DNA of 64,000 nucleotides, taken from positions 62,001 to 126,000 of the forward strand of contig JAJCYD010000007.1 of NCBI GenBank assembly GCA_029263125.1. The letters run 5' to 3'. The position numbers and the translations under genes were made by a program. A model generated the notes under the pieces. That model made no database searches, was not told where the DNA came from, and worked only from the letters and a program-made list of their open reading frames with translations. The stretch comes from Solirubrobacteraceae bacterium. GTDB lineage: Bacteria > Actinomycetota > Thermoleophilia > Solirubrobacterales > Solirubrobacteraceae. Positions 1 to 64,000 of this stretch are shown here, piece by piece (position 1 is the first letter of the stretch; every line of letters begins with the position of its first letter).

Positions 1-1
1 C

Positions 2-211
2 GCGGCGACGCAGCCGCTCCCGGGGGCGAGCTATACCGGGCCGCGGGGCTGGCAGGAGATGCGCGGCCACCCCGCCGCCGCAGGGCGCAGCGTGGCGGCA
101 GGCGACGCCGAGAGCGCTCGGCGCCTGTGGGAGCTGTCAGACGAGCTGACCGGGGTGCACTTCCCCGAGTTGGCGCCAAGCTCAGTGGTCGTTCGTGCCC
201 AGCGAGGGTGA
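2..211 (+). CDS. Short-chain dehydrogenase/reductase, C-terminal fragment
   Basis: This open frame enters from the left edge and stops at TGA 209-211, giving 69 residues of a C-terminus. The end is typical of NAD(P)-dependent short-chain dehydrogenases of the retinol-dehydrogenase / protochlorophyllide-reductase-like group: a Y-T-G-P turn is followed by an amphipathic helix with the LWELSDELTGV pattern. The catalytic Tyr-Lys and the Rossmann fold lie outside the window, so the substrate cannot be guessed. It converges on the VTT-domain gene on the minus strand, with a strong inverted repeat between them. Confidence 0.6.
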   Translation, partial: AATQPLPGASYTGPRGWQEMRGHPAAAGRSVAAGDAESARRLWELSDELTGVHFPELAPSSVVVRAQRG

Positions 212-262
212 GCGAGCCGACCCGTGCAGTACTGCCGTCTCGACGGGCCTGAGCCTTCGACT

Positions 263-297
263 CGGCAGTTGTGCATCACCTGGATGCACAACTGCCG
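263..297. repeat. Perfect 15-bp inverted repeat between convergent genes
   Basis: CGGCAGTTGTGCATC at 263-277 is followed, after the 5-nt loop ACCTG, by its exact reverse complement at 283-297. A third, direct copy of CGGCAGTTGTGCA lies at 323-335. The site sits between two convergent genes, which fits a bidirectional terminator, but no T-run follows either arm. A protein-binding site or a short dispersed palindromic repeat is equally possible. Confidence 0.7.
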
Positions 298-381
298 GAT
301 CACCGGCCGGCGCGCAACGAGGCGGCAGTTGTGCACGGGAGACGGCGCGGTTGCGCCACGAGTACGTGCCGGCGGCCCGCC

Positions 382-1083
382 CTAACCGAGGACGTCGGAG
401 GGCGCAGCCGGCTTGAACAGCCGGCGGCACACGAACAGCAGGGCCAGCAGCACGGCGACGGCGAGCCACAGCCGCCAATCGGTCACGCTCACCGTCTGAA
501 GGCGGCTGCCGAGGAAGGCGACGACGAGCGTGAACGGCGCGATGCCGATGATCGTCGTCCATGCGTATCGCACGCGCGGCACCTCGGTGATGCCGGCGAC
601 GTAGCAGACGGCGTTGAACGGGATCAGCGGCAGGAAGCGTGCGGCGATCAGGCCGGTCGCGCCGCCTCGCCGCACCCACGCCTCGGCCGATGCCAGGCGC
701 CGGGGGCCGAGCACGCGGCGCGTCGCGCTCCGGCCGACGCCGCGTGCGAGCTCGTAGGCGAGCAGCGCGGTGAGAAACCAGCTCAGCATCATCAGCCCCC
801 AGCCGAGGCCGAAGCCGTAGACGTAGCCCGCGGCGGCGGTCGTGATCTCTGCCGGATACGGAACGAGCGCATGCGTCAGCACGAGCGCCAGCAGCACGAG
901 CGCTCCCACGATGCCCAGCGCCTGCGTGCGCGAGCGCACGAGCGCCCCGTCGCCCTCGATCGCGGCGGCCATGATGTCGCGCAGCGGCCCGACGAACCAG
1001 AACGAGAGGGCGAGCACGACGAGCAACGCGACCGTCGCGGCGAGCACCGGCCATGCGGTTCCCTTGGTCGTGATCGCGGTCAT
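382..1083 (-). CDS. VTT-domain (TVP38/TMEM64, DedA-like) membrane protein
   Basis: This is a 233-residue integral membrane protein with about six hydrophobic segments. The central part carries the features of the VTT (SNARE-associated) domain: a re-entrant stretch rich in Gly and Ala (AAGYVYGFGLGWG), the conserved FLPLIPFN motif around residues 150-158, and a second hydrophobic hairpin. DedA and TVP38 family members are implicated in lipid flipping and membrane homeostasis. The specific role here is unknown. The start ATG lies 49 bp downstream of the asd stop on the same strand, so it may be the last gene of that transcript. Confidence 0.8.
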   Translation of the reverse strand: MTAITTKGTAWPVLAATVALLVVLALSFWFVGPLRDIMAAAIEGDGALVRSRTQALGIVGALVLLALVLTHALVPYPAEITTAAAGYVYGFGLGWGLMMLSWFLTALLAYELARGVGRSATRRVLGPRRLASAEAWVRRGGATGLIAARFLPLIPFNAVCYVAGITEVPRVRYAWTTIIGIAPFTLVVAFLGSRLQTVSVTDWRLWLAVAVLLALLFVCRRLFKPAAPSDVLG

Positions 1084-1132
1084 GGGCGAGTCGGCGAACG
1101 CGGGGAAGCGGCGAGCCCGCGCGTCCTGGGGG

Positions 1133-2185
1133 TCAGGAGACCGGCGCGCCGACGAGGCCGCGCTCCAGCAGCGCCTCGGCGAGCTGCACGGTGTTCAGCG
1201 CGGCGCCCTTGAGCAGGTTGTCGCCGACGACGAAGAAGCTCAGGCTGCGCGGATCGGCGAGGTCGCGTCGAACGCGCCCGACGGCGACCTCGTCGCGGCC
1301 GGCGTAGGCCAGCGGCGTGGGCACCTCGTCGACGACGAGGTTGGGGAAGGCGCGCAGCAGCTCCAGCGCGCGGTCGACGTCGACCTCCTGGGAGAACGTC
1401 GCGCGGACCGCGACGCCGTGGCCGACCATCACCGGCACGCGCACGCACGTCGGCGAGACGGCGAGATCGGGGATCGCGAGGATCTTGCGCGACTCGTCGC
1501 GAAGCTTGAGCTCCTCGTCGGTGTAGCCGTCCGCGCCGAGCGCGCCGAGCAGCGGGACGACGTTGAAGGCCAGCGTCGCGGCGTGCACCCGGTGCTCCAC
1601 CTTCGCGGCAGCGGCCGCGCCGTCGTCGCAGAGCTGCGCCACGTCGGCGGCCAGCGGCACGACCTGTCGGGCAAGCTCGTCGATGCCGCTCTGCCCCGCG
1701 CCGCCGGCAGCCTGGTAGCTCGTCGCGACGATCGCGCGCAGGTCGAAGCCGTCGTGCAGCGCCTTCAGCGGCAGCATCGCGACCATCGTCGTGCAGTTCG
1801 GGTTGGCGACGATCCCGTCGTGGGAGTCCAGCGCGCCGGGGTTGACCTCCGACACGACGAGCGGGATGTCGGGGTCCTTGCGAAACGCGCTGGAGTTGTC
1901 GACGACGACCGCGCCGCAGTCGGCGAAGCGCCGCGCCCATTCGCGCGAGCGCGTGGCTCCCGCCGAGAACAGCGCGATGTCAAAGCCCTGGATGTTCTCC
2001 TCGGTGAGCGCCGCCACGACCAGACCGCCGTCCAGCTCGCGCCCGAGCGATCGTTCGGAGGCGAACGGGACGATCTCCGACGCCGGAAAGCCACGGTCGC
2101 GCAGCAGCCGCAGCATGACCGTGCCGACGGCGCCGGTGGCGCCGACGACCGCGACGCGCAGGGAGGGCGGGGACGAGCCGGTCAT
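1133..2185 (-). CDS. asd: Aspartate-semialdehyde dehydrogenase
   Basis: It reduces beta-aspartyl phosphate to aspartate semialdehyde with NADPH, the second step toward lysine, threonine, methionine and diaminopimelate. The 350-residue protein has the usual length. It opens with the nucleotide-binding GATGAVG loop (residues 15-21) and carries the active-site NPNCTT motif with Cys131. A conserved GQSG/ELARQV region follows, and a His-bearing RVPVMVGHG segment near residue 240. Its start overlaps the stop of the ACT-domain gene by four bases (ATGA), so the two are translationally coupled. The aspartate kinase lies further along the same strand, beyond the lysyl-tRNA synthetase gene. Confidence 0.95.
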   Translation of the reverse strand: MTGSSPPSLRVAVVGATGAVGTVMLRLLRDRGFPASEIVPFASERSLGRELDGGLVVAALTEENIQGFDIALFSAGATRSREWARRFADCGAVVVDNSSAFRKDPDIPLVVSEVNPGALDSHDGIVANPNCTTMVAMLPLKALHDGFDLRAIVATSYQAAGGAGQSGIDELARQVVPLAADVAQLCDDGAAAAAKVEHRVHAATLAFNVVPLLGALGADGYTDEELKLRDESRKILAIPDLAVSPTCVRVPVMVGHGVAVRATFSQEVDVDRALELLRAFPNLVVDEVPTPLAYAGRDEVAVGRVRRDLADPRSLSFFVVGDNLLKGAALNTVQLAEALLERGLVGAPVS

Positions 2186-2703
2186 GCGAACTCGCCGAAC
2201 GGGCGCTCGGGCCGGATCGTGTCGGGGCCGGCAAGCTCGAAGGCGCTGTGCAGCGCGCGAACCGCGCCCGGCACGCGGTCACCCGCGATGACGCAGGAGA
2301 TCTTGATCGGCGAGGTGGCGATCATCTCGATGTTGACGCCCTCGTCGCCGAGCACGGTGAAGACCTTGGCGGCAACGCTCGGGTGCGACTTCATCCCGGC
2401 CCCGATGACGGACACCTTGCCCATCACCTCGTCGCTGGAGGCGTGCAGCCCCAACTCGCGCTCCAGCGGGGCGAGCGCCTCGCGCGCGACATCCAGTTGC
2501 GAGCGCGGGATCGTCACCGAGATGTCCGCACGCTCACCCGCGGTGATCGGCTCGTTCTGGATGATCATGTCGATGTTCACGGCGCTGTCGGCGAGCACCG
2601 TGGCGATCCGCCCGGCGATGCCCGGGGTGTGGGGCACGTCCTTCAGCGTGAGGCGAGCCTCTTCGGTGGAGTGCGTGACGGCGGTGATGAGCGGCTGCTC
2701 CAT
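2182..2703 (-). CDS. Free-standing ACT-domain protein, aspartate kinase beta-subunit-like
   Basis: This 173-residue protein lacks any kinase domain and consists of a tandem ACT regulatory module. It aligns along its length with the C-terminal half of the LysC encoded at 4447-5661: both share [49 protein letters not shown] and MIATSP-KIS segments. ACT pairs of this kind bind lysine and/or threonine and inhibit aspartate kinase. In Bacillus and Corynebacterium the equivalent beta subunit comes from an internal start in lysC, whereas here it is a separate diverged gene. The Met at 2703 was chosen because the open frame beyond it runs into the divergent lysyl-tRNA synthetase gene. Confidence 0.85.
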   Translation of the reverse strand: MEQPLITAVTHSTEEARLTLKDVPHTPGIAGRIATVLADSAVNIDMIIQNEPITAGERADISVTIPRSQLDVAREALAPLERELGLHASSDEVMGKVSVIGAGMKSHPSVAAKVFTVLGDEGVNIEMIATSPIKISCVIAGDRVPGAVRALHSAFELAGPDTIRPERPFGEFA

Positions 2704-2740
2704 GGGCCACGAACGGTACCGGAGGCTAGGCTCACGAATC

Positions 2741-4432
2741 GTGAATTCCGCCTCGAACACGTCGCCGGCCGACCCGCCGGAGGTCCGCGCCGCGGTCTGG
2801 AGCGAGCGGCTGGCCGCGGAGACCGCTGACCGCGGCGGCGGGTCCGCCGCGCCGATCGTCTGCGCGTCGGGCATCTCGCCGTCGGGGCCCATCCACATGG
2901 GCAACCTGCGCGAGGTGTTCACGACGCACCTCGTCGCCGAGGCGCTGCGCTCGGCCGGCCACGAGGTCGTGCACCTGCACTCCTGGGATGACTACGACCG
3001 CCTGCGCAAGGTCCCGGCGGGCGTCGGCGCCCGCTTTGAGGAGCACATCGGCCGCCCGCTCGCGCAGATCCCCGACCCGTGGGACCCCGAGGCCGGCTCC
3101 TACGCCGAGCACTGGATGAGCGAGTTCACCGGCGCCCTCAGCGTGCTCGGCATCGAGCTGCACGAGGTTCGCCAGTCCGAGCGCTATCCGGCGGGCGACT
3201 ACAACGCCGCGATCCGCCGCGCGATGGACGAGCGGGAGCTGATCTTCGACACGCTCGCCGCCCAGCAGACGTCGGCGCGACACGACAAACCGCTGGAGGA
3301 CCGCCGCCGCGAGTACTTTCCGTTCAAGCCCTTCTGCGCCGCGTGCGGGCGCGACGACACGCAGGTCAGCGCGTACGCCGACGAGACCGTGACCTACCGC
3401 TGCCGCTGCGGTCACGCCGCCACGATGAGCCTCGCCGATGGCGATCCGATCGCCGGCAAGCTCGTGTGGAAGGTCGACTGGCCGATGCGCTGGGCGCACG
3501 AGGGCGTGGCCTTCGAGCCCGCGGGGGAGGACCACCACGCGCCGACCGGCAGCTTCACCGTCGGGCGCACGCTCGTGCGCGACGTGTACGGCGCGCGGGC
3601 TCCCCACTCGACGGTCTACTCGTTCGTGACGCTCGCCGGCATGGGCGGCAAGATGTCCGGCTCGGCGGGCTCTGCGGCCGTGCCGTCCGCGGCGCTGGCG
3701 GTGCTGGAGCCGGCGATCGTGCGCTGGCTGTACATCCGCCGCCTGCCGTCGCAGTCCTTTCAGATCGACCTCTCGGCCAGGGGCGTGCAGAAGCTCTACG
3801 ACGAGTGGGACCGCTTCGTCTCCGCGGCCACCGGACCGGAGGCGGGCGACAGCGACGTGGCGATGCTCGACCTGGCGACGCGCACCTCGGCGGGCAGCGT
3901 CGCGAGCGCGCGGCGACGGGTGTCGTTTCGGCTGCTGGCCGCGGTCGCCGACCTCACGCAGGGCAACCGCGAGCAGATTGCCCGGATCATCGCCCAGCAC
4001 CTCGACGGCGCAGCGCTGCCGCCGGCAGGGCAGCTGCTCGACGAGCTCGAGCCGCGCTTGGCCTGCGCGCTGGGCTATGTCGAGCGCCTGCCCGCCGAGC
4101 AGCGCACGACGCTGCGCGAGGACTTCGACGCCGCGACGTGGGATGCCCTCGACGAGACGACACGCGACGGCGTCAGAGCGCTCACGGGCGAGATGGATGA
4201 GTCATGGACGCTCGACGGCCTGACGGCGCTGGTGTACGCGGTCCCGAAGGTCATGCTCGGCCTGCCGCGCGACGCGCCGCCCGACCCCGAGCTCAAGGCC
4301 GCTCAGCGCAGCTTCTTCAAGGCGCTCTACCAACTGCTGTGCGCCAGCGACACCGGCCCGCGCCTGCCGACGCTGATGCTGTCGATCGGCTCGCAGCGCA
4401 CCCGCAAGCTGCTCGGCGCCGAGCCGGAGTAG
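2741..4432 (+). CDS. lysS: Class I lysyl-tRNA synthetase
   Basis: It charges tRNA-Lys with lysine. The 563-residue protein is the class I (archaeal/spirochaete-type) enzyme, unrelated to the common class II LysRS. The HIGH-like motif is PIHMGN (residues 50-55) and the KMSKS motif is K304-M-S-G-S308. A CxxC plus CRCGH knuckle lies near residues 205-230, and an alpha-helical anticodon-binding cage forms the C-terminus. The GTG at 2741 was chosen because it is the first start after the divergent ACT-protein gene (37 bp apart). A GGAGG lies at 2721-2725, somewhat far upstream. The gene sits between two lysine-pathway genes on the other strand. Whether a class II LysRS also exists cannot be seen here. 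Confidence 0.93.
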   Translation: MNSASNTSPADPPEVRAAVWSERLAAETADRGGGSAAPIVCASGISPSGPIHMGNLREVFTTHLVAEALRSAGHEVVHLHSWDDYDRLRKVPAGVGARFEEHIGRPLAQIPDPWDPEAGSYAEHWMSEFTGALSVLGIELHEVRQSERYPAGDYNAAIRRAMDERELIFDTLAAQQTSARHDKPLEDRRREYFPFKPFCAACGRDDTQVSAYADETVTYRCRCGHAATMSLADGDPIAGKLVWKVDWPMRWAHEGVAFEPAGEDHHAPTGSFTVGRTLVRDVYGARAPHSTVYSFVTLAGMGGKMSGSAGSAAVPSAALAVLEPAIVRWLYIRRLPSQSFQIDLSARGVQKLYDEWDRFVSAATGPEAGDSDVAMLDLATRTSAGSVASARRRVSFRLLAAVADLTQGNREQIARIIAQHLDGAALPPAGQLLDELEPRLACALGYVERLPAEQRTTLREDFDAATWDALDETTRDGVRALTGEMDESWTLDGLTALVYAVPKVMLGLPRDAPPDPELKAAQRSFFKALYQLLCASDTGPRLPTLMLSIGSQRTRKLLGAEPE

Positions 4433-4446
4433 GCGGCGGACAGCCC

Positions 4447-5661
4447 CTACGTCAAGAAGGTCGCGTGCAGCGCCCGCACGGCGTCGGTCACCCGGTCCCT
4501 CGCGACGATGCAGGAGATCTTCACCGGCGACGTGGCGATCATCTGGATGTTGATCTGCTCGGCGCCGAGCGTCGAGAAGACCTTCGCGGCGACGCCCGCC
4601 TGCGTCTTCATGCCCTCGCCGATGACCGACACCTTGCCGACCGACTCGTCGGTGTGGATCTCGATGGCGAGCTCCTCCGTCAGCACCCGCAGCGCCGCGA
4701 GCGCGATGCGCAGGTCCTCCTGCGGGACGGTGAACGACATGTCCGCCCCGGCGCCCGCGGTCACCGGCTCGTTCTGGATGATCATGTCGATGTTGACGTT
4801 CGCCTCCGCGAGCACGGTGGCGATCCGGCCTGCCATGCCCGGCGCGTCGGGGACGTGCTGGAGCGTGACGCGGGCATCGTCGGTCGAATGCGTCACGGCG
4901 GTGATGGCGGGGCGCGGCGCGGTGTCCTCGCCGTCTCCCACGACGGTGCCGGGCGCGTCGGAGAAGCTCGAACGGCAGTGGATCCGCACGCCATGGGTGC
5001 GGGCGTACTCGACGGAGCGCAGCTGCAGGACACCGGCGCCGGAGGCGGACATCTCGAGCATCTCCTCGAAGGACACGGTGGCCAGCTTGCGCGCATCGGC
5101 GACGACGCGGGGGTCGGCGCTGAAGACGCCCGCGACGTCCGTGTAGATCTCACAGACGTCGGCGCCGATCGCCGCGGCCAGGGCGACCGCGGTCGTGTCC
5201 GAGCCGCCGCGGCCGAGCGTCGTGACGTCCTTGGCCGTCGAGACGCCCTGGAAGCCGGCGACGAGCACGATCGAGTCCTCGTCGAGGGCGACGCGGATCC
5301 GTTCGGCGCGGACGTCTAGGATCCGCGCCTTCGTATGCGACGTGTCTGTCACGATCCCGGCCTGTGAGCCGGTCAGGGATATCGCGCGGTGGCCGAGGTC
5401 GTTGATCGCCATAGCGCACAACGCACATGACTGGCGCTCGCCGGTGGACAGCAGCATGTCCATCTCGCGTGGATCCGGCTGCGCTGAGATCTCCTGCGCC
5501 TCGGCGATCAGCGCATCGGTGGTCTTCCCCCGCGCGCTCAGCACCGCCACGACGTGGTTGCCGGCTTCGCGCTTGGCGACGATCCGCTGCGCGGCGCGCT
5601 TGAGGCGCTCGGGGTCCGCCACGGAGGTGCCGCCGAACTTCATCACCACGGTTGGAGTCAT
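4447..5661 (-). CDS. lysC: Aspartate kinase
   Basis: It phosphorylates L-aspartate, the committed step of the aspartate family. The 404-residue protein begins with the amino-acid-kinase signature KFGGTS at residues 8-13. It contains the STGERQS and [13 protein letters not shown] motifs of the active site and ends in a tandem ACT module (about residues 265-404) that mediates feedback inhibition. The start ATG at 5661 is supported by the position of the K-F-G-G motif, and 21 bp separate it from the divergent GH3-like gene. Longer open frame upstream runs through that gene and is not used. The ACT half is closely similar to the separate ACT protein at 2182-2703. Confidence 0.96.
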
Positions 5662-5682
5662 GACCGGCCCGGAGGCTAGCGA

Positions 5683-6933
5683 GTGAGGCGCCTCGCCCTC
5701 CTCGGGGCCGCCGTCGCGCTGCTGCTCGGCGGCGGTATCTACCTGCTCTTCCTCCGCGGCGGAGACGACGCGCCGGTCGGCGAGGCCGGCTCGCGCTTCG
5801 GCGACGAGCGTGGCAGCGGGTCCGGCGGCACGCTGATCGACACGCTGGCGGGCGTGCTCGGCGCGCGCGTCGAGACCAAGCCGACCGGCGCCGATCCCGC
5901 GGCGCCGACCGCGGCCGAGCTGCGGCGCGCGCCGCAGGATGCCGTCGCGGGCCTGTTTCTCGTCGGCTTCAGCGGCAAGGACTCCAGCGCCTCGTTCTTC
6001 AAGCGGCTGACCGTTCGGCCCTACGGCGGCGTCGTGCTGAGCCGCTCGAACTACAGCGATCCTCGCCAGCTGTCTTCGCTGACCGAGGCCCTGCAGCGCA
6101 CCGCGCGCGACGCCGGTCATCCCGCGCCGATCATCACCGCGCGCCAGGAGGGCGGAGACTTCAACGCCTTCGGCAACCTCGCGCCGGACGCGCAGGTCGA
6201 CGTCGGCAATGCCGGCAAGGGGATCCGCGACAGCGCGCTGCTGGCCGCGCGCCAGCTCCGCGCGCTCGGCATCGGGATGAACCTCGCGCCCAACGCCGAC
6301 ATCGCGGTGGCGGGGGGGCCCGGCCAGGGGCGCGCCTTCTCCGACCGGCCCGCCAAGGTCAAGAGCGCCGTGGTCTCGTCGGTCTCGGCCTACCGCCAGG
6401 CGAAGGTCGTCGCGGCGGTCGGTCCGTTTCCCGGCGACGGCGGTGCGTCGCAGGATCCCGACGACGGTCCCGCTCCCGTCGGCCTGAGCCTCGACGAGTT
6501 GCGCGCGTCGGACATGGTGCCCTTCGAAGCCGTGGCCACCGGCGCGCGCGCCGTTCCGGCGATCCAGATGTCCAACGCCATCTACGCCGCCTTTGACAGC
6601 GTCACGCCCGCGACGCTGCTGCCCGAAGCCGTCGACGAGCTGCGCGACCGCATCGGCTACGAGGGCATGATCGTCTCAGCCGACCTCGTCGCGACGACGG
6701 CGACCAGCGGCGGCACGGTCGGCGAGGCGGCGATCGCGGCGCTCAACGCCGGCATCGACCTGCTCGTCGTCCCCGGCGGCAGAGCGCAGCAGGACGAGGC
6801 CTACCGCGCCGTCGTGGCGGCGGTGCGCTCGAAGAAGATCGCACCGGACCGCGTCGTCGACGCGCTGAGGCGGATCGCCGCGGTGCGCGGCCTCACCAAG
6901 GACGCCCGGGACCCGCTGAAGCCCGGGGAGTAG
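5683..6933 (+). CDS. Membrane-anchored GH3 N-terminal domain-like protein, degenerate active site
   Basis: This 416-residue protein has an N-terminal hydrophobic segment (residues 3-24), a Gly/Ser-rich linker and a TIM-barrel-like domain. The domain resembles the beta-N-acetylhexosaminidase (NagZ) branch of glycoside hydrolase family 3: [34 protein letters not shown] and a nucleophile-like Asp334 in IVSADL. The NagZ acid/base loop normally reads KHFPGHGxxxxDSH. Here it is GPFPGDG (247-253) followed by ASQDPDDG, so the Lys-His pair and the histidine of the dyad are missing. It may bind rather than cleave peptidoglycan sugars, or use an altered mechanism. The start is GTG. Confidence 0.72.
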
Positions 6934-6975
6934 CGGCGCCTCTCGGCGGGTCCGGCGACTCGGCGCTCAGTCAGC

Positions 6976-7839
6976 TCAGCGCACCGTCCGCCGCACAAGC
7001 GTGCTGGCCGAGTCGGCGAGGAACACCATCACCAGCAGGGCGAGCATGAGCGTCGCCGTCTCCGAATACGCGAACAGCCGGATCGAGACGTCGAGCTGCT
7101 GGCCGATGCCGCCCGCCCCGACGAACCCGACGACGGTTGCCGCGCGCAGGTTGCACTCCCACTGATAGAGCGTGAGGGAGAGGATGTTCTGGCGTGCCAG
7201 CGGCCAGGCGCCGAGGCCGATGAGTCCGAAGCGGCCGACACCGAGCAGGCGGATCGCCTCGACGGGGCCCTCGTCGACGGCCTCGATCTGCTCGGCCCAG
7301 AGCTTGCCGAGCAGCCCGCCCGCGTGGACGCCGATCGCCAGCGCGCCCGCGAAGGGCCCAAGTCCGACGGCCGTCACGAAGACCAGCGCCCAGATCAGCT
7401 CCGGCACGGCGCGCAGGAGGTTCAGGACGTTGCGAGCGACCTGGTAGGGGAGCGCGCCGACGGCTCGCCGCCAGCGCGGCAGCCCCGGCGTGCGCGTGAC
7501 GAGCAGGTTCGACGCCGCGAACGGCGTCAGCGGGATCGCGATGACGATGCCGATCACGAGCGCCACGATCGAGATCTGAAACGTGCTCAGCATCGCGTTA
7601 GCGACCTCGGCGAGATAGGAGCCGCTGAGATTGGGATGCAGGAACCCCGAGAGGAACCTGCTCGTGCGCTCCCGCGCAGCCGGATCGGCGAGCAGCCCCG
7701 GATCGGCGCCCGTCCCGCGCGCGCTCCAGATCACGAGCAGGGCCAGGACCGTTCCGAACCCCAGGCGGCCCATCCACCGCCGTCCGCCGCGAGATTGAAC
7801 GCCGGTCGGCGGGCGCCCCGGCATCGTGGCGGGACCCAT
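6976..7839 (-). CDS. phnE: Phosphonate-type ABC transporter permease
   Basis: This 287-residue inner-membrane permease has about six transmembrane helices and the PhnE/BPD-transport domain. The typical signature appears as RAVPELIWALVFV, followed by the EAA-like loop EAIRLLGVGRFGLIGLGAWP, which contacts the ATPase, and VVGFVGAGGIGQQL near the C-terminus. Its start overlaps the phnC stop (TGATG), so the products are made in a coupled way. The last gene of a phnD-phnC-phnE transport operon for phosphonate, phosphite or a similar oxyanion. No phosphonate-degrading genes lie nearby. Confidence 0.9.
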   Translation of the reverse strand: MGPATMPGRPPTGVQSRGGRRWMGRLGFGTVLALLVIWSARGTGADPGLLADPAARERTSRFLSGFLHPNLSGSYLAEVANAMLSTFQISIVALVIGIVIAIPLTPFAASNLLVTRTPGLPRWRRAVGALPYQVARNVLNLLRAVPELIWALVFVTAVGLGPFAGALAIGVHAGGLLGKLWAEQIEAVDEGPVEAIRLLGVGRFGLIGLGAWPLARQNILSLTLYQWECNLRAATVVGFVGAGGIGQQLDVSIRLFAYSETATLMLALLVMVFLADSASTLVRRTVR

Positions 7840-8618
7840 CAGGTCGCGGCGGCAGGCGCGAGATCGCCTGCGCGGGCGTAGGCCGCGCGGACGACGTCAT
7901 CGCCGCACCTCGAGGATGGCCCGTCGTAGACGACCTGGCCGCGGGCGAGCGCGACCACGCGGTCGGCCTGCCGGGCAACGTCGATGTCGTGGGTGGCGAG
8001 CAGCAGCGTGGATCCGTTGTCGCCCGACAGCGCTCGCAGCGCGCCGAGCACGAGCGCGGCCGAGCGCTCATCCACGGACGCCGTCGGCTCGTCGGCGAGG
8101 ATCAGTCCGGGGCGCTGGACGAGCAGGCGACACACGGCCGCTCGCTGGCGCTCGCCCCCGGACAGCTCTCCGATCCTGGCCTCGGCGAGGTGCTCGATCT
8201 CCAGTGTCCTCAGCGCGCGGCGACACGACGCCTGCACCCGCGGACCGCCGCCGCGCACCGCCAGCGCGAGCGCCGCAAGCGCTCCGGCGTCGGCGAGCGT
8301 GCCGATCTCCACGTTGCGCATGACCGTCGAGCCGTCGACGAGATCGCCACGCTGGTGGATCGTGCCGATGCGCCGTCGCAGCGTGCGGACCTCGGAGAGG
8401 CTCAGGGCCGCGATGTCGGCGCCGTCGATGCTCACGCGTCCGCCACTGGTGACCAGGCCGCGCGTCAGCAGGCGAAAGAGGGTCGACTTCCCCGCTCCCG
8501 ACGCCCCGATCACGGCCACCATGTCGCCCGATCGGATACGCACGTCGACACCGTTCAGCGCCGGCGGACCGCCCCGACGGTAGCTGACGCTGACCCCGCC
8601 GCTGAGCTCGACGCGCAC
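7839..8618 (-). CDS. phnC: Phosphonate-type ABC transporter ATP-binding protein
   Basis: This 259-residue ATPase of the PhnC group energises uptake. It has Walker A GASGAGKST (about residues 38-46), a Q-loop, the ABC signature LSGGERQR and Walker B LILADEPTASVDE. The start is the GTG at 8618, which overlaps the TAG stop of phnD, and the ATG-initiated phnE overlaps its own stop. The open frame extends about 60 codons further upstream, but that stretch lies within phnD and is not conserved, so it is excluded. Confidence 0.92.
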   Translation of the reverse strand: MRVELSGGVSVSYRRGGPPALNGVDVRIRSGDMVAVIGASGAGKSTLFRLLTRGLVTSGGRVSIDGADIAALSLSEVRTLRRRIGTIHQRGDLVDGSTVMRNVEIGTLADAGALAALALAVRGGGPRVQASCRRALRTLEIEHLAEARIGELSGGERQRAAVCRLLVQRPGLILADEPTASVDERSAALVLGALRALSGDNGSTLLLATHDIDVARQADRVVALARGQVVYDGPSSRCGDDVVRAAYARAGDLAPAAAT

Positions 8619-9526
8619 TACTGCTCGGCGAGCAGCCCGAGGCGCCGAGCCTCGGTCTCGACCTCGTCGTAGTCGGACGCCGTCACCGCCGTGTAGCTCT
8701 TGGCGCGCAGCAGGTCCAGCAGGGCCGGGTCGCTGATCGCTTCGAACGCCGCCGTGAGATCCGCGCGGACCTTCGAATGCAGCGAAGCAACGGCGACCCA
8801 CGGATAGCCCTGGACCTCGGTCGTCTGGATCGTCTTAAGCTTGGACGCGTCGATCGTCCCGTCCTTGGCCAGGCGCGTGAAGATCCGGTTCTCGACGCCG
8901 GCCGCATCCACCTGCCCGCTGGCCAGCGCGGCGAGCGCCGCGTCGTGACCGCCGGTGAACACGACCTTGCCAAGCGGAGGGCAGCGTTCGAGCGTCGTCG
9001 ACGAGCACGTCACGCCCGCTCGTGTGAGCATGATCCGCGGATACAGCGAGCCCGACGTGGAGCCCGGGTCGCCGAACGCGAAGTCTTTGCCGGCGAGGTC
9101 CTTGATGCTGTCAACGCCCGCGTCCTTGCGCGTGACGATCGCGCTGAGGTACTTCTCGGTGCCCGTCTCCTGGTCGATCTCCGTGACGAGCGGAACGAGG
9201 TCGGCCTGCTCGCGCGCCTGGGCGTAGGTCAGACCGCCGAGGTAGGCCACGTCGAGGTTCCCGGCGACCAGGGCGGCGACGACGCCCGAGTAGTTGCTGG
9301 CGACGAACAGCTGCACGTCCGTGCCGAGCCGGCGCTCCAGGTACTCGCCGAACGGTCCGTATTTCGCCTTCTGCTTCTCGGGCGCGATGTTCGGGATCAG
9401 CCCGACGCGCAGCACCGCTGGCTTGCCCGACGCGTCCGTCGTGGCGCCGTCGCCGTCACCACAACCCGCGACGAGCACGGCGGTGGCAAGGATCGCCAGG
9501 ATGGCGCGGGCAGGCTGGATCGGCAT
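8618..9526 (-). CDS. phnD: Phosphonate-type ABC transporter substrate-binding lipoprotein
   Basis: This 302-residue extracytoplasmic binding protein of the PhnD / phosphate-phosphite-phosphonate family has a signal peptide ending in the lipobox LVAGC with Cys22. It has the typical LRVGLIPNIAPEKQ start of the mature protein and the GDPGSTSGSLYP motif that lines the ligand pocket. The Met at 9526 is preferred to an in-frame Met 13 codons upstream, because it gives a normal signal peptide and follows an AAGGGG ribosome-binding site about ten bases upstream. It delivers the ligand to PhnE/PhnC. The exact ligand cannot be read from the sequence. Confidence 0.9.
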   Translation of the reverse strand: MPIQPARAILAILATAVLVAGCGDGDGATTDASGKPAVLRVGLIPNIAPEKQKAKYGPFGEYLERRLGTDVQLFVASNYSGVVAALVAGNLDVAYLGGLTYAQAREQADLVPLVTEIDQETGTEKYLSAIVTRKDAGVDSIKDLAGKDFAFGDPGSTSGSLYPRIMLTRAGVTCSSTTLERCPPLGKVVFTGGHDAALAALASGQVDAAGVENRIFTRLAKDGTIDASKLKTIQTTEVQGYPWVAVASLHSKVRADLTAAFEAISDPALLDLLRAKSYTAVTASDYDEVETEARRLGLLAEQ

Positions 9527-9631
9527 TGCATGTTCCCCTTCGTCGCACGGTTGGCTGGCCGGCACGGTGCGTGCCGCGCATCGCAGGTCAGACCCGGCCG
9601 TCGGCGCAACGGTTCAGCCGGTCTCAGCCAC

Positions 9632-10228
9632 TCATCGCAGTCGCCCGACGCCCGGCAGGAAGCGCCCGACGTGGCGGGCGTAGTCGAGGTATGCGCTCCC
9701 GTGGGCGGCGTGAAGGTGCGGTTCCTCGACGCGTCGGGTCTGGATCTCCAGCGCGAGCAGGCAGCCGCCGAGCGCGAACGGGCCGATCGCCGTCGGGATC
9801 AGCAGCACGACGCCGAGCGACGCGGCGAGCATCGTGGTGTAGACCGGGTTGCGAGAGAGCGCGAACAGGCCGCCCCGAACGAGGTCCGACGGGTGGCCGG
9901 CGTCGATGCCGGTCCGCCACGAGGCGCCCATCGTCCGCTGGGCCAGCACGCCGAGCCACAGGCTCACGACGAGCAGCGCGATCCCGGCCGCGTGAGCCGC
10001 GGGAGCGTCGAGCGCGCCGACCGGGTCGATGATGCCCATCAACACGAGCAGCGGCCCGAGCAGGTCCAGCAGCCAGGCGACGACGAACAGCACGTTGGCG
10101 AGATGCTCGGCGGGCGTCGAGCCGGCGACCCACCCGCTGGACCCGGTCTCCCGGCGCTGCAGCACGCCGCGCACGCCGAACAGCACGAGCGCGTAGATCA
10201 GGCAGAGCCCGAGTGCCGCTAGCGCCAT
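9632..10228 (-). CDS. Isoprenylcysteine carboxyl methyltransferase-like membrane protein
   Basis: This 198-residue protein has four to five membrane segments. Its C-terminal half matches the ICMT/PEMT superfamily: LVRGGLFALSRNPVYTTM carries the R-N-P-x-Y core that binds S-adenosylmethionine, and a later RRVEEPHLHAAHGSAYLDYARHVGRFLP segment has the E-E-P and Y-x-x-Y-x-x-x-V-x-R-x-P pattern. Bacterial relatives methylate unknown small molecules or lipids. The gene lies 55 bp downstream of the radical-SAM gene on the same strand and may be cotranscribed with the DoxX/AhpD/radical-SAM set. Confidence 0.8.
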   Translation of the reverse strand: MALAALGLCLIYALVLFGVRGVLQRRETGSSGWVAGSTPAEHLANVLFVVAWLLDLLGPLLVLMGIIDPVGALDAPAAHAAGIALLVVSLWLGVLAQRTMGASWRTGIDAGHPSDLVRGGLFALSRNPVYTTMLAASLGVVLLIPTAIGPFALGGCLLALEIQTRRVEEPHLHAAHGSAYLDYARHVGRFLPGVGRLR

Positions 10229-10283
10229 GCGCGCCTGCCCTTCACATCACCATGATGCCCGACCGGGCACCCCGAGATCACGC

Positions 10284-11120
10284 TCACCTGATGCCGATGC
10301 GTGCGTCCTGGCCGGCGGACTGCTCGCCGGCGATCTGCATGAGCGCCGCAGCGGGCCGGCGTAGTGGGCTGGTCGTACGCGTGACGAGCAGGTCGGTATC
10401 CAGACGCCCGCCTGTCACCGTCGGACCGAACGGGGTCGAGAACGCGCCGTCCGCGGTGATCGTGAGCTCGGGCTCGAAGTCCTCGAACGCGACACCGCGG
10501 CCCAGATCGCCTCCGGACGCGCGTCCTCGGCGGATGATCGGCCGCACGACGTGATCGCAGTCGGGCACCCCGAGCGAGCGGTGCAGCTCGCACAGGCGCT
10601 CCATCTCGACGGGGTCCGCGGTCTCGGGGTCGTCGACCGTCGTCGCGATCCGGACGCCGATGCCACGCTCCAGCAGCTTCGGGATCGCATCGATGACCTT
10701 GGCGAAGTTGCCGGGACCGCGCATCTCGTCGTTGACGTCGGGATCGGGCCGGTCAAGGGAGATCTGCACCTGCACGGGCAGGCCCTCCAGCGCGGCCAGC
10801 TCGCGCAGCCGGCGCGCGTTGAAGACCGTCGCGTTGGAGAGGATCAGCGTCGGCGCGATCGACGCCAGCCGGGCGACGATGCGCGTGAGGTCCTCGCGCA
10901 GGAACGGCTCGCCGCCGGTGATCCCGAAGGCCGTGAAGCCCATCTCGGCGGCCTCCTCGGCGGCGGCGACGATCGCCGGCGCCGACAGCTCCCGCCGCGG
11001 CACCCCTGGTGCGGACTCCGTCAGGCAGTAGGTGCACGTCAGGTTGCAGTGATAGTTGGAGTAGAACCACAGCCGTGCCCCGAGCACGCCGTCTTCGATC
11101 GCCTCGGCAGTGCTCGTCAC
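10284..11120 (-). CDS. Radical SAM protein
   Basis: This 278-residue protein has the radical-SAM cluster motif CxxxCxxC as C25-N-L-T-C29-T-Y-C32, followed by the SAM-binding GITGGEPFLR motif near residue 70 and further barrel strands (ILSNATV, VQISLD). It lacks the extra cysteine-rich SPASM or twitch domains of peptide-modifying relatives, and the C-terminal third is unassigned. The GTG start at 11120 overlaps the stop of the AhpD-like gene (GTGA). The protein is the third member of a coupled DoxX-like / AhpD-like / radical-SAM operon. The substrate is unknown. Confidence 0.85.
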   Translation of the reverse strand: MTSTAEAIEDGVLGARLWFYSNYHCNLTCTYCLTESAPGVPRRELSAPAIVAAAEEAAEMGFTAFGITGGEPFLREDLTRIVARLASIAPTLILSNATVFNARRLRELAALEGLPVQVQISLDRPDPDVNDEMRGPGNFAKVIDAIPKLLERGIGVRIATTVDDPETADPVEMERLCELHRSLGVPDCDHVVRPIIRRGRASGGDLGRGVAFEDFEPELTITADGAFSTPFGPTVTGGRLDTDLLVTRTTSPLRRPAAALMQIAGEQSAGQDARIGIR

Positions 11121-11695
11121 GCGAGACCCTCGGCGCGCAGGCGAGCGTGCGTCGCGTCGCTGACCGGTAGCCCGAGTGCCGTGCAGAAGCGGTTGAGCAT
11201 GATCGTCGCGGTCGCGACGACCGTCAGCTCGACGATCTCCGGCTCTGAGAAGCAGCCGGTCATGCGGCGCTGCACGTCGTCGTCCAGCGGTCCGCGTTGG
11301 CCCGCGAGCTCCTGCACCCACCCGACCAGCGCGCGTTCGCGGTCCTCGCCAAACGCGTCCTGTGCGGGCTCCTCGCCGCACAGCGCGCGCACCTCCGCGC
11401 GGTCAAGCCCCTCGTCGAGCGCGACGACGGTGTGCGTCTGCACGCAGTAATGGCAGCCGAGCACCGCCGAGGCGCGCAGGATCGCGATCTCCTTCAGCCG
11501 TGCCGACACGAAGCTCTCGCCAAGCGCGGCCCCGACGAACGCCATCGTGACGCCCAGCAGCTCGGGCACATGGGCGAGCGCCCCGACGATCGGACTCGGA
11601 GCGCCGCCGGCGTAGTAGGGCCGCGCGAGCAGCGGAGCCTGGTCGGGGGGGACGAGGCTCACCGCCGAGCTCGCGGACGTGCCGGCGGCGCTCAC
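11117..11695 (-). CDS. AhpD-like carboxymuconolactone decarboxylase family protein
   Basis: This 192-residue all-helical protein of the CMD/AhpD family. The redox-active motif is present as GCHYCVQTH (C-H-Y-C with the downstream His), as in AhpD and other alkylhydroperoxidase-like proteins that act as disulfide reductants or peroxidases. The GTG start at 11695 overlaps the TGA of the DoxX-like gene, and its own stop overlaps the GTG of the radical-SAM gene. A longer frame upstream is arginine-rich shadow inside the DoxX-like gene. A role in peroxide or thiol handling alongside the radical-SAM enzyme is inference. Confidence 0.82.
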   Translation of the reverse strand: MSAAGTSASSAVSLVPPDQAPLLARPYYAGGAPSPIVGALAHVPELLGVTMAFVGAALGESFVSARLKEIAILRASAVLGCHYCVQTHTVVALDEGLDRAEVRALCGEEPAQDAFGEDRERALVGWVQELAGQRGPLDDDVQRRMTGCFSEPEIVELTVVATATIMLNRFCTALGLPVSDATHARLRAEGLA

Positions 11696-12429
11696 GAGGC
11701 GGGTGTCGCCGCCGGGGCGCCGGTGCGGGCGGCGGGACGACGACGGACCTCGTCGAGCACGGCGAGGCCGATCAGCGCCACGCCGAACACGGTCGCGGCG
11801 CCCAACGAGACGGTGGCGTTCTTGTTGCCACCGGTGCGCGCGACGTCGATCAGCAGGTACAGCGCGAGGGCCCCGGCGGGCGCGAGCGCCAACCGTTTCC
11901 ACAGCGGCCAGGTCGTGCTCGAGGGTGGGCCGAGCAGCCGTTCACCGACGCTGCCGCGCAGCATGTGCGGCAGGTTGCCGATGCCGACGGCGGCCGCGAC
12001 GAAGATCAGCCCGAGCAGCTCCCAGATCCAGAAGAGCCCGAGCTCCGACAGCCACAGGCCCAGCAGGAACAGCGTCACGGAGATTCCGAAGAAGCCGGTC
12101 GCGAAGCCGACCACCAGCGCGATGCCGAAGGACATCTCGGTCACCGCCTGCACCTTGGAGAAGATGGCCGCGTTGTCGGAGAAGAACCCCATGACGCCGT
12201 TTGACCAGAAGCCGGGGGCGGCGGTGCCCGCGGCGTAGCGGTCGACGAGCTTCGAGTAGCCCTCGGGCGTGAAGCGGATGAACACGAGGTTCTCGAAGAA
12301 CACGGTGATGAACACGGCACCGAGAAAGATCCGCAGCATGATGAGATGGTTGATCCGCGCCAGCGAGGCGACGAACCGCTCGACGCGCGCGGCGGCGCCT
12401 GGCGCCATGGTGGCGGTTGACATGACCAT
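11692..12429 (-). CDS. DoxX-like membrane protein
   Basis: This 245-residue integral membrane protein resembles the DoxX/DoxD and SURF4-like family: a first helix with LRIFLGAVFITVFFENLVF, then FSKVQAVTEMSFGIALVVGFATGFFG. It has about six helices and a short Ala/Pro-rich tail. Family members associate with quinone-linked thiol or sulfide redox chemistry. The start could be the Met at 12429 or at 12423; neither has a clear ribosome-binding site. It is the first gene of the operon that continues with the AhpD-like and radical-SAM genes. Confidence 0.75.
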   Translation of the reverse strand: MVMSTATMAPGAAARVERFVASLARINHLIMLRIFLGAVFITVFFENLVFIRFTPEGYSKLVDRYAAGTAAPGFWSNGVMGFFSDNAAIFSKVQAVTEMSFGIALVVGFATGFFGISVTLFLLGLWLSELGLFWIWELLGLIFVAAAVGIGNLPHMLRGSVGERLLGPPSSTTWPLWKRLALAPAGALALYLLIDVARTGGNKNATVSLGAATVFGVALIGLAVLDEVRRRPAARTGAPAATPAS

Positions 12430-12773
12430 TGGACCGGCCAAGGACCAATCCGGTTCAGATCTCCACGTACGGCGGCGCGTGACCGGCGGCGATCCCTCCG
12501 CGCTGATGGTCGGCAACCTTGACGGGAGGCGTCGTGACAGCGATCGGCCCCGAGTACACCGCTGCACCGTACGCACGACCAGCGGCTCACCGACACCGTT
12601 CGGCGCCGGAGCTCGCAACCCCTGAATCACAGCGCGCCGAGGCCGGCGCGGAAGATGTAGGTGCGAGGACCCTTGTCCTCGGCGGAGACGTCGTATTGCC
12701 GCTGCGTGCGCGCGCTTGGCATGGGCGAGCTTTCAGGTTCGGATACGGACTGTGGAGCCGACCACAGCTCGCG
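12430..12773. other. Intergenic stretch between the DoxX-like gene and recR
   Basis: This 344-base interval separates the start of the DoxX-like gene from the recR stop. I see no recognisable RNA or strong promoter hexamers. The only protein-like reading is a 31-codon minus-strand frame, listed separately. It probably holds the promoter of the DoxX/AhpD/radical-SAM operon. Confidence 0.5.
12627..12722 (-). CDS. Possible 31-residue small protein downstream of recR
   Basis: An ATG at 12722 opens a short minus-strand frame ending in TGA at 12627-12629. The second half (YDVSAEDKGPR, then TYIFRAGLGAL) has the mixed hydrophobic and charged composition of a real protein rather than the Arg/Ala-rich look of shadow frames. 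The frame begins about 50 bp after the recR stop, in the same direction. There is no convincing ribosome-binding site and no known family. It could equally be a chance reading or the tail of a decayed gene. Confidence 0.25.
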   Translation of the reverse strand: MPSARTQRQYDVSAEDKGPRTYIFRAGLGAL

Positions 12774-13379
12774 TCAGAGCCGTCTTCGACCGGCGAACGC
12801 CTTGCCGAGCGTCACCTCGTCGGCGTACTCCAGGTCTCCGCCCACCGGCAGGCCGCTTGCCAGGCGCGTCACGACGACCTCGGGCGCGCGCGAGCGCAGG
12901 GCGTCGGCGATGTGCAGCGCGGTCGCCTCGCCGGTCGTCGTCGGGTTCGTCGCCAGGACGACCTCGGCCACCGGCTGAGCCGGGTCGGTCACGCGGCGGT
13001 AGAGCTCGGCGATCTTCAGGTCGTCGGGATCGACGCCGTCGATCGGCGACAGCGCCCCGCCGAGCACGTGGTAGCGCCCGCGGAACTCGTGCGTGCGCTC
13101 GACGGGGATGACGTCGCCGGCCTCCTCGACGACGCAGATCAGGCTCGCGTCGCGGCGGGTGTCCTCGCAGATCCGGCAACGCGGAGCATCGGCGAGGTTG
13201 AAGCACACCTCACAGAGACCGATGCGCTCCTTGACCTCGCGGATCGAATCAGCCAGCGAGACCGCATCCTCGGCGGAGGCGCGCAGGATGTGAAACGCCA
13301 GGCGCTGGGCGGTGCGCGCGCCGATCCCCGGCAGCTTGCCGAGCTCGGTGATCAGGCGCTGGATCGGCGGGGCATACAA
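12774..13379 (-). CDS. recR: Recombination protein RecR
   Basis: This 201-residue RecR acts with RecF/RecO to load RecA at gaps during recombinational repair. It starts with a helix-hairpin-helix (LPGIGARTAQRLAFHIL) and has a C4 zinc finger (CEVC ... CRIC, about residues 56-71). The Toprim domain follows with VVEEAGDV and VVLATNPTTTGEATA, and the end is the GGDLEYADEVTLGKAF segment. It lies three bases after ybaB in the conserved dnaX-ybaB-recR order. Length is normal. Confidence 0.96.
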   Translation of the reverse strand: MYAPPIQRLITELGKLPGIGARTAQRLAFHILRASAEDAVSLADSIREVKERIGLCEVCFNLADAPRCRICEDTRRDASLICVVEEAGDVIPVERTHEFRGRYHVLGGALSPIDGVDPDDLKIAELYRRVTDPAQPVAEVVLATNPTTTGEATALHIADALRSRAPEVVVTRLASGLPVGGDLEYADEVTLGKAFAGRRRL

Positions 13380-13382
13380 GCG

Positions 13383-13730
13383 CTACATGCCCAGGCCGGG
13401 CATCCCTCCGGGTCCGCCCAGGGCGCCGAGATCCAGGCCGCCCGTGAGGCCGCCCATCCGCGTTGCCGCAAGCTCCTGCGCCTGACGCACGGCCTCGTTG
13501 ACGGCCGCCAGCACCATGTCCTGCAGCAGCTCGGGATCCTCGGGATCGATCGCCTCGGGATCGATGTGGATGTCCTTGACGACGAGGTCGCCGGTGACGG
13601 TCACGGTGACCATGCCGCCACCCGCCGAGGACTGCACCGTCTCGTTGGCGAGCTCCTCCTGCGCGGCCATCATGTCCTTCTGCATCTTCTGAACCTGCTT
13701 CATCATCTGGTTCATGTTCGGCTGGGGCAT
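13383..13730 (-). CDS. ybaB: YbaB/EbfC family nucleoid-associated protein
   Basis: This 115-residue DNA-binding protein of the YbaB/EbfC family. It begins with a Met/Gln-rich helix (NMNQMMKQVQKMQKDM) and continues with GMVTVTVTGDLVVKDIHIDPEAI, the family hallmark. It ends in a helix and a flexible Gly/Leu/Met-rich tail. Family members form tweezer-like dimers that bind DNA. Its start overlaps the dnaX stop (TGATG), and recR follows three bases after its own stop. Confidence 0.93.
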   Translation of the reverse strand: MPQPNMNQMMKQVQKMQKDMMAAQEELANETVQSSAGGGMVTVTVTGDLVVKDIHIDPEAIDPEDPELLQDMVLAAVNEAVRQAQELAATRMGGLTGGLDLGALGGPGGMPGLGM

Positions 13731-15586
13731 CAGCGGCTCTCGCTCTCACTGGTTGGTCCGGGGTCTGCGTCGGCATCAGAGTCAGGCACGATCTCCTCGG
13801 CCTCGAACTCTGCCACGAAGCGCTGCACCCACTCGTCCTCGGTCGGAGGGGCCGGCGCCGCCGGCTCGCCGTCGGTCTCGGTCGCCGGCTCGGCGAGCAC
13901 GTAGGCGATCTGGGCCTGGCTACCGGTGACCGTCCGCACGGCGGCGGCGACGCATTGGCGGTAGGAGTCGTCGGCGGCCTTGCGGCGGCGGAAGTCCTCG
14001 CTCGGCGGGAATGCGACCGTCACCTGCGAGCCGTCGACCACGATCGGCATCGTGTCCTCCAGTAGCGCGGCGCAGAGCGCGTTCTCAGCCTTCACCGTCT
14101 CGATCACCGCCGGCCAGACGGACCGCAGCGCCCCGAGCTGCAGTTCCGGGCCGGCATGATCGCCGGGCACAGGAACCGAGATCGTGGGCGATGGCGTGCC
14201 GTTGCCCGATGCGGCCTGCCGCGCGGCGCCGGCTGGCTGAGCCGGCGGCGGCCGGCTCGGCGGCCGTGGCGCCTCGGGCGGCGGGGCGGGCGATGAAGCT
14301 GGGGACTGCGGTCCCGGCGCGGGCCGGTGCGGCGCGGTCGGTGACTCGGAGACCGACGCGGCCCGGTTCGGAGCCGTCGGCTCGGAGACCGGCGGCTCGC
14401 GCAGGCTCTCCCGGGCCGGCGCCGCGGCTGGGCCCGCGGACAGCGCCGCCTCCAAGCGCTCGATGCGCTGCGTCAGTGCCTGGCGGGAGGAGTCGACCTC
14501 CGGCGACGCCGCCTTCACGAGCGCGAGCTCGAGCTGGGTGCGAGCGTCCGAGCCGTTGCGCGCCGCCTCCAGCGCCGCCGCTAGCAGATCGATCAGCCGC
14601 GTGACCGCGCTCGCGCCGACGCGTCCGGCCTGCTCGGCAAGGCGGGCGTCGCGGTCCGGCGTGATCGCGAGCTCCGGCGGCACCTCGCCGAGCGTCTGGA
14701 CGATCATCAGGTCGCGCGCGTGCGCCTCCAGATCGCGCACGAAGCCGAGCGCGTCGCGGCCCGTCTCGGTCAGCCGTGCCGCCGCGAGCAGGGCCGCGCG
14801 CGGGTCGGCGTCGGCAATCGCGTCCAACGAGGCGAAGAGCAGGTCGGCGTCGGCGACGCCGAGGACCGCGAGCACGTCCTCGGTCGCGATCTCGCTGCCC
14901 GCGTAGGTGACGAGCTGCTCGAGCGTCCCGAGGGCGTCGCGGAAGGACCCGGTCGCGTGGCGCGCGAGCAGCGCGACCGCGTCGGGCGGCAGCGAGATCG
15001 CCTCGGTCTCGGCGACGCGGCGCAGCACCGAGGAGAGGTGCTCGACGGTCGGGCGCGAGAAGTCGAAGCGGTGGCAGCGGTCGACGACGGTCGGCAGGAC
15101 CTTCGTCGCCTCGGTCGTCGCGAGCACGAAGACCGTGTTCGGCGGGGGCTCCTCGAGCGTCTTGAGAAAGGCATTCCACGCCTGCGTGGACAGCATGTGC
15201 GCCTCGTCGAGGATGTAGATCTTGTGGCGGCCGGCCATCGGCGCGTAGACGACGCTGTCGCGCAGGTCGCGGATGTCGTCGACGGAGTTGTTGGACGCCG
15301 CGTCCATCTCGATGACGTCCATCGACGTCGCCGACGCGATCGAGACGCACGACTCGCACGCGCCGCAGGGCTGCACCGTCGGGCCGCGCTCGCAGTTCAG
15401 GCAGGCGGCGAGGATCTTCGCCATCGACGTCTTGCCCGTACCGCGCGAGCCGACGAACAGGTAGGCGTGATGGACCTTGTCCTGCGTGACCGCGTTGCGC
15501 AGCGTGCGCACGACGTGCTCCTGGCCGACGACCTCGGCGAACGTCCGCGGGCGATGGCGGCGGTAGAGCGACGAGGCCTGGGACAC
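13730..15586 (-). CDS. dnaX: DNA polymerase III gamma/tau subunit
   Basis: This is the clamp-loader ATPase of the replicase. The 618-residue protein opens with SLYRRHRPRTFAEVVGQEHV. It has Walker A GSRGTGKTS (46-54), a four-cysteine zinc module (CLNCERG ... CGACESC), Walker B ILDEAHML and a sensor-1 stretch ATTEATKVLPTVVDRCHRF. A long Pro/Ala/Ser-rich linker (about 420-530) precedes the tau-like C-terminal domain. The start is taken as GTG at 15586; 58 bp separate it from the divergent glycosyltransferase gene. No slippery A-run for programmed frameshifting was seen. The stop overlaps ybaB. Confidence 0.95.
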   Translation of the reverse strand: MSQASSLYRRHRPRTFAEVVGQEHVVRTLRNAVTQDKVHHAYLFVGSRGTGKTSMAKILAACLNCERGPTVQPCGACESCVSIASATSMDVIEMDAASNNSVDDIRDLRDSVVYAPMAGRHKIYILDEAHMLSTQAWNAFLKTLEEPPPNTVFVLATTEATKVLPTVVDRCHRFDFSRPTVEHLSSVLRRVAETEAISLPPDAVALLARHATGSFRDALGTLEQLVTYAGSEIATEDVLAVLGVADADLLFASLDAIADADPRAALLAAARLTETGRDALGFVRDLEAHARDLMIVQTLGEVPPELAITPDRDARLAEQAGRVGASAVTRLIDLLAAALEAARNGSDARTQLELALVKAASPEVDSSRQALTQRIERLEAALSAGPAAAPARESLREPPVSEPTAPNRAASVSESPTAPHRPAPGPQSPASSPAPPPEAPRPPSRPPPAQPAGAARQAASGNGTPSPTISVPVPGDHAGPELQLGALRSVWPAVIETVKAENALCAALLEDTMPIVVDGSQVTVAFPPSEDFRRRKAADDSYRQCVAAAVRTVTGSQAQIAYVLAEPATETDGEPAAPAPPTEDEWVQRFVAEFEAEEIVPDSDADADPGPTSESESR

Positions 15587-15644
15587 GGCGTCGAGGATAG
15601 CCTCGCGAGCGCGCGGCGAGGGCGAACCACTACGGTCTTGCGCG

Positions 15645-17102
15645 ATGGCTCGGATCCGCTTCGCGGCCGGCGTGCTCCTGGGTGCCGCGGCACTCAGGCT
15701 GCTCGCCGGAAACGGGCTCGTCAACTACGACACGCTCTACACGCTCGTGTGGGGACGCGAGCTTGCGCACGGCATGCTGCCCGACCTCGAGGTGGCGATC
15801 GCGCCGACGCCGCATCCGCTCGCCAACCTCGGCGCGATGGCCCTGTCGCCGCTGAGCTCGGCGCGGATCGACGGGCTGCACGGCGAGCTCGCGGCCGCGG
15901 TCGCCGTTGGCGGCGCGTTCGTGGCGCTCGCGCTGCTCGGCTGGGTCGTGTTCGCGCTCGGGCGGGCGTGGTTCAACACCGCGACGGGTCTGCTCGCCGC
16001 CGCGATCGTCCTCACGCGCGTGCCGGTGCTCGACTTCGGCGCGCGCGTCTACGTCGACATCCCCTATCTCGTCCTCGTCCTCGGTGCGCTGCTCGCGGAG
16101 ACGCGACGACCGCGCGCCGGCGTGGTGGTCCTCGCGCTGCTCGCGCTCGCCGGTCTGCTGCGACCGGAGGCGTGGCTGTTCAGCGGCGCCTACGTCGTGT
16201 GGCTGCTGGGCCCAGGCGTGCGCTCCTCGCTGCGCGCCGCCGGGACGGTGCGGTCGGCGGCCTGGCGCGACGTGACGCCGCTGCTCGCGCTGGCCGCGAG
16301 CGCGCCCGTGCTGTGGGCGCTGCACGATCTGCTGCTGACCGGCGACGCGCTGCACTCGCTGACCGGCACGCGCGACAACGCCGCCGTGCTCGGCCGCGTC
16401 ACGGGCCTGGACAGCGTCCCGGCGGCGCTGCCGCGCCGGCTGGGCGAGATCCTGCGCGAGCCCGTGCTGCTCGCGGCCGCGGTGGGCGGCATCCTGGCGC
16501 TGCTGTTTCATCGCGACCGTCGCACGCGGTTGGGCGCGTCCGCGGGCGTGCTGGCGATCGCGGCGTTCTGCGTGCTGGCGGCCGCGGGCCTGCCGATCAT
16601 CACGCGCTACGTGCTGCTGCCCGCCGTACTGCTGGCGATCTTCGCGGGCGCGGGGATCTTCGGCTGGCGCGACCTGCGGCCGGGCGCCGCACGCACGTGG
16701 TGGGCGCGCTTCGCCGCAATCGCGCTCGTGGCATTGCTCGTCTACGTTCCCAGCCAGGCGCAGCGCCTGGACCGGCTGTCGGCGGCGCTGAGCAGGCAGG
16801 AGGCGATCCAGGGAGATCTCGGCCGCCTCGTCGGCCGCGGGGTGGCGTGCCGGCCCGTCGCGGTCCCCAACCGTCGGCCGATCCCGTTGCTCGCGCTGTG
16901 GCTGAAGCTCGATCCGGGCGCGATCGTCGATGCGCGGGCCACGCCGCCCACACGCGGGACCTACCTCGTGCCGCGGACGGCGAAGGTGGCGTCGGACTAC
17001 ATCCTCGACCGCCGCGATCGCGACCGCCGAGTGGCTCCCGCGCCGCCGGGCTTCTCTACCGTTGCGGAGAACGAGTCGTGGACCGCGGCCGCCCGCTGCT
17101 GA
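15645..17102 (+). CDS. GT39/ArnT-like multi-spanning glycosyltransferase
   Basis: This 485-residue polytopic membrane protein has about ten helices. The first periplasmic loop holds an acidic site after the first helix (NYDTLYTLVWGRELAHG), as expected for GT-C polyprenyl-phosphate-sugar transferases. A Y-V-D-I-P-Y loop follows a few helices later, which is common in PMT_2-type proteins. The C-terminal 100 residues form a soluble domain. It most likely transfers a sugar from a lipid carrier outside the cytoplasm; donor and acceptor are unknown. It is divergent from dnaX. Confidence 0.65.
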   Translation: MARIRFAAGVLLGAAALRLLAGNGLVNYDTLYTLVWGRELAHGMLPDLEVAIAPTPHPLANLGAMALSPLSSARIDGLHGELAAAVAVGGAFVALALLGWVVFALGRAWFNTATGLLAAAIVLTRVPVLDFGARVYVDIPYLVLVLGALLAETRRPRAGVVVLALLALAGLLRPEAWLFSGAYVVWLLGPGVRSSLRAAGTVRSAAWRDVTPLLALAASAPVLWALHDLLLTGDALHSLTGTRDNAAVLGRVTGLDSVPAALPRRLGEILREPVLLAAAVGGILALLFHRDRRTRLGASAGVLAIAAFCVLAAAGLPIITRYVLLPAVLLAIFAGAGIFGWRDLRPGAARTWWARFAAIALVALLVYVPSQAQRLDRLSAALSRQEAIQGDLGRLVGRGVACRPVAVPNRRPIPLLALWLKLDPGAIVDARATPPTRGTYLVPRTAKVASDYILDRRDRDRRVAPAPPGFSTVAENESWTAAARC

Positions 17103-17429
17103 TTCCCCGCCTTCCGTCATGGCGTTCCCCCGCACCCACCGCACCCGTGTCGTCGCCCCGTTCTCGGGTCGGCCTTCGCTCACGCGTCGCGCGCCGGCGC
17201 GCAGCCCGCTGGCGGCGACCCCGGTGGATCGCTGATGCTCCCGCGCCGGGGAGCGTTCCCACCGCCCCCACCGACCACGGCACGTGCCTCGGGCACCGTC
17301 AGGGCGAGCTTGCGGGCGCCGTGGCGCAGCGAGCGCCGCACGACGAAGATCGACGCGACCGAGCGCCGCATCCGCATCGACCGCTCGAATCTCCTCCGCT
17401 CATCATGCGCGGCTTGGCACCGGCAGAAG

Positions 17430-17648
17430 GCCAACCTCGACGCGGGCGACCCAAGATCGCCGGGCGCGCTGGAGCTCGCCGCGCCGATTAGAGACGGTCG
17501 CTACAGCTTTGACGAACGTCTGTCAGATGAGGTTGTCGCCCAGATCGGCCAACGCGGCGTCGTCCATTGCTACGCGCTGTTCACGGGCCACGACCTTCGC
17601 AGCGTGCGAGGCGAGACGCGCTCCTCCGAAGTGCTTGGCACGCGTTGA
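17430..17648 (+). pseudogene. Decayed C-terminus of a second trypsin-like protease gene
   Basis: The frame ending at TGA 17646-17648 encodes about 60 residues matching, nearly residue for residue, the last 60 of the intact protease at 17690-19528: API-DGRY-FDERL, then V-AQI, then a Y-LFTG stretch, then RGE, then S-EVLG at the terminus. Upstream of about 17430 the similarity is lost, and no protease domain, signal peptide or start fits. It is therefore the 3' remnant of a tandem copy. The surrounding 17103-17430 holds no gene I can support on either strand. Confidence 0.7.
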
Positions 17649-17689
17649 GGCGCCCGCTTGCTCAAGGTTTTCGTCATGCATCCGACACG

Positions 17690-19528
<1,839 letters not shown>

Positions 19529-19584
19529 GCGCGCTGAACCGACCGCGCCCGGCGGCGGTTTCGCCGGACGCGCGTGAAGTTCAT

Positions 19585-19858
19585 GGACCGTGCACCCTCA
19601 ATCGAAACGCACCCCCGGACGCTGCCACATGCGATGACTCCGGCTCGGGTACTCCCGTTGCGCGTATCGGTGACCGCTTAAGGCTGCTTCCTTCCGGACC
19701 TGACCTGATTCACGGGCCAACACCGCACGGGACCCGGGCCATCAGCACCACCGCAGGCGGGCTGACCCCGAAGGCCGCGCCCCTCGAGAGGGGATTCGGC
19801 CTCGCTATAGCGGATTACGAGCGACAGGGCACCGCTGACTCCCCGCCTAGCACGGTCC
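19585..19858 (-). ncRNA. ffs: Signal recognition particle RNA, large form with Alu domain
   Basis: The minus strand carries the universal SRP helix-8 sequence CAGGTCAGGTCC, a GGAA tetraloop, then GGAAGCAGCC, near 19684-19708. About 150 nt upstream lies the Alu domain: GTGCTAGGCGGGGAG, then GCGGTGCCCTGT, AATCCGCTATAGCGAG and GAATCCCCTCTCGAGGGG. The two ends pair exactly (GGACCGTGC at 19850-19858 with GCACGGTCC at 19585-19593), so the RNA is about 274 nt, not the short 4.5S type. Flanking helix-5 segments also pair (CCCGT with ACGGG, GGGT with ACCC). A TAGACT at 19866-19871 is suitably placed as a -10 box. Confidence 0.92.
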
Positions 19859-19891
19859 GCTGCGGAGTCTAGTCCCATAGGGTCCTCGGCC

Positions 19892-20068
19892 GTGGACCGC
19901 AAGCGCATCCTCTGGACCGTGACGCTGTTCTTCGGCTGCTACGTGCTGTTCAGCGGCATCGATACGGCCGCCTCGGGGAGCGGCAAGGCGGTCTCGCTGG
20001 CGATCCAGGCCGCCGCGGCCGCCGCGGTCATCGTCGCGCTGATCGTCATTGTCCGCCGCCGATCCTGA
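19892..20068 (+). CDS. Small two-helix membrane protein (58 aa)
   Basis: GTG at 19892 opens a 58-codon frame. The product starts MDRKRILW, has a first hydrophobic helix (TVTLFFGCYVLFSGI), a short polar loop with SGSGKA, and a second helix (IQAAAAAAVIVALIVIV) ending in RRRS. The positive ends on both sides suggest both termini in the cytoplasm. The family is unknown to me. It lies between the divergent SRP RNA and the tetR promoter and is too short to be caught by length-limited gene calling. Confidence 0.6.
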   Translation: MDRKRILWTVTLFFGCYVLFSGIDTAASGSGKAVSLAIQAAAAAAVIVALIVIVRRRS

Positions 20069-20073
20069 GGCGC

Positions 20074-20105
20074 TTGACACGACGAGTGAGTGAGTGCATA
20101 CTCAC
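20074..20105 (+). promoter_or_regulatory. tetR promoter with overlapping palindromic operator
   Basis: TTGACA at 20074-20079 and CATACT at 20097-20102 are separated by exactly 17 bp, an unusually good sigma-70 promoter for this genome. A palindrome GTGAGT-GCAT-ACTCAC at 20090-20105 covers the -10 box, just before the tetR start at 20114, as expected for autorepression. A related palindrome sits in front of the downstream transporter gene. Confidence 0.75.
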
Positions 20106-20113
20106 ACCGTCGC

Positions 20114-20692
20114 ATGGTTGCCCCCAAGACCTCACCACGCACGCTGTCGACCGCCGATGACCGTCGCGAGCAGATCCTCGCCGCCGCAGAGCGCGTCTTC
20201 GCCGCCCGCGGACTGCACGGGACGCCGACGATGGAGATCGCCAAGGCGGCGGGGCTCTCGCAGGCCTACCTCTTCCGCCTCTTCCCGACGAAGTCCGAGC
20301 TCTTCACGGCATTGACCGCGCGCTGCAACGCGCGCATTCGCACGACCTTCGCGGATGCGGCCGCGGATGCGAGGTCGGCCGGCGAAGACGTGCTCGCGGC
20401 GATGGGTGCCGCGTATGTCGGACTGCTGGGCGACCGCGACCTCCTGCTCAACCAGTTGCATTCGCATGCGGCGTGCGACGACCCGCCGATTCGCGAGCAG
20501 ATGCGAGCCGGCTTCGCCGAGCTCGTCGAGCTCGTCGAGCGCGAGTCGGGCGCTGACCCCGAGACCGTGCGCATGTTCTTCGCCCAGGGGATGCTGCTCA
20601 ACGTTCTCGCCGCGATGGACGCCCAGGCCGTCGATGCGCATTGGGCATTCGTGCTGCTCGGCCCGAAGCGCGCCGGGCAATGCGACGTTTGA
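20114..20692 (+). CDS. TetR family transcriptional regulator
   Basis: This 192-residue one-domain-plus-ligand-pocket regulator. The N-terminal HTH reads REQILAAAERVFAARG, then MEIAKAAGLSQAYLFRLFPTKSEL, typical of TetR. The C-terminal part is helical and would bind the inducer. The start ATG at 20114 follows a strong promoter whose -10 box is covered by a palindrome. The MFS exporter begins 54 bp after its stop and has a similar palindrome, so the regulator most likely represses both itself and the pump. Confidence 0.92.
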   Translation: MVAPKTSPRTLSTADDRREQILAAAERVFAARGLHGTPTMEIAKAAGLSQAYLFRLFPTKSELFTALTARCNARIRTTFADAAADARSAGEDVLAAMGAAYVGLLGDRDLLLNQLHSHAACDDPPIREQMRAGFAELVELVERESGADPETVRMFFAQGMLLNVLAAMDAQAVDAHWAFVLLGPKRAGQCDV

Positions 20693-20702
20693 TTTCCCCA
20701 CA

Positions 20703-20722
20703 AAGTGAGTGATCGATCACAC
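20703..20722 (+). promoter_or_regulatory. Probable TetR operator before the MFS gene
   Basis: A perfect palindrome GTGATCGATCAC lies at 20709-20720, preceded by GTGA and followed by AC. It shares the GTGAGTG / CAC half-site style of the operator in front of tetR. It lies in the 54-bp gap between tetR and the transporter, upstream of the AGGAGAGG ribosome-binding site at 20731-20738. Confidence 0.55.
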
Positions 20723-20746
20723 ATGACTCCAGGAGAGGACGACCCG

Positions 20747-22186
20747 ATGACCCGCTCAGACACCACCGCGCCGCACGCCGGCTGGACGCTCGCGATCGTC
20801 TCGGTCGCACTGTTCATGGCGACGCTCGACAACCTCGTCGTCGGCGTCGCCCTCCCTTCCATCCGCATCGACCTCGGTGGATCGATCGAGTCGCTGGAGT
20901 GGACGGTGAACGCCTACACCCTCGCCTTCGCCGTGCTCCTGATCACCGGCGCGGCGCTCGGCGACCGCTTCGGGCGCAAGCGGATGTTCATCGTCGGCAT
21001 CGGAGTCTTCACCGGCGCGAGCGCGCTCGCCGCCCTCGCGCCCAGCATCGATTCGCTGATCGCCGCTCGCGCCGTTCAGGGATTCGGGGCGGCGATGGTC
21101 CTGCCACTGACGCTGACGCTGCTGTCCGAAGCCGTCCCCGCCGCCAAGCGCGGCATGGCGTTGGGCATCTGGGCGGGAGTCAGCGGCCTGGGGGTCGCGC
21201 TTGGCCCGTTCGTCGGCGGCGCCGTGGTCGAGGGGATCGCGTGGCAGTGGATCTTCTGGCTCAACGTGCCGATCGGGCTGGCGCTCATCCCGCTGGCGGC
21301 CCGCAGGCTCAGCGAGTCCCGCGGTCCCGCCGACCGGCTCGACCTGGCGGGGCTCGCGCTCGCCGGCGGCGGGCTGTTCGGATTGACCTTCGGCATCGTC
21401 CGCGCCACGGCGTTGGGCTGGACCTCGGCGACCGTGCTCGTCTCGATCGGCGGCGGCGTGGCGCTGCTGCTCGCCTTCGTCACGTGGGAGCTGCGCGCCC
21501 CCGCCCCGATGCTGCCCATGCGCTTCTTCTCCTCGCGCGGATTCTCGGCCGCCAACGGCGTGTCGTTCGCCATGTTCTTCGGGGTCTTCGGCGCGATCTT
21601 CCTGCTGTCGCAGTTCTTTCAGACCGCCCAGGGCTACGGTCCCTTCGAGGCCGGCCTGCGGACGTTGCCGTGGACCGCGATGCCGATGCTCGTCGCGCCG
21701 ATCGCCGGCCTGCTCAGCGATCGCATCGGTGCGCGCCCGTTGATGGTGGCGGGGCTTGCGCTGCAGGCCGTCGCGATGGCCTGGCTGGCGACGGTGACCT
21801 CGGCGGATGTGGCCTATTCGGCGCTGATCGTGCCCTTCATGATCGCCGGCACGGGCATGGCGCTCGTGTTCGCGCCCTCGGCGAGCGCGGTGTTGAGCGC
21901 CGTTGAACCCAGGGAGGCCGGCCAGGCGTCCGGCGCGACGAACGCGATCCGCGAGCTCGGCGGAGTCATGGGCGTCGCGGTCCTGGCGTCGGTGTTCAGC
22001 GCCAACGGCTCATTCGCCTCGCCGCAGGCATTCAGCGACGGCGTCGTCTCGGCGCTGCCGATCGCGGCGGTCGTGCTCGCGGCCGGCGCGCTGATCGCGC
22101 TCTTCGTGCCGGGCATCCGCACAACTCGCACGTCCACGCCACCCGTGGCCGCCGAGCCCACAACGGCGGTCCGCATGCCGGCGTGA
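20747..22186 (+). CDS. MFS drug transporter, DHA2 (EmrB/QacA) type
   Basis: This 479-residue proton-driven exporter has about 14 helices. Recognisable motifs are FMATLDNLVVGVALP in helix 1 (DHA2 motif D1), the motif-A loop GDRFGRKR between helices 2 and 3, and a motif-C-like segment GVSGLGVALGPFVGG in helix 5. The start at 20747 is supported by AGGAGAGG eight bases upstream; an alternative Met 14 codons earlier lies inside the operator. It is paired with the upstream TetR regulator, so it is an inducible efflux pump of unknown substrate. Confidence 0.92.
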   Translation: MTRSDTTAPHAGWTLAIVSVALFMATLDNLVVGVALPSIRIDLGGSIESLEWTVNAYTLAFAVLLITGAALGDRFGRKRMFIVGIGVFTGASALAALAPSIDSLIAARAVQGFGAAMVLPLTLTLLSEAVPAAKRGMALGIWAGVSGLGVALGPFVGGAVVEGIAWQWIFWLNVPIGLALIPLAARRLSESRGPADRLDLAGLALAGGGLFGLTFGIVRATALGWTSATVLVSIGGGVALLLAFVTWELRAPAPMLPMRFFSSRGFSAANGVSFAMFFGVFGAIFLLSQFFQTAQGYGPFEAGLRTLPWTAMPMLVAPIAGLLSDRIGARPLMVAGLALQAVAMAWLATVTSADVAYSALIVPFMIAGTGMALVFAPSASAVLSAVEPREAGQASGATNAIRELGGVMGVAVLASVFSANGSFASPQAFSDGVVSALPIAAVVLAAGALIALFVPGIRTTRTSTPPVAAEPTTAVRMPA

Positions 22187-22231
22187 GCCGCGGACGTTGA
22201 CCGCGGGCAGCTCGGCTGGTGGGATGGGCTC

Positions 22232-23107
22232 ATGGCAGAGCGCGATCCCTTCGGCCGGCTGCCCGGCGAGGACACCCTGGCTGGGCTCGGCTCGCTGGGC
22301 GACGGCGTGGTGCCGCCGTCAAGCGCCGAGACCGTGCAGGCCGAGCCGTCAGAGCCCGACGCGGGCACCGGGGCGGCGGCCTGGGGCCAGCCCACGGCGC
22401 CGCCCGAACGCGAGCCGAGCACCGGCGCTCCGCACGAACGCGGGCCGAGCACCGGCGCGGGAGAGCGGCAGCCGCCAGCCCGGGCCTCGCGACCGGCGGC
22501 CGCCCGACGCTCGTCGCGCATCGTCCGCGGCGTCGTCCTCGCGATCGCGGCCGTCGTCGGGCTGAACGTCGTGGCCGCGCTGCTGATCGACACCGCCACC
22601 GTGGAGCAGAGCTCTGAGCCGGCCGTCGCGACCAAGGCTCCAGATGCGCGCGACGTCCCCGCTTCCGACGCCCCCGCGCCCGTCGGCCTGCAGGAGCGAT
22701 CGCTGCTGCTGCGCGGCAACCTCGCCCCCGCGTTGCAACGGCTGCGCACGAGTGGCCTGGGCAGGCTCTACAGCCTGCGCCTCGCGCCCGAGCGCATCGA
22801 CGCCCAGCTGCTGACCAAGAGCGGCAGGCTGCGGTTCGTGCAGCTGCGCCACGACGGCGAGCTGCGCCGGCTGTCGCTGAGCGGTCCCGGCTTCAACCGG
22901 CTGCAGACGATCCCGTTCGCGCGGGTGGACGCGTCCGCGCCGGCACGCCTGGCACGCAGCGCGGCGGGGCGCTCCAGGCGGCCGGTCAGCCAGGTCAACT
23001 ACCTCGTGTTCAGCAACGTCATCACTTCGGGGTGGTCGGTCTACATGAAGAGCGGCGCGAGCTTCCGCGGCGACGTCCGCGGCGCGATCGTCCGCCGCAC
23101 CTCCTGA
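22232..23107 (+). CDS. Hypothetical single-pass membrane protein with disordered N-terminus
   Basis: This 291-residue protein has an acidic, Pro/Glu/Ser-rich cytoplasmic N-terminus of about 95 residues, with a short internal duplication of EREPSTG / ERGPSTG. One transmembrane helix follows (about 97-118, RGVVLAIAAVVGLNVVAALLI). The external part of about 170 residues contains a beta-like repeat pattern (LYSLRLAPERIDAQL, LRFVQLRHDGELRRLSL). I do not recognise the family. It lies 45 bp after the MFS stop; linkage with that gene is not obvious. Confidence 0.65.
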   Translation: MAERDPFGRLPGEDTLAGLGSLGDGVVPPSSAETVQAEPSEPDAGTGAAAWGQPTAPPEREPSTGAPHERGPSTGAGERQPPARASRPAAARRSSRIVRGVVLAIAAVVGLNVVAALLIDTATVEQSSEPAVATKAPDARDVPASDAPAPVGLQERSLLLRGNLAPALQRLRTSGLGRLYSLRLAPERIDAQLLTKSGRLRFVQLRHDGELRRLSLSGPGFNRLQTIPFARVDASAPARLARSAAGRSRRPVSQVNYLVFSNVITSGWSVYMKSGASFRGDVRGAIVRRTS

Positions 23108-23272
23108 GCGAGTCATTGCGTCAGGGCGCACAAGCGCCTACAGTTCGCGCCGTGACGTCTGTCCTTCACACACCTGTCCTCAGCGCCACAACTGCCTAGT
23201 CAGGCACCCGGGCTCCGGCCCGCCCGCCCGTCTGCCGACCGTGCGCCCGACGACGATGTGGAGGAACTCCTG

Positions 23273-24298
23273 ATGCAGGTCATCCCCGCCGGCCTCGGCC
23301 GGCGACCGGATCTGCAAGCCGAGCTTCAACGGCTCGGCGAACCGCTCTTCACGGCCGGCCGGGTGCTGGCTCAGCACCGCGGGCGCTGGCTGGTCGCGGG
23401 CCTCGACGGCACGCCGCAGCTGGTCGCCGCGCGTGGTCGGCTGCGCTCGGCGTCGCAGGCGCCGGTCACGGGCGACTGGGTCGCCCTGGACGGCGACGGA
23501 TTGATCGCGGCGCTGCTGGAGCGTCACGGCACGATCGTGCGCCGTGCGGCGGGCGCCGCGTTCGCGTCGCAAGTGCTGGCGGCGAACGTCGATCTCGTGC
23601 TGGTGGTCGAGCCATTGCCCGACCCCGAGGTGCGCCGCGCCGAACGGCTCGTGGCCCTGGCGCTCGCGGACGGCGTTCCCGCGGCGCTCGCACTCACGAA
23701 GGCCGACCTCGATCCGTCGGCGGATGCGGTCGCTCGGCAGGTCGGCCGGCGCCTGGGGCTGGCCGACGCGCTGGCCGTCAGCATGCGCGACGACGGCGCG
23801 GTCGCGGCGGTGCTGTCGCTGCTGGAGCCCGGGTCCACGACGGTCCTGCTGGGGCCGTCGGGGGCCGGCAAGTCGACGCTCGTCAACGCCCTGCTGGGCG
23901 TCGAGCGCCAGGAGGTCGGCGCCGTCCGCGAGCACGACGGACGCGGCCGCCACACGACGGTGACGCGCGAGCTGCTCGCCCTGCCCGGCGGAGCGCTCGT
24001 CATCGACACTCCGGGCATCCGCGAGGCCGGGCTGTGGGAGGGCACCGGCGACGCGTTCTCGGACATCGAGGAGCTCGCGGCACGCTGTCGCTTCGCCAAC
24101 TGCTCGCACGGCAGCGAGCCCGGCTGCGCCGTACGGGAGGAAGGCGACCCGGAGCGCGTGGCGGCGTGGGAGAAGCTGCAACGCGAGCAGGCGTGGGTCG
24201 AGGATCGGCGAGCGGCCGCGCGTGATCGGGCGTCCCGAGGACGCCAGCACAGCCGCATCCAGCGCGAGGCGCGGCGGATGAAGGGCGACGACGAGTAG
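23273..24298 (+). CDS. rsgA: Small ribosomal subunit biogenesis GTPase RsgA
   Basis: This 341-residue circularly permuted GTPase matures the 30S subunit. An OB-fold (about 25-95) comes first, followed by G4 (LTKADLD), then G1 GPSGAGKSTLVNALLG, then G3 DTPGIRE. A zinc-binding C-x-x-x-x-C-x-H-x-x-x-x-x-C module (CRFANCSHGSEPGC) and a basic tail complete it. The ATG at 23273 has GGAGGAA six bases upstream; an in-frame GTG at 23258 would overlap that ribosome-binding site and is rejected. Confidence 0.93.
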   Translation: MQVIPAGLGRRPDLQAELQRLGEPLFTAGRVLAQHRGRWLVAGLDGTPQLVAARGRLRSASQAPVTGDWVALDGDGLIAALLERHGTIVRRAAGAAFASQVLAANVDLVLVVEPLPDPEVRRAERLVALALADGVPAALALTKADLDPSADAVARQVGRRLGLADALAVSMRDDGAVAAVLSLLEPGSTTVLLGPSGAGKSTLVNALLGVERQEVGAVREHDGRGRHTTVTRELLALPGGALVIDTPGIREAGLWEGTGDAFSDIEELAARCRFANCSHGSEPGCAVREEGDPERVAAWEKLQREQAWVEDRRAAARDRASRGRQHSRIQREARRMKGDDE

Positions 24299-24361
24299 GA
24301 CGGCCGTCGGCTCGTGAGTCCAGGTAACCGCGTCATTGCGCGACGCGGCGCCGACGGATGG

Positions 24362-25780
24362 CTACCCCCCGGATGCACGACGCCGGCTGGCGCTTCCTCG
24401 TAGCCGCCGCGTCGCCCGCGCGATCCGCGCCACGCCCGGCTCGGCGCGCCGGCCCGCTTCGATCGACTGCGCCAGCAGCTGCATCGGATGCAGCAGCGGG
24501 AGCTCGCGGTCCAGGCGCTTGAGGTGCGCGGCGATCTGCAGGGTGCAGCCGGGGTTGGCGGCGGCGATCGCGTCGGCTTCGCACGCGAGCAGGTTCTCGG
24601 CCTTGCGGGCGCCGAGCTCTGCGGCGGCCTCGGGGCGCGTGAGGTTGTAGATGCCCGCCGAGCCGCAGCACAGCTCCCACTCCTTGGGCTCGACCAGCTC
24701 GATCCCGGGGATCGAGCGCAGCAGCTGCCGCGGCTGGGAGCGCACGCCCTGGGCGTGGGCGAGATGGCAGGCGTCGTGGTAGGCGACCTTCATCTCGATC
24801 GCACCCCGCGGCGCGCGCGCCGGCACGCTGGCCAGCAGCTCGTGCACGTCGCGCGCCTTGGCGGCGACCGCCTCCGCACGCGCGCTCCACTCAGGGTCGT
24901 CGCGCAGCAGGTGTCCGTAGTCCTTGATCGCCGAGCCGCAGCCCGCGGCGTTGACCACCACGTGGTCGTACTGCTCGAAGGCCTCGATCGTCGCCTTGGC
25001 CAGCGGCAGCGAGTCCTGCTCCTGGCCGGCATGCAGGCCCAGCGCGCCGCAGCAGCGCGGCGCGTGCGGCGCGTGCACCTCGAAGCCCTCGGCCGCGAGC
25101 ACCGCGACCGACGCGGCGTTGACGTCGCCGAAGTACGCGCGCTGCACGCAGCCCTGCAGGAAGCCGACCGTGCCCCGGCACTCGCCGTCCGCGAGTGTCC
25201 GGCGCGGCAGCCGGCGCACCGTGTCGCGCAGCCGGACCGCGGGAGCCAGCTCGCTCAGCGTGCGCAGCGTCGGGAGGCGCTGCAGCAGCCGCAGACGCTG
25301 CACTCCCGCCAGCAGACCGGAGCGCCGCAGGACCACCAGCAGCGGGACCGTCGCGCGAAGGCGGCTCGGGTAGGGAAACGTCGCGAACACCATCCGCCGC
25401 AACAGCCGCTCGCGCCGGCTGCGCGGATGCTGGCGCTCCACCTGCTGGCGCGTGTCCTCGATCAGCAGGTCGTAGCGCACGCCCGACGGGCAGGCCGTCA
25501 CGCACGCCATGCAGCCCAGGCAGTTGTCGAAGTGGCCGACCATCGTGTCCGACAGCTCGCTGCCCTCGGTCAGGCCCTCGCCCATCAGCACGATGCGACC
25601 CCGCGGCGAGTCCATCTCCTCGTTCCACAGGACGTAGGTCGGGCACGTCGGCAGGCAGAAGCCGCAGTGCACGCAGTCATCGACGAGCGCCTGGTCGGGT
25701 GGCTTGTGGTCGTCGAACGCCCGATCGAGCACGCGGTCGATCGGGTTCGCGTCGTCGCCGAGAGCGCTGTCGATCGGCAC
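24362..25780 (-). CDS. glcF: Glycolate oxidase iron-sulfur subunit
   Basis: This 472-residue subunit passes electrons from the FAD subunits to the quinone pool. Two 4Fe-4S ferredoxin motifs are present: C36-x2-C39-x2-C42-x3-C46-P, and a second CLGCMACVTACP near residue 90. Two CCG domains of heterodisulfide-reductase type follow (RCCGALGLHAG and LCCGSAGIYN). The GTG at 25780, 13 bases after the glcE stop, is taken as the start. An Arg-rich tail beyond residue 445 is longer than usual. It is the third gene of a glcD-glcE-glcF operon. Confidence 0.9.
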   Translation of the reverse strand: MPIDSALGDDANPIDRVLDRAFDDHKPPDQALVDDCVHCGFCLPTCPTYVLWNEEMDSPRGRIVLMGEGLTEGSELSDTMVGHFDNCLGCMACVTACPSGVRYDLLIEDTRQQVERQHPRSRRERLLRRMVFATFPYPSRLRATVPLLVVLRRSGLLAGVQRLRLLQRLPTLRTLSELAPAVRLRDTVRRLPRRTLADGECRGTVGFLQGCVQRAYFGDVNAASVAVLAAEGFEVHAPHAPRCCGALGLHAGQEQDSLPLAKATIEAFEQYDHVVVNAAGCGSAIKDYGHLLRDDPEWSARAEAVAAKARDVHELLASVPARAPRGAIEMKVAYHDACHLAHAQGVRSQPRQLLRSIPGIELVEPKEWELCCGSAGIYNLTRPEAAAELGARKAENLLACEADAIAAANPGCTLQIAAHLKRLDRELPLLHPMQLLAQSIEAGRRAEPGVARIARATRRLRGSASRRRASGG

Positions 25781-25793
25781 TAGCGGACCACTA

Positions 25794-26960
25794 CTAGATG
25801 CCGCCCGCGAAGATCGCCGGGTTGCAGGTCGAGGTCGGATCAAAGCGCGCCTTCACGCGGCGCATCAGCACGAGCGCGGCGTCCTCGGGGTGATCCCACG
25901 GATCGAGGTGCTCGCGCACGTAGGCGGGCGCGTCGAGCACGACGCACGGCGACGGGGCGAGCACCTGGCGCACGCGCGCGATCGAGGTCACGAGCTCGCC
26001 GGGAGCCGCGGGCGGCAGGGAGATCCACGACAGGCCCAGGCCCGCGCGCCCGACCAGCGACGCGTCGCCCACCTGCGCGGCGATGCACGCGTCGGCCAGC
26101 TGGGTCGGTCGTCCCGACACGCGCACGACCGCGCCGCCATCCACGCTGCGCTGCCCGGCGCGCTGGGCAGCCCACAGCGGCTCGTCGTCCTCGATGACCG
26201 CCGCCTGCACCCCCGCTTCGGCCAGCAGGCGCTGAGCCGCCGCCGCCTGGTCGGCCGCGGCCACGCCTCCGAATCGCGCGAGCACCATCCCCAGCGACGA
26301 GCGCCAGCGCACATCCAGCGACTGCAGCTCAAGCGCACTGTGCGACAGCAGGCTCGCAGCCTCCGCGAGCGCGACCGGATCGTCGGTCGTGCCTGTCGCG
26401 GTCGCCTGTGCGCGCGGACGTGGGTGCAGCCGCACGGCGACCTCGGCGATCACGCCGAGCGTCCCGAACGAGCCGCAGAAGAGCTTGGCGAGGTCATAGC
26501 CGGCGACGTTCTTGATGACCTTGCCACCGGCTTTGGCGACCGTGCCGTCCGACAGCGCGACGGTGACGCCGAGCACGAGGTCGCGCGGCCCGCCGTAGCG
26601 GTGGCGCAGCGGACCCGAGTCGCCCGCGGCGATCAGGCCACCGACCGTCGCGCCGTCACCGGCGCCCAGCGGCGCGTCGAGAGCGAGCATCTGCCCGGCG
26701 GCGGCGAGCGTGGCGTCGAGCTCGCCGAGCCTGACGCCCGGCTGCAGGACGGCCGTCAGGTCGCCCGCGTTGTGCTCGACGATCGCGTCGAGTCCGCCGG
26801 TGTGCAGGTGCAGGCCGGCTTCGGCTCCCGGATGCCCCCAGGGCTTGGTGCCCGAGCCGGCGATCCGCACGGCGATCGCGTCGTCGGCACAGGCGCGCAG
26901 GAGCCCGGCCGCGTCGTCGGCCGTGCTGGGGCGCTCGGATCGCACCGTCCCCGTCGCCAT
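25794..26960 (-). CDS. glcE: Glycolate oxidase FAD-binding subunit
   Basis: This 388-residue GlcE-type flavoprotein has an FAD-binding PCMH fold of the vanillyl-alcohol-oxidase family with RIAGSGTKPWG near the start. It continues with LGAGDGATVGGLIAAGDSGPLRHRYG and GGKVIKNVAGYDLAKLFCGSFGTLGVIAE, the hallmark GlcE segment. The C-terminal lid ends in RFDPTSTCNPAIFAGGI, as in the family. The start Met at 26960 lies two bases after the glcD stop. It forms a complex with GlcD and GlcF that oxidises glycolate to glyoxylate. Confidence 0.92.
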   Translation of the reverse strand: MATGTVRSERPSTADDAAGLLRACADDAIAVRIAGSGTKPWGHPGAEAGLHLHTGGLDAIVEHNAGDLTAVLQPGVRLGELDATLAAAGQMLALDAPLGAGDGATVGGLIAAGDSGPLRHRYGGPRDLVLGVTVALSDGTVAKAGGKVIKNVAGYDLAKLFCGSFGTLGVIAEVAVRLHPRPRAQATATGTTDDPVALAEAASLLSHSALELQSLDVRWRSSLGMVLARFGGVAAADQAAAAQRLLAEAGVQAAVIEDDEPLWAAQRAGQRSVDGGAVVRVSGRPTQLADACIAAQVGDASLVGRAGLGLSWISLPPAAPGELVTSIARVRQVLAPSPCVVLDAPAYVREHLDPWDHPEDAALVLMRRVKARFDPTSTCNPAIFAGGI

Positions 26961-26962
26961 GA

Positions 26963-28435
26963 TCAGAAGCGCTCCGCGACGCCGTCGCGCTCCAGCGGGT
27001 GGCGTCGGTAGGGGCCTGGGACCTCGCCGCACAGCCGCGGCGTCGGCATGACCTTGCCGGGGTTGGCCAGGCCGCGCGGATCGAAGGCGCAGCGCAGCAT
27101 CTGAAACGCGGCCAGATCGGGCTCGCCGAACATGCTCGGCATGTAGCGCTTCTTGTCCACGCCGACGCCGTGCTCGCCGGTGATCGAACCGCCGGCGTCG
27201 ACGCAGGCCGCGACGATCTTTCCGGCGAGCTCCTCGGCGCGCTCGGCCTGCGCCTCGCCGTCGTAGAGCACGAGCGGGTGCAGGTTGCCGTCCCCGGCAT
27301 GAAAGACATTGGCGACGCGCATGCCGTACTCATCGGACAGGGCGGTGATCTGCGCGAGCACTTCGGGCAGCTTCGTGCGCGGGATCACGCCGTCCTGGAC
27401 GTAGTAGTTGTTTGCCATCCGGCCCATCGCGGCGAACGCCGCCTTGCGCGTGCGCCAGATCAAGGCACGGTCGGCCTCGTCTGCGGCGATGCGGATGCTC
27501 AGCGAGCCGTTGCGCTCGCAGATCGCCACGACGTCGTCGAAGCACGCCTCGCATTCGGCCCTCGCGCCATCGAGCTCGATGATCAGCGCCGCGCCGACGT
27601 CGGTCGGAAAGCCCGCTCCGACCGCCTGCTCGGCGGCCTGGATCGTGAGGTTGTCCATCATCTCGATCGCGCCCGGGATGACGCCGCCCGAGACGATCTC
27701 CGAGACCGTCTCGCCCGCCTGGCCGGTCGTGTCGAAGAACGCGACCATCGTCTTGATCGCCTCGGGAACCGGGATCACGCGCAGCGTCACGCTTGTGCAG
27801 ATACCCAATGTCCCCTCCGAGCCGACGAAGACGCCGAGCAGGTCATAGCCGGGGTGGTCGAGCTCCTTTCCTCCGAGCGTGACGACCTCGCCACCCGCCA
27901 GGACGATCTCCATGCCGGTGACGTAGTTGGTCGTGAAGCCGTACTTGAAGCAGTGCGCGCCACCGGAGTTCTCGGCCACGTTGCCCCCGACCGAGCAGAC
28001 GATCTGCGACGACGGGTCGGGCGGATAGAAGTGCGTCGGGCCGACGGCCGCGGAGATCTCGGAGTTCGTCACGCCGGGCTGCACGACGATGCGCTGGTTG
28101 GCCAGGTCGACCTCGAGCACCGCGCGCATGCGCGTCAGCACGATCAGCACGCCCTCTTCGACGGGCAGCGCGCCGCCCGACAGGCCCGAGCCGGCGCCGC
28201 GCGCGACCCACGGGACACCCGCGTCGGAGCACGCACGGACGACGTCGCGGACCTCGCCGGCCGATCCCGGGAGCACGACGACTCCGGGGCGGGCGCGGTA
28301 CTGCAGCAGCCCATCGGACTCATAGGTGCGCAGCTGGTCGGCGTCGGTGTACACGTGCTCGCGCCCGCAGATGGCACGCATGCCGTCCAGCAGCCGCGGC
28401 GTCAGCGGGGCGCAGGGTGCGGCGGCGGTTTGCAT
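26963..28435 (-). CDS. glcD: Glycolate oxidase catalytic FAD subunit
   Basis: This 490-residue FAD-linked (S)-2-hydroxy-acid oxidase of the GlcD type. The FAD loop is ARGAGSGLSGGALP (about residues 80-92). Downstream lie PPDPSSQIVCSVGGNVAENSG and GSEGTLGICT, and the C-terminal catalytic half has HAGDGNLHP and a SITGEHGVGVDKKRYM block with metal/substrate-binding histidines. The Met at 28435 was chosen; 15 further in-frame codons upstream look uncoded. It is the first gene of the operon. Lactate dehydrogenase relatives look similar, but the adjoining glcE makes glycolate the best guess. Confidence 0.92.
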   Translation of the reverse strand: MQTAAAPCAPLTPRLLDGMRAICGREHVYTDADQLRTYESDGLLQYRARPGVVVLPGSAGEVRDVVRACSDAGVPWVARGAGSGLSGGALPVEEGVLIVLTRMRAVLEVDLANQRIVVQPGVTNSEISAAVGPTHFYPPDPSSQIVCSVGGNVAENSGGAHCFKYGFTTNYVTGMEIVLAGGEVVTLGGKELDHPGYDLLGVFVGSEGTLGICTSVTLRVIPVPEAIKTMVAFFDTTGQAGETVSEIVSGGVIPGAIEMMDNLTIQAAEQAVGAGFPTDVGAALIIELDGARAECEACFDDVVAICERNGSLSIRIAADEADRALIWRTRKAAFAAMGRMANNYYVQDGVIPRTKLPEVLAQITALSDEYGMRVANVFHAGDGNLHPLVLYDGEAQAERAEELAGKIVAACVDAGGSITGEHGVGVDKKRYMPSMFGEPDLAAFQMLRCAFDPRGLANPGKVMPTPRLCGEVPGPYRRHPLERDGVAERF

Positions 28436-28616
28436 GTGCGACGGATTCACGACGACGGCAAAGCACGGCGCCGGCGACACCGGCGTTCATGCCGGGACCG
28501 GAGCGCAAGCAGGGTAGCCACACATCCTTGCGCATCGCTGCGCGGGGGCTCGGCACGGTTCCGTCCAGCCGATCTCGTAGCGTCGTGCTTTGCCGTCGTC
28601 CAAGGAGGAGATCGTG

Positions 28617-29042
28617 GTGGCGCAGACGTACGTGTTCGACGCTGAGCTGGTGGGGTACCGGGGCGTGCGCCGCCTGATCGCCGTGCGCGAGGATCTCACG
28701 CTCATCGATCTCCACTACGCGCTCCAATCGGCGTTCGGATGGGACGACGACCACCTGTACGCGTTCTGGATTGGCGGCGGCTTCTGGGCCGGCGCCGAAG
28801 CGCACTACACCCGTCCCTGCGCCGATCTCGGCCCGGGCTCGCGCAGCGCCGCGATCGCACTCCGGCAGCTCGGGCTCGCCGAGGGGCGCCGGATGGCCTA
28901 CGTCTTCGACTTCGGCGACGAATGGCGCGTTCGCCTGCAGGTGAACGCGGTGGTCACCGACGGCGGCCGCGCCTCGCCGCGCCTGCTGGCCTGCGAAGGC
29001 TCCGCGCCGCCGCAGTACGCCGTGCACGCCGGCGCCGCCTGA
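28617..29042 (+). CDS. Plasmid pRiA4b ORF-3-like protein
   Basis: This 141-residue protein of the pRiA4b ORF-3 / IS1096 TnpR-like family. Typical segments are YVFDAELVGYRGVRR, the GWDDDHLYAFWIG helix-turn and YVFDFGDEWRVRLQV. A strong AAGGAGG at 28602-28608 sets the GTG at 28617 (eight bases) or 28614. The function of the family is unknown. Members sometimes ride on transposons, but no transposase or terminal repeats are visible here. It is divergent from glcD. Confidence 0.75.
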   Translation: MAQTYVFDAELVGYRGVRRLIAVREDLTLIDLHYALQSAFGWDDDHLYAFWIGGGFWAGAEAHYTRPCADLGPGSRSAAIALRQLGLAEGRRMAYVFDFGDEWRVRLQVNAVVTDGGRASPRLLACEGSAPPQYAVHAGAA

Positions 29043-29132
29043 CCTGCCGCGGCGCGGGCCGCCGACGAGAACTCCACGGATGTTCGGTATGCGCGCCCTC
29101 AAGGATCCCGCTGCGATGCCGACGATGAACAC

Positions 29133-30644
29133 ATGACGGACAGCCGCCGCGATCCTTCCCCGCCCGCTGACACCCGGCCGGGCGCGCACCGCCGTGGCGT
29201 GGCGGGGCTCGTGGGCCGCGTGCGCCGGCCGGCGACCGACGACGCCTCGCCGGCGACCGACAACGCCGTTCAAGACGATCTCACCGGGCCGCTCAGCCGT
29301 CGCCGGATGCATCAGGCGATCGACAAGGCGCTCACCCACCTGCGCGACGGCGGCGAGCCCTCGGCCGTCCTGCTCGTCGAGGTCGACACGCAGGAGGGAT
29401 CGGGCGAGCGGATGCTCGGCATCGCGGCCGGGCGCCTGGCGGCGTCGCTGCGGCCGGAGGATCTCGTTGGCCACTATGGCGATGATCTGTTCGTCGTCGT
29501 CGCCCGCGACGTGACCGACGAGGCAGCGGCGCACAAGGTCGCCGCGCGGCTGACGCGCACGCTCGAGCGCCCTCTCGACGCCGACGACGACGAGGAGGCC
29601 GTCCACGTCAGGATCGGTCTCTCGATGGTGCAGGCCGACGACCCGTCCGTGGGCGAGGTCGTCGCACGCGCCGACGCGGCGATGTACGCCGAGCGCGACC
29701 GGGCCAGCCGCGAGGCGCGCGACTACGCCAAGGCCTACACCGAGCGCAACAAGGTCAATCGCGACGCCGGCGGCGGTGCGGTCACGAGCTCCGATGCCAG
29801 CCGCGAGGCGCTCGTCGAGGCGGCGTTCGATCGCTCGTCGATCGTGGACTTCGACGTCTGCTATCAGCCGATCGCAGATCTGCGTGGCGGATCGATCGCC
29901 GCCATCGAGGCGAGCCTTCGCTGGGAGCACGCCGATCTCGGCGCGATCGATCCAGAGGAGTTCCTGCCGGTCGCCGAGCAGCGCGGGCAGATGGTGACGC
30001 TCGGCCACTGGATGATCGAGAAGGCGTGCGCGCAGACCTCCCGCTGGCCTGCGACGCGCGACGGACGGCCGATGCGGACGTGTCTGCGCGTGTCTCCGTC
30101 GCAGGTGACGGAGCCCGGGTTCCTGGACAGCATCCTGTCCGCGCTGGCGCTCGGCGGCGCAAGCGGGCAGCAGCTCGCCCTGGCGCTCGCCCAGGACGCA
30201 CTGGACGCGGCGTCGCCCGAGCTGCTCGAACGCATCGCCGACGCGCGGATCGCGCTGCTCCTCGACCACCGTGCCGCCGACCCTCCGGCTGCTTCGGACG
30301 TGGCGAACCTCCCGGTCGCCATGCTGCGCCTCGGCCGGTGCTTCACGGCGAGCGACCCCGCGGGCGCCCTGCGCCGGGCGGCCGAGTTGGGCCGTAGCCT
30401 CGAACTCCCGGTCGTCGCCCAAAGCGTCGAGACCCGCGAGCACCTGCGCGCCGTGCTCGGCGCCGGCCTCTCGCTTGGACAGGGGCGGCTGTTCGCGCGC
30501 CCGCAGGGCGCCGCGGCGATCGAGGAGCTCGTCCGCCGCGAACGCCCGTTCGCGGGGCTGCTGGCGCCCGCGCCCGTCAAGCTCGGGGTGGCCGACGACG
30601 CGCGCGAGCCCGTGATCGAGCTCGGCGCACCCGCCGTGCCCTGA
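29133..30644 (+). CDS. Degenerate GGDEF-EAL protein
   Basis: This 503-residue cytoplasmic protein has a diguanylate-cyclase-like fold (about 45-195) joined to a phosphodiesterase-like EAL fold (about 230-475). Both active sites are altered. The GGDEF loop reads Y115-G-D-D-L-F120. The EAL motif is E259-A-S. The metal-binding asparagine motif is RVSPSQ, the DDFGTG loop is replaced by LLDHRAAD, and the base/E motif AEGVET reads AQSVET. No sensor domain or membrane segment precedes it. It most likely acts as a c-di-GMP or protein receptor rather than an enzyme. Confidence 0.82.
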   Translation: MTDSRRDPSPPADTRPGAHRRGVAGLVGRVRRPATDDASPATDNAVQDDLTGPLSRRRMHQAIDKALTHLRDGGEPSAVLLVEVDTQEGSGERMLGIAAGRLAASLRPEDLVGHYGDDLFVVVARDVTDEAAAHKVAARLTRTLERPLDADDDEEAVHVRIGLSMVQADDPSVGEVVARADAAMYAERDRASREARDYAKAYTERNKVNRDAGGGAVTSSDASREALVEAAFDRSSIVDFDVCYQPIADLRGGSIAAIEASLRWEHADLGAIDPEEFLPVAEQRGQMVTLGHWMIEKACAQTSRWPATRDGRPMRTCLRVSPSQVTEPGFLDSILSALALGGASGQQLALALAQDALDAASPELLERIADARIALLLDHRAADPPAASDVANLPVAMLRLGRCFTASDPAGALRRAAELGRSLELPVVAQSVETREHLRAVLGAGLSLGQGRLFARPQGAAAIEELVRRERPFAGLLAPAPVKLGVADDAREPVIELGAPAVP

Positions 30645-30671
30645 ACGCGCAGCGTGTTCGCTGACGCTGAC

Positions 30672-30932
30672 CTATTCGGCGGAGGCGGCAAGTGCAGCGG
30701 GCGGCAGCACGTAGAAGCGCTTTCCGCCGCCGCCGGGAGGCGTCTTGCCGCCGTGGACGACGATCAGCTGCTCCTCGGCGACCTGCCCGCCGTGGTCGCG
30801 CACCCAGGCGTCGACCGCGGGGCGAACGTCTTCGGGCACGTCGTCGCGGGAGATGGCGAGCATGCCCTCCGGGCGGTTGGCCATGGCCGACAGCGGCATG
30901 TCCAGCAGGCATTCACGGATGAGGTCTGACAT
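30672..30932 (-). CDS. Hypothetical small acidic protein (86 aa)
   Basis: An 86-codon frame encodes a soluble acidic protein with balanced composition: MSDLIRECLLDMPLSAM at the start, a central DVPEDVRPAVDAWVRDHGG, and a KTPPGGGGKRFYVLPPAALA end. Two helices and a beta strand seem likely. Family and role are unknown to me. It converges on the GGDEF-EAL gene with 27 bp between stops. Confidence 0.6.
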   Translation of the reverse strand: MSDLIRECLLDMPLSAMANRPEGMLAISRDDVPEDVRPAVDAWVRDHGGQVAEEQLIVVHGGKTPPGGGGKRFYVLPPAALAASAE

Positions 30933-31366
30933 CGCCGCGCACGATATCCGCTCGGCCGCTGTGATCGCGCTCGCCCTGCGACAGGCCAGACGCAGAGGCG
31001 TGAGACTCCACCAAGGGGGCAGTCTCAGGCGATCGCCGTCGCTGCGATCACCGGGTTGGGCGCCTTCTGCATGTCTGCCGTTCAGAACGCGGCCAGCCAG
31101 ATCCGCATCGCATCGAGCTGGGCGTTTTCTGCATGTCTGTCATGCCAAACCCGCCCAGCCGCTCGGCCAGGTGTGACGGCGCCGTCCTCGCGCAAGGGCG
31201 CGCTGTCGTCGGCGCGCGCGGAGGCTGCTCCTGTCGCGCGGGGCGGCGCTCTTGTCGGCAAGCCGTGAGGCTGCCGTGGCCGGGGAGGAACGCTTCGAGA
31301 ATGCGAGGTTGACTTGGGGTCCTTCTCGGTGGCACGATCGCCCATAGGCGAGTCCAAGGAGGAACC
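30933..31366. other. Gene-free stretch with an imperfect 21-bp direct repeat and a stem-loop
   Basis: This 434-base stretch lies between two divergent small genes. TGGGCG, two variable bases, then TTCTGCATGTCTG occurs at 31057-31077 (variable bases CC) and 31119-31139 (TT). The second copy starts inside a perfect 8-bp inverted repeat GCTGGGCG / CGCCCAGC at 31117-31124 and 31152-31159. I find no gene or known RNA. The promoter of the DUF1059 gene should lie near 31300-31350. Confidence 0.5.
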
Positions 31367-31591
31367 ATGGAGAGGTTGATGGCGGACTGCCGTCGCTTTG
31401 AGAGCGACAGCAACTGCCAGCTGACGATCATCGGGCCGCAGGCCGATGTGGTCGCCGCCGCAGCCCAGCACGCAGCCGCATCGCACGGGCACGAAGACAC
31501 GCCGGAGTTGCGCGAGCAGATACGTAGCATGCTCGAGCCCGAGAGCGCATACGTCGCCGGTGAGCGTGTGCCGGAGCCGTTTCCGACCTGA
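31367..31591 (+). CDS. DUF1059 family small protein
   Basis: This 74-residue protein with the DUF1059 pattern: an N-terminal MADCRRFESDSNCQL, in which two cysteines flank a short strand, a helix AQHAAASHGHEDTPEL, then REQIRSM. An AAGGAGGAACC precedes the ATG at 31367. The function of the family is unknown. It is the last chromosomal gene before the left direct repeat of the island. Confidence 0.75.
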   Translation: MERLMADCRRFESDSNCQLTIIGPQADVVAAAAQHAAASHGHEDTPELREQIRSMLEPESAYVAGERVPEPFPT

Positions 31592-31698
31592 ACCTTCAAC
31601 CGCGCGCGGCCGTGCGAGGTCACGGCCGCGCCGCGCGTCCGCCGGCATCCGATCTGCAGCCCGACCCCGAGACACCGGTTGACGCCGTTCGCCAACCA

Positions 31699-31721
31699 GA
31701 TGTTGGCGGAAATGTTGGCGG
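31699..31721 (+). repeat. Left 23-bp direct repeat of the island (candidate attL)
   Basis: G followed by two copies of ATGTTGGCGG separated by AA. The same 23 bases recur without mismatch at 43034-43056. CGCCAAC at 31690-31696 forms an inverted repeat with the first GTTGGCG, a feature absent at the right copy. An imperfect copy of the ATCCGATCT sequence that lies outside the right repeat also lies outside this one, at about 31647. Confidence 0.7.
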
Positions 31722-31786
31722 GTTTCGCGCGAGCGGCGCCACCGGATGACGAACCAGGCGAGGCGCACGCAAGCGGCCGACCTCGC

Positions 31787-32608
31787 TTAGGCGATAGCGG
31801 AAAGCACCTCGCGAGCGAGCGCAGCGCAGCGGATCGCGACGATCTCCGGCTCCTCGACCAGCGGAGCGACGGCCTCGGCCGCCTGCTGGGCTCCGGGCCC
31901 TCCGGGCGCACCGAACAGCGTCTCGAGATGCCCGATCGCATCGCGAGCGACAGCGGCGCTGATCTCGTCGCCGAGCATCAGCTCGAACCCCGCGACGAAG
32001 ACCTCGGGTTCGATCTCGCGCAGCAAGCGATACACGTCGTGGCTGTCGCGTGGCCGCTGGCGGGCCGGCTGTGCCAAGCGCTCGAAGATCTTGTACTGCT
32101 TGGCGACAAGCAGTGCTGCGGGACCGGCCACCTTGAGCCTGTGCGCCCGCATGTCGTCGCTCGTCAATGCGGCGATGCGCATCTCCGAGTGGTCCACGAG
32201 CGCGCCCTCGATGCCGAGCACCCGGCGGGCGGACATCTTGTCGTGCGGCGGGATGCGTCCCGCCCGGCCCTTGCCCGAACGTCCCGAGACGGCCTCGGGC
32301 AGCAGCAGGTCGACCGGATACCCAGCCCGACTGATCCACGAGCCGGGCTGCGGATTTGTGAGATCGAGGTGAAAGCCAGCGGATGTCATCGCGGTCTCGA
32401 GCAGCGGGGTCGCGTCCAGCGCTGCAGGGTCGAGCGCGAGGTCGGCGTCCTTCGTCTCGGTCGCGATCGCCTCATCGACGTCGCCGGTGTGCAGGAAGAT
32501 CGCTTGAGCGCCGACGAGGACGAGCGCGTCGTGTTGAGATGTAAGGGCATCGAGCGCATCCAGCAACGCCCGACGGGTCGCCGCATACAGCGGCGAGACG
32601 TCAGCCAT
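31787..32608 (-). CDS. AbiEii-like nucleotidyltransferase (type IV TA toxin-like)
   Basis: This 273-residue protein with a nucleotidyltransferase fold: ALVLVGAQAIFLHTG, then TKDADLALDP, in which D-A-D supplies the metal-binding aspartates. The C-terminal half is helical with KVAGPAALLVAKQYKIFERL, a lysine-bearing segment resembling that of AbiEii toxins. AbiEii proteins modify tRNA or nucleotides and cause abortive phage infection. The first eight bases overlap the end of the upstream gene, which has the look of the AbiEi partner. Substrate and toxicity are inference. Confidence 0.68.
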   Translation of the reverse strand: MADVSPLYAATRRALLDALDALTSQHDALVLVGAQAIFLHTGDVDEAIATETKDADLALDPAALDATPLLETAMTSAGFHLDLTNPQPGSWISRAGYPVDLLLPEAVSGRSGKGRAGRIPPHDKMSARRVLGIEGALVDHSEMRIAALTSDDMRAHRLKVAGPAALLVAKQYKIFERLAQPARQRPRDSHDVYRLLREIEPEVFVAGFELMLGDEISAAVARDAIGHLETLFGAPGGPGAQQAAEAVAPLVEEPEIVAIRCAALAREVLSAIA

Positions 32609-33713
32609 TGGCCTTGCCCGCGGCGATGGTGCGCAGAAGCTCCTCGCCCTCGGCCGGCCCGCGACCGGGGGCCGTGAGCAGGTCGGCTGCGACCTGACCG
32701 AGCGCTGCGTAGGTGATGCCGTCGCGTTCCCACGTGTTGTCGAACACGATCGGATTGAACGGCTCGGCGAGGACTACGTTGCCTGCGCTCTCCACCGTCA
32801 CGAGCCCGAGCTCGGATGCGGCCCTGTCGATGTCATCGACATAGGCCATCGCGAGCTTCGTGTCGGCGAACTCGGCGACCAGACGGGCGGCGAGCGAGCC
32901 CGTGACCGCGTAGCGAAACGGCGCGTCTTGCAATCGGGCGAGCAGCCGCTCGATGCCGCGAGGCTCCAGAAACAGGCTCGTCGTGTTGGACTCCGCAAAC
33001 GAGTAGTCCTCGGTCCAGCGCTCGATCAGTCGCGTGCGGTCGACGTCGACAACCGTGCCGCCATCACCCCGCTCGACGACGGCTTCGCGCTCGAGCAGTT
33101 CGAACACGCGGCTGATGGTCCCCAACGACGTCCCGCTGCGCTCGGCGAGCTCGCGAACCTTGACCGGCGGCTCGGCGTCGAACAGCGCTCGCACGACCCG
33201 TGCCGCGGCAACACCCGTCAGTGACCGCAGCCCGCGACGCTCCGGCGCCGGGTCGCGATCGGCACCGGAGTCCGAGACGTACAAGCCGGGCCGCGCCAGC
33301 GCGATGCGAATGTTGCCGGTGGTGTCCGCATAGTTGACGCCACGCCGTGCAAGCTCGTCGCGAACGCGACGCGAGAGAAACCGTCCGGCAACGATCGGCG
33401 GCCCGCGCTCAGGCCCGTCAGCAGGCAGATCCACGGTCAACATCCGCGCCTGATCGAGCACGCCCTGCAGGTCGCGGCCGTCGACGCGCATCTTGGCCTC
33501 CACGGCTACGACACCCCTGGTCCCGTCCGGCGCCGTGACGGTGAGCACGGCGTCGGCGATGCTTCGGCCGACGCGCTCTCCCGCGGCCATGCTCATATCC
33601 CAGCCTTCTGGCAGCCGCTCGCGGAAGGCAGCGTCCAGCGCGCGCAGGATGTCGCTTTCGCGGCGGATTCGGGTGGGGGGTGGCGGTTGCATCGGAGTTG
33701 CGTTCCGTGTCAT
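32601..33713 (-). CDS. AbiEi-like wHTH antitoxin/regulator
   Basis: This protein is about 370 residues. The N-terminal third has a restriction-endonuclease-like look (GVVAVEAKMRVDGRD), and a winged HTH lies near the middle (VKVRELAERSGTSLGTISRVFELLERE). The C-terminal domain contains VTGSLAARLVA and a segment near PFNPIVFDNTW. This is the arrangement of AbiEi_2-type antitoxins that pair with AbiEii nucleotidyltransferases, and the AbiEii-like gene overlaps its end by 8 bp. The start is uncertain (Met at 33713 or 33692). Repeated GCGGAAC sites over and upstream of the start suggest autoregulation. Confidence 0.62.
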   Translation of the reverse strand: MTRNATPMQPPPPTRIRRESDILRALDAAFRERLPEGWDMSMAAGERVGRSIADAVLTVTAPDGTRGVVAVEAKMRVDGRDLQGVLDQARMLTVDLPADGPERGPPIVAGRFLSRRVRDELARRGVNYADTTGNIRIALARPGLYVSDSGADRDPAPERRGLRSLTGVAAARVVRALFDAEPPVKVRELAERSGTSLGTISRVFELLEREAVVERGDGGTVVDVDRTRLIERWTEDYSFAESNTTSLFLEPRGIERLLARLQDAPFRYAVTGSLAARLVAEFADTKLAMAYVDDIDRAASELGLVTVESAGNVVLAEPFNPIVFDNTWERDGITYAALGQVAADLLTAPGRGPAEGEELLRTIAAGKANG

Positions 33714-33818
33714 GCGGAACAGGTCGCGAGAGCGGAACCTGTCCTTGCAAGTCACGTGAGTATAGGTATTCCTGGCCGCTGTTCCAATTCATGCCAGTGT
33801 TCCGCGTACTGCGGAACA
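33702..33818 (-). promoter_or_regulatory. Cluster of GTTCCGC / GCGGAAC repeats at the AbiE-like promoter
   Basis: TGTTCCGC at 33798-33805 and GCGGAACA at 33811-33818 form a perfect inverted repeat with a 5-bp spacer. GTTCCG at 33702-33707 and CGGAAC at 33715-33720 form a second one with a 7-bp spacer, over the start codon. A lone GCGGAAC lies at 33732-33738. AbiEi antitoxins of other systems bind inverted repeats in their own promoter, so these are likely operators. Confidence 0.55.
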
Positions 33819-33837
33819 TCGCTGACCCCGGGAACTC

Positions 33838-34300
33838 GTGGTACGCGCGGACGATGTGCGCATGTACTGCGCAGCAAGGGGCGCGTCAGCGAGCTCCGCT
33901 CGCCTCCGGCGGGATCCGGTAGCCGTCATAGATCGCACCGAAGATCAGCTCCCCCGCTCGAACGCGGAAGTCTTCGTCGTCGAGGAGCGCCTTCAGCAGC
34001 GTCGCCTGGCGCTCGCGATCGCCGCCAACGGCGAGTGCCGCCGATCAGCAGGTTGTCACGTTCGCGCACGAAGTCATCGCGAAGATTTGCTTCGGCCTCG
34101 TCGACGAGGGCGATCACGACGCCGCGCGCGTCGAGCAGCTCTCCGAGCGCATGCACGCAAGCCGCGCGCAGGTGCCTTCGATCGACTACGACCTCAACCC
34201 TGAATCGACGCCGATCGCCCCCGAGGACTTCGCCCGTCCACAGTCGTGCGACCTGCAACCGGAACCGACGCCATCCGACGCAGCCGGGCTCGATCGATGA
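33838..34300 (+). pseudogene. Probable frameshifted small gene before 34297
   Basis: From about 34022 a plus-strand frame with high third-position GC (QQVVTFAHEVIAKICFGL and onward) runs to TGA 34298-34300, and the next gene's ATG overlaps that stop. No ATG, GTG or TTG opens this frame upstream until 34151. A different plus frame from 33838 (EVFVVEERLQQRRLALAI) looks coding up to about 34040, so a single frameshift would join them. An alternative reading is on the minus strand, where 33886-34044 encodes an equally natural tail (LLKALLDDEDFRVRAGEL) with its own stop. I cannot decide which is original. Confidence 0.35.
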
Positions 34301-34776
34301 GCAACGGCCGCCCACCACGACGCGTCGCGCTCACGCTCGCCGTCGATGAGCGAGCGGCGCTGCGGGCCATCGCCGTGCGCAGGGGCGAACCTGAAGCGAC
34401 GACCGCTGCGCGCTTCGTGCGCGCCGGCCTGGCTGGCGACGGCGCCGAGCTCGACGAGCCGCCGCAGCGCCGCCGCGGACCGAAGTCCCCGCCACGCCGT
34501 GAGCCGAGGGCCGGCGACGGATGCCCGTGGCTTCCGGCCAGTGAGCACAACACCGCGGTCGCCCGGCTGCGCGACCGCTACCCGAGTGACCTGCGCCACG
34601 TCCCCAACCACCTGGGCGAGGACCGCGCACTCGCCGAGCGGATCGCCGCCTTGAGCGTCTGGCGCGCCGAGATCGACGCCGGCCTGCACCGTGACCCGCG
34701 CGTCGAGCTCGCGTTCAGCGACGAGCTCGCGCGCACCTCGCGCTGGCTCGAGGAGCGTCGAAGGCGGACCCGGTGA
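34297..34776 (+). CDS. Hypothetical island protein with RHH-like N-terminus
   Basis: This 159-residue basic protein. The first 45 residues (RRVALTLAVDERAALRAIAVRRG, then a helix) resemble a ribbon-helix-helix DNA-binding element. A basic Pro/Arg-rich linker follows, and a C-terminal helical region contains LGEDRALAERIAALSVWRAEID. Proteins like this often accompany mobilisation or integration modules. The ATG overlaps the stop of the preceding damaged frame. Function unknown. Confidence 0.5.
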   Translation: MSNGRPPRRVALTLAVDERAALRAIAVRRGEPEATTAARFVRAGLAGDGAELDEPPQRRRGPKSPPRREPRAGDGCPWLPASEHNTAVARLRDRYPSDLRHVPNHLGEDRALAERIAALSVWRAEIDAGLHRDPRVELAFSDELARTSRWLEERRRRTR

Positions 34777-34886
34777 CCGCGTCACAGCGCGCAACAGTCG
34801 CACACCGTGCATCTAGTCTGTCCTGGCCGTTTGTCCGTGCGCGCCTGCCGGCGACGGACGGGCGCGCAACTGCGACGCAGTGCGGG

Positions 34887-35075
34887 TCAGTCGCCCTCGG
34901 TGTCGGTTGCAAGGTGCACGAAGCGCGGGTCGCAGACCAGTGCGAGGCACAGCGCGGTGATGTCGCGACGGTCGTGGTCGTCGCGGGGCAGCGCCTCGAT
35001 CTGCGGGGCGAGATACCAGCGTCGGGCGCCGACGATCGCCACCGGCTCCCCACGCCGAATCAGCATATGGCCCAT
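34887..35075 (-). CDS. Hypothetical small island protein (62 aa)
   Basis: A 62-codon frame with normal composition: MGHMLIRRGEPVAIVGARRW, then YLAPQIEALPRDDHDRRDIT and ALCLALVCDP near the end. It lies 51 bp upstream of the sigma-like gene on the other side of the stop-start gap, in the same direction. No recognisable family. A shadow frame cannot be excluded. Confidence 0.42.
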   Translation of the reverse strand: MGHMLIRRGEPVAIVGARRWYLAPQIEALPRDDHDRRDITALCLALVCDPRFVHLATDTEGD

Positions 35076-35126
35076 GCCGCCGTAGGCGCCGAGGGGGCGA
35101 GATTCGCCCCCTCGGATGCGCCGCGC

Positions 35127-35672
35127 TCAGTCGCGCCTGCGGTTCGCGAGCTGCAGCCGTGCCTTGTAGATCACCCCACGCGCCCGCGCAGTCGTGATGT
35201 CGTTGCGGGCCGCGATCTCCGTTGCGTTGAAGCCGGCGACTTGGAGCAGCAGCATCTCGCGCCGGCGCGGGTGCAGCCATTCGAGCGCCGCGAGCGTGTC
35301 GAGCAGCTCGTCGCGATCAATGCCGTTGCGGCGCGCGGTGTAGCGGCGCGCGTTGGTCAGCGCCGCGAGGTCGTCACCGTGCGCGTGTCGCGCGCACCGG
35401 GCGTGCAGTCGCCATGCCTCGCGCGTGGCGACCGTCACGAGCCAGGCGAAGACGGACTCACGCCGTGGCCGGTGGCACAGCAGCTGCAGCCATGCGAACG
35501 AGCACGCGTCCTCGATGTTCGCCTCGCTGGTGCGGACCGCGGCGCCGACGACGCGACGCAGCTTGTCAGCGTGGGCGGCGTAGAGGCGCTCCTCGTCGCC
35601 GAGCAGTTCGAGCTTGGCCGGCGCCGCGCTGCCCCGGCGGCTGGTGGGCGGTTCGTGGCGGTTGCTGGACAT
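35127..35672 (-). CDS. ECF-like RNA polymerase sigma factor
   Basis: This 181-residue protein has a sigma region 2-like helix set (LYAAHADKLRRVVGAAVR, then IEDACSFAWLQLL and VFAWLVTVATREAWRLH). Region 4 has an HTH (LHPRRREMLLLQVAGFNATEIAARNDI, then TTARARGVIYKARLQL). The start Met at 35672 gives a normal ECF length; the longer open frame upstream crosses the hairpin-rich region and is excluded. No anti-sigma gene adjoins it. It is divergent from the integrase with 231 bp between, so it may control excision or island genes. Confidence 0.7.
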   Translation of the reverse strand: MSSNRHEPPTSRRGSAAPAKLELLGDEERLYAAHADKLRRVVGAAVRTSEANIEDACSFAWLQLLCHRPRRESVFAWLVTVATREAWRLHARCARHAHGDDLAALTNARRYTARRNGIDRDELLDTLAALEWLHPRRREMLLLQVAGFNATEIAARNDITTARARGVIYKARLQLANRRRD

Positions 35673-35706
35673 GGCCGCCCATGAGCACGCACGCGTGGCG
35701 GGTGAC

Positions 35707-35775
35707 AAGGTGCGCCCGTCAGGGGCCGGTGCATGCCGGCGCGAAGCGCGCACCTTGCGCCCGCCTACGCGGGCG
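35707..35775. repeat. Nested inverted repeats between sigma-like gene and integrase
   Basis: AAGGTGCGC at 35707-35715 is the reverse complement of GCGCACCTT at 35748-35756. Inside it GCCGG and CCGGC flank TGCATG. Next to it CGCCCGC at 35758-35764 pairs exactly with GCGGGCG at 35769-35775 around the loop CTAC. Three adjacent hairpins between divergent genes suggest a regulatory or recombination/replication site. No known consensus fits. Confidence 0.55.
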
Positions 35776-35903
35776 TGCTGGGCTGCGCCATGCTCCGGCG
35801 ACCAGCCACGAACCGCCGACGGCGGGCCGGGGGCGAATCTGACCGGCTTGCCGCCTATTGCTGACATGCGCCCACTACCTCCCTCTGACCGCCGGACCAC
35901 CCG

Positions 35904-37007
35904 ATGAGCGTCCAACGCCGAGCCCGCGCCGGCCGGCGCACCGTCTGGCAGGTCACGTGGCGCGACCCCGATGGGCGCCAGCGTGCCGAGAGCTACCCGA
36001 CCCGCCGCCTCGCCGAGGCCCGCGACAGCGAGCTACGCGACCTACGCTGGCAGGGCAAGCTCGACGAGGCCGACGCCGGCGCCGAGCCGCTCTACGACGC
36101 GGCCGACGCCTGGTGGACCGACCACGTCGAACCGAACCTCGCGCGCTCGACGATCCTCAGCTACGTCCACGTGCTCGACCACCATCTGCTGCCGCGCCTC
36201 GGCGAGACGCCGATCCGCGACATCAGCCCGGCGCATGTCGTCGCGCTGCAGCGCGAACTGCGCGACGCCGGTGTCGGCACCGCGATGAGCCACCGCATCC
36301 TGATGGTCTTGAGCGGGATCATGCGCCACGCCGTGCTGCGCGGGCGACTGGACCGCAACCCAGTCCAGCCGGTGCGCGTGCCGCTGCCCAAGCGCGTCCG
36401 CGCGATCCGGCCGCTCCCGCCCGCGAGCGTCGAGCGCATGCGGCGCGCCCTGCTCGATTCCGACGACCTCGAAAGCGCGACGCTCGTGAGCCTGATGGCG
36501 TACGCCGGGCTGCGGCCGGGCGAGGCGACCGCGCTCGCGTGGGAGCACGTCGGCGCGCGCACGCTGCTCGTCGAGCAGGCGAGCAGCGGTGATGGTGGGA
36601 CGGCGAAGGGGACGAAGACCGGCGCGATCCGCACCGTGCGGCTGCTGGCGCCGCTCGTCGACGACCTCGCGGCCTGGCGATCAAGCAGCGCCCGAGACGG
36701 CGGCCCTCTGTTTCCGCGCCGCGACGGCACCGCCTGGACGATGACCGACTACCGCAACTGGCGCCGGCGCCGCTTTGACCCGGCCGCGGAGACCGCCGAA
36801 CTCGACGGCGTGCGGCCGTACGACCTGCGCCACTCGTTCGCGAGCCTGATGATCCAGGCCGGCTACTCGTCGGTGGAGCTCGCCGCCGAGCTCGGGCACG
36901 CGCCGACGCTCACGTTGAACACGTACGCGCACGTCTTCAGCGAGTTCGCACGGGGTGAGCGCGTCGATCCTGAGCAGCTCATTGAGCAGATACGGGCGTC
37001 GTCGTAG
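35904..37007 (+). CDS. int: Tyrosine recombinase / integrase
   Basis: This 367-residue phage-type integrase. The N-terminus is an AP2-like arm-binding region (RTVWQVTWRDPDGRQR), followed by a SAM-like core-binding domain (about 65-150). The catalytic domain has Arg in AYAGLRPGEATAL, the H-x-x-R box in YDLRHSFASL, His in LGHAP and the nucleophilic Tyr in NTYAHVF. All key residues are present, so it looks active. It is the only integrase in the island and should act on the 23-bp repeats, although it lies 4.2 kb from one and 6 kb from the other. Confidence 0.92.
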   Translation: MSVQRRARAGRRTVWQVTWRDPDGRQRAESYPTRRLAEARDSELRDLRWQGKLDEADAGAEPLYDAADAWWTDHVEPNLARSTILSYVHVLDHHLLPRLGETPIRDISPAHVVALQRELRDAGVGTAMSHRILMVLSGIMRHAVLRGRLDRNPVQPVRVPLPKRVRAIRPLPPASVERMRRALLDSDDLESATLVSLMAYAGLRPGEATALAWEHVGARTLLVEQASSGDGGTAKGTKTGAIRTVRLLAPLVDDLAAWRSSSARDGGPLFPRRDGTAWTMTDYRNWRRRRFDPAAETAELDGVRPYDLRHSFASLMIQAGYSSVELAAELGHAPTLTLNTYAHVFSEFARGERVDPEQLIEQIRASS

Positions 37008-37162
37008 CCGGGTCATACCGAGTGCAGCGCCAGCGAGACACGAAGAGAGCGTGTTCCCGAGTGACGGCGGAGCACTGCAAACGTCGAGACGGCGCTCTGC
37101 GCCGAGCGCGTGAACTGTCCATAAGCGCCGCATGCGGCGGCGGGTGATCGTTGGACGTTGTT

Positions 37163-38851
37163 TCAACCAATCGGCAACTGCGTCTTCGATACGAGCGAGG
37201 CCACGTGGCTCCGGCCCTGGAGGTAGGCGACGGCTATACCCACGCTCTGGCTCCGTGCGGTGAGTGCCCGCTGAGTCGTCTTGTCCAGGCCGTGAATCCA
37301 GTGCAGACCAACCGCGTAACCGCGAAGCACCTCGGGATTGTGCTCCCTTGAGACATCCGACTTGATCCAGTCGCGGTCGGCGGGTCGCCCTCCTCTCAAC
37401 ATCACGACCGCGGCGATGGCTCGAAGGAACTCGGGCTCGTTGCGATCCTTGACACGACGTGACGCCTCATCGGCCCAGCGTGCCGGGAGCGTGCCAGGAT
37501 GCTCGAGCATCGCTGCGAACAGCCAAGTCGAGAGGTACGAGGACTGGCATCGAGCAGGATCACCGAGGAAGCCTGCCAGGCTCTCAACGACGCGCGGCCG
37601 GGTGATGAATGGCCGCAGATAGGCCGCCACGATCCTCGAGACGGGCGCGAGATCTTCCAAGCGCCTGAGAACGAGCGTCAGCGTGCTGCTCTCGCGGAGC
37701 TTTGTGAGTCGCCAGAGACTGAACTTCGCATGGCGCTCATTAATGCCAGCTTCGGCCTTCAGCGCGTTCCGCAGAATCGTCTTGAGCGCCTTCCTGGCGG
37801 CCGTAAAGCTCTTCGCGTTCGTCAAGTACGCGACACGATCAAGATCGGCGTCGTCATCGAGATCCGCTCGGGCCGCTTTTGCGTGCAACAACTGGGTCTT
37901 GGCTGCACTCACCAGTAGACCGCGCGCCCGCGTCTCCTGCTGAAACTTGCGAATTGCCTTGTATCCGTCCTCCTTTGTATCGACGACGATGCGGATGTCG
38001 TCCATGTAGCGCGAGTAGCGCCAGCCTGCATGCAGCATCGCTCGGTCCACGGGAGCTAGGTACAGGTTTCCGAGCACCCGCGACGCATTTGGACCCTGAG
38101 GGAGGCCTATGCCTTGGTCAGCTCCCCAGGACTTGAGGACGTCGCGCATCACGTTCAAGGTGTTGGCATCGATGTTGAGCGCCTCTATGTCCGCGAGTAG
38201 TCCGCGGTGCGGCACAGTGTCGAAATAAGCCGTAAGGTCGGTCTTGACTAGCCAAGGGTCGCTCGTTTCCGCAAGTTGCGCACGCACGAAGCGACGCCAG
38301 GCTACCCACTGCCTCGCAGGGTGCTTCGTGAAGAAGCGCGGTGCCTCGGACAGCCGCGACGAGAAGATGCTCTCGGCCATGAGTGCGTCAACACGGTCCG
38401 CGAATGAGGCCACGGCCGCCTGGAACGCGACGCGATCGTGCAACGACAAGAGCGTCCCCAGTCGCGTAAGCATTAGTGACTTATCAATCTCGACGACCCT
38501 GCTTGATCCTGGACCCGCCCGGTCGAACACCGCCGCCGCGCGTGCGAGCAGCCCGGCGGTGTCGGTGAGAACGTCCTCGTGCTGGAGGACGTCTGGAACC
38601 CAAAGATCCTGTTTGAGATCCGTAGCCCGCACATGCTCGAGGGCACGGTCAAGATCAACGGTCATACGCCGCGACTGCCGGCGTGAGCGCGGATGGGCGT
38701 TGGGCAGCGCCTGCGCGTCAATCAGCCATTGTCTGCCGCTCTTTCGAGCGGCGATCCGCCCCTCCTTCGCCATACGGCGGGCGGTCGCGGGCGAAACGCG
38801 GAGTCGAACCGCCGCCTCCTCGACCGTCAGGTATTCATCCGTAGCGCTCAT
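37163..38851 (-). CDS. Reverse transcriptase with N-terminal excisionase-type HTH
   Basis: This 562-residue protein. Residues 6-50 form a MerR/excisionase-like HTH (LTVEEAAVRLRVSPATARRMAKEGRI, then RQWLI). The RT domain has motif A as VKTDLTAYFDTVPHRGLL, motif B as LPQGPNASRVLGNLYLAP and the catalytic box Y283-M-D-D286. A helical C-terminal region of about 270 residues follows, with no maturase or HNH nuclease, so it is neither a typical group II intron RT nor a retron RT. It best fits the diverse unknown-group/defence RTs. A GTG 11 codons upstream (38884) is an alternative start. It lies 210 bp downstream of the ubiquitin-like operon on the same strand. Confidence 0.85.
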   Translation of the reverse strand: MSATDEYLTVEEAAVRLRVSPATARRMAKEGRIAARKSGRQWLIDAQALPNAHPRSRRQSRRMTVDLDRALEHVRATDLKQDLWVPDVLQHEDVLTDTAGLLARAAAVFDRAGPGSSRVVEIDKSLMLTRLGTLLSLHDRVAFQAAVASFADRVDALMAESIFSSRLSEAPRFFTKHPARQWVAWRRFVRAQLAETSDPWLVKTDLTAYFDTVPHRGLLADIEALNIDANTLNVMRDVLKSWGADQGIGLPQGPNASRVLGNLYLAPVDRAMLHAGWRYSRYMDDIRIVVDTKEDGYKAIRKFQQETRARGLLVSAAKTQLLHAKAARADLDDDADLDRVAYLTNAKSFTAARKALKTILRNALKAEAGINERHAKFSLWRLTKLRESSTLTLVLRRLEDLAPVSRIVAAYLRPFITRPRVVESLAGFLGDPARCQSSYLSTWLFAAMLEHPGTLPARWADEASRRVKDRNEPEFLRAIAAVVMLRGGRPADRDWIKSDVSREHNPEVLRGYAVGLHWIHGLDKTTQRALTARSQSVGIAVAYLQGRSHVASLVSKTQLPIG

Positions 38852-38877
38852 AGTTGCGCAAAAGCGCTCATTGAGCG
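38843..38877 (-). promoter_or_regulatory. AGCGCTCAT repeats over the RT start
   Basis: AGCGCTCAT occurs at 38843-38851 and 38863-38871, exactly 20 bp (about two helical turns) apart, and the inverted TGAGCG follows at 38872-38877. The repeats cover the RT start codon. They are plausible binding sites for the HTH domain fused to the RT, giving autoregulation. Confidence 0.5.
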
Positions 38878-38912
38878 TACTCACCGCGGACTACCCGGAC
38901 CTGTATCGGCGA

Positions 38913-38930
38913 CCGAGCCGCGAGGCTCGG
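38913..38930. other. GCGA-capped hairpin between DUF6527 and RT genes
   Basis: CCGAGCC (38913-38919) and GGCTCGG (38924-38930) enclose the loop GCGA (TCGC on the minus transcript). It lies in the 210-bp gap of the minus-strand gene set and could end the ubiquitin-like operon or be part of a structured RNA used by the RT. There is no T-tract. Confidence 0.4.
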
Positions 38931-39094
38931 AGCACTCCGCCAGATGTCCGTCGGCCAGACGCAAGCGCCGCCCTTCGCGCGCACAGGAGCAGTGAGGGCA
39001 ACCGTGTTCTCGCCGGGCCCAGACATCGACGCGCTGTTCCGCGCGCGACAAGCGACCGCGGGTCCGAGTTATCAGTCGGCCATGCCGTCGACGC

Positions 39095-39559
39095 TCACCG
39101 TCGTGACAGCCACAAGCGCAACCGGCGCCGCCAACCGGCGGCGGTCTCGTCGGGCCGATGAAACCCCTGCGCGTCGGACTCGTCGAGAACCGGCTTCCGC
39201 GAGCCGTCTTCATAGAACCGCCGCTTGAGTTCGAGGTCGACGGCGCGATTGGCGTGGATCTTGTCCTTCGACCAGGCGCCTGCCCAGTGCACGCGACTGT
39301 GCTCGATCCAGTAGTGCGACCGGCACGGAAAACTCCAGTTGCCGACCGAGCGGCTGAGACTCACCGTCTCGCCGTCGTAGGCCAGGTGCCAGTCGGTCGG
39401 CGTGAGCGGCGTGATGACGCGCTGTCCGCAGCCGCACAGGCAGCTGTGGACGACCGTCGCGTAGTGCATCGAGATGTAGAGCGTGTTCGGCTCAAGCTGC
39501 TCGGGGACGAACTCAACGAATCGGTGTTCGATGAGCTGCGCGCGCAGCGGCCCCCTCAT
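39095..39559 (-). CDS. DUF6527 family protein of a ubiquitin-like operon
   Basis: This 154-residue protein with the DUF6527 features: an N-terminal strand region (RFVEFVPEQLEPNTLYIS), a cysteine cluster C40-L-C42-G-C44-G in HSCLCGCG, then the SRSVGNWSFPCRSHYWI block with C79 and H82. The paired Cys/His groups suggest a metal site. Genes of this family sit in bacterial ubiquitin-like operons, where a processing or deconjugating role has been proposed. Its ATG overlaps the E1-like stop (ATGA), so it belongs to the same operon. The last 25 residues are Arg/Trp-rich. Confidence 0.78.
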   Translation of the reverse strand: MRGPLRAQLIEHRFVEFVPEQLEPNTLYISMHYATVVHSCLCGCGQRVITPLTPTDWHLAYDGETVSLSRSVGNWSFPCRSHYWIEHSRVHWAGAWSKDKIHANRAVDLELKRRFYEDGSRKPVLDESDAQGFHRPDETAAGWRRRLRLWLSRR

Positions 39560-40857
39560 GCTGCCGCCCGGTTCCTCTCGTCGCCGCCCTCGCCCGCCAC
39601 GACCCTCGAGGCGCTGGTGTCCTCGACCGCGGTCCGGGCGTCGGGCGCGACCGCCTCTCGCGGGTCGGGGGTGCCGCCGTCGCGGGCCGTGTCCTCGTTG
39701 TGGATGTAGTTACCGTCGATCTCGTAGACGCTGTGATGCTCGCCGTCGAGGTCGACGTAGAAGCCGCAGAGCTTCTTCCACTTGATGGTCGCCAGCGCCG
39801 CGTTGAGCATGTTGAGGTCGGCGATCTGGACGTTGTTGCGGTAATCGTTGGCAGGATCGTCGGCGGCGGCGAACGGGATTCGGTCGTACTTCCAGACGTG
39901 ATCGCGCTTGTGCGGCGTGCTGGTCGTGACGCGCACCTGCCCGCCAAGTGCATCGTCGGCCGAGTAGATCCCCATGCCGACGTCCGTGAACCGCATCCCG
40001 GCCGCCTCGAGCGAATCGACGATCAGGCGCCGCGCCGCGCCGTCATCGACCGCGATGAAAACGAAGTCCATCTCCCCGAGCTCATCGACGTTGGAGCCAT
40101 CGACGTAGACCGCGTGGGCCACGATCTGTCGGCGCATCGGCGAGTAGCTGTCCTTGTAGTAGTCGACCTTGTTGACCTTCGCGCTCAGATCGGACACCGA
40201 CGCCGCCCCGGGCGATCGGAACGCGTTGTGCTGGAGCAACACGTCGCCGTCGTACAAGTGAATCTCGGCGACCGGCGTCTTAGCGACGAGGTCGAGGATG
40301 TAGGCGCCGGTGCCGCCGAGGCCGACGATCGCGACCTTATGGCCCCGCAGTCGTGCGGTGGCGACGCTGACGCCGGCGCGGCTCGACGCGCTCTCGACGT
40401 ACTCGAAGACGGAATCATCGTCGCTCGAGACGACACCATGCGTAATGGCGGTCGCGGCTGACTCGATCGCCTGTGCTGGCCCGGAGAGGATGCTGACGTA
40501 CGTCGTCATCTTCTCGTAGTAGTCGCCATAGCCGGCGGCTGGCTTGTGGGAGAACAGGTGCTGCGAGACCAGCCCTTCCAGGAGGTTCTGCCCGCCGCTG
40601 GCGATGATGTCGATCGGCTTCCCGGTCTCGTCGTGAGGCGCGCCGCCCGTGAAGTGCACGGTGTGGTCCTGCGGCCGCTCGGCAACGTCGCCGGCAAGCG
40701 TGAGACTGGAGGCAAGGGTCCCGCGGAGGACCCGGGCCTGCTCGTCGACGTAGGGGACGGAGTGCAGGAGCAGGTAGCCGTTTCGGATCGCGATCTCGTA
40801 GCCGTCGTCGACGAGGCGCTTGAGGTCGGGACTACGATTTATCGGTCGCCGTGACAT
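39556..40857 (-). CDS. E1-like ThiF protein with N-terminal DUF6791 domain
   Basis: This 433-residue adenylating enzyme. Residues 1-165 match the DUF6791 type (LVDDGYEIAIRNGYLLLHSVPY, and DHTVHFTGG). The E1/ThiF Rossmann domain follows: nucleotide loop GLGGTGAY (179-186), YDGDVLLQHNAFRSPG with the D and R that act on ATP, and a FIAVDDGAARR segment. The only cysteine is Cys364 (KKLCGFY), a candidate thioester site. It should adenylate the C-terminus of the upstream modifier. Its start lies inside the end of the modifier gene (26-bp overlap), and its stop overlaps the DUF6527 start. Confidence 0.82.
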   Translation of the reverse strand: MSRRPINRSPDLKRLVDDGYEIAIRNGYLLLHSVPYVDEQARVLRGTLASSLTLAGDVAERPQDHTVHFTGGAPHDETGKPIDIIASGGQNLLEGLVSQHLFSHKPAAGYGDYYEKMTTYVSILSGPAQAIESAATAITHGVVSSDDDSVFEYVESASSRAGVSVATARLRGHKVAIVGLGGTGAYILDLVAKTPVAEIHLYDGDVLLQHNAFRSPGAASVSDLSAKVNKVDYYKDSYSPMRRQIVAHAVYVDGSNVDELGEMDFVFIAVDDGAARRLIVDSLEAAGMRFTDVGMGIYSADDALGGQVRVTTSTPHKRDHVWKYDRIPFAAADDPANDYRNNVQIADLNMLNAALATIKWKKLCGFYVDLDGEHHSVYEIDGNYIHNEDTARDGGTPDPREAVAPDARTAVEDTSASRVVAGEGGDERNRAAA

Positions 40858-41128
40858 TGAAGACCATCCCTTTCTTCACCTTCACGGTGGCGCCCTTCAC
40901 CAGCGAGCCCTGCGGGGACTCGTCGGCGCCCCGGCGGTAGGTGACGGTGACCATCCAGTTCTCGCCCTCCGGCGGGTTGCCGTCGTAGGCGAGGTCGACC
41001 ACCTGTTCGAAGGTGATCTCCTTCGTGGTGATGGTCTTCTCCTGCGCGTTAACGACGATCGTCGTTTCGTGCTCGTGATCCGGGGACTGACCCGGCTTGT
41101 CCTTGTACTTGGTTCCTTCGGGCTGCAT
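40832..41128 (-). CDS. Ubiquitin-like modifier (multiubiquitin-type beta-grasp)
   Basis: This 98-residue protein. After a charged leader of about 20 residues, one beta-grasp unit is readable: TTIVVNAQEKTITTKEITFEQVVDLAY, a PPEGENWMVTVTYRRG hairpin, then GSLVKGATVKVKKGMVFNVT. This matches the multiubiquitin domain of bacterial ubiquitin-like operons, here as a single unit. The C-terminus is TATDKS, without the Gly-Gly of ubiquitin. A GGAGGA lies seven bases before the ATG. It is the first gene of the operon, with the E1-like gene overlapping its end. Confidence 0.82.
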   Translation of the reverse strand: MQPEGTKYKDKPGQSPDHEHETTIVVNAQEKTITTKEITFEQVVDLAYDGNPPEGENWMVTVTYRRGADESPQGSLVKGATVKVKKGMVFNVTATDKS

Positions 41129-41137
41129 CTCTCGATC

Positions 41138-41210
41138 CTCCGATCAGTCGGGGCGTCCTTCTCCTGCCAGAGTAGTACAAGAGTATATACCAAGTTGGTG
41201 TAGGATTCCA
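41138..41210 (-). promoter_or_regulatory. Divergent control region with palindrome ACCAAGTTGGT
   Basis: On the minus strand TATACT (41182-41187) is a good -10 box for the ubiquitin-like operon, and GGAGGA precedes its start. An 11-bp perfect palindrome ACCAAGTTGGT at 41189-41199 lies immediately upstream of that box and also in front of higB on the other strand. It may be a HigA operator that influences both directions. Confidence 0.5.
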
Positions 41211-41270
41211 TAGTGTCCGTCCGAACGCATAACCTAATCGGTACAGGCGTGCTTCTCGCGCCTCTTCGCG

Positions 41271-41603
41271 ATGAACGTCTCCTTCAGCACCACCAAGCTC
41301 CGGAAGCTCTGCACCTTCGATCGCGATCTCCAGCGCCAGCTGGGGCCCGGCGGCGCGAAGAAGGCGAAGAGCCATCTGGCGTCGATCGCGGCCGCCGAGA
41401 CGCTCGCCGACTTCCGACATCTGCCCGGGCACTGTCACGAGCTGGGGGCAGACCGTGCTGGCCAGCTAGCGCTGAACCTGCCGGATGGCAAGCGGTTGGT
41501 ATTCGAGCCGGCCGACGACCCGCCTCCTACTAAGCCGGATGGCGGCCTGGACTGGGCGGCTGTCCGTTCCGTCCGGATCCTTGAGATAGGCGACTACCAC
41601 TGA
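41271..41603 (+). CDS. higB: HigB-type RelE superfamily toxin
   Basis: This 110-residue protein of the HigB ('system killer') group of RelE-fold mRNA interferases: SFSTTKLRKLCTFDRDLQRQLGPGGAKKAK at the start, ADFRHLPGHCHELGADRAGQLAL in the middle, and SVRILEIGDYH at the end, as is usual. Such toxins cut mRNA on the ribosome. The stop overlaps a following ATG (TGATG), and the HigA-type antitoxin is encoded immediately downstream, toxin first, the order typical of higBA. Confidence 0.82.
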   Translation: MNVSFSTTKLRKLCTFDRDLQRQLGPGGAKKAKSHLASIAAAETLADFRHLPGHCHELGADRAGQLALNLPDGKRLVFEPADDPPPTKPDGGLDWAAVRSVRILEIGDYH

Positions 41604-41626
41604 TGACACCCGTACGGAGGGATGAG

Positions 41627-42709
41627 ATGACCCAAAACGCAACGACGTTTCGGCCAGATTGGGCCAGCCCGCCGGGCGACACGCTTGCCGACCTGTTGGA
41701 CGAGCGACGCATGACGCAGACGGAGCTGGCCGAGCGCCTCGGCGTAACCCTCAAGCACGTCAACCGAGTGATCAAGGGGGCAGCGACCATCTCGCCGGAC
41801 CTTGCTTTGGGACTCGAGAAGGTCTTTGGCGCTTCGGCAGCCTTTTGGATGACGCGCGAAGCGCACTACCAGGCCGCCCGGGCTCGGCACGAGCAGCGAC
41901 AGAGCTTTGCGAAGGCGGTCGGGTGGGCAAAACAGTTCCCCATCAAAGAGCTTCGGAAGCGAGGGATCTTGCCGCGGGGAAGCGACGGCCCGGAACTCGT
42001 TGAGCAAGTACTCGGCTTCCTCGGAATCGCGCACCCGGACCAATGGACGGAGCCGCAGGTCGCCTATCGAAAGTCCCAGAAGTTCGATAGCGACCAGTTC
42101 GCGCTCGCGACTTGGTTGCGCGAAGGTGAATTGCAGGCCACCGACGTCGACTGCGCGCCTTACGACGAGGCGCGCTTCCGCGAAGTGCTCCAGCAGGCAC
42201 GATCACTTACGCGGCTCGCGCCTGAGGCATGGTGGCCTGAGCTCCAAGCCCGCTGTGCTTCAGCAGGAGTTGCCGTTGTTCTCGTCGATGTATACGCCGG
42301 CGCCAAAGCAAACGGCGCGACTCGCTGGCTTGCGCCAGACAAGGCTTTGATCCAGCTCAGCCTGCGGTACGCCTGGGAGGACATCTTCTGGTTCAGCTTC
42401 TTCCACGAGGCTGGGCACGTGGTCCTACACAGGAAGAAAGACGTCTTCGTCGAGGTGGCGGGGAGGGACAAGTCGGCCCACCCACGTGAGCAGCAACTCG
42501 AAGCTGGGGCAGATCGGTTCGCCGCAAAGACCCTTATCCCACCTCCACATGACAGACGCCTACTTGGCCTGAAGCTACGGGACGTGGACGCCTTCGCTCA
42601 AGTGCTGGACATCGCCCCAGCGATCGTCGTCGGCCGGATGCACCATGAGGGGATTCTCCCCTGGAACCAGGGCAACGCATACCGCAGGCGTCTCAAGTTC
42701 GTCGACTGA
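41627..42709 (+). CDS. higA: HigA antitoxin fused to ImmA/IrrE metallopeptidase domain
   Basis: This 360-residue protein. Residues 15-70 form a HigA-type HTH (LADLLDERRMTQTELAERL, then VTLKHVNRVIKGAATISPDL, and FGASAAFWM). The C-terminal half is an ImmA/IrrE-like zinc peptidase with H260-E-A-G-H264. The ATG at 41627 follows GGAGGG and is preferred to the ATG at 41603 that overlaps the higB stop. HTH-ImmA fusions act as protease-controlled repressors in mobile elements. Here it probably neutralises HigB and represses the locus; how the protease is triggered is unknown. Confidence 0.85.
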   Translation: MTQNATTFRPDWASPPGDTLADLLDERRMTQTELAERLGVTLKHVNRVIKGAATISPDLALGLEKVFGASAAFWMTREAHYQAARARHEQRQSFAKAVGWAKQFPIKELRKRGILPRGSDGPELVEQVLGFLGIAHPDQWTEPQVAYRKSQKFDSDQFALATWLREGELQATDVDCAPYDEARFREVLQQARSLTRLAPEAWWPELQARCASAGVAVVLVDVYAGAKANGATRWLAPDKALIQLSLRYAWEDIFWFSFFHEAGHVVLHRKKDVFVEVAGRDKSAHPREQQLEAGADRFAAKTLIPPPHDRRLLGLKLRDVDAFAQVLDIAPAIVVGRMHHEGILPWNQGNAYRRRLKFVD

Positions 42710-43033
42710 GCGCGCGGTCCGCCGGAAGCCAAAGTGCGACTTGAGGCCGTTGTCGCCGCGCTATCGCTCTCGCGTGAAAACGGTCATTTTCGGCCGACCG
42801 ACCGATGGATCCACACCTGCCTCGAGCGACAATCGGCCTTCCATCGCGAGCCCTCCCCGTCCGTAACGCGACGAGCAAAGCAAGTCCGCTGTGCCCAGCG
42901 CGCTCAGCGAAGGGGGCGGTGGCAGTGCAGGTTCGCTGCGCAGGATGCGCACGGCGGCGAGCGCCTTGGGGCCGGGGATTAGCTGCTGCGCCCGGGAGGT
43001 ACCCATGCGCCCAGGCTGTCTCGTTCCCGCACC
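42710..43033. other. Gene-free right end of the island
   Basis: About 320 bases after higA hold no frame with protein-like composition on either strand and no RNA I recognise. The stretch ends in the right 23-bp repeat. Confidence 0.5.
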
Positions 43034-43056
43034 GATGTTGGCGGAAATGTTGGCGG
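43034..43056 (+). repeat. Right 23-bp direct repeat of the island (candidate attR)
   Basis: Identical over 23 bases to 31699-31721: G, then ATGTTGGCGG twice with AA between. Outside it, between the repeat and the tRNA-Thr gene, lies ATCCGATCTCCAACCCC, which resembles a sequence outside the left repeat. Confidence 0.7.
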
Positions 43057-43097
43057 ATGGCCGTATCCGATCTCCAACCCCAGACCCCGGTGGAAAC

Positions 43098-43123
43098 GAA
43101 AGCCCCGCAAATGCGGTGCTTTC
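43098..43123 (-). terminator. Hairpin downstream of tRNA-Thr
   Basis: On the minus strand, five bases after the tRNA, GAAAGC pairs with GCTTTC and inner CCGC with GCGG around ATTT, followed by a short T-rich stretch (CGTTTCC). This is a probable intrinsic terminator of the tRNA transcript. Confidence 0.6.
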
Positions 43124-43128
43124 GCCAG

Positions 43129-43201
43129 AGCCGACGAGCGGATTCGAACCGCTGACCCCTTCATTACGAGTGAAGTGCTCTACCAGCTGAGCTACGTCGG
43201 C
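43129..43201 (-). tRNA. tRNA-Thr (anticodon CGT)
   Basis: The minus strand folds into a full cloverleaf: acceptor GCCGACG with CGTCGGC, D arm GCTC-AGCTGGTA-GAGC, anticodon stem CTTCA / TGAAG with loop CTCGTAA, five-base variable region and T arm AGCGG-TTCGAAT-CCGCT. The anticodon CGT reads ACG (Thr). CCA is not encoded. The 3' end faces the island. Confidence 0.95.
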
Positions 43202-43240
43202 AACGACCGACCATCCTATTGGGCCGTTGCCGGGGGGCCT

Positions 43241-44233
43241 TCAGGCTTGCACGGACGGCGCGCGCGCGCCGTCGCGTGCCTCGATCTGATCGATCTTGGC
43301 GAGCAGGTGCTCGGCCTGGCGTAGGGAGGCGGCGTCGATCAGGCGGCCGTCCAGCGACACGGCGCCGCGGCCCTCCTTGGCGGCGTCCTGCATCGCTTGG
43401 ATGATCCGTCGCGTGCGGTTCTGAAGCGCCTCGCTGGGCGTGTAGACCTCGTGCGCGAGCTCGACCTGGCTGGGGTGGATCGCCCACTTGCCCTCGAAGC
43501 CCATGATCGCGGCCCGGCGCGCTGACGTCTTGAAGCCCTCGGGGTCGTTGAAGTCGCCGAACGGGCCGTCGATCGGGCGCAGGCCGTTGGCTCGGCACGC
43601 CACCGCGATGCGCGACAGCGGGTAGTGCCACTGGTCGCCCCAATGACGGTCCCGCGCGCCCTCGTGATCGGGGTCGGTCAGCACCGAGTAGCCGTGCTCG
43701 GAGCCGCCGATCGTCGCCGTGTGGCTCTGGATCGACGCGGAGTAGTCGGCGACGCCGAAGACCATCGCCTCCATGCGCTCGGGGCACTCGCGCGCAATCT
43801 CGTCGACGTTGAACATGCCCTGCGCGGTCTCGATCAGGACGGCGATGCCGAGGCGCTCGGTCAGGCCGCGGCCGTCCTCGATCTGCGTCAGCAGCGTTGC
43901 GATCAGATGGACGTCGGCGGCGCACGAGGCCTTCGGGATCAGGATCGTGCTCAGGTGCTCGCCGGCGGCCTCGACGACGTCGACGACGTCGCGATAGCAC
44001 CAGTGCGTGTCCAGGCCGTTGATCCGCAGCGAGATCGAGGCTTGACCCCAGTCCTGCTCGGAGAGCGCTGCGATGACGTTCGCGCGCGCCTGCTCCTTGT
44101 CGGCCGGAGCGACGGCGTCCTCGAGGTCGAGCATGACGTAGTCCGCTCCGACCGCGGGAGCCTTCCCGAGCATGCGCAGGTTGCTGCCCGGCACGCAGAG
44201 CTCGCTGCGGTGGAGTCGAGGTGCTGGCGCCAT
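43241..44233 (-). CDS. HpcH/HpaI-CitE family lyase, malyl-CoA lyase-like
   Basis: This 330-residue Mg-dependent C-C lyase. Typical segments are RSELCVPGSNLRML at the start, MLDLEDAVAPADKEQAR with the metal-binding acidic pair, LRINGLDTHWCY, VLIETAQGMFNVDEIA and FEGKWAIHPSQVELA. The long insert with IGGSEHGYSVLTD fits L-malyl-CoA / beta-methylmalyl-CoA lyase. It would interconvert malyl-CoA with acetyl-CoA plus glyoxylate. The Met at 44233 gives the normal start; a longer upstream frame crosses the divergent aminotransferase gene. The two genes start 118 bp apart. Confidence 0.82.
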   Translation of the reverse strand: MAPAPRLHRSELCVPGSNLRMLGKAPAVGADYVMLDLEDAVAPADKEQARANVIAALSEQDWGQASISLRINGLDTHWCYRDVVDVVEAAGEHLSTILIPKASCAADVHLIATLLTQIEDGRGLTERLGIAVLIETAQGMFNVDEIARECPERMEAMVFGVADYSASIQSHTATIGGSEHGYSVLTDPDHEGARDRHWGDQWHYPLSRIAVACRANGLRPIDGPFGDFNDPEGFKTSARRAAIMGFEGKWAIHPSQVELAHEVYTPSEALQNRTRRIIQAMQDAAKEGRGAVSLDGRLIDAASLRQAEHLLAKIDQIEARDGARAPSVQA

Positions 44234-44351
44234 GAACGTCCTCTCATCGGTAAATCGACAGAACCGTGTGAAACCTATCCAACCGCCGGGCCGGCCAGCA
44301 CGAGGTTGGCGCTGTTGACGAGACCGGTCGTCCTCTGCCACCGTGGAAGGC

Positions 44352-45494
44352 ATGACGACATCCGCTGCGGCGCCCCTCGCCCCGACCGAACGCCTGCTGT
44401 GCGGCCCCGGGCCGACGAACGTCGACCCGATCGCGCTGGCCGCGATGCAGCGGCCGATCCTCGGCCATCTCGATCCCGAGCTGCAGGACATCCTCACCGA
44501 GGTCGTGCGGATGCTGCGCATCGTCTACAGGGCCCCCGACGGCCTCGTCCTGCCCCTCCAGGCGACGGGCACGAGCGGCATGGAGACGGGCCTGGTCAAC
44601 CTCACCCAGCCGGGCGACACGGTGATCGTCGGCGCCTCGGGGTACTTCGGCCGGCGCCTGATCGAGATCGCCAAGCGAGCCGGCTGCGACGTCGTCGAGG
44701 TCGTCGAGGACTGGGGCGTGCACGTCCCCAACGAGCGGCTCCTCGCGGCCGCTGAGGAGCACCCGGACGCCGTGCTGATGGCCGTCGTCCACGGCGAGAC
44801 GTCGACGGGCAGCCTGCATCCGCTGGCCGAGCTCGGCGCCGCCATGAAGGACTCCAGCACGCTGCTGATGGCCGACTGCGTGACGACGCTCGGCGGAACG
44901 GAGCTCGACATCGGTGGCTGGGGCATCGACTACGCGTACTCCTGCACGCAGAAGTGCGTGGGCTCGGCGCCCGGCATGTCCCCGATCGCCGTGTCGGAGG
45001 CCGCGATCGAGCGCTTCGATGCTCGCCGGATACCGGCGCCGTTCGCGTTCGACTTCAACCTGCTCAAGAAGTACTGGGTCGACCGGCCGACCGTCTACCA
45101 CCACACCGCGCCGATCCTGCACATCTACGCGCTCTACGAGGTCCTGCGCGCCACGCTCGACGAGGGCGTGCAGGAGCGCTGCGCGCGCCACGTGGCCGCC
45201 GGCACGCACCTCCAGGAGCGCGTGCGCGTCGCCGGCATGCGCCTGATCGCCGAGCCCGGGCACCAGCTTCCGCAACTCAGCGCGATCCGGGTTCCCGACG
45301 GCGTCGACGGCAAGGCCGTCGCGTCCGAGTTGCTCAGCGAGCACGGCATCGAGGTCGGCGGCGGGCTGCCGGGCGCTCCGCCGATGTGGCGGATCGGCCT
45401 GATGGGCCCGAACGCCACGACGCAGACCGCCGATCGCGTGCTCGACGCGCTGCTGGGCGTGATGCAGCGGCACGGCGCGGCGGTCTCGGCGTAG
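44352..45494 (+). CDS. Alanine/serine-glyoxylate aminotransferase family protein
   Basis: This 380-residue class V PLP aminotransferase: LLCGPGPTNVDPIALAAM at the start, QATGTSGMETGLVNL binding the cofactor, LMADCVTTLGGTELDIGGWGIDY, and the PLP lysine in CTQKCVGSAPGMSPIAVS. It would turn glyoxylate into glycine with serine or alanine as donor. The ATG at 44352 was chosen, with a GTG three codons earlier as an alternative. It converges on the glycerate kinase gene. With that enzyme and the malyl-CoA-lyase-like protein it fits glyoxylate assimilation. Confidence 0.88.
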   Translation: MTTSAAAPLAPTERLLCGPGPTNVDPIALAAMQRPILGHLDPELQDILTEVVRMLRIVYRAPDGLVLPLQATGTSGMETGLVNLTQPGDTVIVGASGYFGRRLIEIAKRAGCDVVEVVEDWGVHVPNERLLAAAEEHPDAVLMAVVHGETSTGSLHPLAELGAAMKDSSTLLMADCVTTLGGTELDIGGWGIDYAYSCTQKCVGSAPGMSPIAVSEAAIERFDARRIPAPFAFDFNLLKKYWVDRPTVYHHTAPILHIYALYEVLRATLDEGVQERCARHVAAGTHLQERVRVAGMRLIAEPGHQLPQLSAIRVPDGVDGKAVASELLSEHGIEVGGGLPGAPPMWRIGLMGPNATTQTADRVLDALLGVMQRHGAAVSA

Positions 45495-45519
45495 CCCGCG
45501 CCGCGCCGGCTGGCCGAAC

Positions 45520-46494
45520 TCAGCGCACAGCGGCCCCGATCGCGCTTCCCGCCGCCTCGATCTCCTCCAGCGTCGAGGCCGTCCACAGCCGCTCGATCCC
45601 CTCGCCGGCCCACGCCCGCCGCGCCACGGTGCTCGAGCCGGCGACGGCGTGCAGCGGCACGCCGGCCGCCCGTGCCCGACGGGCGAGCTCGCCGACGATC
45701 TTGCCGCCGAAGCTCTGCTCGTCGATGCGGCCCTCTCCGGCGACGACGAGCGCCGCCGCCCGCATGCGCTCGTCGACGCGCAGGGCGTCGAGCACCGCCG
45801 GCGCGCCGGGCCGCAGCTCGGCGTCCAACGCCGCCCACAGCCCGCCCGACAGCCCGCCCGCGCAGCCGGTGGCGGGCACGCCGCGCGGGTCGCGGGGAAG
45901 CTCCTCGGCGAAGCGCGCGAGCCGGTCCTCCAGGCGAGCGACGAGCGCGGCGTCGGCGCCCTTCTGGGGTCCGAAGACGCTCGGGGCGTCCTCGAAGGGC
46001 CAGCGCACGTCGCACAGCACCGCGAGTCGTGCGCCACCAAGCCCGCCGCCGGCGGCGATCGCCTCGATCGCGCCGCGCCCGCCGTCGGTCGTCGCGCTGC
46101 CACCGGCGGCGACGAGGATCTCGTGCGCGCCCTCGCGGACCGCGGCGAGGATCAGCTCGCCGGTGCCGCGCGTGGATGCCGCCCAGGCGTCGCGCTCGTG
46201 CGCGGCGACGCGGGCCAGGCCGGACGCCTGCGCCATCTCCACGATCGCCGTGTCGCCGACCATCGCGAAGCGGCAATCGACCGGCCGGCCGAGCGGATCG
46301 CCCGCGCGACACGCCACGAACCGGCCTCCGAGCGCGTCCGCAAGCAGCTCCATCGTGCCCTCGCCGCCATCGGCCACGGGGCAGCGGTCGGCCTGCAGCC
46401 CGGCCCGTTCCAGGCCGCGCGCCAGGGCGTCGGCGACCGTCGTCGCGTCGAACGTGCCCTTGAAGGAGTCAGGTGCGACGAGCACGCGGGTCAC
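45520..46494 (-). CDS. Glycerate kinase (GarK/GlxK family)
   Basis: This 324-residue kinase phosphorylates D-glycerate, normally to 2-phosphoglycerate. Family marks are LVAPDSFKGTFDA at the N-terminus, ADGGEGTMELL, AAGGSATTDGGRG (GSATxDGG), VFGPQKGAD, and GEGRIDEQSFGGKI near the end. The GTG at 46494 is the start; it is 43 bp from the divergent PHP gene. It is slightly shorter than the usual 370-380 residues. It completes a route from glyoxylate through serine and hydroxypyruvate to glycolysis, although hydroxypyruvate reductase is not in the window. Confidence 0.9.
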   Translation of the reverse strand: MTRVLVAPDSFKGTFDATTVADALARGLERAGLQADRCPVADGGEGTMELLADALGGRFVACRAGDPLGRPVDCRFAMVGDTAIVEMAQASGLARVAAHERDAWAASTRGTGELILAAVREGAHEILVAAGGSATTDGGRGAIEAIAAGGGLGGARLAVLCDVRWPFEDAPSVFGPQKGADAALVARLEDRLARFAEELPRDPRGVPATGCAGGLSGGLWAALDAELRPGAPAVLDALRVDERMRAAALVVAGEGRIDEQSFGGKIVGELARRARAAGVPLHAVAGSSTVARRAWAGEGIERLWTASTLEEIEAAGSAIGAAVR

Positions 46495-46537
46495 ACCGGG
46501 AACGCTAACCCGTCGCGATTTCCGAGAAGCTTTCGCT

Positions 46538-47419
46538 GTGAGCGCGCCGACCAGCCGACCCACATTCGATCTGCAATGCCACTCGACCTGCTCGGATGGG
46601 GCGCTGGAACCCGCTGGCGTCGTGGCCGCCGCGGCAGCGGCCGGCGTCACGCTGCTCGCGCTGACCGACCACGACACCGTCGACGGCGTCGACGAGGCCC
46701 TCGCTGCTGCCGGCGAGCACGGGATCGACCTCGTGCCGGCGATCGAGCTGTCGACCGTCGACGAGCTCGGCGAGGACTTCCACGTGCTCGGCTACGGCAT
46801 CGACCACACCGACGCCCGGCTGGCCGAGCGCCTGACGCTGTGGCGCGCCGACCGCGCCGACCGCGTCGAGCGGATGGCGGCGCTGCTGGGAGAGCTCGGC
46901 CTGCCCCCCGACCGCGAGGAGATCGACGCGCGCCTGGAAGCGGGGCGCCCCGTCGGACGGCCGCATCTGGCGGCCGCCGCGATCACCGCCAACCGCGAGC
47001 TCCTCGAGCCGGCCGGTCTGGCGGAGCCGTCGGCGTTCCTGGAGGCCTATCTCATTCCGGGCTGCCCGGCCTACTGTCGCCGCGAGACCCCGACCGTCCC
47101 CGAAGCGATCACGGCGATCCACGACGCGGGCGGCCTCGCGGTCTGGGCACACCCGTTCTGGGACCTGTGGATGCACGGCGAGGTCCGCGAGGCGCTCGCG
47201 CGCTTCAAGGGCGCCGGCCTGGACGGCGTCGAGGCGTTCTATGCCACCCACGACCGCGAGCAGACGTTGCTGCTGGCGCGCCTGGCCGGCGAGCACGGGC
47301 TGCTGACGACCGGCTCCGCCGACTTCCACGGTCACGAGCACAGGCTCTTCTCACGCTTCCGTGCCTTCGACCTGTATGGCTGCGAGCCGAATCTCGGACC
47401 GATCGGCGCACACGCATGA
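46538..47419 (+). CDS. PHP-domain phosphoesterase (RNase AM / nucleoside bisphosphatase-like)
   Basis: This 293-residue PHP hydrolase. The metal ligands appear in order: FDLQCHSTCSDG, LALTDHDTVDGV, AIELSTVDE, an inserted helical domain, GGLAVWAHPFWD and TTGSADFHGHE. This matches the family that includes 3',5'-nucleoside bisphosphate phosphatase and RNase AM (YciV), which trim RNA 5' ends or hydrolyse pAp. GTG at 46538 is the start. It converges on holB with a 109-bp gap. Confidence 0.85.
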   Translation: MSAPTSRPTFDLQCHSTCSDGALEPAGVVAAAAAAGVTLLALTDHDTVDGVDEALAAAGEHGIDLVPAIELSTVDELGEDFHVLGYGIDHTDARLAERLTLWRADRADRVERMAALLGELGLPPDREEIDARLEAGRPVGRPHLAAAAITANRELLEPAGLAEPSAFLEAYLIPGCPAYCRRETPTVPEAITAIHDAGGLAVWAHPFWDLWMHGEVREALARFKGAGLDGVEAFYATHDREQTLLLARLAGEHGLLTTGSADFHGHEHRLFSRFRAFDLYGCEPNLGPIGAHA

Positions 47420-47528
47420 CAGCACCGCCGGCGAGCACGACGACCGGTCCGGCGACCCTCCCCGGGTGACACCTCAGTCATCGCGTTGTCCCCTGCTGAA
47501 CTGCGATGTCGCGTGAAGATGGCGGGAG

Positions 47529-48641
47529 CTATCTGCTCAGCGCACGGACCAGCCGGGAGCCGAGCGCGTCGAGCGCGAGCTCCTCGTTGGGGTTCAGCGC
47601 GAGCGCCGCCCGCGTGTCCTCGACGTGCATCTGACCGCGGCGCAGTGCCGCGGCGCCGATGCCGCTCGCGGCATCCTCGGCCAACTCGGCCGAGCGATCG
47701 CTGTGGTGGACGAGCTCCGCCGCCCCGTCGAGCACGCAGGCGACGTCGCGCAGCCACAGGCCGACGAGCGCCAGCCCGCGATCCAGGGCCGCCGTCTGCG
47801 CACGACGCGCCACTCGCTTGCCGCGCTCGGCGGCCTCGCGGCGCATGCGTGCGTGATCCTTGCCGAGCGCGTAGTGCAGCTCGGAGGCCAGCGCCGTCTC
47901 GACCTGCTCGGCGGCGCGTGCTCCGGCCGCGCGCGCCTGTTCGAGCAGCGCCATCCAGGGCCGCGCGGCGACCTCGCCCGACAGCGCGCCGCGAGCGACG
48001 GCCTCGGCGCCCGCTCGCAGCGCTACGCCCTCGCCGAGCGCCAGCGCGAGGGCGCGAGCGCCGTCGCCGAGGCCCAGCCGCGCGCACGCGTCGGCCGCCT
48101 CGGGCGTGACGCCATGGCGACCGAGGCGCTCGGCCAGCTCCGTCACGCCGGCGGCATCGAAGCGCACCTGCTGGCAGCGGCTTGCGATCGTCGGCAGCAC
48201 TTCCCCCGGACGGCTGGTGAGCAGGAGGATGTGCACGAAATGCGGCGGCTCCTCGAGCGTCTTGAGCATCCGGTTGGCGGCCTGGTCGTTGAGCTCGTCG
48301 GCGTCCTCGATGACGAACACCCGGCGCGCGGATTCAAACGGCGTGCGCGCGGCGCCCGCGACGACCGCCTCGTCGACGTCGCCGACGAGGATGCCCGCCG
48401 CGCTGGCGGGCGCGACCCAGGTGAGATCGGGATGCACGCCGTGCTGCACGCGGGCGGCGGCGCCCTCGGGGTCGGCCGACCCCTCGGTCAGCAGCGCGGC
48501 CGCGAAGGAGCGTGCGACCGTGCGCTTGCCGCTGCCCGCAGGCCCGCAGAAGAGGTACGCGTGGCTCGGCGCCCCCGCCGGGGCGAGCGCGGCGCCGAGC
48601 ACGGCGCGGGCGTGCGGATGGCGCTCGATGCCCGCGATCAT
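47529..48641 (-). CDS. holB: DNA polymerase III delta prime subunit
   Basis: This 370-residue clamp-loader subunit. After GIERHPHARAVLGAALA comes a P-loop-like FCGPAGSGKRTVARSFAAAL. The family segments VFVIEDADELNDQAANRMLKTLEEPP and LLTSRPGEVLPTIASRCQQVRF (SRC motif) follow, and the rest is a helical collar domain. The zinc cysteines found in many homologues are not obvious. The Met at 48641 is 24 bp from the divergent tmk, a common tmk/holB neighbourhood. Confidence 0.9.
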   Translation of the reverse strand: MIAGIERHPHARAVLGAALAPAGAPSHAYLFCGPAGSGKRTVARSFAAALLTEGSADPEGAAARVQHGVHPDLTWVAPASAAGILVGDVDEAVVAGAARTPFESARRVFVIEDADELNDQAANRMLKTLEEPPHFVHILLLTSRPGEVLPTIASRCQQVRFDAAGVTELAERLGRHGVTPEAADACARLGLGDGARALALALGEGVALRAGAEAVARGALSGEVAARPWMALLEQARAAGARAAEQVETALASELHYALGKDHARMRREAAERGKRVARRAQTAALDRGLALVGLWLRDVACVLDGAAELVHHSDRSAELAEDAASGIGAAALRRGQMHVEDTRAALALNPNEELALDALGSRLVRALSR

Positions 48642-48665
48642 CGGCCGAACGGTACCGTCGCGGTC

Positions 48666-49292
48666 GTGCGCGGTCGGCTCATCACGATCGAGGGACTCGA
48701 CGGGGCCGGCAAGTCGACGCTCGCCACGGCGCTGTGCGTGCAGCTGCGCCGCGACCGGCCGGTGACGCTGCTGCGCGAACCGGGCGGCGTGGAGCTGTCC
48801 GAACGCATCCGCGAGCTCGTCAAAGACCCCGCGCTGCGCTGTGGCCCGCGCGCCGAGGCGCTGTTGTACGCCGCCGCCCGAGCGCAGCTCGTGGAGGAGC
48901 AGCTCGAGCCGCGGCTGGCGCAGGGAACCTGGGTCCTGCTGGACCGCTTCGTCGACTCGTCGCTCGCCTATCAGGGCGCCGGGCGGGGGCTGGGCGTCGA
49001 CGAGATCGCCGAGCTCAACACGTTCGCGACGGGCGGCCTGACCCCCGATCGCACCCTGCTGCTGCGCGTGGATCCCGCGACCGGACGCGCCCGCCAGCAG
49101 GGTCGCGACGATCAACCCGATCGCCTCGAGCGCGAGGCCGAGGCGTTTTTCGCGGCGATCGCCGCCGCCTACGACGCGCTGGCAATGGCCGAGCCGGGCC
49201 GCATCCGCGTGCTCGACGCACGCAGGGACGAAGCGGGGGTTCTGGCACTAGCGCTGGCGGCCGTCGCGGATCTAGACTGCGATCCCTCGTGA
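48666..49292 (+). CDS. tmk: Thymidylate kinase
   Basis: This 208-residue kinase makes dTDP from dTMP. It has the P-loop IEGLDGAGKST (residues 7-17), the DR motif LLDRFVDSSLAYQGAGRG, a TLLLRVDPATGRARQQGRDD lid region and the expected length. GTG at 48666 is the start. The stop TGA overlaps the GTG of the giant coiled-coil gene (GTGA), so the two are translationally coupled, an unexpected pairing of a nucleotide kinase with a structural protein. Confidence 0.94.
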   Translation: MRGRLITIEGLDGAGKSTLATALCVQLRRDRPVTLLREPGGVELSERIRELVKDPALRCGPRAEALLYAAARAQLVEEQLEPRLAQGTWVLLDRFVDSSLAYQGAGRGLGVDEIAELNTFATGGLTPDRTLLLRVDPATGRARQQGRDDQPDRLEREAEAFFAAIAAAYDALAMAEPGRIRVLDARRDEAGVLALALAAVADLDCDPS

Positions 49293-52200
49293 GCGCGGCG
49301 CCGCAATTCGAGGTCGAGCGCTTCGAACGCGTCGTCGCGGGCTCGGGCACCGTCCTGCTGCGCATCTCGGGACGCTGGCGCTCGCCGAAGCCCGAGCGCC
49401 TGTCGACTCCCACGCTGCTGCTCGACGACGGCCGCCGCACCAGGCGCCTGGATCAGCTGCCCGGACCCGACGACGCGCAGCCGCGAGCCGGTCCAGACGC
49501 GCCGTCCTGGCGCGCCGCGTTCTCGGCGCCCGCCGAGCTGCTCGAGAACAGCTCGCTGTCCTTCGCGCTGGAGACCTCCCGCGGGACCGTCGACCTGCCC
49601 CGCCCGCAGGAGGCGGCGGTTCACAAGCGCCAGCCCGAAGCGCCCGCGGCTCCGGCGGACCGGCGGCGCCGGCCGTCTGAGCCCGAGCCCCAAGCCGAGG
49701 CCGACGATCGCGACTCGACGATCGCTGCGCTGCAGGCGCGCCTGCAGGACGAGCGCTCGGCCCGTGCCGCCGCCGAGCGCGCGGCAGGCGAGGCCGAGCG
49801 CGTGGCAGGCGAGGCCGAGCGCGTGGCCGAGCAGGCCCGGGCGCAGGCGGGCGACGAGCTCGCGCGCGCACGGCAGGAGGCCAAGGCGGCGCGCGCAGAG
49901 GCCGACAAGGCGGCGGTCCGCGCCGAGGCCAGTAGCCAGGCCGCTCGTCAGGAGACCAAGACGGTCACGCAGCGCGCGGAGGCTGCCGTCCAGGGCGCAC
50001 GAGAGGAGGCTCGCAAGCAGTTCGAACGAGACCGCGTTCAGGCCGAGCGCCGGCTGGAGCGCGAGCGCGCGGCACTCGCCAAGCGCGAGGAGCGCCTGGC
50101 CGCCGACACCGAGAGCGCGGGCGACGAGCTCAAGCAGCTGCGCGAGCAGGCGGCCTCGGCCGCCGAGGCGCGCCGTGCCGCTGAGGCCGCGTCGCAGCGG
50201 ACCGCCGCCGAACTGCAACGCTCGCGCGCTCAGGCGAAGGCGCTCGAGGATGCGCGCGAGGCCGCCGAAGCGCTCGCGGCCGACCGCACTCGCGAGATCG
50301 AACAGGCACGCAAGCAGGCCGCCGATTCCGATGCCGCGCGCCGCGAGGCGGCAGATCACGCCGAGCAGACCTTGGGCGAGCTGAAGGAGGCGCAGCGCGC
50401 GCGGCTGGAAGGCGATGTGGCTGTCGTCGCCGGGCGCGAGGCCGAAGCCCGCGTCGAGCAGGCCGCCGCGCGCATCGGCGAACTGGAGCGCAAGCTCGAG
50501 CAGGCCGAGGGCCGCGTCGAGCGCGGCGAGTCCGCCGAGCGCGATGTCGCGGCGCTCACCGAACGGATCGCCGAGCTCGAGCGCGCCGCCGTCGCGCGCC
50601 AGCAGGCCGCCGCCGAGGCGACCGCGGCCCACGAGCGGGCGCTGCGCGAGCAGCAGCGCAAAGCCGAGGCGGACCTTGCGCTCGCGGGCAACGAGATGCG
50701 CGCCGAGGCCGAGCGCGCGGGAGCACTGCGGACCGACGTCCAGCGGACCTCCGGCGAGCTGCAGCGGCTAGCCGAGGCGCGCGCCACCGAGCAGCGCGAG
50801 CGCGAGGCGCGCGAGCAGGAGCTGCGCGCGCGCGCCGAGCAGGCCGAGGAGCGCCTCGAGCAGCTCGAAGGACACGCGGCGCAGACCAGCGAGGGCCAGG
50901 CGACGCAGGCCCGCGAGCGCGCTGATCTGCTCGCGGCGTCCGACGCGCGCGTCGCCGAGCTCGAGGCCCAGCTTGACCAGGCTCGCAAGCGCGAGCAATC
51001 GGCGGGCGAGCTGGCGCAGAGGATCGCCGACCTGCAAGCCGACCGCAAGCGCGCTCGCGACGAGCTCGCCGCGCTCACCGAGCGCCATGCGGCCGCCAGC
51101 GCCGACGCCGAGGACGCGGCCGCCCGCTACGACGACGAGGCGGCAGCGCACGCGCAGGCGCAGCGCCAAGCCGCTGATGCCGAGGCCGAGCGGGAGGCCG
51201 CCCAGCGCGCGGCGCGGCAGGAGGGCGAGGCGCGCGCTGCGCTGGGCCAGCGCATGGCCGAGCTGGACGCCACCGCCGCTCGCGTGCCCGAGCTGGAAGC
51301 CGAGGTCGAGCGCCTGCGCGACAGCGAGGCCGCCGCGCGACGCGGCTCCGAGCAGCGCGTGGCAGCGATGCGCCGCGAGCTCGAGCCACTGCGCGGGCAG
51401 GCGGCGCGGACGTCGAAGCTCGAGCTCGAGCTGCACACCGCGCGCGAGCAGTCGCGGCGGGCCGCGGAGCTCGAACAGCGCGTCGCGGAGCTCTCCCAGC
51501 GAGCCGCCCGCGTCGACGAGCTCGAGGAGCAGCTGCGCGCGTTCGCCTTCAAGGCCGCCGGGCGAACGGCCGCCGTCGAGACCGCGCGCGAGCAATCCGC
51601 CGCGCACCTCGCCGAGCTGCAGGCAGCGCGCCAGCAGGTGGCCGAGCGCGACGCCCAGCTCACGGCCGCCCGCGAGCTGTCGGCGACACGCACCCGCGAG
51701 CTCGAGGACGCGCGCCAGCAGGTCATCGAGGCGGACGAGCAGCGAACGACCGCCCAGCAGCTCGCCGCCACGAGGCTGGCTGAGAGCGAGGCGGATGCGC
51801 GCGAGCTGGTGCAGGCGGAGCAGGAGCAGGCCGCGGACCGCGAAACGCAGGCCGAGGCCCAGCTTCAGGCCGCGCTGGCGCAGGCCGCCGACCGCGAGGC
51901 CGATCTGCGAGCGGGCCTCGAGACCCGCCTGCAAGCCGCCCGCGAGGAGGCCGCCGAGCGGGAGACCGAGCTCAAGGCCGAGCTGCATGCCTCCAACGAG
52001 GCGGCGGCTCGCCAGGTGGCCGAGCTGCAAGCCGAGCGCGAGGAGAAGCTCCAAGCGGCCCACCAGCAGGCAACCGCTCGCGAGAACGAGCTCAGCGCCG
52101 AGCTGCAGGCCACACATGAGAACGCCGCCCGCGAGGCGGCCGAGCTGCAGGCCGAACGCGACGCGCTGCTCCAAGCGGCACGCTCGCAGGCATCCGACCG

Positions 52201-55200
52201 CGAGAACGCCCTGCGGTCTCAGCTCGAAGCCGCCGCCGAGGATGCCGCGGCGCGCGAGGCGGAGCTGCGCGCCCAGCACGAGGCGCAGCTCGACGCGCAG
52301 CGTCAAGAGGCAGCCGCGCTGCAGGCACGGCTGGAGGCCGACCGCGACGCCCACGTCGAGCAGGCCGAGCGGCAGGCCGCGGAGCGCGAAGCGGCCCTCA
52401 TCGCCGATCACGAGGCGCGGCTGCGCGAAGCCGCCGGGCGCGCGACCGCGCGCGAAGCGGAGCTTCGCGCGACCGCCGAGGCCCGTGCGGCGGCGCTCTC
52501 AGAATCCGCCCACGAGCAGCAGGAGACGCTCGGCGCCCAGCTCGAAGCCGCTCGCGCCCAGGCGAGCGACGAGGCCGCCGACCGCGACACGGCGCTTGAG
52601 CGCGCGGCGCAGCGCATGCGCGAGCTCGAGCAGGCACGAGAGCGCGTTGCCGCCGAGCTCGACGACGAGCGCGTCCGAGCACAGGCCGAGCTCGACACGG
52701 CGCGTGCCAACGCCGCCGCCGAGCTCAAGGCGGCACGGACCGAGGCAGAGCAGCAGAACACTGCCGCGCGAGCCGACGCCGCCACAGAGCTCCAGGCGGC
52801 CGAGGCCCGAGCGGCAGCGCAGCTGGACGAGCTGCGAGCCGAGCACGCACGCGCTCAGGAGCGCGCCGACGCCGAGCTCCACGCGGCGCTGGAGGCGGGC
52901 GCCGAGGCCGACGATGCGCATGCCGCGGCAGCCCAGGCCGCCGCCGACAACCTCGAGGCGGCGCGCGCCGCCGCCCGCGCGTACGCCGCTCAGCGCGACG
53001 AGGCCTTGGCCGAGGGCGCCGCGCGCGCCGAGGAGCTGCGCAGCGCCGAGGCGGTGTCGGCGAAGCGTGCCGACGAGTTGCGCCTCGCGCGGGGCGAGCT
53101 CGCCGAGCGCCAGCGCGGACTTGAGGCCGCGAGCGCTGAGGCGGCGCGACGTGCCGAGGAGGGCGAGGCCGCGCGCGCAACCGGACAGGCCACCGCGGCC
53201 GAGCTGGCGCGGTTGCGCGGCACGCACGAGATCACGTCCCGTGAGCTTGAGATGCTGCGCGGCGAGCAGTCCAGGACCAGCCTGCGTGCGCAGGCGGCGG
53301 AAGCGCGGATCGAGCAACTCGCGGGCGAGCTCGACGACGCGCGTGCCGAGAAGGCCAGCGTCGAACAGACGCGGGACCTCGCGCACGCCGAGGCAGCCGA
53401 GCTCGAGCGTCGCCTCGTCGAGACCCAGGAGCAGGTGGACGTCACCGAGCGCCAGCGCGCGAAGGCGGACGGCGAGCGCCAGACGCTCGAGCAGCGGTTG
53501 CGCGACCTTGGCGGCGACGCGGCGCAGCGCGCCAGCGCGCTCGCGCGCCAGCAGGAGCAGACCGCGAACCTGGCCGAGCAGCTGACCACGGCGCGCGCCG
53601 AGATCGCGGACCTCACCGTCGCACTCGAGCACGGCGGCAGCGAGCGCGAGACGCTGGAAGCGACACTCCGAGGAGCTCGCGCCGAAGCTCGGGCCCACGC
53701 CGAGGCGCTCGACGACGCCCGCGAGCTTCAGCGCGCGACCGCGGCCGAGCTCGCCGCGGCGATCAGCGCCGGCGAGGCGCTGCAGACATCACTGCAGGAG
53801 GCGACGCAGGACGCCCAGCGAGCCGAGGGGGAGCGCGCTTCGGGGATGCGCCAGGTCGATGAGCTCACCGCGGAGCTGCGTCTGGCACGACGGGAGCTCG
53901 AGGCATCGGAGTCCGGTGCCGCGGCGCTGTCGGCCGAGATCGCCGACGCCGCCGAGCGCCACGACCGCCTGGAGGCAGACCTGGCAGCGGCGCGTCGCGA
54001 CGCTGCGGCGGGCATCGAGGCCGTCGGCGGCGAACGCGACGATGCGCGCGCCGCGATGGCGCGGCTCGCAGCGCAGCGCGACGAGCTTCAGGCGCGCGTG
54101 GAGGCGCTCGCCGCCGAGCGCGAGGACGGTCTGCAGCAGCTGCGCCGGATCGAGGCCGAGCGCGCGGCGGCGCACGCCCGGATCGACGTCTTGACCGGCG
54201 AGCGCGACGCCGCCTGGAGCGAGATCGACATCCTCAGCGGCGAGCGAGACAGCGCCGGCGCCGACGCGCAGACGCGCGGCGAGCAGCTCACGCAGGCGCT
54301 CGGGCGCATCGAGGAGCTCGACGGCCAGCTCGCGAGTGTCACGGCACAGGCCGTGGCCGCCAGCAACGATGCCGACGCCGTCCGCACACAGGTCCAGGAG
54401 CTCGGCGCAGATCGCAGCCGCCTGGGAGCGCAGCTCGAAGCTCTGGCCGGCGAGCGCGACGCCCTCACCCACGAGCTCGCCTCCCAGCGCGCCGACGCGC
54501 ACGAGCGCCTGAACGCGCTCGCGGGCGAACGCGACGCGGCACGCGCGGAGATCGCGTCGCTCGCCGACAGCCTGGACGTCATGCGCGACGCACACAGGAC
54601 GGCGCACGCGCAGCGCGACCAGGCGCGGGCCTCGGTCGACCAGCTGACGGCCGAGCTTGAGGATCTGCGGCTGGAGTCTCGGCACCTTCGCGACGACGAC
54701 GCCGAGGTGCGCCACGAGCTCGAGGACGCGCTCGGCTTGGCGCGCCAGGAGGTCGACCGCCTGATGATGCTTGAGAGCGCGCTGAGCGGCGACCTCGACG
54801 ACACGCTGGAGGACGTGCGTCGCGCAGCCGATCGCATCGCGCGCGACGAACGCGACCGACTCGAGTTGCAGCGCCGGCTGGACGACGCGCTCGCGGCAGT
54901 CGCCGCCGCCGAGGAGCGCGTGCTCATCGAGGAGGCCGCCCGCTCGGCGCTGGAGGCCCGCATCGACGATCTGTCCGAGGTCGGCGAGGACGCCGCCCAG
55001 CAGGCCCAGGACGCGCGCGACGCGGCCCTGAAGGCCGCGCGGGAGGCTCAGAAGCGCGCTCGGCGACGAGCCGCGGAGGAGGCCGACGCGCGCGCGGCGC
55101 AACGGGCGGCCGAGGATCAGGAGCGCGCCGAGCTGCGCGAGCGCGAGGCGCGCGAGGCGCTCGATCAGGCGGCTCGCCGCGAGGCGGAGGATCAGCAGCG

Positions 55201-55615
55201 CAAGGCGGCCGCCGCACGCGAGCGGCGCGCGCAGGAGGAGGCCGTCCGAGCGGCGGCCGAGGCGCGCCGCAAGGAGCGCAACGCGCGGCGGGAGAAGGCC
55301 GAGCGAGCGGCCGCGCTGCGCCGCGAGCCGGTCCCCGAGCGCAGCCCGGCGGCCAAGCCCCAGCCCAAGCCCAAGCCCAAGCCCGAGCGTCCCGGCCCCA
55401 AGAGCAAGCGGGCGCCCGAACCCGCGCCGCAGCGCGCGGTCGCACGCCAGCCGTCGACGGGTGTGAGCACGCTGCCGCGCGAGCACGGCGCGCGCCAGCT
55501 CACGAGGGCCCGCTGGCTGCCGTCCGAGCTCGCCGTGGGGATCGTGCTCGTGCTCATCACGGCCAGCGCCGCACTGCTGCTCGTGTTCGGCGTCCTGCGC
55601 GCCGCGGTCAGCTAG
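49289..55615 (+). CDS. Giant tail-anchored coiled-coil protein (2108 aa)
   Basis: The GTG at 49289 overlaps the tmk stop. Residues 1-110 form a beta-rich domain (FEVERFERVVAGSGTVLLRI). About residues 140-1930 are nearly pure Ala/Glu/Arg/Gln/Leu heptads, including stretches of near-repeats of roughly 25-40 residues (QAADREA, QATAREN, QASDREN units; later GERDA repeats such as LTGERDAAW and LAGERDA). A basic Lys/Arg/Pro-rich region (about 1960-2070) leads to one C-terminal helix (VGIVLVLITASAALLLVFGV). It has no SMC-type ATPase heads. A cytoplasmic fibre tethered to the membrane is likely. Function unknown. High Arg/Ala content makes long shadow frames on the other strand. Confidence 0.85.
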   Translation: MSAAPQFEVERFERVVAGSGTVLLRISGRWRSPKPERLSTPTLLLDDGRRTRRLDQLPGPDDAQPRAGPDAPSWRAAFSAPAELLENSSLSFALETSRGTVDLPRPQEAAVHKRQPEAPAAPADRRRRPSEPEPQAEADDRDSTIAALQARLQDERSARAAAERAAGEAERVAGEAERVAEQARAQAGDELARARQEAKAARAEADKAAVRAEASSQAARQETKTVTQRAEAAVQGAREEARKQFERDRVQAERRLERERAALAKREERLAADTESAGDELKQLREQAASAAEARRAAEAASQRTAAELQRSRAQAKALEDAREAAEALAADRTREIEQARKQAADSDAARREAADHAEQTLGELKEAQRARLEGDVAVVAGREAEARVEQAAARIGELERKLEQAEGRVERGESAERDVAALTERIAELERAAVARQQAAAEATAAHERALREQQRKAEADLALAGNEMRAEAERAGALRTDVQRTSGELQRLAEARATEQREREAREQELRARAEQAEERLEQLEGHAAQTSEGQATQARERADLLAASDARVAELEAQLDQARKREQSAGELAQRIADLQADRKRARDELAALTERHAAASADAEDAAARYDDEAAAHAQAQRQAADAEAEREAAQRAARQEGEARAALGQRMAELDATAARVPELEAEVERLRDSEAAARRGSEQRVAAMRRELEPLRGQAARTSKLELELHTAREQSRRAAELEQRVAELSQRAARVDELEEQLRAFAFKAAGRTAAVETAREQSAAHLAELQAARQQVAERDAQLTAARELSATRTRELEDARQQVIEADEQRTTAQQLAATRLAESEADARELVQAEQEQAADRETQAEAQLQAALAQAADREADLRAGLETRLQAAREEAAERETELKAELHASNEAAARQVAELQAEREEKLQAAHQQATARENELSAELQATHENAAREAAELQAERDALLQAARSQASDRENALRSQLEAAAEDAAAREAELRAQHEAQLDAQRQEAAALQARLEADRDAHVEQAERQAAEREAALIADHEARLREAAGRATAREAELRATAEARAAALSESAHEQQETLGAQLEAARAQASDEAADRDTALERAAQRMRELEQARERVAAELDDERVRAQAELDTARANAAAELKAARTEAEQQNTAARADAATELQAAEARAAAQLDELRAEHARAQERADAELHAALEAGAEADDAHAAAAQAAADNLEAARAAARAYAAQRDEALAEGAARAEELRSAEAVSAKRADELRLARGELAERQRGLEAASAEAARRAEEGEAARATGQATAAELARLRGTHEITSRELEMLRGEQSRTSLRAQAAEARIEQLAGELDDARAEKASVEQTRDLAHAEAAELERRLVETQEQVDVTERQRAKADGERQTLEQRLRDLGGDAAQRASALARQQEQTANLAEQLTTARAEIADLTVALEHGGSERETLEATLRGARAEARAHAEALDDARELQRATAAELAAAISAGEALQTSLQEATQDAQRAEGERASGMRQVDELTAELRLARRELEASESGAAALSAEIADAAERHDRLEADLAAARRDAAAGIEAVGGERDDARAAMARLAAQRDELQARVEALAAEREDGLQQLRRIEAERAAAHARIDVLTGERDAAWSEIDILSGERDSAGADAQTRGEQLTQALGRIEELDGQLASVTAQAVAASNDADAVRTQVQELGADRSRLGAQLEALAGERDALTHELASQRADAHERLNALAGERDAARAEIASLADSLDVMRDAHRTAHAQRDQARASVDQLTAELEDLRLESRHLRDDDAEVRHELEDALGLARQEVDRLMMLESALSGDLDDTLEDVRRAADRIARDERDRLELQRRLDDALAAVAAAEERVLIEEAARSALEARIDDLSEVGEDAAQQAQDARDAALKAAREAQKRARRRAAEEADARAAQRAAEDQERAELREREAREALDQAARREAEDQQRKAAAARERRAQEEAVRAAAEARRKERNARREKAERAAALRREPVPERSPAAKPQPKPKPKPERPGPKSKRAPEPAPQRAVARQPSTGVSTLPREHGARQLTRARWLPSELAVGIVLVLITASAALLLVFGVLRAAVS

Positions 55616-55624
55616 TACACGCTG

Positions 55625-57820
55625 CTACCCCGGTGGCGGGATGCTCGCCGGCGCGCTCTGCGGGGTCGGCGTCGCGGCCGGCGGAGCGGCCGAGAACGCC
55701 GGGCTCAACGGTGTGCCGGTCGCGGTCGGCGATCCGCTTGCGGGCACGTTGAACAGCACCAGGCGGCCGACGAGCGGCAGCGTGCCCTTCGTGCCGATGG
55801 GGTCGAGCTCGAGCAGTCGCATGGCCGCGGCCCGCGCGCCGGGGCGGTCGGCCGTCGTGAGGGCGAGGCGCATGAGCCGCCGCCACGCGGTCAGGCTGTA
55901 GGGCTGGCGATCGACGGCGTCCAGGAGGTAGCCGCGCGCCTGCAGCAGGCGCCCGCGGTTCTGCGCCAGGTCCGCCGCGGCGAGCAGCGACGTCACGGAC
56001 GTCGGATCGAGCCGTGCCGCCGTGTCTGCCTCGGCGGCCGCGTCGCGCAGCTCCGCGTCGCTCGCCGTTCGGCTGACGGCCACTGCCGCCGTTGCCTTGG
56101 AATTCGCCCAGGCCGGCAGGATCGAGGACACGATCACGAGCCCGAGCACCACGCATGCGACCCCGAGCGCGGCGGCCCTAGGTGCGACCGATCGTCCCGC
56201 CGTCGGCGTCGGCGCCGGCGGGACGGCGCCCGTGGAGCCGTCGTGGCGCGGGATCGCAACGAGGACGCCGAGAAACGCCAGCGCGGGGATCGTCACTCCC
56301 GGGATGTCCCAGTCGAAGTCGATGAAGCCATGCACGAGCCACGCGACCGCTCCCGCGAACAGCGCGACGGCGATGTCGCGCTCGCGCCCGCCGGCCATCC
56401 CCCGTATTCGCGCCAGCGCCGCGAACAGCAGAAAGCCCAGCGCGCCGAGTGCAAGCGCCGCGCCCACGATCCCCGTCTCGGCGAGGAACTGCAGCGGCAC
56501 GCTGTGGGGCTGGCGCACATCCAGCTCGACCTCGCGGTAGAGCAGGTGGGTCACCGGAAAGGAGCCGGCGCCCCAGCCCCGAAGCGGGCGATCTGACCAC
56601 GCGCCCGTGGCCTCCTTCCACCACACCCAGCGGTTGCCGGAGTTCGACGAGACGATCCGCGCCGGATCGGAGTCGTTGTCCTGGCTGGTCTTCGTGAACT
56701 CCTTCCAGGCGTCGTCGAAGAACTGCGTCGGCCCACCCTTGGAGGTCGCGATCGTGAGAACCACGAACAGCGCCAGCAGCCCACCGGCCGCGCCGAGCCC
56801 GCGCCAGACCAGGCGGGTGCTGTTTGGCGTCCACGACACGCGCTCCTCCAGGCGCAGCATGCCCCAGGCGGCGATCATCAGCGCGAGCAGGCTGCCGGCC
56901 ATCACCATCCCGAGCACGATCCCGTCCGGGGTGCGCTCGTCCAGCGGGATCCGCACGCCCTTCAGCGCGGAGCGGCTGAAGGCGAGCGAGAGCACGGGCA
57001 GCAGCGCCACGAGCGTCGCGCCGAAGACCGCCAGACCGCGCAGGCGCGGGCCGCCGAGCAGGGTGAGGACGAGCACGGCGACCATCACCGCCAGCAGCCC
57101 GCCGCGCGAGTAGGTCATCCCCAGGCAGGTCATGAGCACGTACATCGCGCAGACGGCGGCAACGCGCACCACCGGTGTGCGCGTGACGTCGGTCGCCATG
57201 CGCAGCGCGATCGGCACGGCGAGCACGGCGACGAGGGCCAGCGCGTTCCAGTACTCCAGCGGCTCGCGCAGGCGTGAGAACAGCGCGGTGTGATCGAAGT
57301 CGACGCCCAGCAGCGACACCCCGGGGATGACCTTGCCGCCGATGGCGTACAGCGCGCACACGACGGCGATGACCAGCCAGCCGAGCGCGAGGCGCTCGAT
57401 CGGACGCGTCGCGCTGGAGCCGGCGGCGATCGCGAGCACCACCACGAGCGCGTAGGCGAGGGTGCGGTTGAGCGTCGCCCACGTCTCGTCGGGGGCGACG
57501 GACCACAGCAGGCTCAGCCCGCACCAGGCGGCGAAGCCGACCAGCAGGCCGACGCCGATCCATGCCCGCGCGGGCGCGCGCAGCGACAGGCTGTGCGAGA
57601 ACAACCAGCCGATGGCGGCGCCGATCGCGACGAGCGCGACGCCGATCTGCAGGTGGGACTCGGCCGGCAGCCCGACCGCGCCGTGCGCGAAGACGGCGTA
57701 CGTGCAGGCCACCAGGAGCGCCAGGAGGAGCGCGTTGCCCGGTTTGGGACGGCGCCTGCGAGCCGGACGCACGCCCACGCGCGCGGCGACCCGTGCGCTG
57801 GCGGGGGTCGTGACGGCCAT
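55625..57820 (-). CDS. O-antigen ligase-like protein with C-terminal TPR region
   Basis: This 731-residue polytopic protein has about 12 helices and a Wzy_C / O-antigen-ligase domain. The conserved large loop holds NRWVWWKEATGAWSDRPLRGWGAG, then QPHSVPLQFLAETGIVG, with the H and R residues typical of WaaL/Wzy enzymes. The last 150 residues are helical TPR-like repeats (AAEADTAARLDPTSVTSLLAAADL), ending in a Pro/Ala-rich tail. It should join or polymerise lipid-linked glycans at the outer face of the membrane. It converges on the coiled-coil gene, nine bases apart. Confidence 0.82.
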   Translation of the reverse strand: MAVTTPASARVAARVGVRPARRRRPKPGNALLLALLVACTYAVFAHGAVGLPAESHLQIGVALVAIGAAIGWLFSHSLSLRAPARAWIGVGLLVGFAAWCGLSLLWSVAPDETWATLNRTLAYALVVVLAIAAGSSATRPIERLALGWLVIAVVCALYAIGGKVIPGVSLLGVDFDHTALFSRLREPLEYWNALALVAVLAVPIALRMATDVTRTPVVRVAAVCAMYVLMTCLGMTYSRGGLLAVMVAVLVLTLLGGPRLRGLAVFGATLVALLPVLSLAFSRSALKGVRIPLDERTPDGIVLGMVMAGSLLALMIAAWGMLRLEERVSWTPNSTRLVWRGLGAAGGLLALFVVLTIATSKGGPTQFFDDAWKEFTKTSQDNDSDPARIVSSNSGNRWVWWKEATGAWSDRPLRGWGAGSFPVTHLLYREVELDVRQPHSVPLQFLAETGIVGAALALGALGFLLFAALARIRGMAGGRERDIAVALFAGAVAWLVHGFIDFDWDIPGVTIPALAFLGVLVAIPRHDGSTGAVPPAPTPTAGRSVAPRAAALGVACVVLGLVIVSSILPAWANSKATAAVAVSRTASDAELRDAAAEADTAARLDPTSVTSLLAAADLAQNRGRLLQARGYLLDAVDRQPYSLTAWRRLMRLALTTADRPGARAAAMRLLELDPIGTKGTLPLVGRLVLFNVPASGSPTATGTPLSPAFSAAPPAATPTPQSAPASIPPPG

Positions 57821-57853
57821 GGTGACGGGCCGTCGATGCTAGCGTGAGCACCT

Positions 57854-58543
57854 GTGATTCGCCGCACCACGCCCTTTCTGCTGATCCTTGCGCTGACGGT
57901 TGCCTGGGCCTCCCCGGCCGCCGCTCGCACGCTCAACGTCTACGAGCGGATGGTCGTCGAGTTCATCAAGACCCAGAAGCTCGACGCCTGCAGCTACTCC
58001 GTGAAGGATCTGAAGGCCGCCAAGGGCCAGATCCCCGTCGACCAGAACCAGTACGGCGCCGCGCTCGTCGCCGCGCTGGACGACGCCATCGCCGCGCGCG
58101 CCCAGGGCGCCTGCGACAAGAAGAAGGCGCCGGCCGCATCGGTCGCCGACCAGTCCTCGGCTCCGCCGCCCGCCGCCGGTCAGACCCCGTCGGCGAGTGC
58201 CGCGCCGCAGGCGGGCGCCCCGAGCACCGCGGCGCCGGCGGCCGCGCAGGCGCCCCCGACGCCGACCGCCGAACCCAGCCCGGCCGCGTCGATCGCCACC
58301 GATGACGCGATCGCCCTGGCGTCGAACTCGACGCAGGTCGCGACCGACCCACCGTTCCCGGTGCTGATCCTCGCCATCGTCGGCGCGCTGCTCGCGCTCT
58401 GCGCGATGACCTTCGGCTTCGCGCGCTGGTTCGCGTGGGAGCCCGCGTGGTCGGTGCGCATGCGCCACTCGGCCGGCGAAGCCGGCTGGCGCGCCTCGTC
58501 GACGTTCGCGGAGTTCGCGGACTTCGTGCGCCTGGGACGCTGA
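57854..58543 (+). CDS. Exported protein with C-terminal membrane helix
   Basis: This 229-residue protein has a signal peptide (residues 1-24, cleavage after AAA). A small folded domain with two cysteines follows (VYERMVVEFIKTQKLDACSY ... ACDKKKAP). A Pro/Ala/Ser/Gln-rich linker (about 95-150) precedes a C-terminal transmembrane helix (VLILAIVGALLALCAMTFGFA) and a short cytoplasmic end. I do not recognise the family. The start is GTG. It is divergent from the O-antigen-ligase-like gene and lies seven bases before fabI. Confidence 0.65.
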   Translation: MIRRTTPFLLILALTVAWASPAAARTLNVYERMVVEFIKTQKLDACSYSVKDLKAAKGQIPVDQNQYGAALVAALDDAIAARAQGACDKKKAPAASVADQSSAPPPAAGQTPSASAAPQAGAPSTAAPAAAQAPPTPTAEPSPAASIATDDAIALASNSTQVATDPPFPVLILAIVGALLALCAMTFGFARWFAWEPAWSVRMRHSAGEAGWRASSTFAEFADFVRLGR

Positions 58544-58550
58544 GCCGGCC

Positions 58551-59378
58551 TTGCTGCTGAAAGGACGGCGCCTGCTGATCACCGGGGTCCTGACCGAGGG
58601 CTCGATCGCCTACGCGGTCGCCAAGCGCGCGCAGGAGGAGGGCGCGCAGATCGTGCTGACGGGCTTCGGTCGCGGCATGCGGATCACGACGCGGATCGCC
58701 AACCGCCTCCCCGACCCGCCCGACGTGCTCGAGCTCGACGTCAACGACCCCGACCACATCGCCGCGGTCGTGGCGGACATCGAGCGGCGCTGGGGGGCGC
58801 TCGACGGGATCCTGCACGCGATCGCCTTCGCTCCCGCCGACGCGCTCGGCGGCGCCTTCATGGACACGCCGGCCGAGAGCGCGCAGACGGCCTTCCTCAC
58901 GAGCGCCTACAGCCTGAAGGCGCTCGCGGCTCCGTTCGCCGACCTGCTGGAACGCGGCGAGCACGGCTCGATCGTCGGCCTGGACTTCGACGCCACCGTC
59001 GCGTGGCCCGCCTATGACTGGATGGGGGTCGCGAAGGCGGCCCTGGAGTCCGTCAACCGCTACCTCGCGCGTGACCTCGGCGCCCGCGGCCTGCGCTCCA
59101 ATCTCGTCTCCGCCGGGCCGATCAAGACGATCGCGTCGGGCTCGATCCCGGGCTTTGAGATCCTCGCCGGCGCGTGGGACGCCCAGGCGCCGCTGGCCTG
59201 GGATCCGCGCGATGCCACGCCCGTCGCCGACGCGTGCCTGTTCCTGCTGTCAAGCCTCGCGCGAGGCGTGACCGGCGAGATCGTCCACGTGGACGGCGGC
59301 TATCACGCCTTGGGCGCGCCGTTGTCGGCGCCGGCCGGCGACGCCGGTCCGGAGACCGACACCGCGCCCAGCGAGTAG
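58551..59378 (+). CDS. fabI: Enoyl-[acyl-carrier-protein] reductase (NADH)
   Basis: This 275-residue FabI/InhA-type reductase performs the last step of each FAS II cycle. It opens with KGRRLLITGVLTEGSIAYAVA, the divergent FabI nucleotide loop. It has an ILHAIAFAP strand, the catalytic Y-x6-K as YDWMGVAKAAL, RSNLVSAGPIKTIAS and GEIVHVDGGYHALG. The start appears to be TTG at 58551. The last 76 bases overlap the tail of the convergent tetR gene on the other strand. It is the target class of triclosan and isoniazid. Confidence 0.92.
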   Translation: MLLKGRRLLITGVLTEGSIAYAVAKRAQEEGAQIVLTGFGRGMRITTRIANRLPDPPDVLELDVNDPDHIAAVVADIERRWGALDGILHAIAFAPADALGGAFMDTPAESAQTAFLTSAYSLKALAAPFADLLERGEHGSIVGLDFDATVAWPAYDWMGVAKAALESVNRYLARDLGARGLRSNLVSAGPIKTIASGSIPGFEILAGAWDAQAPLAWDPRDATPVADACLFLLSSLARGVTGEIVHVDGGYHALGAPLSAPAGDAGPETDTAPSE

Positions 59379-59968
59379 ACCGCGCGCCACCACAGCTCCG
59401 CGAGCACGCGGATCGCCTCGTTGATGTCGCGCCCGCCGCGCAGCACCTCGACGGTCAGGTGACGCTCCACCATCGCGCACAGCGCCTGCGCGGCGATCCG
59501 CGCGGAGATGTCGTCGGGCGCGATGCCGCGCTCCTGGTCGCGCGCGATCCGCGCCTCGGCGCCTGCGACGAAGCGCGAGATGTAGGGCTCCCACTCCTGC
59601 GGGACGTGCTCGTGCTCGCCGTTGAGATGCGCGGCGAGCAGCAGGATGCGCCCGTTGCGGTTGACGACCGCGACGAAGCGCCCGATCGCCAGGCGCAGCT
59701 CCAGGCGCGGCTCGCCCGCCCCTTCGAAGTACGGCACGCCGGCGTCGTACATGTCGGTGAACGCCTGCTGGATCAGCCGGTCCATCACCGCGCGCTTGTT
59801 GGCGAAGTAGAAGTAGACCGTCGTGCGGCTGACGAACGCGCGCCGCGCGATGCGGTCGATCGTGACCTGCTCGTGGGACCCCTCGCCGAGCAGCTCCCGC
59901 GCCGCGGCGAGGATCGCGTCCTCGGTTGCGTTGCGCGGGGTGAGCGCCTCGGCGGGCGGGGGTGTCAT
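59303..59968 (-). CDS. TetR family regulator of the fatty-acid cluster
   Basis: This 221-residue TetR protein. The HTH reads TEDAILAAARELLGEG, then VTIDRIARRAFVSRTTVYFYFANKRAV. The ligand domain is helical with HLNGEHEHVPQEWEPYI. Its ATG overlaps the stop of the carboxyltransferase gene (ATGA), making it the last gene of the fab operon. Its 3' end is antisense to the last 76 bases of fabI. Control of lipid synthesis is inferred from position only. Confidence 0.9.
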   Translation of the reverse strand: MTPPPAEALTPRNATEDAILAAARELLGEGSHEQVTIDRIARRAFVSRTTVYFYFANKRAVMDRLIQQAFTDMYDAGVPYFEGAGEPRLELRLAIGRFVAVVNRNGRILLLAAHLNGEHEHVPQEWEPYISRFVAGAEARIARDQERGIAPDDISARIAAQALCAMVERHLTVEVLRGGRDINEAIRVLAELWWRAVYSLGAVSVSGPASPAGADNGAPKA

Positions 59969-61416
59969 CGATGCGCTCCGAAGTGCGCCGCGATCCGCTC
60001 GCGGGTCTGGGTTGGTTCGACGATCTCGTCGACGAAGCCCGCGGAGGCGGCGACGCCGACCGGCAGGTGCTCGTCCTCGTAGGCCGCCGCCAGTGTGGCG
60101 GGATCGGCCCCGGCCGCAAGCTCGCGGCGCGCCGTGATCTCGATCGCCTGCGTCGCGCCCATGACGCCGATCCTGGCCTGAGGCCAGGCGAAGGTGAGGT
60201 CGTGTCCGAGGTCGCGGCAGTTCATGACGATGTGCGCACCGCCGTACGCCTGTCTCAGAGTAACGGTCACGCGAGGCACTGTCGAAACGGCGAACGCGCG
60301 AAGCAGGTTGGCGCCGCGCCGCAACACCGCCTCCTGCTCCTGGCGCACCCCCGGCCGGAAGCCCGGCGTGTCGGCGAGGACGACGATCGGCAGGCCGAAG
60401 CGGTTGCAGAAGTCCACGAACCACGACCCCTTGTCGGAGGCGTGCGCATCCAGCGTGCCGCCGAGATGCTTGGGCTGGTTGGCAACGACGCCGATCGGGC
60501 GCCCATCCATCCGCGCGAGCCCGACGACCATGTTGCGCGCCCAGCGCGGGCTGAGCTCCAGCAGCTCGCCGCCGTCGACGAGATGGCGGATGACGTCGCG
60601 CACGTCGTAGACCTTGCGCTGGTTGAGCGGCACGTGACGCGCCGGGTTGCCCGCCGGAGGCTCGCGCGGCGGCGCCAGCGGCAGCGCGCCGTGAGCCTTG
60701 CCGGGCAGGTGCGCGAGCACGTCGCGCACGAGGTCGCCCGCCGCGACGTCGTCGTCGGCGTCCAGGTGCGACACGCCGGTCTTGCCGTGGACCTTCGAGC
60801 CGCCGAGCTCCAGCGCCGTGACGACCTCGCGCGTGACGCGCTCGATGATCTTCGGGCCGGTGAGGAACATCCGCGAGTCGGCTCCGGCCATCATGACGAG
60901 ATCGCCGAGCGCCGGCGAGTACGCCGCGCCGCCCGCGCACGGGCCGCCGATGACGGAGATCTGCAACGCGTCCGAGCGCGACTGCGCGCGGAAGATCGAG
61001 GCGTAGGCCGCGAGCGCGGCGACGCCCTCCTGCAGGCGCGCTCCACCGGAGTGCGGGAAGCCGACGACCGGCGCCCACGCGCGCTCGGCCATCTCGATCG
61101 TGCGGACGATCGTCTCGCCCCCGCGTGCGCCCAGCGAGCCGCCCTTGAACGTGCCGTCCTGCGCCCACACGTACACCGCGCGGCCGCCGACCTTGCCGCT
61201 GCCGGCGATGACGCCGTCGCCGACGGCGGTGCGGTGCGGATGGAAGGTGCCCGGATCGCACAGCAGCTCGGCGCGCGCCCGCGCGAGCTTGACCGGCTCG
61301 CGGATCACGGCCGCGTCCGTGACGGCCGCCTGCGCCGTGTCGGCACGGGCGGTGGGCGCCATCGGCGCCCCGTTGGTCGCGGCGCCGTCGGACTGCACGT
61401 CAGCGGGTCGTGGCAC
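59965..61416 (-). CDS. Acyl-CoA carboxylase carboxyltransferase (beta) subunit
   Basis: This 483-residue subunit transfers carboxybiotin carbon to acetyl- or propionyl-CoA. It has the crotonase-like duplicated fold: GKVGGRAVYVWAQDGTFKGG, PHSGGARLQEGVAALAAY, IGGPCAGGAAYSPAL in the N half, and QPKHLGGTLDAHASDKGSWFVDFC, LADTPGFRPGVRQE, RQAYGGAHIVMNC in the C half. There is no AccD zinc finger, so it is of the PccB / Actinobacterial AccD type. Its place between fabF and tetR points to malonyl-CoA supply for FAS II. Confidence 0.88.
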   Translation of the reverse strand: MPRPADVQSDGAATNGAPMAPTARADTAQAAVTDAAVIREPVKLARARAELLCDPGTFHPHRTAVGDGVIAGSGKVGGRAVYVWAQDGTFKGGSLGARGGETIVRTIEMAERAWAPVVGFPHSGGARLQEGVAALAAYASIFRAQSRSDALQISVIGGPCAGGAAYSPALGDLVMMAGADSRMFLTGPKIIERVTREVVTALELGGSKVHGKTGVSHLDADDDVAAGDLVRDVLAHLPGKAHGALPLAPPREPPAGNPARHVPLNQRKVYDVRDVIRHLVDGGELLELSPRWARNMVVGLARMDGRPIGVVANQPKHLGGTLDAHASDKGSWFVDFCNRFGLPIVVLADTPGFRPGVRQEQEAVLRRGANLLRAFAVSTVPRVTVTLRQAYGGAHIVMNCRDLGHDLTFAWPQARIGVMGATQAIEITARRELAAGADPATLAAAYEDEHLPVGVAASAGFVDEIVEPTQTRERIAAHFGAHR

Positions 61417-61422
61417 GGTCGG

Positions 61423-62631
61423 TCACGCCTTCCTGAAGGCCAGGCACGCGTTCTGGCCACCAAAGCCGAACGAGTTGCTCATCGCCAGTGTCAGCCCCGG
61501 CGCCTCACGCGGGCCGTCGGGGACGTAGTCCAGATCGCATTCGGGGTCGGGCTCTTCGAAGTTCAGCGTCGGCGGCAGGATCCCTCGCTGCAGTGCGCAC
61601 AGCACCGCAACCGCTTCGACTGCTCCGGCGGCGCCGAGCAGGTGCCCGATCGCCGACTTCGTGCTGGAGACCGGCGGCGATCCGCCGTTGAAGACGTTGT
61701 GGATCGCGCGCGTCTCGATCTTGTCGTTGAACGGCGTCGACGTGCCGTGCGCGTTGATGTAGCCGACGTCGGAGGGCTCGGCGCCCGCGTCGGAGAGCGC
61801 GGCCTTCATGGCCTTCGTGGCACCGCGCCCGGTCTCGTCGGGCTGGGTCATGTGGAAGGCGTCGTTTGAGGCGCCGTAGCCGACGACGTAGCCGTAGATC
61901 GTCGCGCCGCGCTCGCGCGCCAGGTCGCCGCGCTCGAGGACGAGCACGCCCGCGCCCTCGCCCATCACGAAGCCGTCGCGGTTGGCGTCGAAGGGACGCG
62001 ACACGCCCTTGCGCGACAGCGCGCCCATGCGCTCGAAGGCGGCCATGCACAGCGGCGTCATCGCCGCCTCGGTGCCGCCGGCGACGACGACGTCGGCCTC
62101 GCCGCGCTCGATCATGCGCTTGGCCTCGCCGATCGCGTGGCTGCCGGTCGCGCACGCCGAGGAGACGCTGAACCCGGGGCCGTGGGCGCCGAGGTCCATC
62201 GCGATCATGCCCGCCGCGGCGTTGGGCATCATCATCGGGACGAATAGCGGCGACACTGCGCGCACGCCGCCGTCGATGAAGGCGCGGCACTCGTCCTCGA
62301 GGGTCTTCAGACCGCCGACGCCGGTGCCGACGAGGATCGCCAAGCGCTCGACGTCGGCGCTGTCGGGCAGTCCGGCCTCGGCGGTCGCCTGCGCCGCGGC
62401 GCAGACCGCGAGCTGCGTGTAGCGATCCGAGCGCCGCGCACCCTTCGGGGTCATCGCGACCGTGGGATCGAACTCCGAGCACGGAGCGCCGCCATCGACG
62501 ATGCCCGACCGGCGGTCGAGCAGGGCGTCGAAGAACGCGTCCGGGCCCTCGGCGATCGACGACACGACACCGCGACCGGTGATCGCGATGTCGACGTGCT
62601 CGCCAGGATGTGTGGACGCGCGCGGTGTCAC
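61423..62631 (-). CDS. fabF: 3-oxoacyl-[acyl-carrier-protein] synthase II
   Basis: This 402-residue elongating condensing enzyme. Catalytic residues are Cys in VSSACATGSHAIGEA, His in NAHGTSTPFND and His in AIGHLLGAAGAVEA; SNSFGFGGQNACLAF closes the protein. The GTG at 62631 overlaps the acpP stop (GTGA). A longer frame upstream is an Arg-rich shadow across acpP. It is the fourth gene of the fabH-fabG-acpP-fabF order. Confidence 0.94.
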   Translation of the reverse strand: MTPRASTHPGEHVDIAITGRGVVSSIAEGPDAFFDALLDRRSGIVDGGAPCSEFDPTVAMTPKGARRSDRYTQLAVCAAAQATAEAGLPDSADVERLAILVGTGVGGLKTLEDECRAFIDGGVRAVSPLFVPMMMPNAAAGMIAMDLGAHGPGFSVSSACATGSHAIGEAKRMIERGEADVVVAGGTEAAMTPLCMAAFERMGALSRKGVSRPFDANRDGFVMGEGAGVLVLERGDLARERGATIYGYVVGYGASNDAFHMTQPDETGRGATKAMKAALSDAGAEPSDVGYINAHGTSTPFNDKIETRAIHNVFNGGSPPVSSTKSAIGHLLGAAGAVEAVAVLCALQRGILPPTLNFEEPDPECDLDYVPDGPREAPGLTLAMSNSFGFGGQNACLAFRKA

Positions 62632-62885
62632 GCCGGCGAGCCCTCGGCGAGGCGCATGGTCAGGTCGATCGCGGCGCCGACGGACTCGATCGGCTTGAGA
62701 TCGTCGTCGGAGATCGTGATGCCGAACTTGTCCTCCAGCGCCTTGACGAGCTCGACGAGGTCCAGCGAGTCCACGTCGAGCTCGGCCCACGTGTTCTCGG
62801 GAGTCGCCTCGCGGGCGCCCGGAACCTTGATGGACTCCAGCTGGTCGCGGATCTCTTCCAGGACGTCGTTCTCGGTAGTAGCCAT
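62628..62885 (-). CDS. acpP: Acyl carrier protein
   Basis: This 85-residue acidic four-helix carrier. The phosphopantetheine serine is in the D-S-L motif of ELDVDSLDLVELVKALEDKFG, and ISDDDLKPIESVGAAIDL gives helix III. An AGGAGAA-type site precedes the ATG. It carries the growing acyl chain in FAS II. It lies between fabG and fabF. Confidence 0.95.
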   Translation of the reverse strand: MATTENDVLEEIRDQLESIKVPGAREATPENTWAELDVDSLDLVELVKALEDKFGITISDDDLKPIESVGAAIDLTMRLAEGSPA

Positions 62886-62902
62886 GCAGGTTCTCCTCGT
62901 GC

Positions 62903-63583
62903 TTAAGCGGCCATCGCGCCATCTACGGCGATCGTGGCTCCGTTGACGTATCCCGCGCCTTCCGAACAAAGGAAGGACACGGCGTGGGCAACCTCTTCGG
63001 GCTGCCCGGCGCGGCCAGCGGGACAGCTGGCCACAAGCTTGTCGACGACATCCGTCGTCATGTCGGTCTCGATGACGCCCGGCGTCACCGCGTTGCAGGT
63101 GATGCCCTTGCGGGCCATCTCGCGCGCGACCGTGCGCGTCAGCGACAACATCCCGGCCTTCGCGGCGCCGTAGTTGGCCTGGCCGGGGTTGGCGTGCAGG
63201 GCGATGACCGAGGAGATGTTCACGATCCGCCCCCAGCGCGCCTTGAGCATGTCGTCCAGCGCGCGGCGCGTGCAATGGAAGGCGCCGTTGAGGTTCGTGT
63301 TGACGACCGCCTCCCAGTCCTCGGCGGACATGCGGATCGTCAGGCCGTCGCGGCGTTCGCCGGCATTGTTGACCAGCACGGCGACCGGACCGAAATCCTC
63401 GCGCACCTGGTCGAATGCGGCCTGCACGGAGTCCGCGTCGCCGATGTCGGCCTGCACATCGCCGCTCGTGCGCCCGAGCGTCACGGTCGTGTAGCCGTCG
63501 GCCTTCAGGCGCTGCGTGATCGCCGCGCCGATGCCGCGCGAGCCACCGGTGATGAGCGCGACCTTGGACTCAGGCGCTGACAC
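62903..63583 (-). CDS. fabG: 3-oxoacyl-[acyl-carrier-protein] reductase
   Basis: This 226-residue NADPH-dependent reductase of the SDR family: GGSRGIGAAI nucleotide loop, NNAGERRDGL, catalytic Ser in NISSVIAL and the Y-x3-K motif NYGAAKAGML. The end is NGATIAVDGAMAA. It is slightly shorter than the usual 245 residues because the stretch between the first two strands is compact. Its first 14 bases overlap the end of fabH. Confidence 0.94.
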   Translation of the reverse strand: MSAPESKVALITGGSRGIGAAITQRLKADGYTTVTLGRTSGDVQADIGDADSVQAAFDQVREDFGPVAVLVNNAGERRDGLTIRMSAEDWEAVVNTNLNGAFHCTRRALDDMLKARWGRIVNISSVIALHANPGQANYGAAKAGMLSLTRTVAREMARKGITCNAVTPGVIETDMTTDVVDKLVASCPAGRAGQPEEVAHAVSFLCSEGAGYVNGATIAVDGAMAA

Positions 63584-64000
63584 GAGCGTGCTCCTTCCAG
63601 GACATGATGCCGGCGCCCCACGCGAAGCCCGCGCCGAACGTCGCCATCGCGACGACGTGGCCGCTCTTCAGGCGACCCTCGCGCTCGGCCTGCCACAGCG
63701 CGATCGGGATCGACGCGCTTGACGTGTTGGCGACGGTGTCGACGTTGATGACGACCTTCTCCTCGGGCACCCCGAGCCTGCGCGCGGCCGCCTCGATGAT
63801 GCGCGCGTTGGCCTGATGGGCGACGAAGACGTCGACGTCTTCGGTCGTGATGCTCGCGCGCTGAAGCGCGGCCTCGGTCGCCTCGACCATCCGCGCGACG
63901 GCGTGGCGATAGACCTCGCGGCCCTCCATCCGCAACAGGCGCTCATCGATCTCGGCGTAGAGCAGGTCGGAGTGACGGCCGTCGGAGCGCAGCTCGAAGG
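63570..64000 (-). CDS. fabH: 3-oxoacyl-[acyl-carrier-protein] synthase III, C-terminal part
   Basis: The open frame runs from its stop at 63570 out of the right edge. The visible 142 residues are the C-terminal half of FabH: catalytic His in FVAHQANARIIEA, catalytic Asn in NTSSASIPIAL and the closing MATFGAGFAWGAGIM. FabH starts fatty-acid chains by condensing acyl-CoA with malonyl-ACP. The Cys of the active site lies beyond the window. Confidence 0.93.
   Translation of the reverse strand, partial: FELRSDGRHSDLLYAEIDERLLRMEGREVYRHAVARMVEATEAALQRASITTEDVDVFVAHQANARIIEAAARRLGVPEEKVVINVDTVANTSSASIPIALWQAEREGRLKSGHVVAMATFGAGFAWGAGIMSWKEHARVSA

Follow-up and report, generated by a model that had tools for sequence, protein, structure and literature searches.

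A UG32 reverse transcriptase with a fused helix-turn-helix domain and a candidate operator at the start of its own gene

Class 1 reverse transcriptases (RTs) of the Abi/DRT type possess an alpha-helical-repeat (alphaRep) domain and synthesize DNA without a template (PMC13174585). DRT4 is a single-gene system that produces random ssDNA (PMC13213688). The literature that we searched has hardly explored how single-gene, toxic DRTs are silenced until infection. UG32 is a named RT group for which that literature holds no described function, and no experiments on any UG32 protein were found in it. An association between an RT and a helix-turn-helix (HTH) domain of the HTH_17 family has already been seen, though undiscussed: Table 3 of myRT lists HTH_17 with AQT81505.1, a UG23-like RT (UG23/UG9/UG19-like). 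As in the protein described here, an HTH_17 domain accompanies the RT, but it is given there as neighbourhood information, and neither a fusion nor an operator is discussed (PMC8934634).

The gene studied here occupies positions 37163–38884 (minus strand) of the 64-kb stretch of DNA that was analyzed (the window). The open reading frame is uninterrupted, has zero internal stops and encodes 573 residues from a GTG at 38884. Since the homologues begin 3–7 residues ahead of the HTH, the annotated GTG is probably 11 codons too long and the start is probably ATG 38851 (562 residues). The N-terminal domain (residues 17–60; 38705–38836, minus strand) is a winged HTH of the HTH_17 or excisionase/MerR type, identified by Pfam HTH_17 (residues 18–60, E 5e-12), by the excisionase-family model TIGR01764 of NCBIfam, both above cut-off, and by the predicted structure. 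The RT domain (residues ∼75–350; 37835–38662, minus strand) is defined by RVT_1 (residues 197–334, E 1e-18, above cut-off), by structural matches, and by its catalytic residues, D216, D295 and D296, the last two within the YMDD motif (Y293-M-D-D296). The remainder (residues ∼355–564; 37193–37822, minus strand) was delimited from the model and from structural matches. The AlphaFold2 model, built with 13 sequences (mean pLDDT 82.7, pTM 0.76), places a winged HTH (pLDDT ∼77–88), a low-confidence linker (63–73), the RT domain, and paired helices (360–556) in that order. A preliminary description of this DNA, made from the sequence alone, had reported an HTH joined to a YMDD-type RT, with a helical C-terminus in place of maturase domains, and both features are borne out. 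Y422 is near-invariant in an alignment of 13 UG RTs. The priming residue of AbiK is Y44 (as given in the name of entry 7z0z) and, because AbiK primes elsewhere, no priming residue is claimed for the window RT. Motif 4 varies among the UG32 proteins L034, L041 and L042 (GLPIGCDAS, GLPTGPEAS and GLVQGPDAA, respectively, versus GLPQGPNAS).

Profile searches place the protein in UG32, an already catalogued group. The PADLOC RT_UG32 profile matches residues 44–568 with 584.7 bits, a full-length match with the same domain order, and the runner-up, UG23, scores 213.7. The scores with the group II model (group_II_RT_mat, 79 bits versus a cut-off of 300) and the retron St85 model (NF038233, 29 bits versus 235) are below threshold, and a Pfam domain search revealed no Avd-like gene, a feature of DGRs, among the neighbors. 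The earlier proposal of a layout foreign to retrons, DGRs and group II introns notwithstanding, the layout is a known one, that of RT_UG32 with a class-1-type C-terminus. In a tree of 34 RTs (IQ-TREE, retrons left out), the window RT forms one clade with L042, L034 and L041 (100/100), L042 being its closest relative. A separate clade (100/100) holds 13 of the 15 RTs labeled as group II, and the window RT lies outside it, in agreement with the UG/DRT type suggested previously; the other two (L018 and L019), probably mislabeled, branch on the UG side. UG23 and UG21 are the next-best PADLOC profiles, with related RT and C-terminal regions. The UG23/UG21 members that we found (L003, L004 and L035–L037) lack the HTH, unlike the window RT. 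In one UG23 RT (L037, 1420–3447, minus strand), a domain that resembles TIR, judged from sequence only, occupies the position of the HTH.

Whole-genome searches yielded three further full-length UG32 proteins, L034 (genome G872), L041 (G1247) and L042 (G1250). A fourth relative, L010 (G609), is more distant and frameshifted. The tree puts this partial protein outside the UG32 clade, yet what is left of it, half a protein, scores best with UG32. The four are 29–40% identical to the window protein, the UG32 members about 35–40%, and have the same HTH-linker-RT order. The fusion is therefore neither specific to one element nor the product of a sequencing error joining two genes near residues 55–70, a concern raised initially and now excluded. 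The HTH is fused to the RT in all five HTH-RTs, including every full-length UG32 member found, and by sequence comparison the fusion is a trait of the UG32 group. UG32 is rare: even the richest of the orders sampled yielded it in at most 3 of about 300 genomes. When viral and genome contigs were scanned with single sequences, no relatives came up. Alignment-based scans returned two distant RTs from genome contigs, L040 (UG9) and L039, which group together in the tree, and two weak, distant RTs from viral contigs. The plasmid and phage records searched also contained distant RTs only. The window protein adds a member to this group, which is known but lacks a functional description, and the interest of the protein lies in the conserved HTH and the candidate operator described below.

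The predicted fold of the C-terminus is that of an alpha-helical-repeat domain, as in class 1 Abi/DRT RTs. The best Foldseek match among solved structures, covering most of the chain, is the DRT6 hexamer (9wy8, E 4.5e-12, TM 0.58/0.65), followed by DRT4, UG15, Abi-P2, AbiA and AbiK. In structural alignments with VIA-align, 398–453 residues of the model align with DRT6, DRT4, UG15, Abi-P2 and AbiK (Z 15–19), and 378 with AbiA. These alignments extend into the C-terminal helices, to about residue 565, whereas those with group II, DGR, DRT2, DRT9 and retron chains mostly end near residues 350–420. The window RT shares with these class 1 enzymes a single-gene organization and an RT followed by an alpha-helical repeat; the matched class 1 structures lack an N-terminal HTH and have only 9–14% sequence identity to it. 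We assign the window RT to a class-1-like Abi/DRT type on the basis of the predicted fold, and class 1 chemistry would follow from that fold and from the published relatives (PMC13174585, PMC13213688).

This assignment bears on whether the enzyme might instead copy a dedicated, neighboring ncRNA, as in retrons, DRT2 or DRT9. The intergenic gaps upstream (210 bp, 38885–39094, minus strand, between the RT and a DUF6527 gene) and downstream (155 bp) could hold an RNA, and DRT9 is among the structural matches. However, the alignments with DRT2 and DRT9 cover just the RT core and stop at about residue 350, well short of the limit reached with the alphaRep enzymes. An Rfam search gave only the tRNA, with no RNA match in the upstream gap, and the flanks of the UG32 loci are unalignable, sharing no similarity beyond the short motif discussed next. 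We consider a template RNA improbable, the case against the RNA itself consisting of just the Rfam result and the unalignable flanks.

A cluster of three TGAGCG/CGCTCA copies (38845–38850, 38865–38870 and 38872–38877; minus strand) overlaps the probable start codon of the RT. Three copies of the same motif also lie within 90 bp of the RT start in two distant UG32 loci, L043 (encoding L034) and L047 (encoding L041), where TGTGAGCGAAACCGCTCACA and TGAGCGCTCA form palindromes. The shared three-copy cluster at the RT start is what the present analysis adds. No denser cluster of this kind exists in the window or in either 19.6-kb locus, and none of 5000 first-order Markov controls had any 6-mer at three copies in all three 90-bp starts. 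A strict pair, TGAGCGCTN4-16TGAGCG (TGAGCGCT), is found at the RT gene and nowhere else in the 3.75-Mb genome. Loose pairs (0–14 bp gap) recur about 14–31 times per genome in the three motif-bearing genomes, a background level that makes pairs alone weak evidence; specificity comes from the three-copy clusters and their recurrence at the same gene. The motif was spotted by inspection of the data and is carried by three of only five loci. It is missing at the RT starts of L048, even though this locus encodes L042, the nearest relative of the window RT in the tree, and of L029, the latter having palindromic elements of its own (CTCGAACA/TGTTCGAG). No sigma-70-like promoter was recognized in the window. 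The segment 38845–38877 also contains a 7-codon upstream ORF (ATG AGC GCT TTT GCG CAA CTA TGA), with an ATGA overlap at the probable RT start.

The distribution of the motif parallels differences in the putative recognition helix. Motif-bearing proteins have an xAT-xxR pattern (SPATARR in the window protein, SVATVKR in L034 and SEATVKR in L041), unlike those without the motif (TANELRLR in L042 and NQMTVRRW in L010). The HTH of the window protein is closer to that of L034 than to that of L042 (50% versus 39% identity), while the order is reversed for the RT (39% versus 44%), as if the HTH and its operator evolve together. The simplest reading of these sequence features is that the protein controls its own gene, with the fused HTH recognizing the TGAGCG repeats, a reading supported by the recurrence of the three-copy motif at the RT start in distant UG32 loci. 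The suggestion in the preliminary description that the HTH binds its own promoter thereby gains support, if by inference. Alternatively, the HTH of a UG32 defence enzyme might tether the polymerase to the DNA of phage or host, or sense a structure in phage DNA, with no autorepression. HTH_17 is a general DNA-binding fold that is retained in all five HTH-RTs, and two of their five loci lack the motif, as this alternative would allow. It is nonetheless unlikely in our view, since an autoregulator would be expected to leave just such a trace as the three motif copies at the RT starts of three distant loci, and the opposed identities of HTH and RT are easier to reconcile with a coevolving operator.

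Our preferred reading, to which we give a probability of about 60%, is that the window gene encodes an autorepressed, single-gene, class-1-like UG32 defence RT making untemplated DNA, carried as defence cargo by a small tyrosine-integrase element at a tRNA-Thr gene. By binding the TGAGCG repeats, the HTH would repress the RT gene, and uninfected cells would contain little of the toxic polymerase. Upon infection, loss of repression, a phage factor, or both, would raise RT activity. The RT, presumably oligomeric, would then synthesize untemplated and probably protein-primed DNA, by analogy with AbiK and DRT4, and no template ncRNA would be expected. Phage growth may be halted by abortive infection, through the DNA product or, in loci that have one, a 2TM-NUDIX partner. 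The extension to UG32 as a whole, as defence polymerases that are also their own repressors through a TGAGCG operator, with DNA occupancy and toxic synthesis coupled in one protein, is more tentative, and we put it somewhat below even odds. We found no such self-repressor layout described for any DRT in the literature searched. With a DNA-binding head built into the DRT and a candidate operator in plain view, the question of silencing becomes directly testable, and the UG32 group gains an anatomy.

The proposed anti-phage role is based on defence-island context. The UG32 RT of L047 adjoins DISARM- and Druantia-like helicase genes, the HTH-RT of L029 adjoins a Schlafen-type helicase, and the UG32 RT of L048 adjoins transposases and a T5orf172 gene. 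In two of these loci, L047 (8112–8933) and L048 (10584–11366), a 2TM Sa_NUDIX gene is convergent with the RT; the two encoded proteins are 38% identical to each other. This family corresponds to RTasNUDIX, the RT-associated DRT component of PADLOC, and also serves as a 2TM effector family in CBASS. UG32 and the NUDIX protein are possibly a two-gene system in L047 and L048. A search for the partner in the window element and in L043 found none, indicating that it is not obligatory. Besides lacking a Sa_NUDIX neighbor, the window RT differs from the UG32 members found in lying in an integrase element with a ubiquitin-like operon.

This element is a window-specific insertion of ∼12.2 kb (30933–43127) beside a tRNA-Thr(CGT) gene (43128–43201, minus strand), the insertion site. 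Five congeners lack the 12.2-kb insert: in them, the gene ending near 30.92 kb in the window directly adjoins tRNA-Thr (at 12 bp in L063). The GC content is 67% in the insertion versus 73% outside. The 23-bp sequence GATGTTGGCGGAAATGTTGGCGG, in turn a near-duplication of ATGTTGGCGG, forms a perfect direct repeat at 31699–31721 and 43034–43056 (both plus strand). These are its only two copies in the genome, with up to 3 mismatches allowed, and they bound 11.3 kb (31699–43056). The repeat lies outside the tRNA, about 70 bp from it, and 0.77 kb of extra strain-specific DNA extends beyond the left copy. No copy of the tRNA 3′ end was found at the left side of the insertion. The repeats were considered as targets of the HTH and ruled out, as no TGAGCG occurs inside them. 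The cargo of the insertion comprises a tyrosine integrase gene, a gene pair with one weakly AbiEi-like member, a Multi_ubiq/E1-DUF6791/DUF6527 operon, and a HigA-M78 gene.

The integrase gene (35904–37007, plus strand; Phage_integrase E 2e-14) is convergent with the RT gene. Its proximity, together with the above-threshold TIGR01764 score of the HTH, raises the question of whether the HTH-RT and the integrase cooperate, the former serving the element as a recombination or excisionase-like factor. Such coupling to excision, envisaged in the preliminary description, is unsupported and barely plausible: the HTH is retained in UG32 loci whose examined neighbors included no integrase, the strict TGAGCG pair lies at the RT gene and not at either end of the element or in the 23-bp repeats, and an excision role leaves the RT and helical-repeat domains unexplained.

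Upstream of the RT, an operon-like array (39095–41128) encodes Multi_ubiq (98 residues), a ThiF/E1 protein with DUF6791 (433 residues), and DUF6527 (154 residues), a bacterial ubiquitin-like conjugation set on the same element as the RT. These genes could form one system with the RT, being on the same strand of the same element and only 210 bp away, but no multiubiquitin gene was among the genes identified beside other UG32 loci, and the start of the RT gene is operator-like in its own right. We regard a joint system as very improbable.

Other cargo genes of the element are also defence-like. In the interval 41271–42709, a 368-residue protein combines a HigA-family antitoxin with an M78 (ImmA/IrrE-like) peptidase domain. 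It is also scored by PADLOC as PD-Lambda-2_B (92.6 bits), and is preceded by a 110-residue ORF, in the position of HigB, that has no Pfam match. Near the left end of the insertion, two overlapping genes (31787–33755), the 384-residue product of one being weakly AbiEi-like and below the Pfam cut-off, possibly constitute an AbiE-type toxin-antitoxin pair.

Follow-up and report, generated by a model that had tools for sequence, protein, structure and literature searches.

Can a bacterial ubiquitin-like operon that encodes neither an E2 nor a JAB peptidase still attach its modifier to a target, and by which chemistry could it do so? This question is raised by three overlapping genes on the minus strand of the 64,000-nt stretch of Solirubrobacteraceae DNA analysed here, which is referred to as the window (Table 1). 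Reading of the open reading frames placed the genes exactly where a preliminary description of this DNA had put them, with overlaps of 26 nt between the modifier and E1 genes and of 4 nt between the E1 and DUF6527 genes. The protein assignments of that description were likewise borne out. The modifier consists of a single unit of the multiubiquitin type, and its homology to the "multi-ubiquitin domain protein" of PDB 9cd2 (6.5e-10, residues 19-98, through to the C-terminus) agrees with the beta-grasp fold proposed for it. The E1-like protein carries DUF6791 (Pfam 2.2e-51) with ThiF (6.5e-10) behind it and matches NCBIfam PRK06153.1-4 with 7.7e-157 and 522 bits. The CxCxC cluster of the DUF6527 protein is real and corresponds to C40, C42 and C44. 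A search of 38880-41300 for a sigma-70-type promoter gave none, and 41129-41270 contains no exact inverted repeat of at least 6 bases with its copies within 16 bases.

Table 1. Features of the operon and its surroundings (positions in the window).
Feature	Position	Strand	Evidence
12.2-kb insertion carrying the operon and other cargo	30922-43126 (ends approximate)		Absent from congeners
Tyrosine integrase of the island	35904-37007	+	Pfam Phage_integrase 2.3e-14
UG32-type reverse transcriptase, HTH-fused, of the unknown-group (DRT-like) set	37163-38884	-	PADLOC RT_UG32 4e-176
DUF6527 protein of metal-binding type, 154 aa; H38, C40, C42, C44, C79, H82	39095-39559	-	Pfam 2.6e-21; AF2
E1-like protein, 433 aa; DUF6791 (10-155), then ThiF/E1 adenylation domain; disordered tail 401-433	39556-40857	-	Pfam, NCBIfam, AF2
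26-nt two-frame overlap: last modifier residues and stop, E1 start	40832-40857	-	Base-level test
Modifier, single Multi_ubiq beta-grasp unit, 98 aa	40832-41128	-	Pfam Multi_ubiq 1.8e-16, one stretch
Small protein upstream of the HTH-M78 gene, toxin-like by position only	41271-41603	+	No family match
HTH and ImmA/IrrE (M78) protein, divergent, likely regulator	41603-42709	+	HTH_3 6.6e-9, Peptidase_M78 2.1e-7
tRNA-Thr(CGT) bordering the insertion	43128-43201	-	ARAGORN, Rfam

Relatives of the operon were collected by tblastn, which detected the E1 in 116 of 72,556 plasmid records; DUF6791 was present in 3 of the 396 genomes of the own phylum that were searched, the present genome included. The set of 91 loci used below comprises the window, 10 plasmid loci and the best 80 of 546 genome loci, a choice that is biased toward close relatives. 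The record titles of these best 80 of 546 genome loci name at least ten phyla, and one of them is that of an archaeal MAG. A DUF6527 gene follows the E1 gene in 90 of the 91 loci (88 by pattern, plus L035 and L077, which have a variant cluster, by reading; L038 is without it). Since the set of modifier, DUF6791-ThiF protein and DUF6527 protein recurs at 90 other loci, it is not a product of chance. One scan of viral contigs with the E1 gave three pattern matches, with no relative among them. The absence of a separate E2 and of a JAB peptidase, which had been noted before, is confirmed: JAB and Prok-E2_E were not detected by tblastn in positions 31000-48000 of the window, where the positive controls were found, nor, using seven JAB and seven Prok-E2_E domains, in any of the 91 loci (control loci found). 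One JAB-like match by HMM only (L084, E 0.003) lies about 5 kb downstream. Thus, any transfer chemistry must sit in the three proteins themselves.

As a set these genes are not new, but represent the JAB-less, DUF6791-containing branch of operons of type 6e, or Bub-like operons. According to the accessible part of the 2006 paper by Iyer, Burroughs and Aravind (PMC1779556), type 6e operons are sporadic and mobile and encode a Ubl of one to three units, a metal-binding protein Y and an E1 with an N-terminal JAB, which a subset replaces by an uncharacterized domain X. A one-unit Ubl, a distinct E1 N-terminal domain and DUF6527 in the place of protein Y are all present here, and from the same part of the paper no difference in make-up from the domain X version emerges. 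We infer that DUF6791 is domain X. A serine end, a 26-nt overlap or a missing E1 cysteine are not mentioned for type 6e in that part of the text (PMC1779556). The branch shares with Bub (Citrobacter BubABCD, PDB 9ea4-9eav) the Multi_ubiq modifier, the E1 fold, the DUF6527 protein and the regulator types. In contrast to the branch, Bub-type loci have a JAB fused to the E1, a Prok-E2_E protein and modifiers that mostly end in TEG or are fused to the E2; the JAB-E1 fusion and the Prok-E2_E partner each occur in 0 of the 91 branch loci. Bub operons are named in PMC13373217, the accessible part of which cites Gong 2025 and Ye 2026. PDB 9cd2 (ZDHYS365 multi-ubiquitin domain protein) is matched by the branch modifier profile with 2e-59 and ends in YVTQTDKS; judged by this end it appears to be a member of the JAB-less branch, its chain of 222 aa being longer than the single unit of the window. 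Bil (BilABCD) and Cap2 of type II CBASS are likewise mobile bacterial Ubl/E1 systems, but unlike the branch, Bil has an E1 catalytic cysteine, an E2 and a JAB (PMC11354881, accessible part). Full-text searches by name gave no paper for DUF6791 or DUF6527 and none evidently on the branch, Gong 2025 and Ye 2026 lying outside their scope. We claim no priority for the anatomy of the branch; what is new here is its description at the branch level from 90 relatives, by sequence comparison, covering the serine end, the overlap, the E1 cysteines, the loss of JAB and E2, and the regulator.

The modifier of the window ends in FNVTATDKS followed by the stop codon and has no C-terminal glycine. In the 91-locus set the branch end reads [FLI]-x-[VA]-x-x-T-x-[KRQ]-S with the stop directly after it. 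The terminal residue is serine in 90 of the 91 modifiers, alanine in L054 and glycine in none, and Thr at -4 as well as Lys, Arg or Gln at -2 are found in 91 of 91; the modifier reading frames were picked with a required T..[SA] end, and an unfiltered list for the 90 loci other than the window gave the same frames. Two further loci of the own phylum, outside the 91-locus set, have modifiers ending in RATRKS (L002) and SDTGQS (L003). The C-terminal glycine, a trait of canonical ubiquitin-like conjugation, is therefore absent from the branch modifiers. Ten Ubl loci without DUF6791 served as a contrast set: four of their modifiers end in TEG, one in TTEGGAA, three continue into an E2 domain, and the remaining two end in TGGA (L128) and QSS (L131). 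L131 (3447-5942, Rhizobium leguminosarum pRL4b1) lies outside the branch; there the three-unit modifier stands with a 319-aa ThiF protein and a 110-aa protein that belongs to no Pfam family, and ImmA/IrrE and HTH genes lie upstream.

The end of the modifier gene lies in the overlap with the E1 gene, from which the preliminary description had concluded that the genes form a fixed stoichiometric module. The overlap measures exactly 26 nt in 89 of the 91 loci and also in the two further own-phylum loci (L002, L003; 2/2). In L091 the genes are separated by a gap of 24 nt, and the TDKS end is retained although they do not overlap; L036 is without a standard E1 start at the 26-nt position. At 85 non-redundant loci the two reading frames could be separated base by base. 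The terminal serine codon is TCG in 48 loci, TCA in 21, TCT in 13 and TCC in 2, with GCG (Ala) once, so its third base is free, though each change alters residue 8 of the E1 (Arg 49, His 21, Leu 13, Pro 2). The base forced by Thr(-4), third position 4.3 of the E1 frame, is A in 85 of 85 loci (entropy 0.00), and that forced by Ser(-1), E1 third position 7.3, is T in 84 of 85 (entropy 0.09), as compared to entropies of 0.91-1.86 at the four E1 third positions immediately beyond the overlap. Because of this difference, the test points to selection on the terminal serine and Thr(-4) of the modifier, and a fixed stoichiometric module does not follow from the overlap. A frameshifted fusion of modifier and E1 found no support and was dropped.

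In the E1, G179, G181, G182, G184, D203, D205, N211, R214, K230 and D271 are invariant in all 91 rows of the alignment; in the light of MoeB and ThiF chemistry we take these residues to be the adenylation site. The AF2 model (77 sequences, pLDDT 88.7, pTM 0.83) has the ThiF/E1 fold. In a structure comparison that covered mainly residues 142-396, its best match was Citrobacter BubCD (Z 24.5, rmsd 3.1, 227 aligned residues, 18% identity), followed by ThiF (Z 23.8) and, lower, MccB (Z 22.3), with MoeB also among the closest folds. The E1-like ATP site expected from the preliminary description is therefore predicted to be intact, as in canonical ubiquitin-like conjugation. A catalytic cysteine, another trait of such conjugation, is not found throughout the branch. 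C75 is present in 87 of the 91 E1s, the window having a histidine there, and C364, the only cysteine of the window E1, is a cysteine in 24 of 91. The E1 of an Egibacteraceae MAG (L074, 3181-4359) has no cysteine at all and would be a naturally available protein on which to test activation without a thioester. With no universal cysteine, and none in L074, an E1 thioester cannot, judging from the alignment, be a requirement of the branch. Because the modifier ends in serine and the E1 has no universally kept cysteine, the handling of this tag must differ from that of ubiquitin. Since both the glycine end and the E1 cysteine fail, the operon is not filed here as canonical ubiquitination.

Tyr339 is present in all 91 branch E1s, and a tyrosine is found in 8 of 8 JAB-type E1s. 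A BubCD Y370F mutant is named in a PDB title. Tyr339 was considered as a candidate counterpart of BubCD Tyr370, but hhalign places the latter in a gap. DUF6791 was also considered as an E2/RWD-like domain. Its strand order and a local match of residues 9-35 to Prok-E2_E looked E2-like but were not significant: hhalign gave P 0.028 and a score of 18.6, compared to 12.3 to 13.2 for JAB, DUF6527 and the E1 core, and 60 block-shuffled controls reached 19.8.

H38, C40, C42, C44, C79 and H82 are invariant in 86 of 86 DUF6527 proteins. The underlying alignment (A5) holds 86 of the 88 available proteins, L064 and L074 being omitted, and alignments A6 and A7 are also without near-duplicates. C40, C44, C79 and H82 are the likely four metal ligands, which would leave H38 and C42 as a Cys-His pair beyond them. 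In eight JAB-type operons H38 is found in 0 of 8 and C42 in 5 of 8, so that it is the E2-less branch which holds the extra pair. The AF2 model of DUF6527 (pLDDT 85.1) has no clear match among solved structures (best Foldseek E 0.57; best Z 3.0), which is not proof of a new fold.

The mobile setting proposed for the operon is supported by the 12.2-kb island. At 5 of 5 congener loci examined, the left flank is followed by tRNA-Thr and the insertion is absent; the distance from flank to tRNA lies within 12 nt in L105 and L119 and is 36 nt in L120 and 83 nt in L121, and in L118 the aligned flank stops 1.2 kb earlier. A sixth congener (G419) gave partial tRNA matches only. As att repeats, no shared stretch of at least 8 bases was found between 30850-31300 and 43040-43150, and when the genome was searched with a 28-base piece of the tRNA end, allowing up to 3 mismatches, there was a single occurrence. 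Thus, the evidence for integration at tRNA-Thr is the empty site. To the right of the tRNA, 43202-46558 contains citrate-lyase-like and aminotransferase-like genes; this stretch is elsewhere or missing in G100 and collinear in G421, a second rearrangement at tRNA-Thr. Within the island, the UG32 reverse transcriptase lies on the operon strand about 210 bp downstream of the DUF6527 gene. As it adjoins none of the other operons of the 91-locus set, it represents separate cargo. A two-gene unit at 31787-33755 (minus strand) encodes as its second protein an AbiEi-like protein (AbiEi_2 0.0031, below the cut-off); of 7 genomes of the genus, the present one alone has the protein encoded at 32601-33755.

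The divergent HTH-M78 protein matches PD-Lambda-2_B (7.5e-27) and capP (2.5e-8) in PADLOC and is also matched by an HMM of the upstream neighbours. With this HMM, which was built on those same upstream neighbours, an M78-type protein was counted in 54 of 91 loci; it lies divergently and at most 2.2 kb upstream in 44 of 91, and no locus has one within the same distance on the downstream side. The neighbour in L022 was confirmed as Peptidase_M78 (2.4e-15). The small protein at 41271-41603 has no match in Pfam, NCBIfam or PADLOC, and the pair at 41271-42709 (plus strand) is matched by a HigA-family antitoxin model (3.7e-15), so that it may form a defence or toxin-antitoxin unit in addition to being a regulator. 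Among Bub operons, 219 of 544 adjoin CapW or CapH+CapP (PMC13373217, accessible part). On plasmids, UvrD-helicase genes recur near the operon (L004, L006, L008, L011, L013), and in L006 (Leptolyngbya boryana plasmid) a caspase-family gene lies downstream of it. Acinetobacter johnsonii pXBB1-8 (NZ_CP010358) carries a DUF6791-type and a JAB/E2-type ubiquitin-like operon on one plasmid (L011, L140), both near Tn7-like transposition genes.

Overall, we favour the reading that the operon encodes a mobile, stress-regulated Ubl pathway in which the modifier is adenylated at its serine end and transferred without an E1 thioester or an E2; we put the probability of this reading at about 0.5. The pathway is probably defensive. 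By analogy to CapH+CapP, the divergent HTH-ImmA/IrrE regulator would hold the operon off and release it upon damage or infection. An E1 dimer would then bind the short, ready-made T-x-T-x-[KRQ]-S tail of the modifier and adenylate its terminal serine at the carboxylate, in the manner of MccB acting on a peptide with a non-glycine end. MccB is a ThiF-fold enzyme like the branch E1 but has no Ubl, its substrate being a heptapeptide. As there is neither a universal E1 cysteine nor an E2, the activated modifier would be passed straight to a nucleophile on the target or on the complex. DUF6791 may stand in for the missing E2/JAB side, although this role is a guess, and the zinc-type DUF6527 protein may act as target adaptor or transfer partner; together they would supply positioning and target choice. 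Several points run counter to this scheme. A Lys-Ser end is bulkier than Gly-Gly, we know of no ubiquitin-type E1 that takes a Lys-Ser end, and the modifier of L054 ends in alanine. The invariant serine could also serve binding instead of ligation, and the invariant DUF6527 cysteines beyond the four-ligand metal site would allow a cysteine-borne step.

The latter would be realised if the E1 adenylates the modifier and DUF6527, with C42 next to H38, acts as cysteine carrier and substitute for E2 and E3. Such a relay would fit with H38 and C42 being kept by all 86 aligned branch proteins, as opposed to 0/8 and 5/8 in the E2-bearing JAB-type operons, with C40, C44, C79 and H82 sufficing as metal ligands; nevertheless, we regard it as unlikely, since C40-x-C-x-C44 resembles one compact metal site, C42 is also found in E2-bearing operons, and a limited fold comparison gave no match to an E2 or E3 (best Z 3.0). 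About equally improbable to us is that no conjugation takes place and the E1, with ATP and the modifier tail bound, forms a complex that works as a switch or sensor, the overlap serving only to hold the proteins together. The lack of a glycine end, of a universal E1 cysteine, and of an E2 or JAB peptidase would fit such a complex, but the fully conserved adenylation residues and free C-terminus argue for chemistry at the terminal carboxylate.

Chemistry of another kind, namely a ThiS/MoaD-type sulfur carrier or an MccB-like reaction that joins a nucleotide or small molecule to the modifier C-terminus, is suggested by ThiF, MoeB and MccB being among the closest E1 folds and by the precedent of MccB for a non-glycine end. 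The modifier has no Gly-Gly end, and no metabolic gene is prominent in the 25 most recurrent neighbour clusters, only some of which are identified; we thus consider this very unlikely. Finally, the chemistry may be as proposed, with the operon serving mobile elements in a general DNA-damage or addiction role instead of in phage defence. We take this seriously, at somewhat less than even odds: the operon is carried on plasmids and islands, the regulator class responds to DNA damage, and for Bub, whose protection against phages is not demonstrated, the authors leave a general DNA-damage role open (PMC13373217, accessible part). The UG32 reverse transcriptase and the PD-Lambda-2_B-like and AbiEi-like neighbours, in contrast, fit a defence island.

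For the family, the serine-end reading would mean that a widespread branch conjugates its modifier via a C-terminal serine, requiring neither a catalytic cysteine in the E1 nor an E2, a tentative proposal that we consider possible, with the odds leaning against it. If true, this would be a third activation chemistry beside the Gly-thioester of ubiquitin and the Gln/Glu-phosphate of Pup, and trypsin would leave a single serine (+87 Da) on the acceptor residue. Operons of this type were described as early as 2006, and the accessible literature offers no tested mechanism for the branch. Its modifiers end in serine throughout, JAB and E2 are lost and no E1 cysteine is universal, so that the branch offers a sharp test of whether ubiquitin-like tagging requires a glycine end and a thioester, and with three genes it is among the smaller candidates for full reconstitution.
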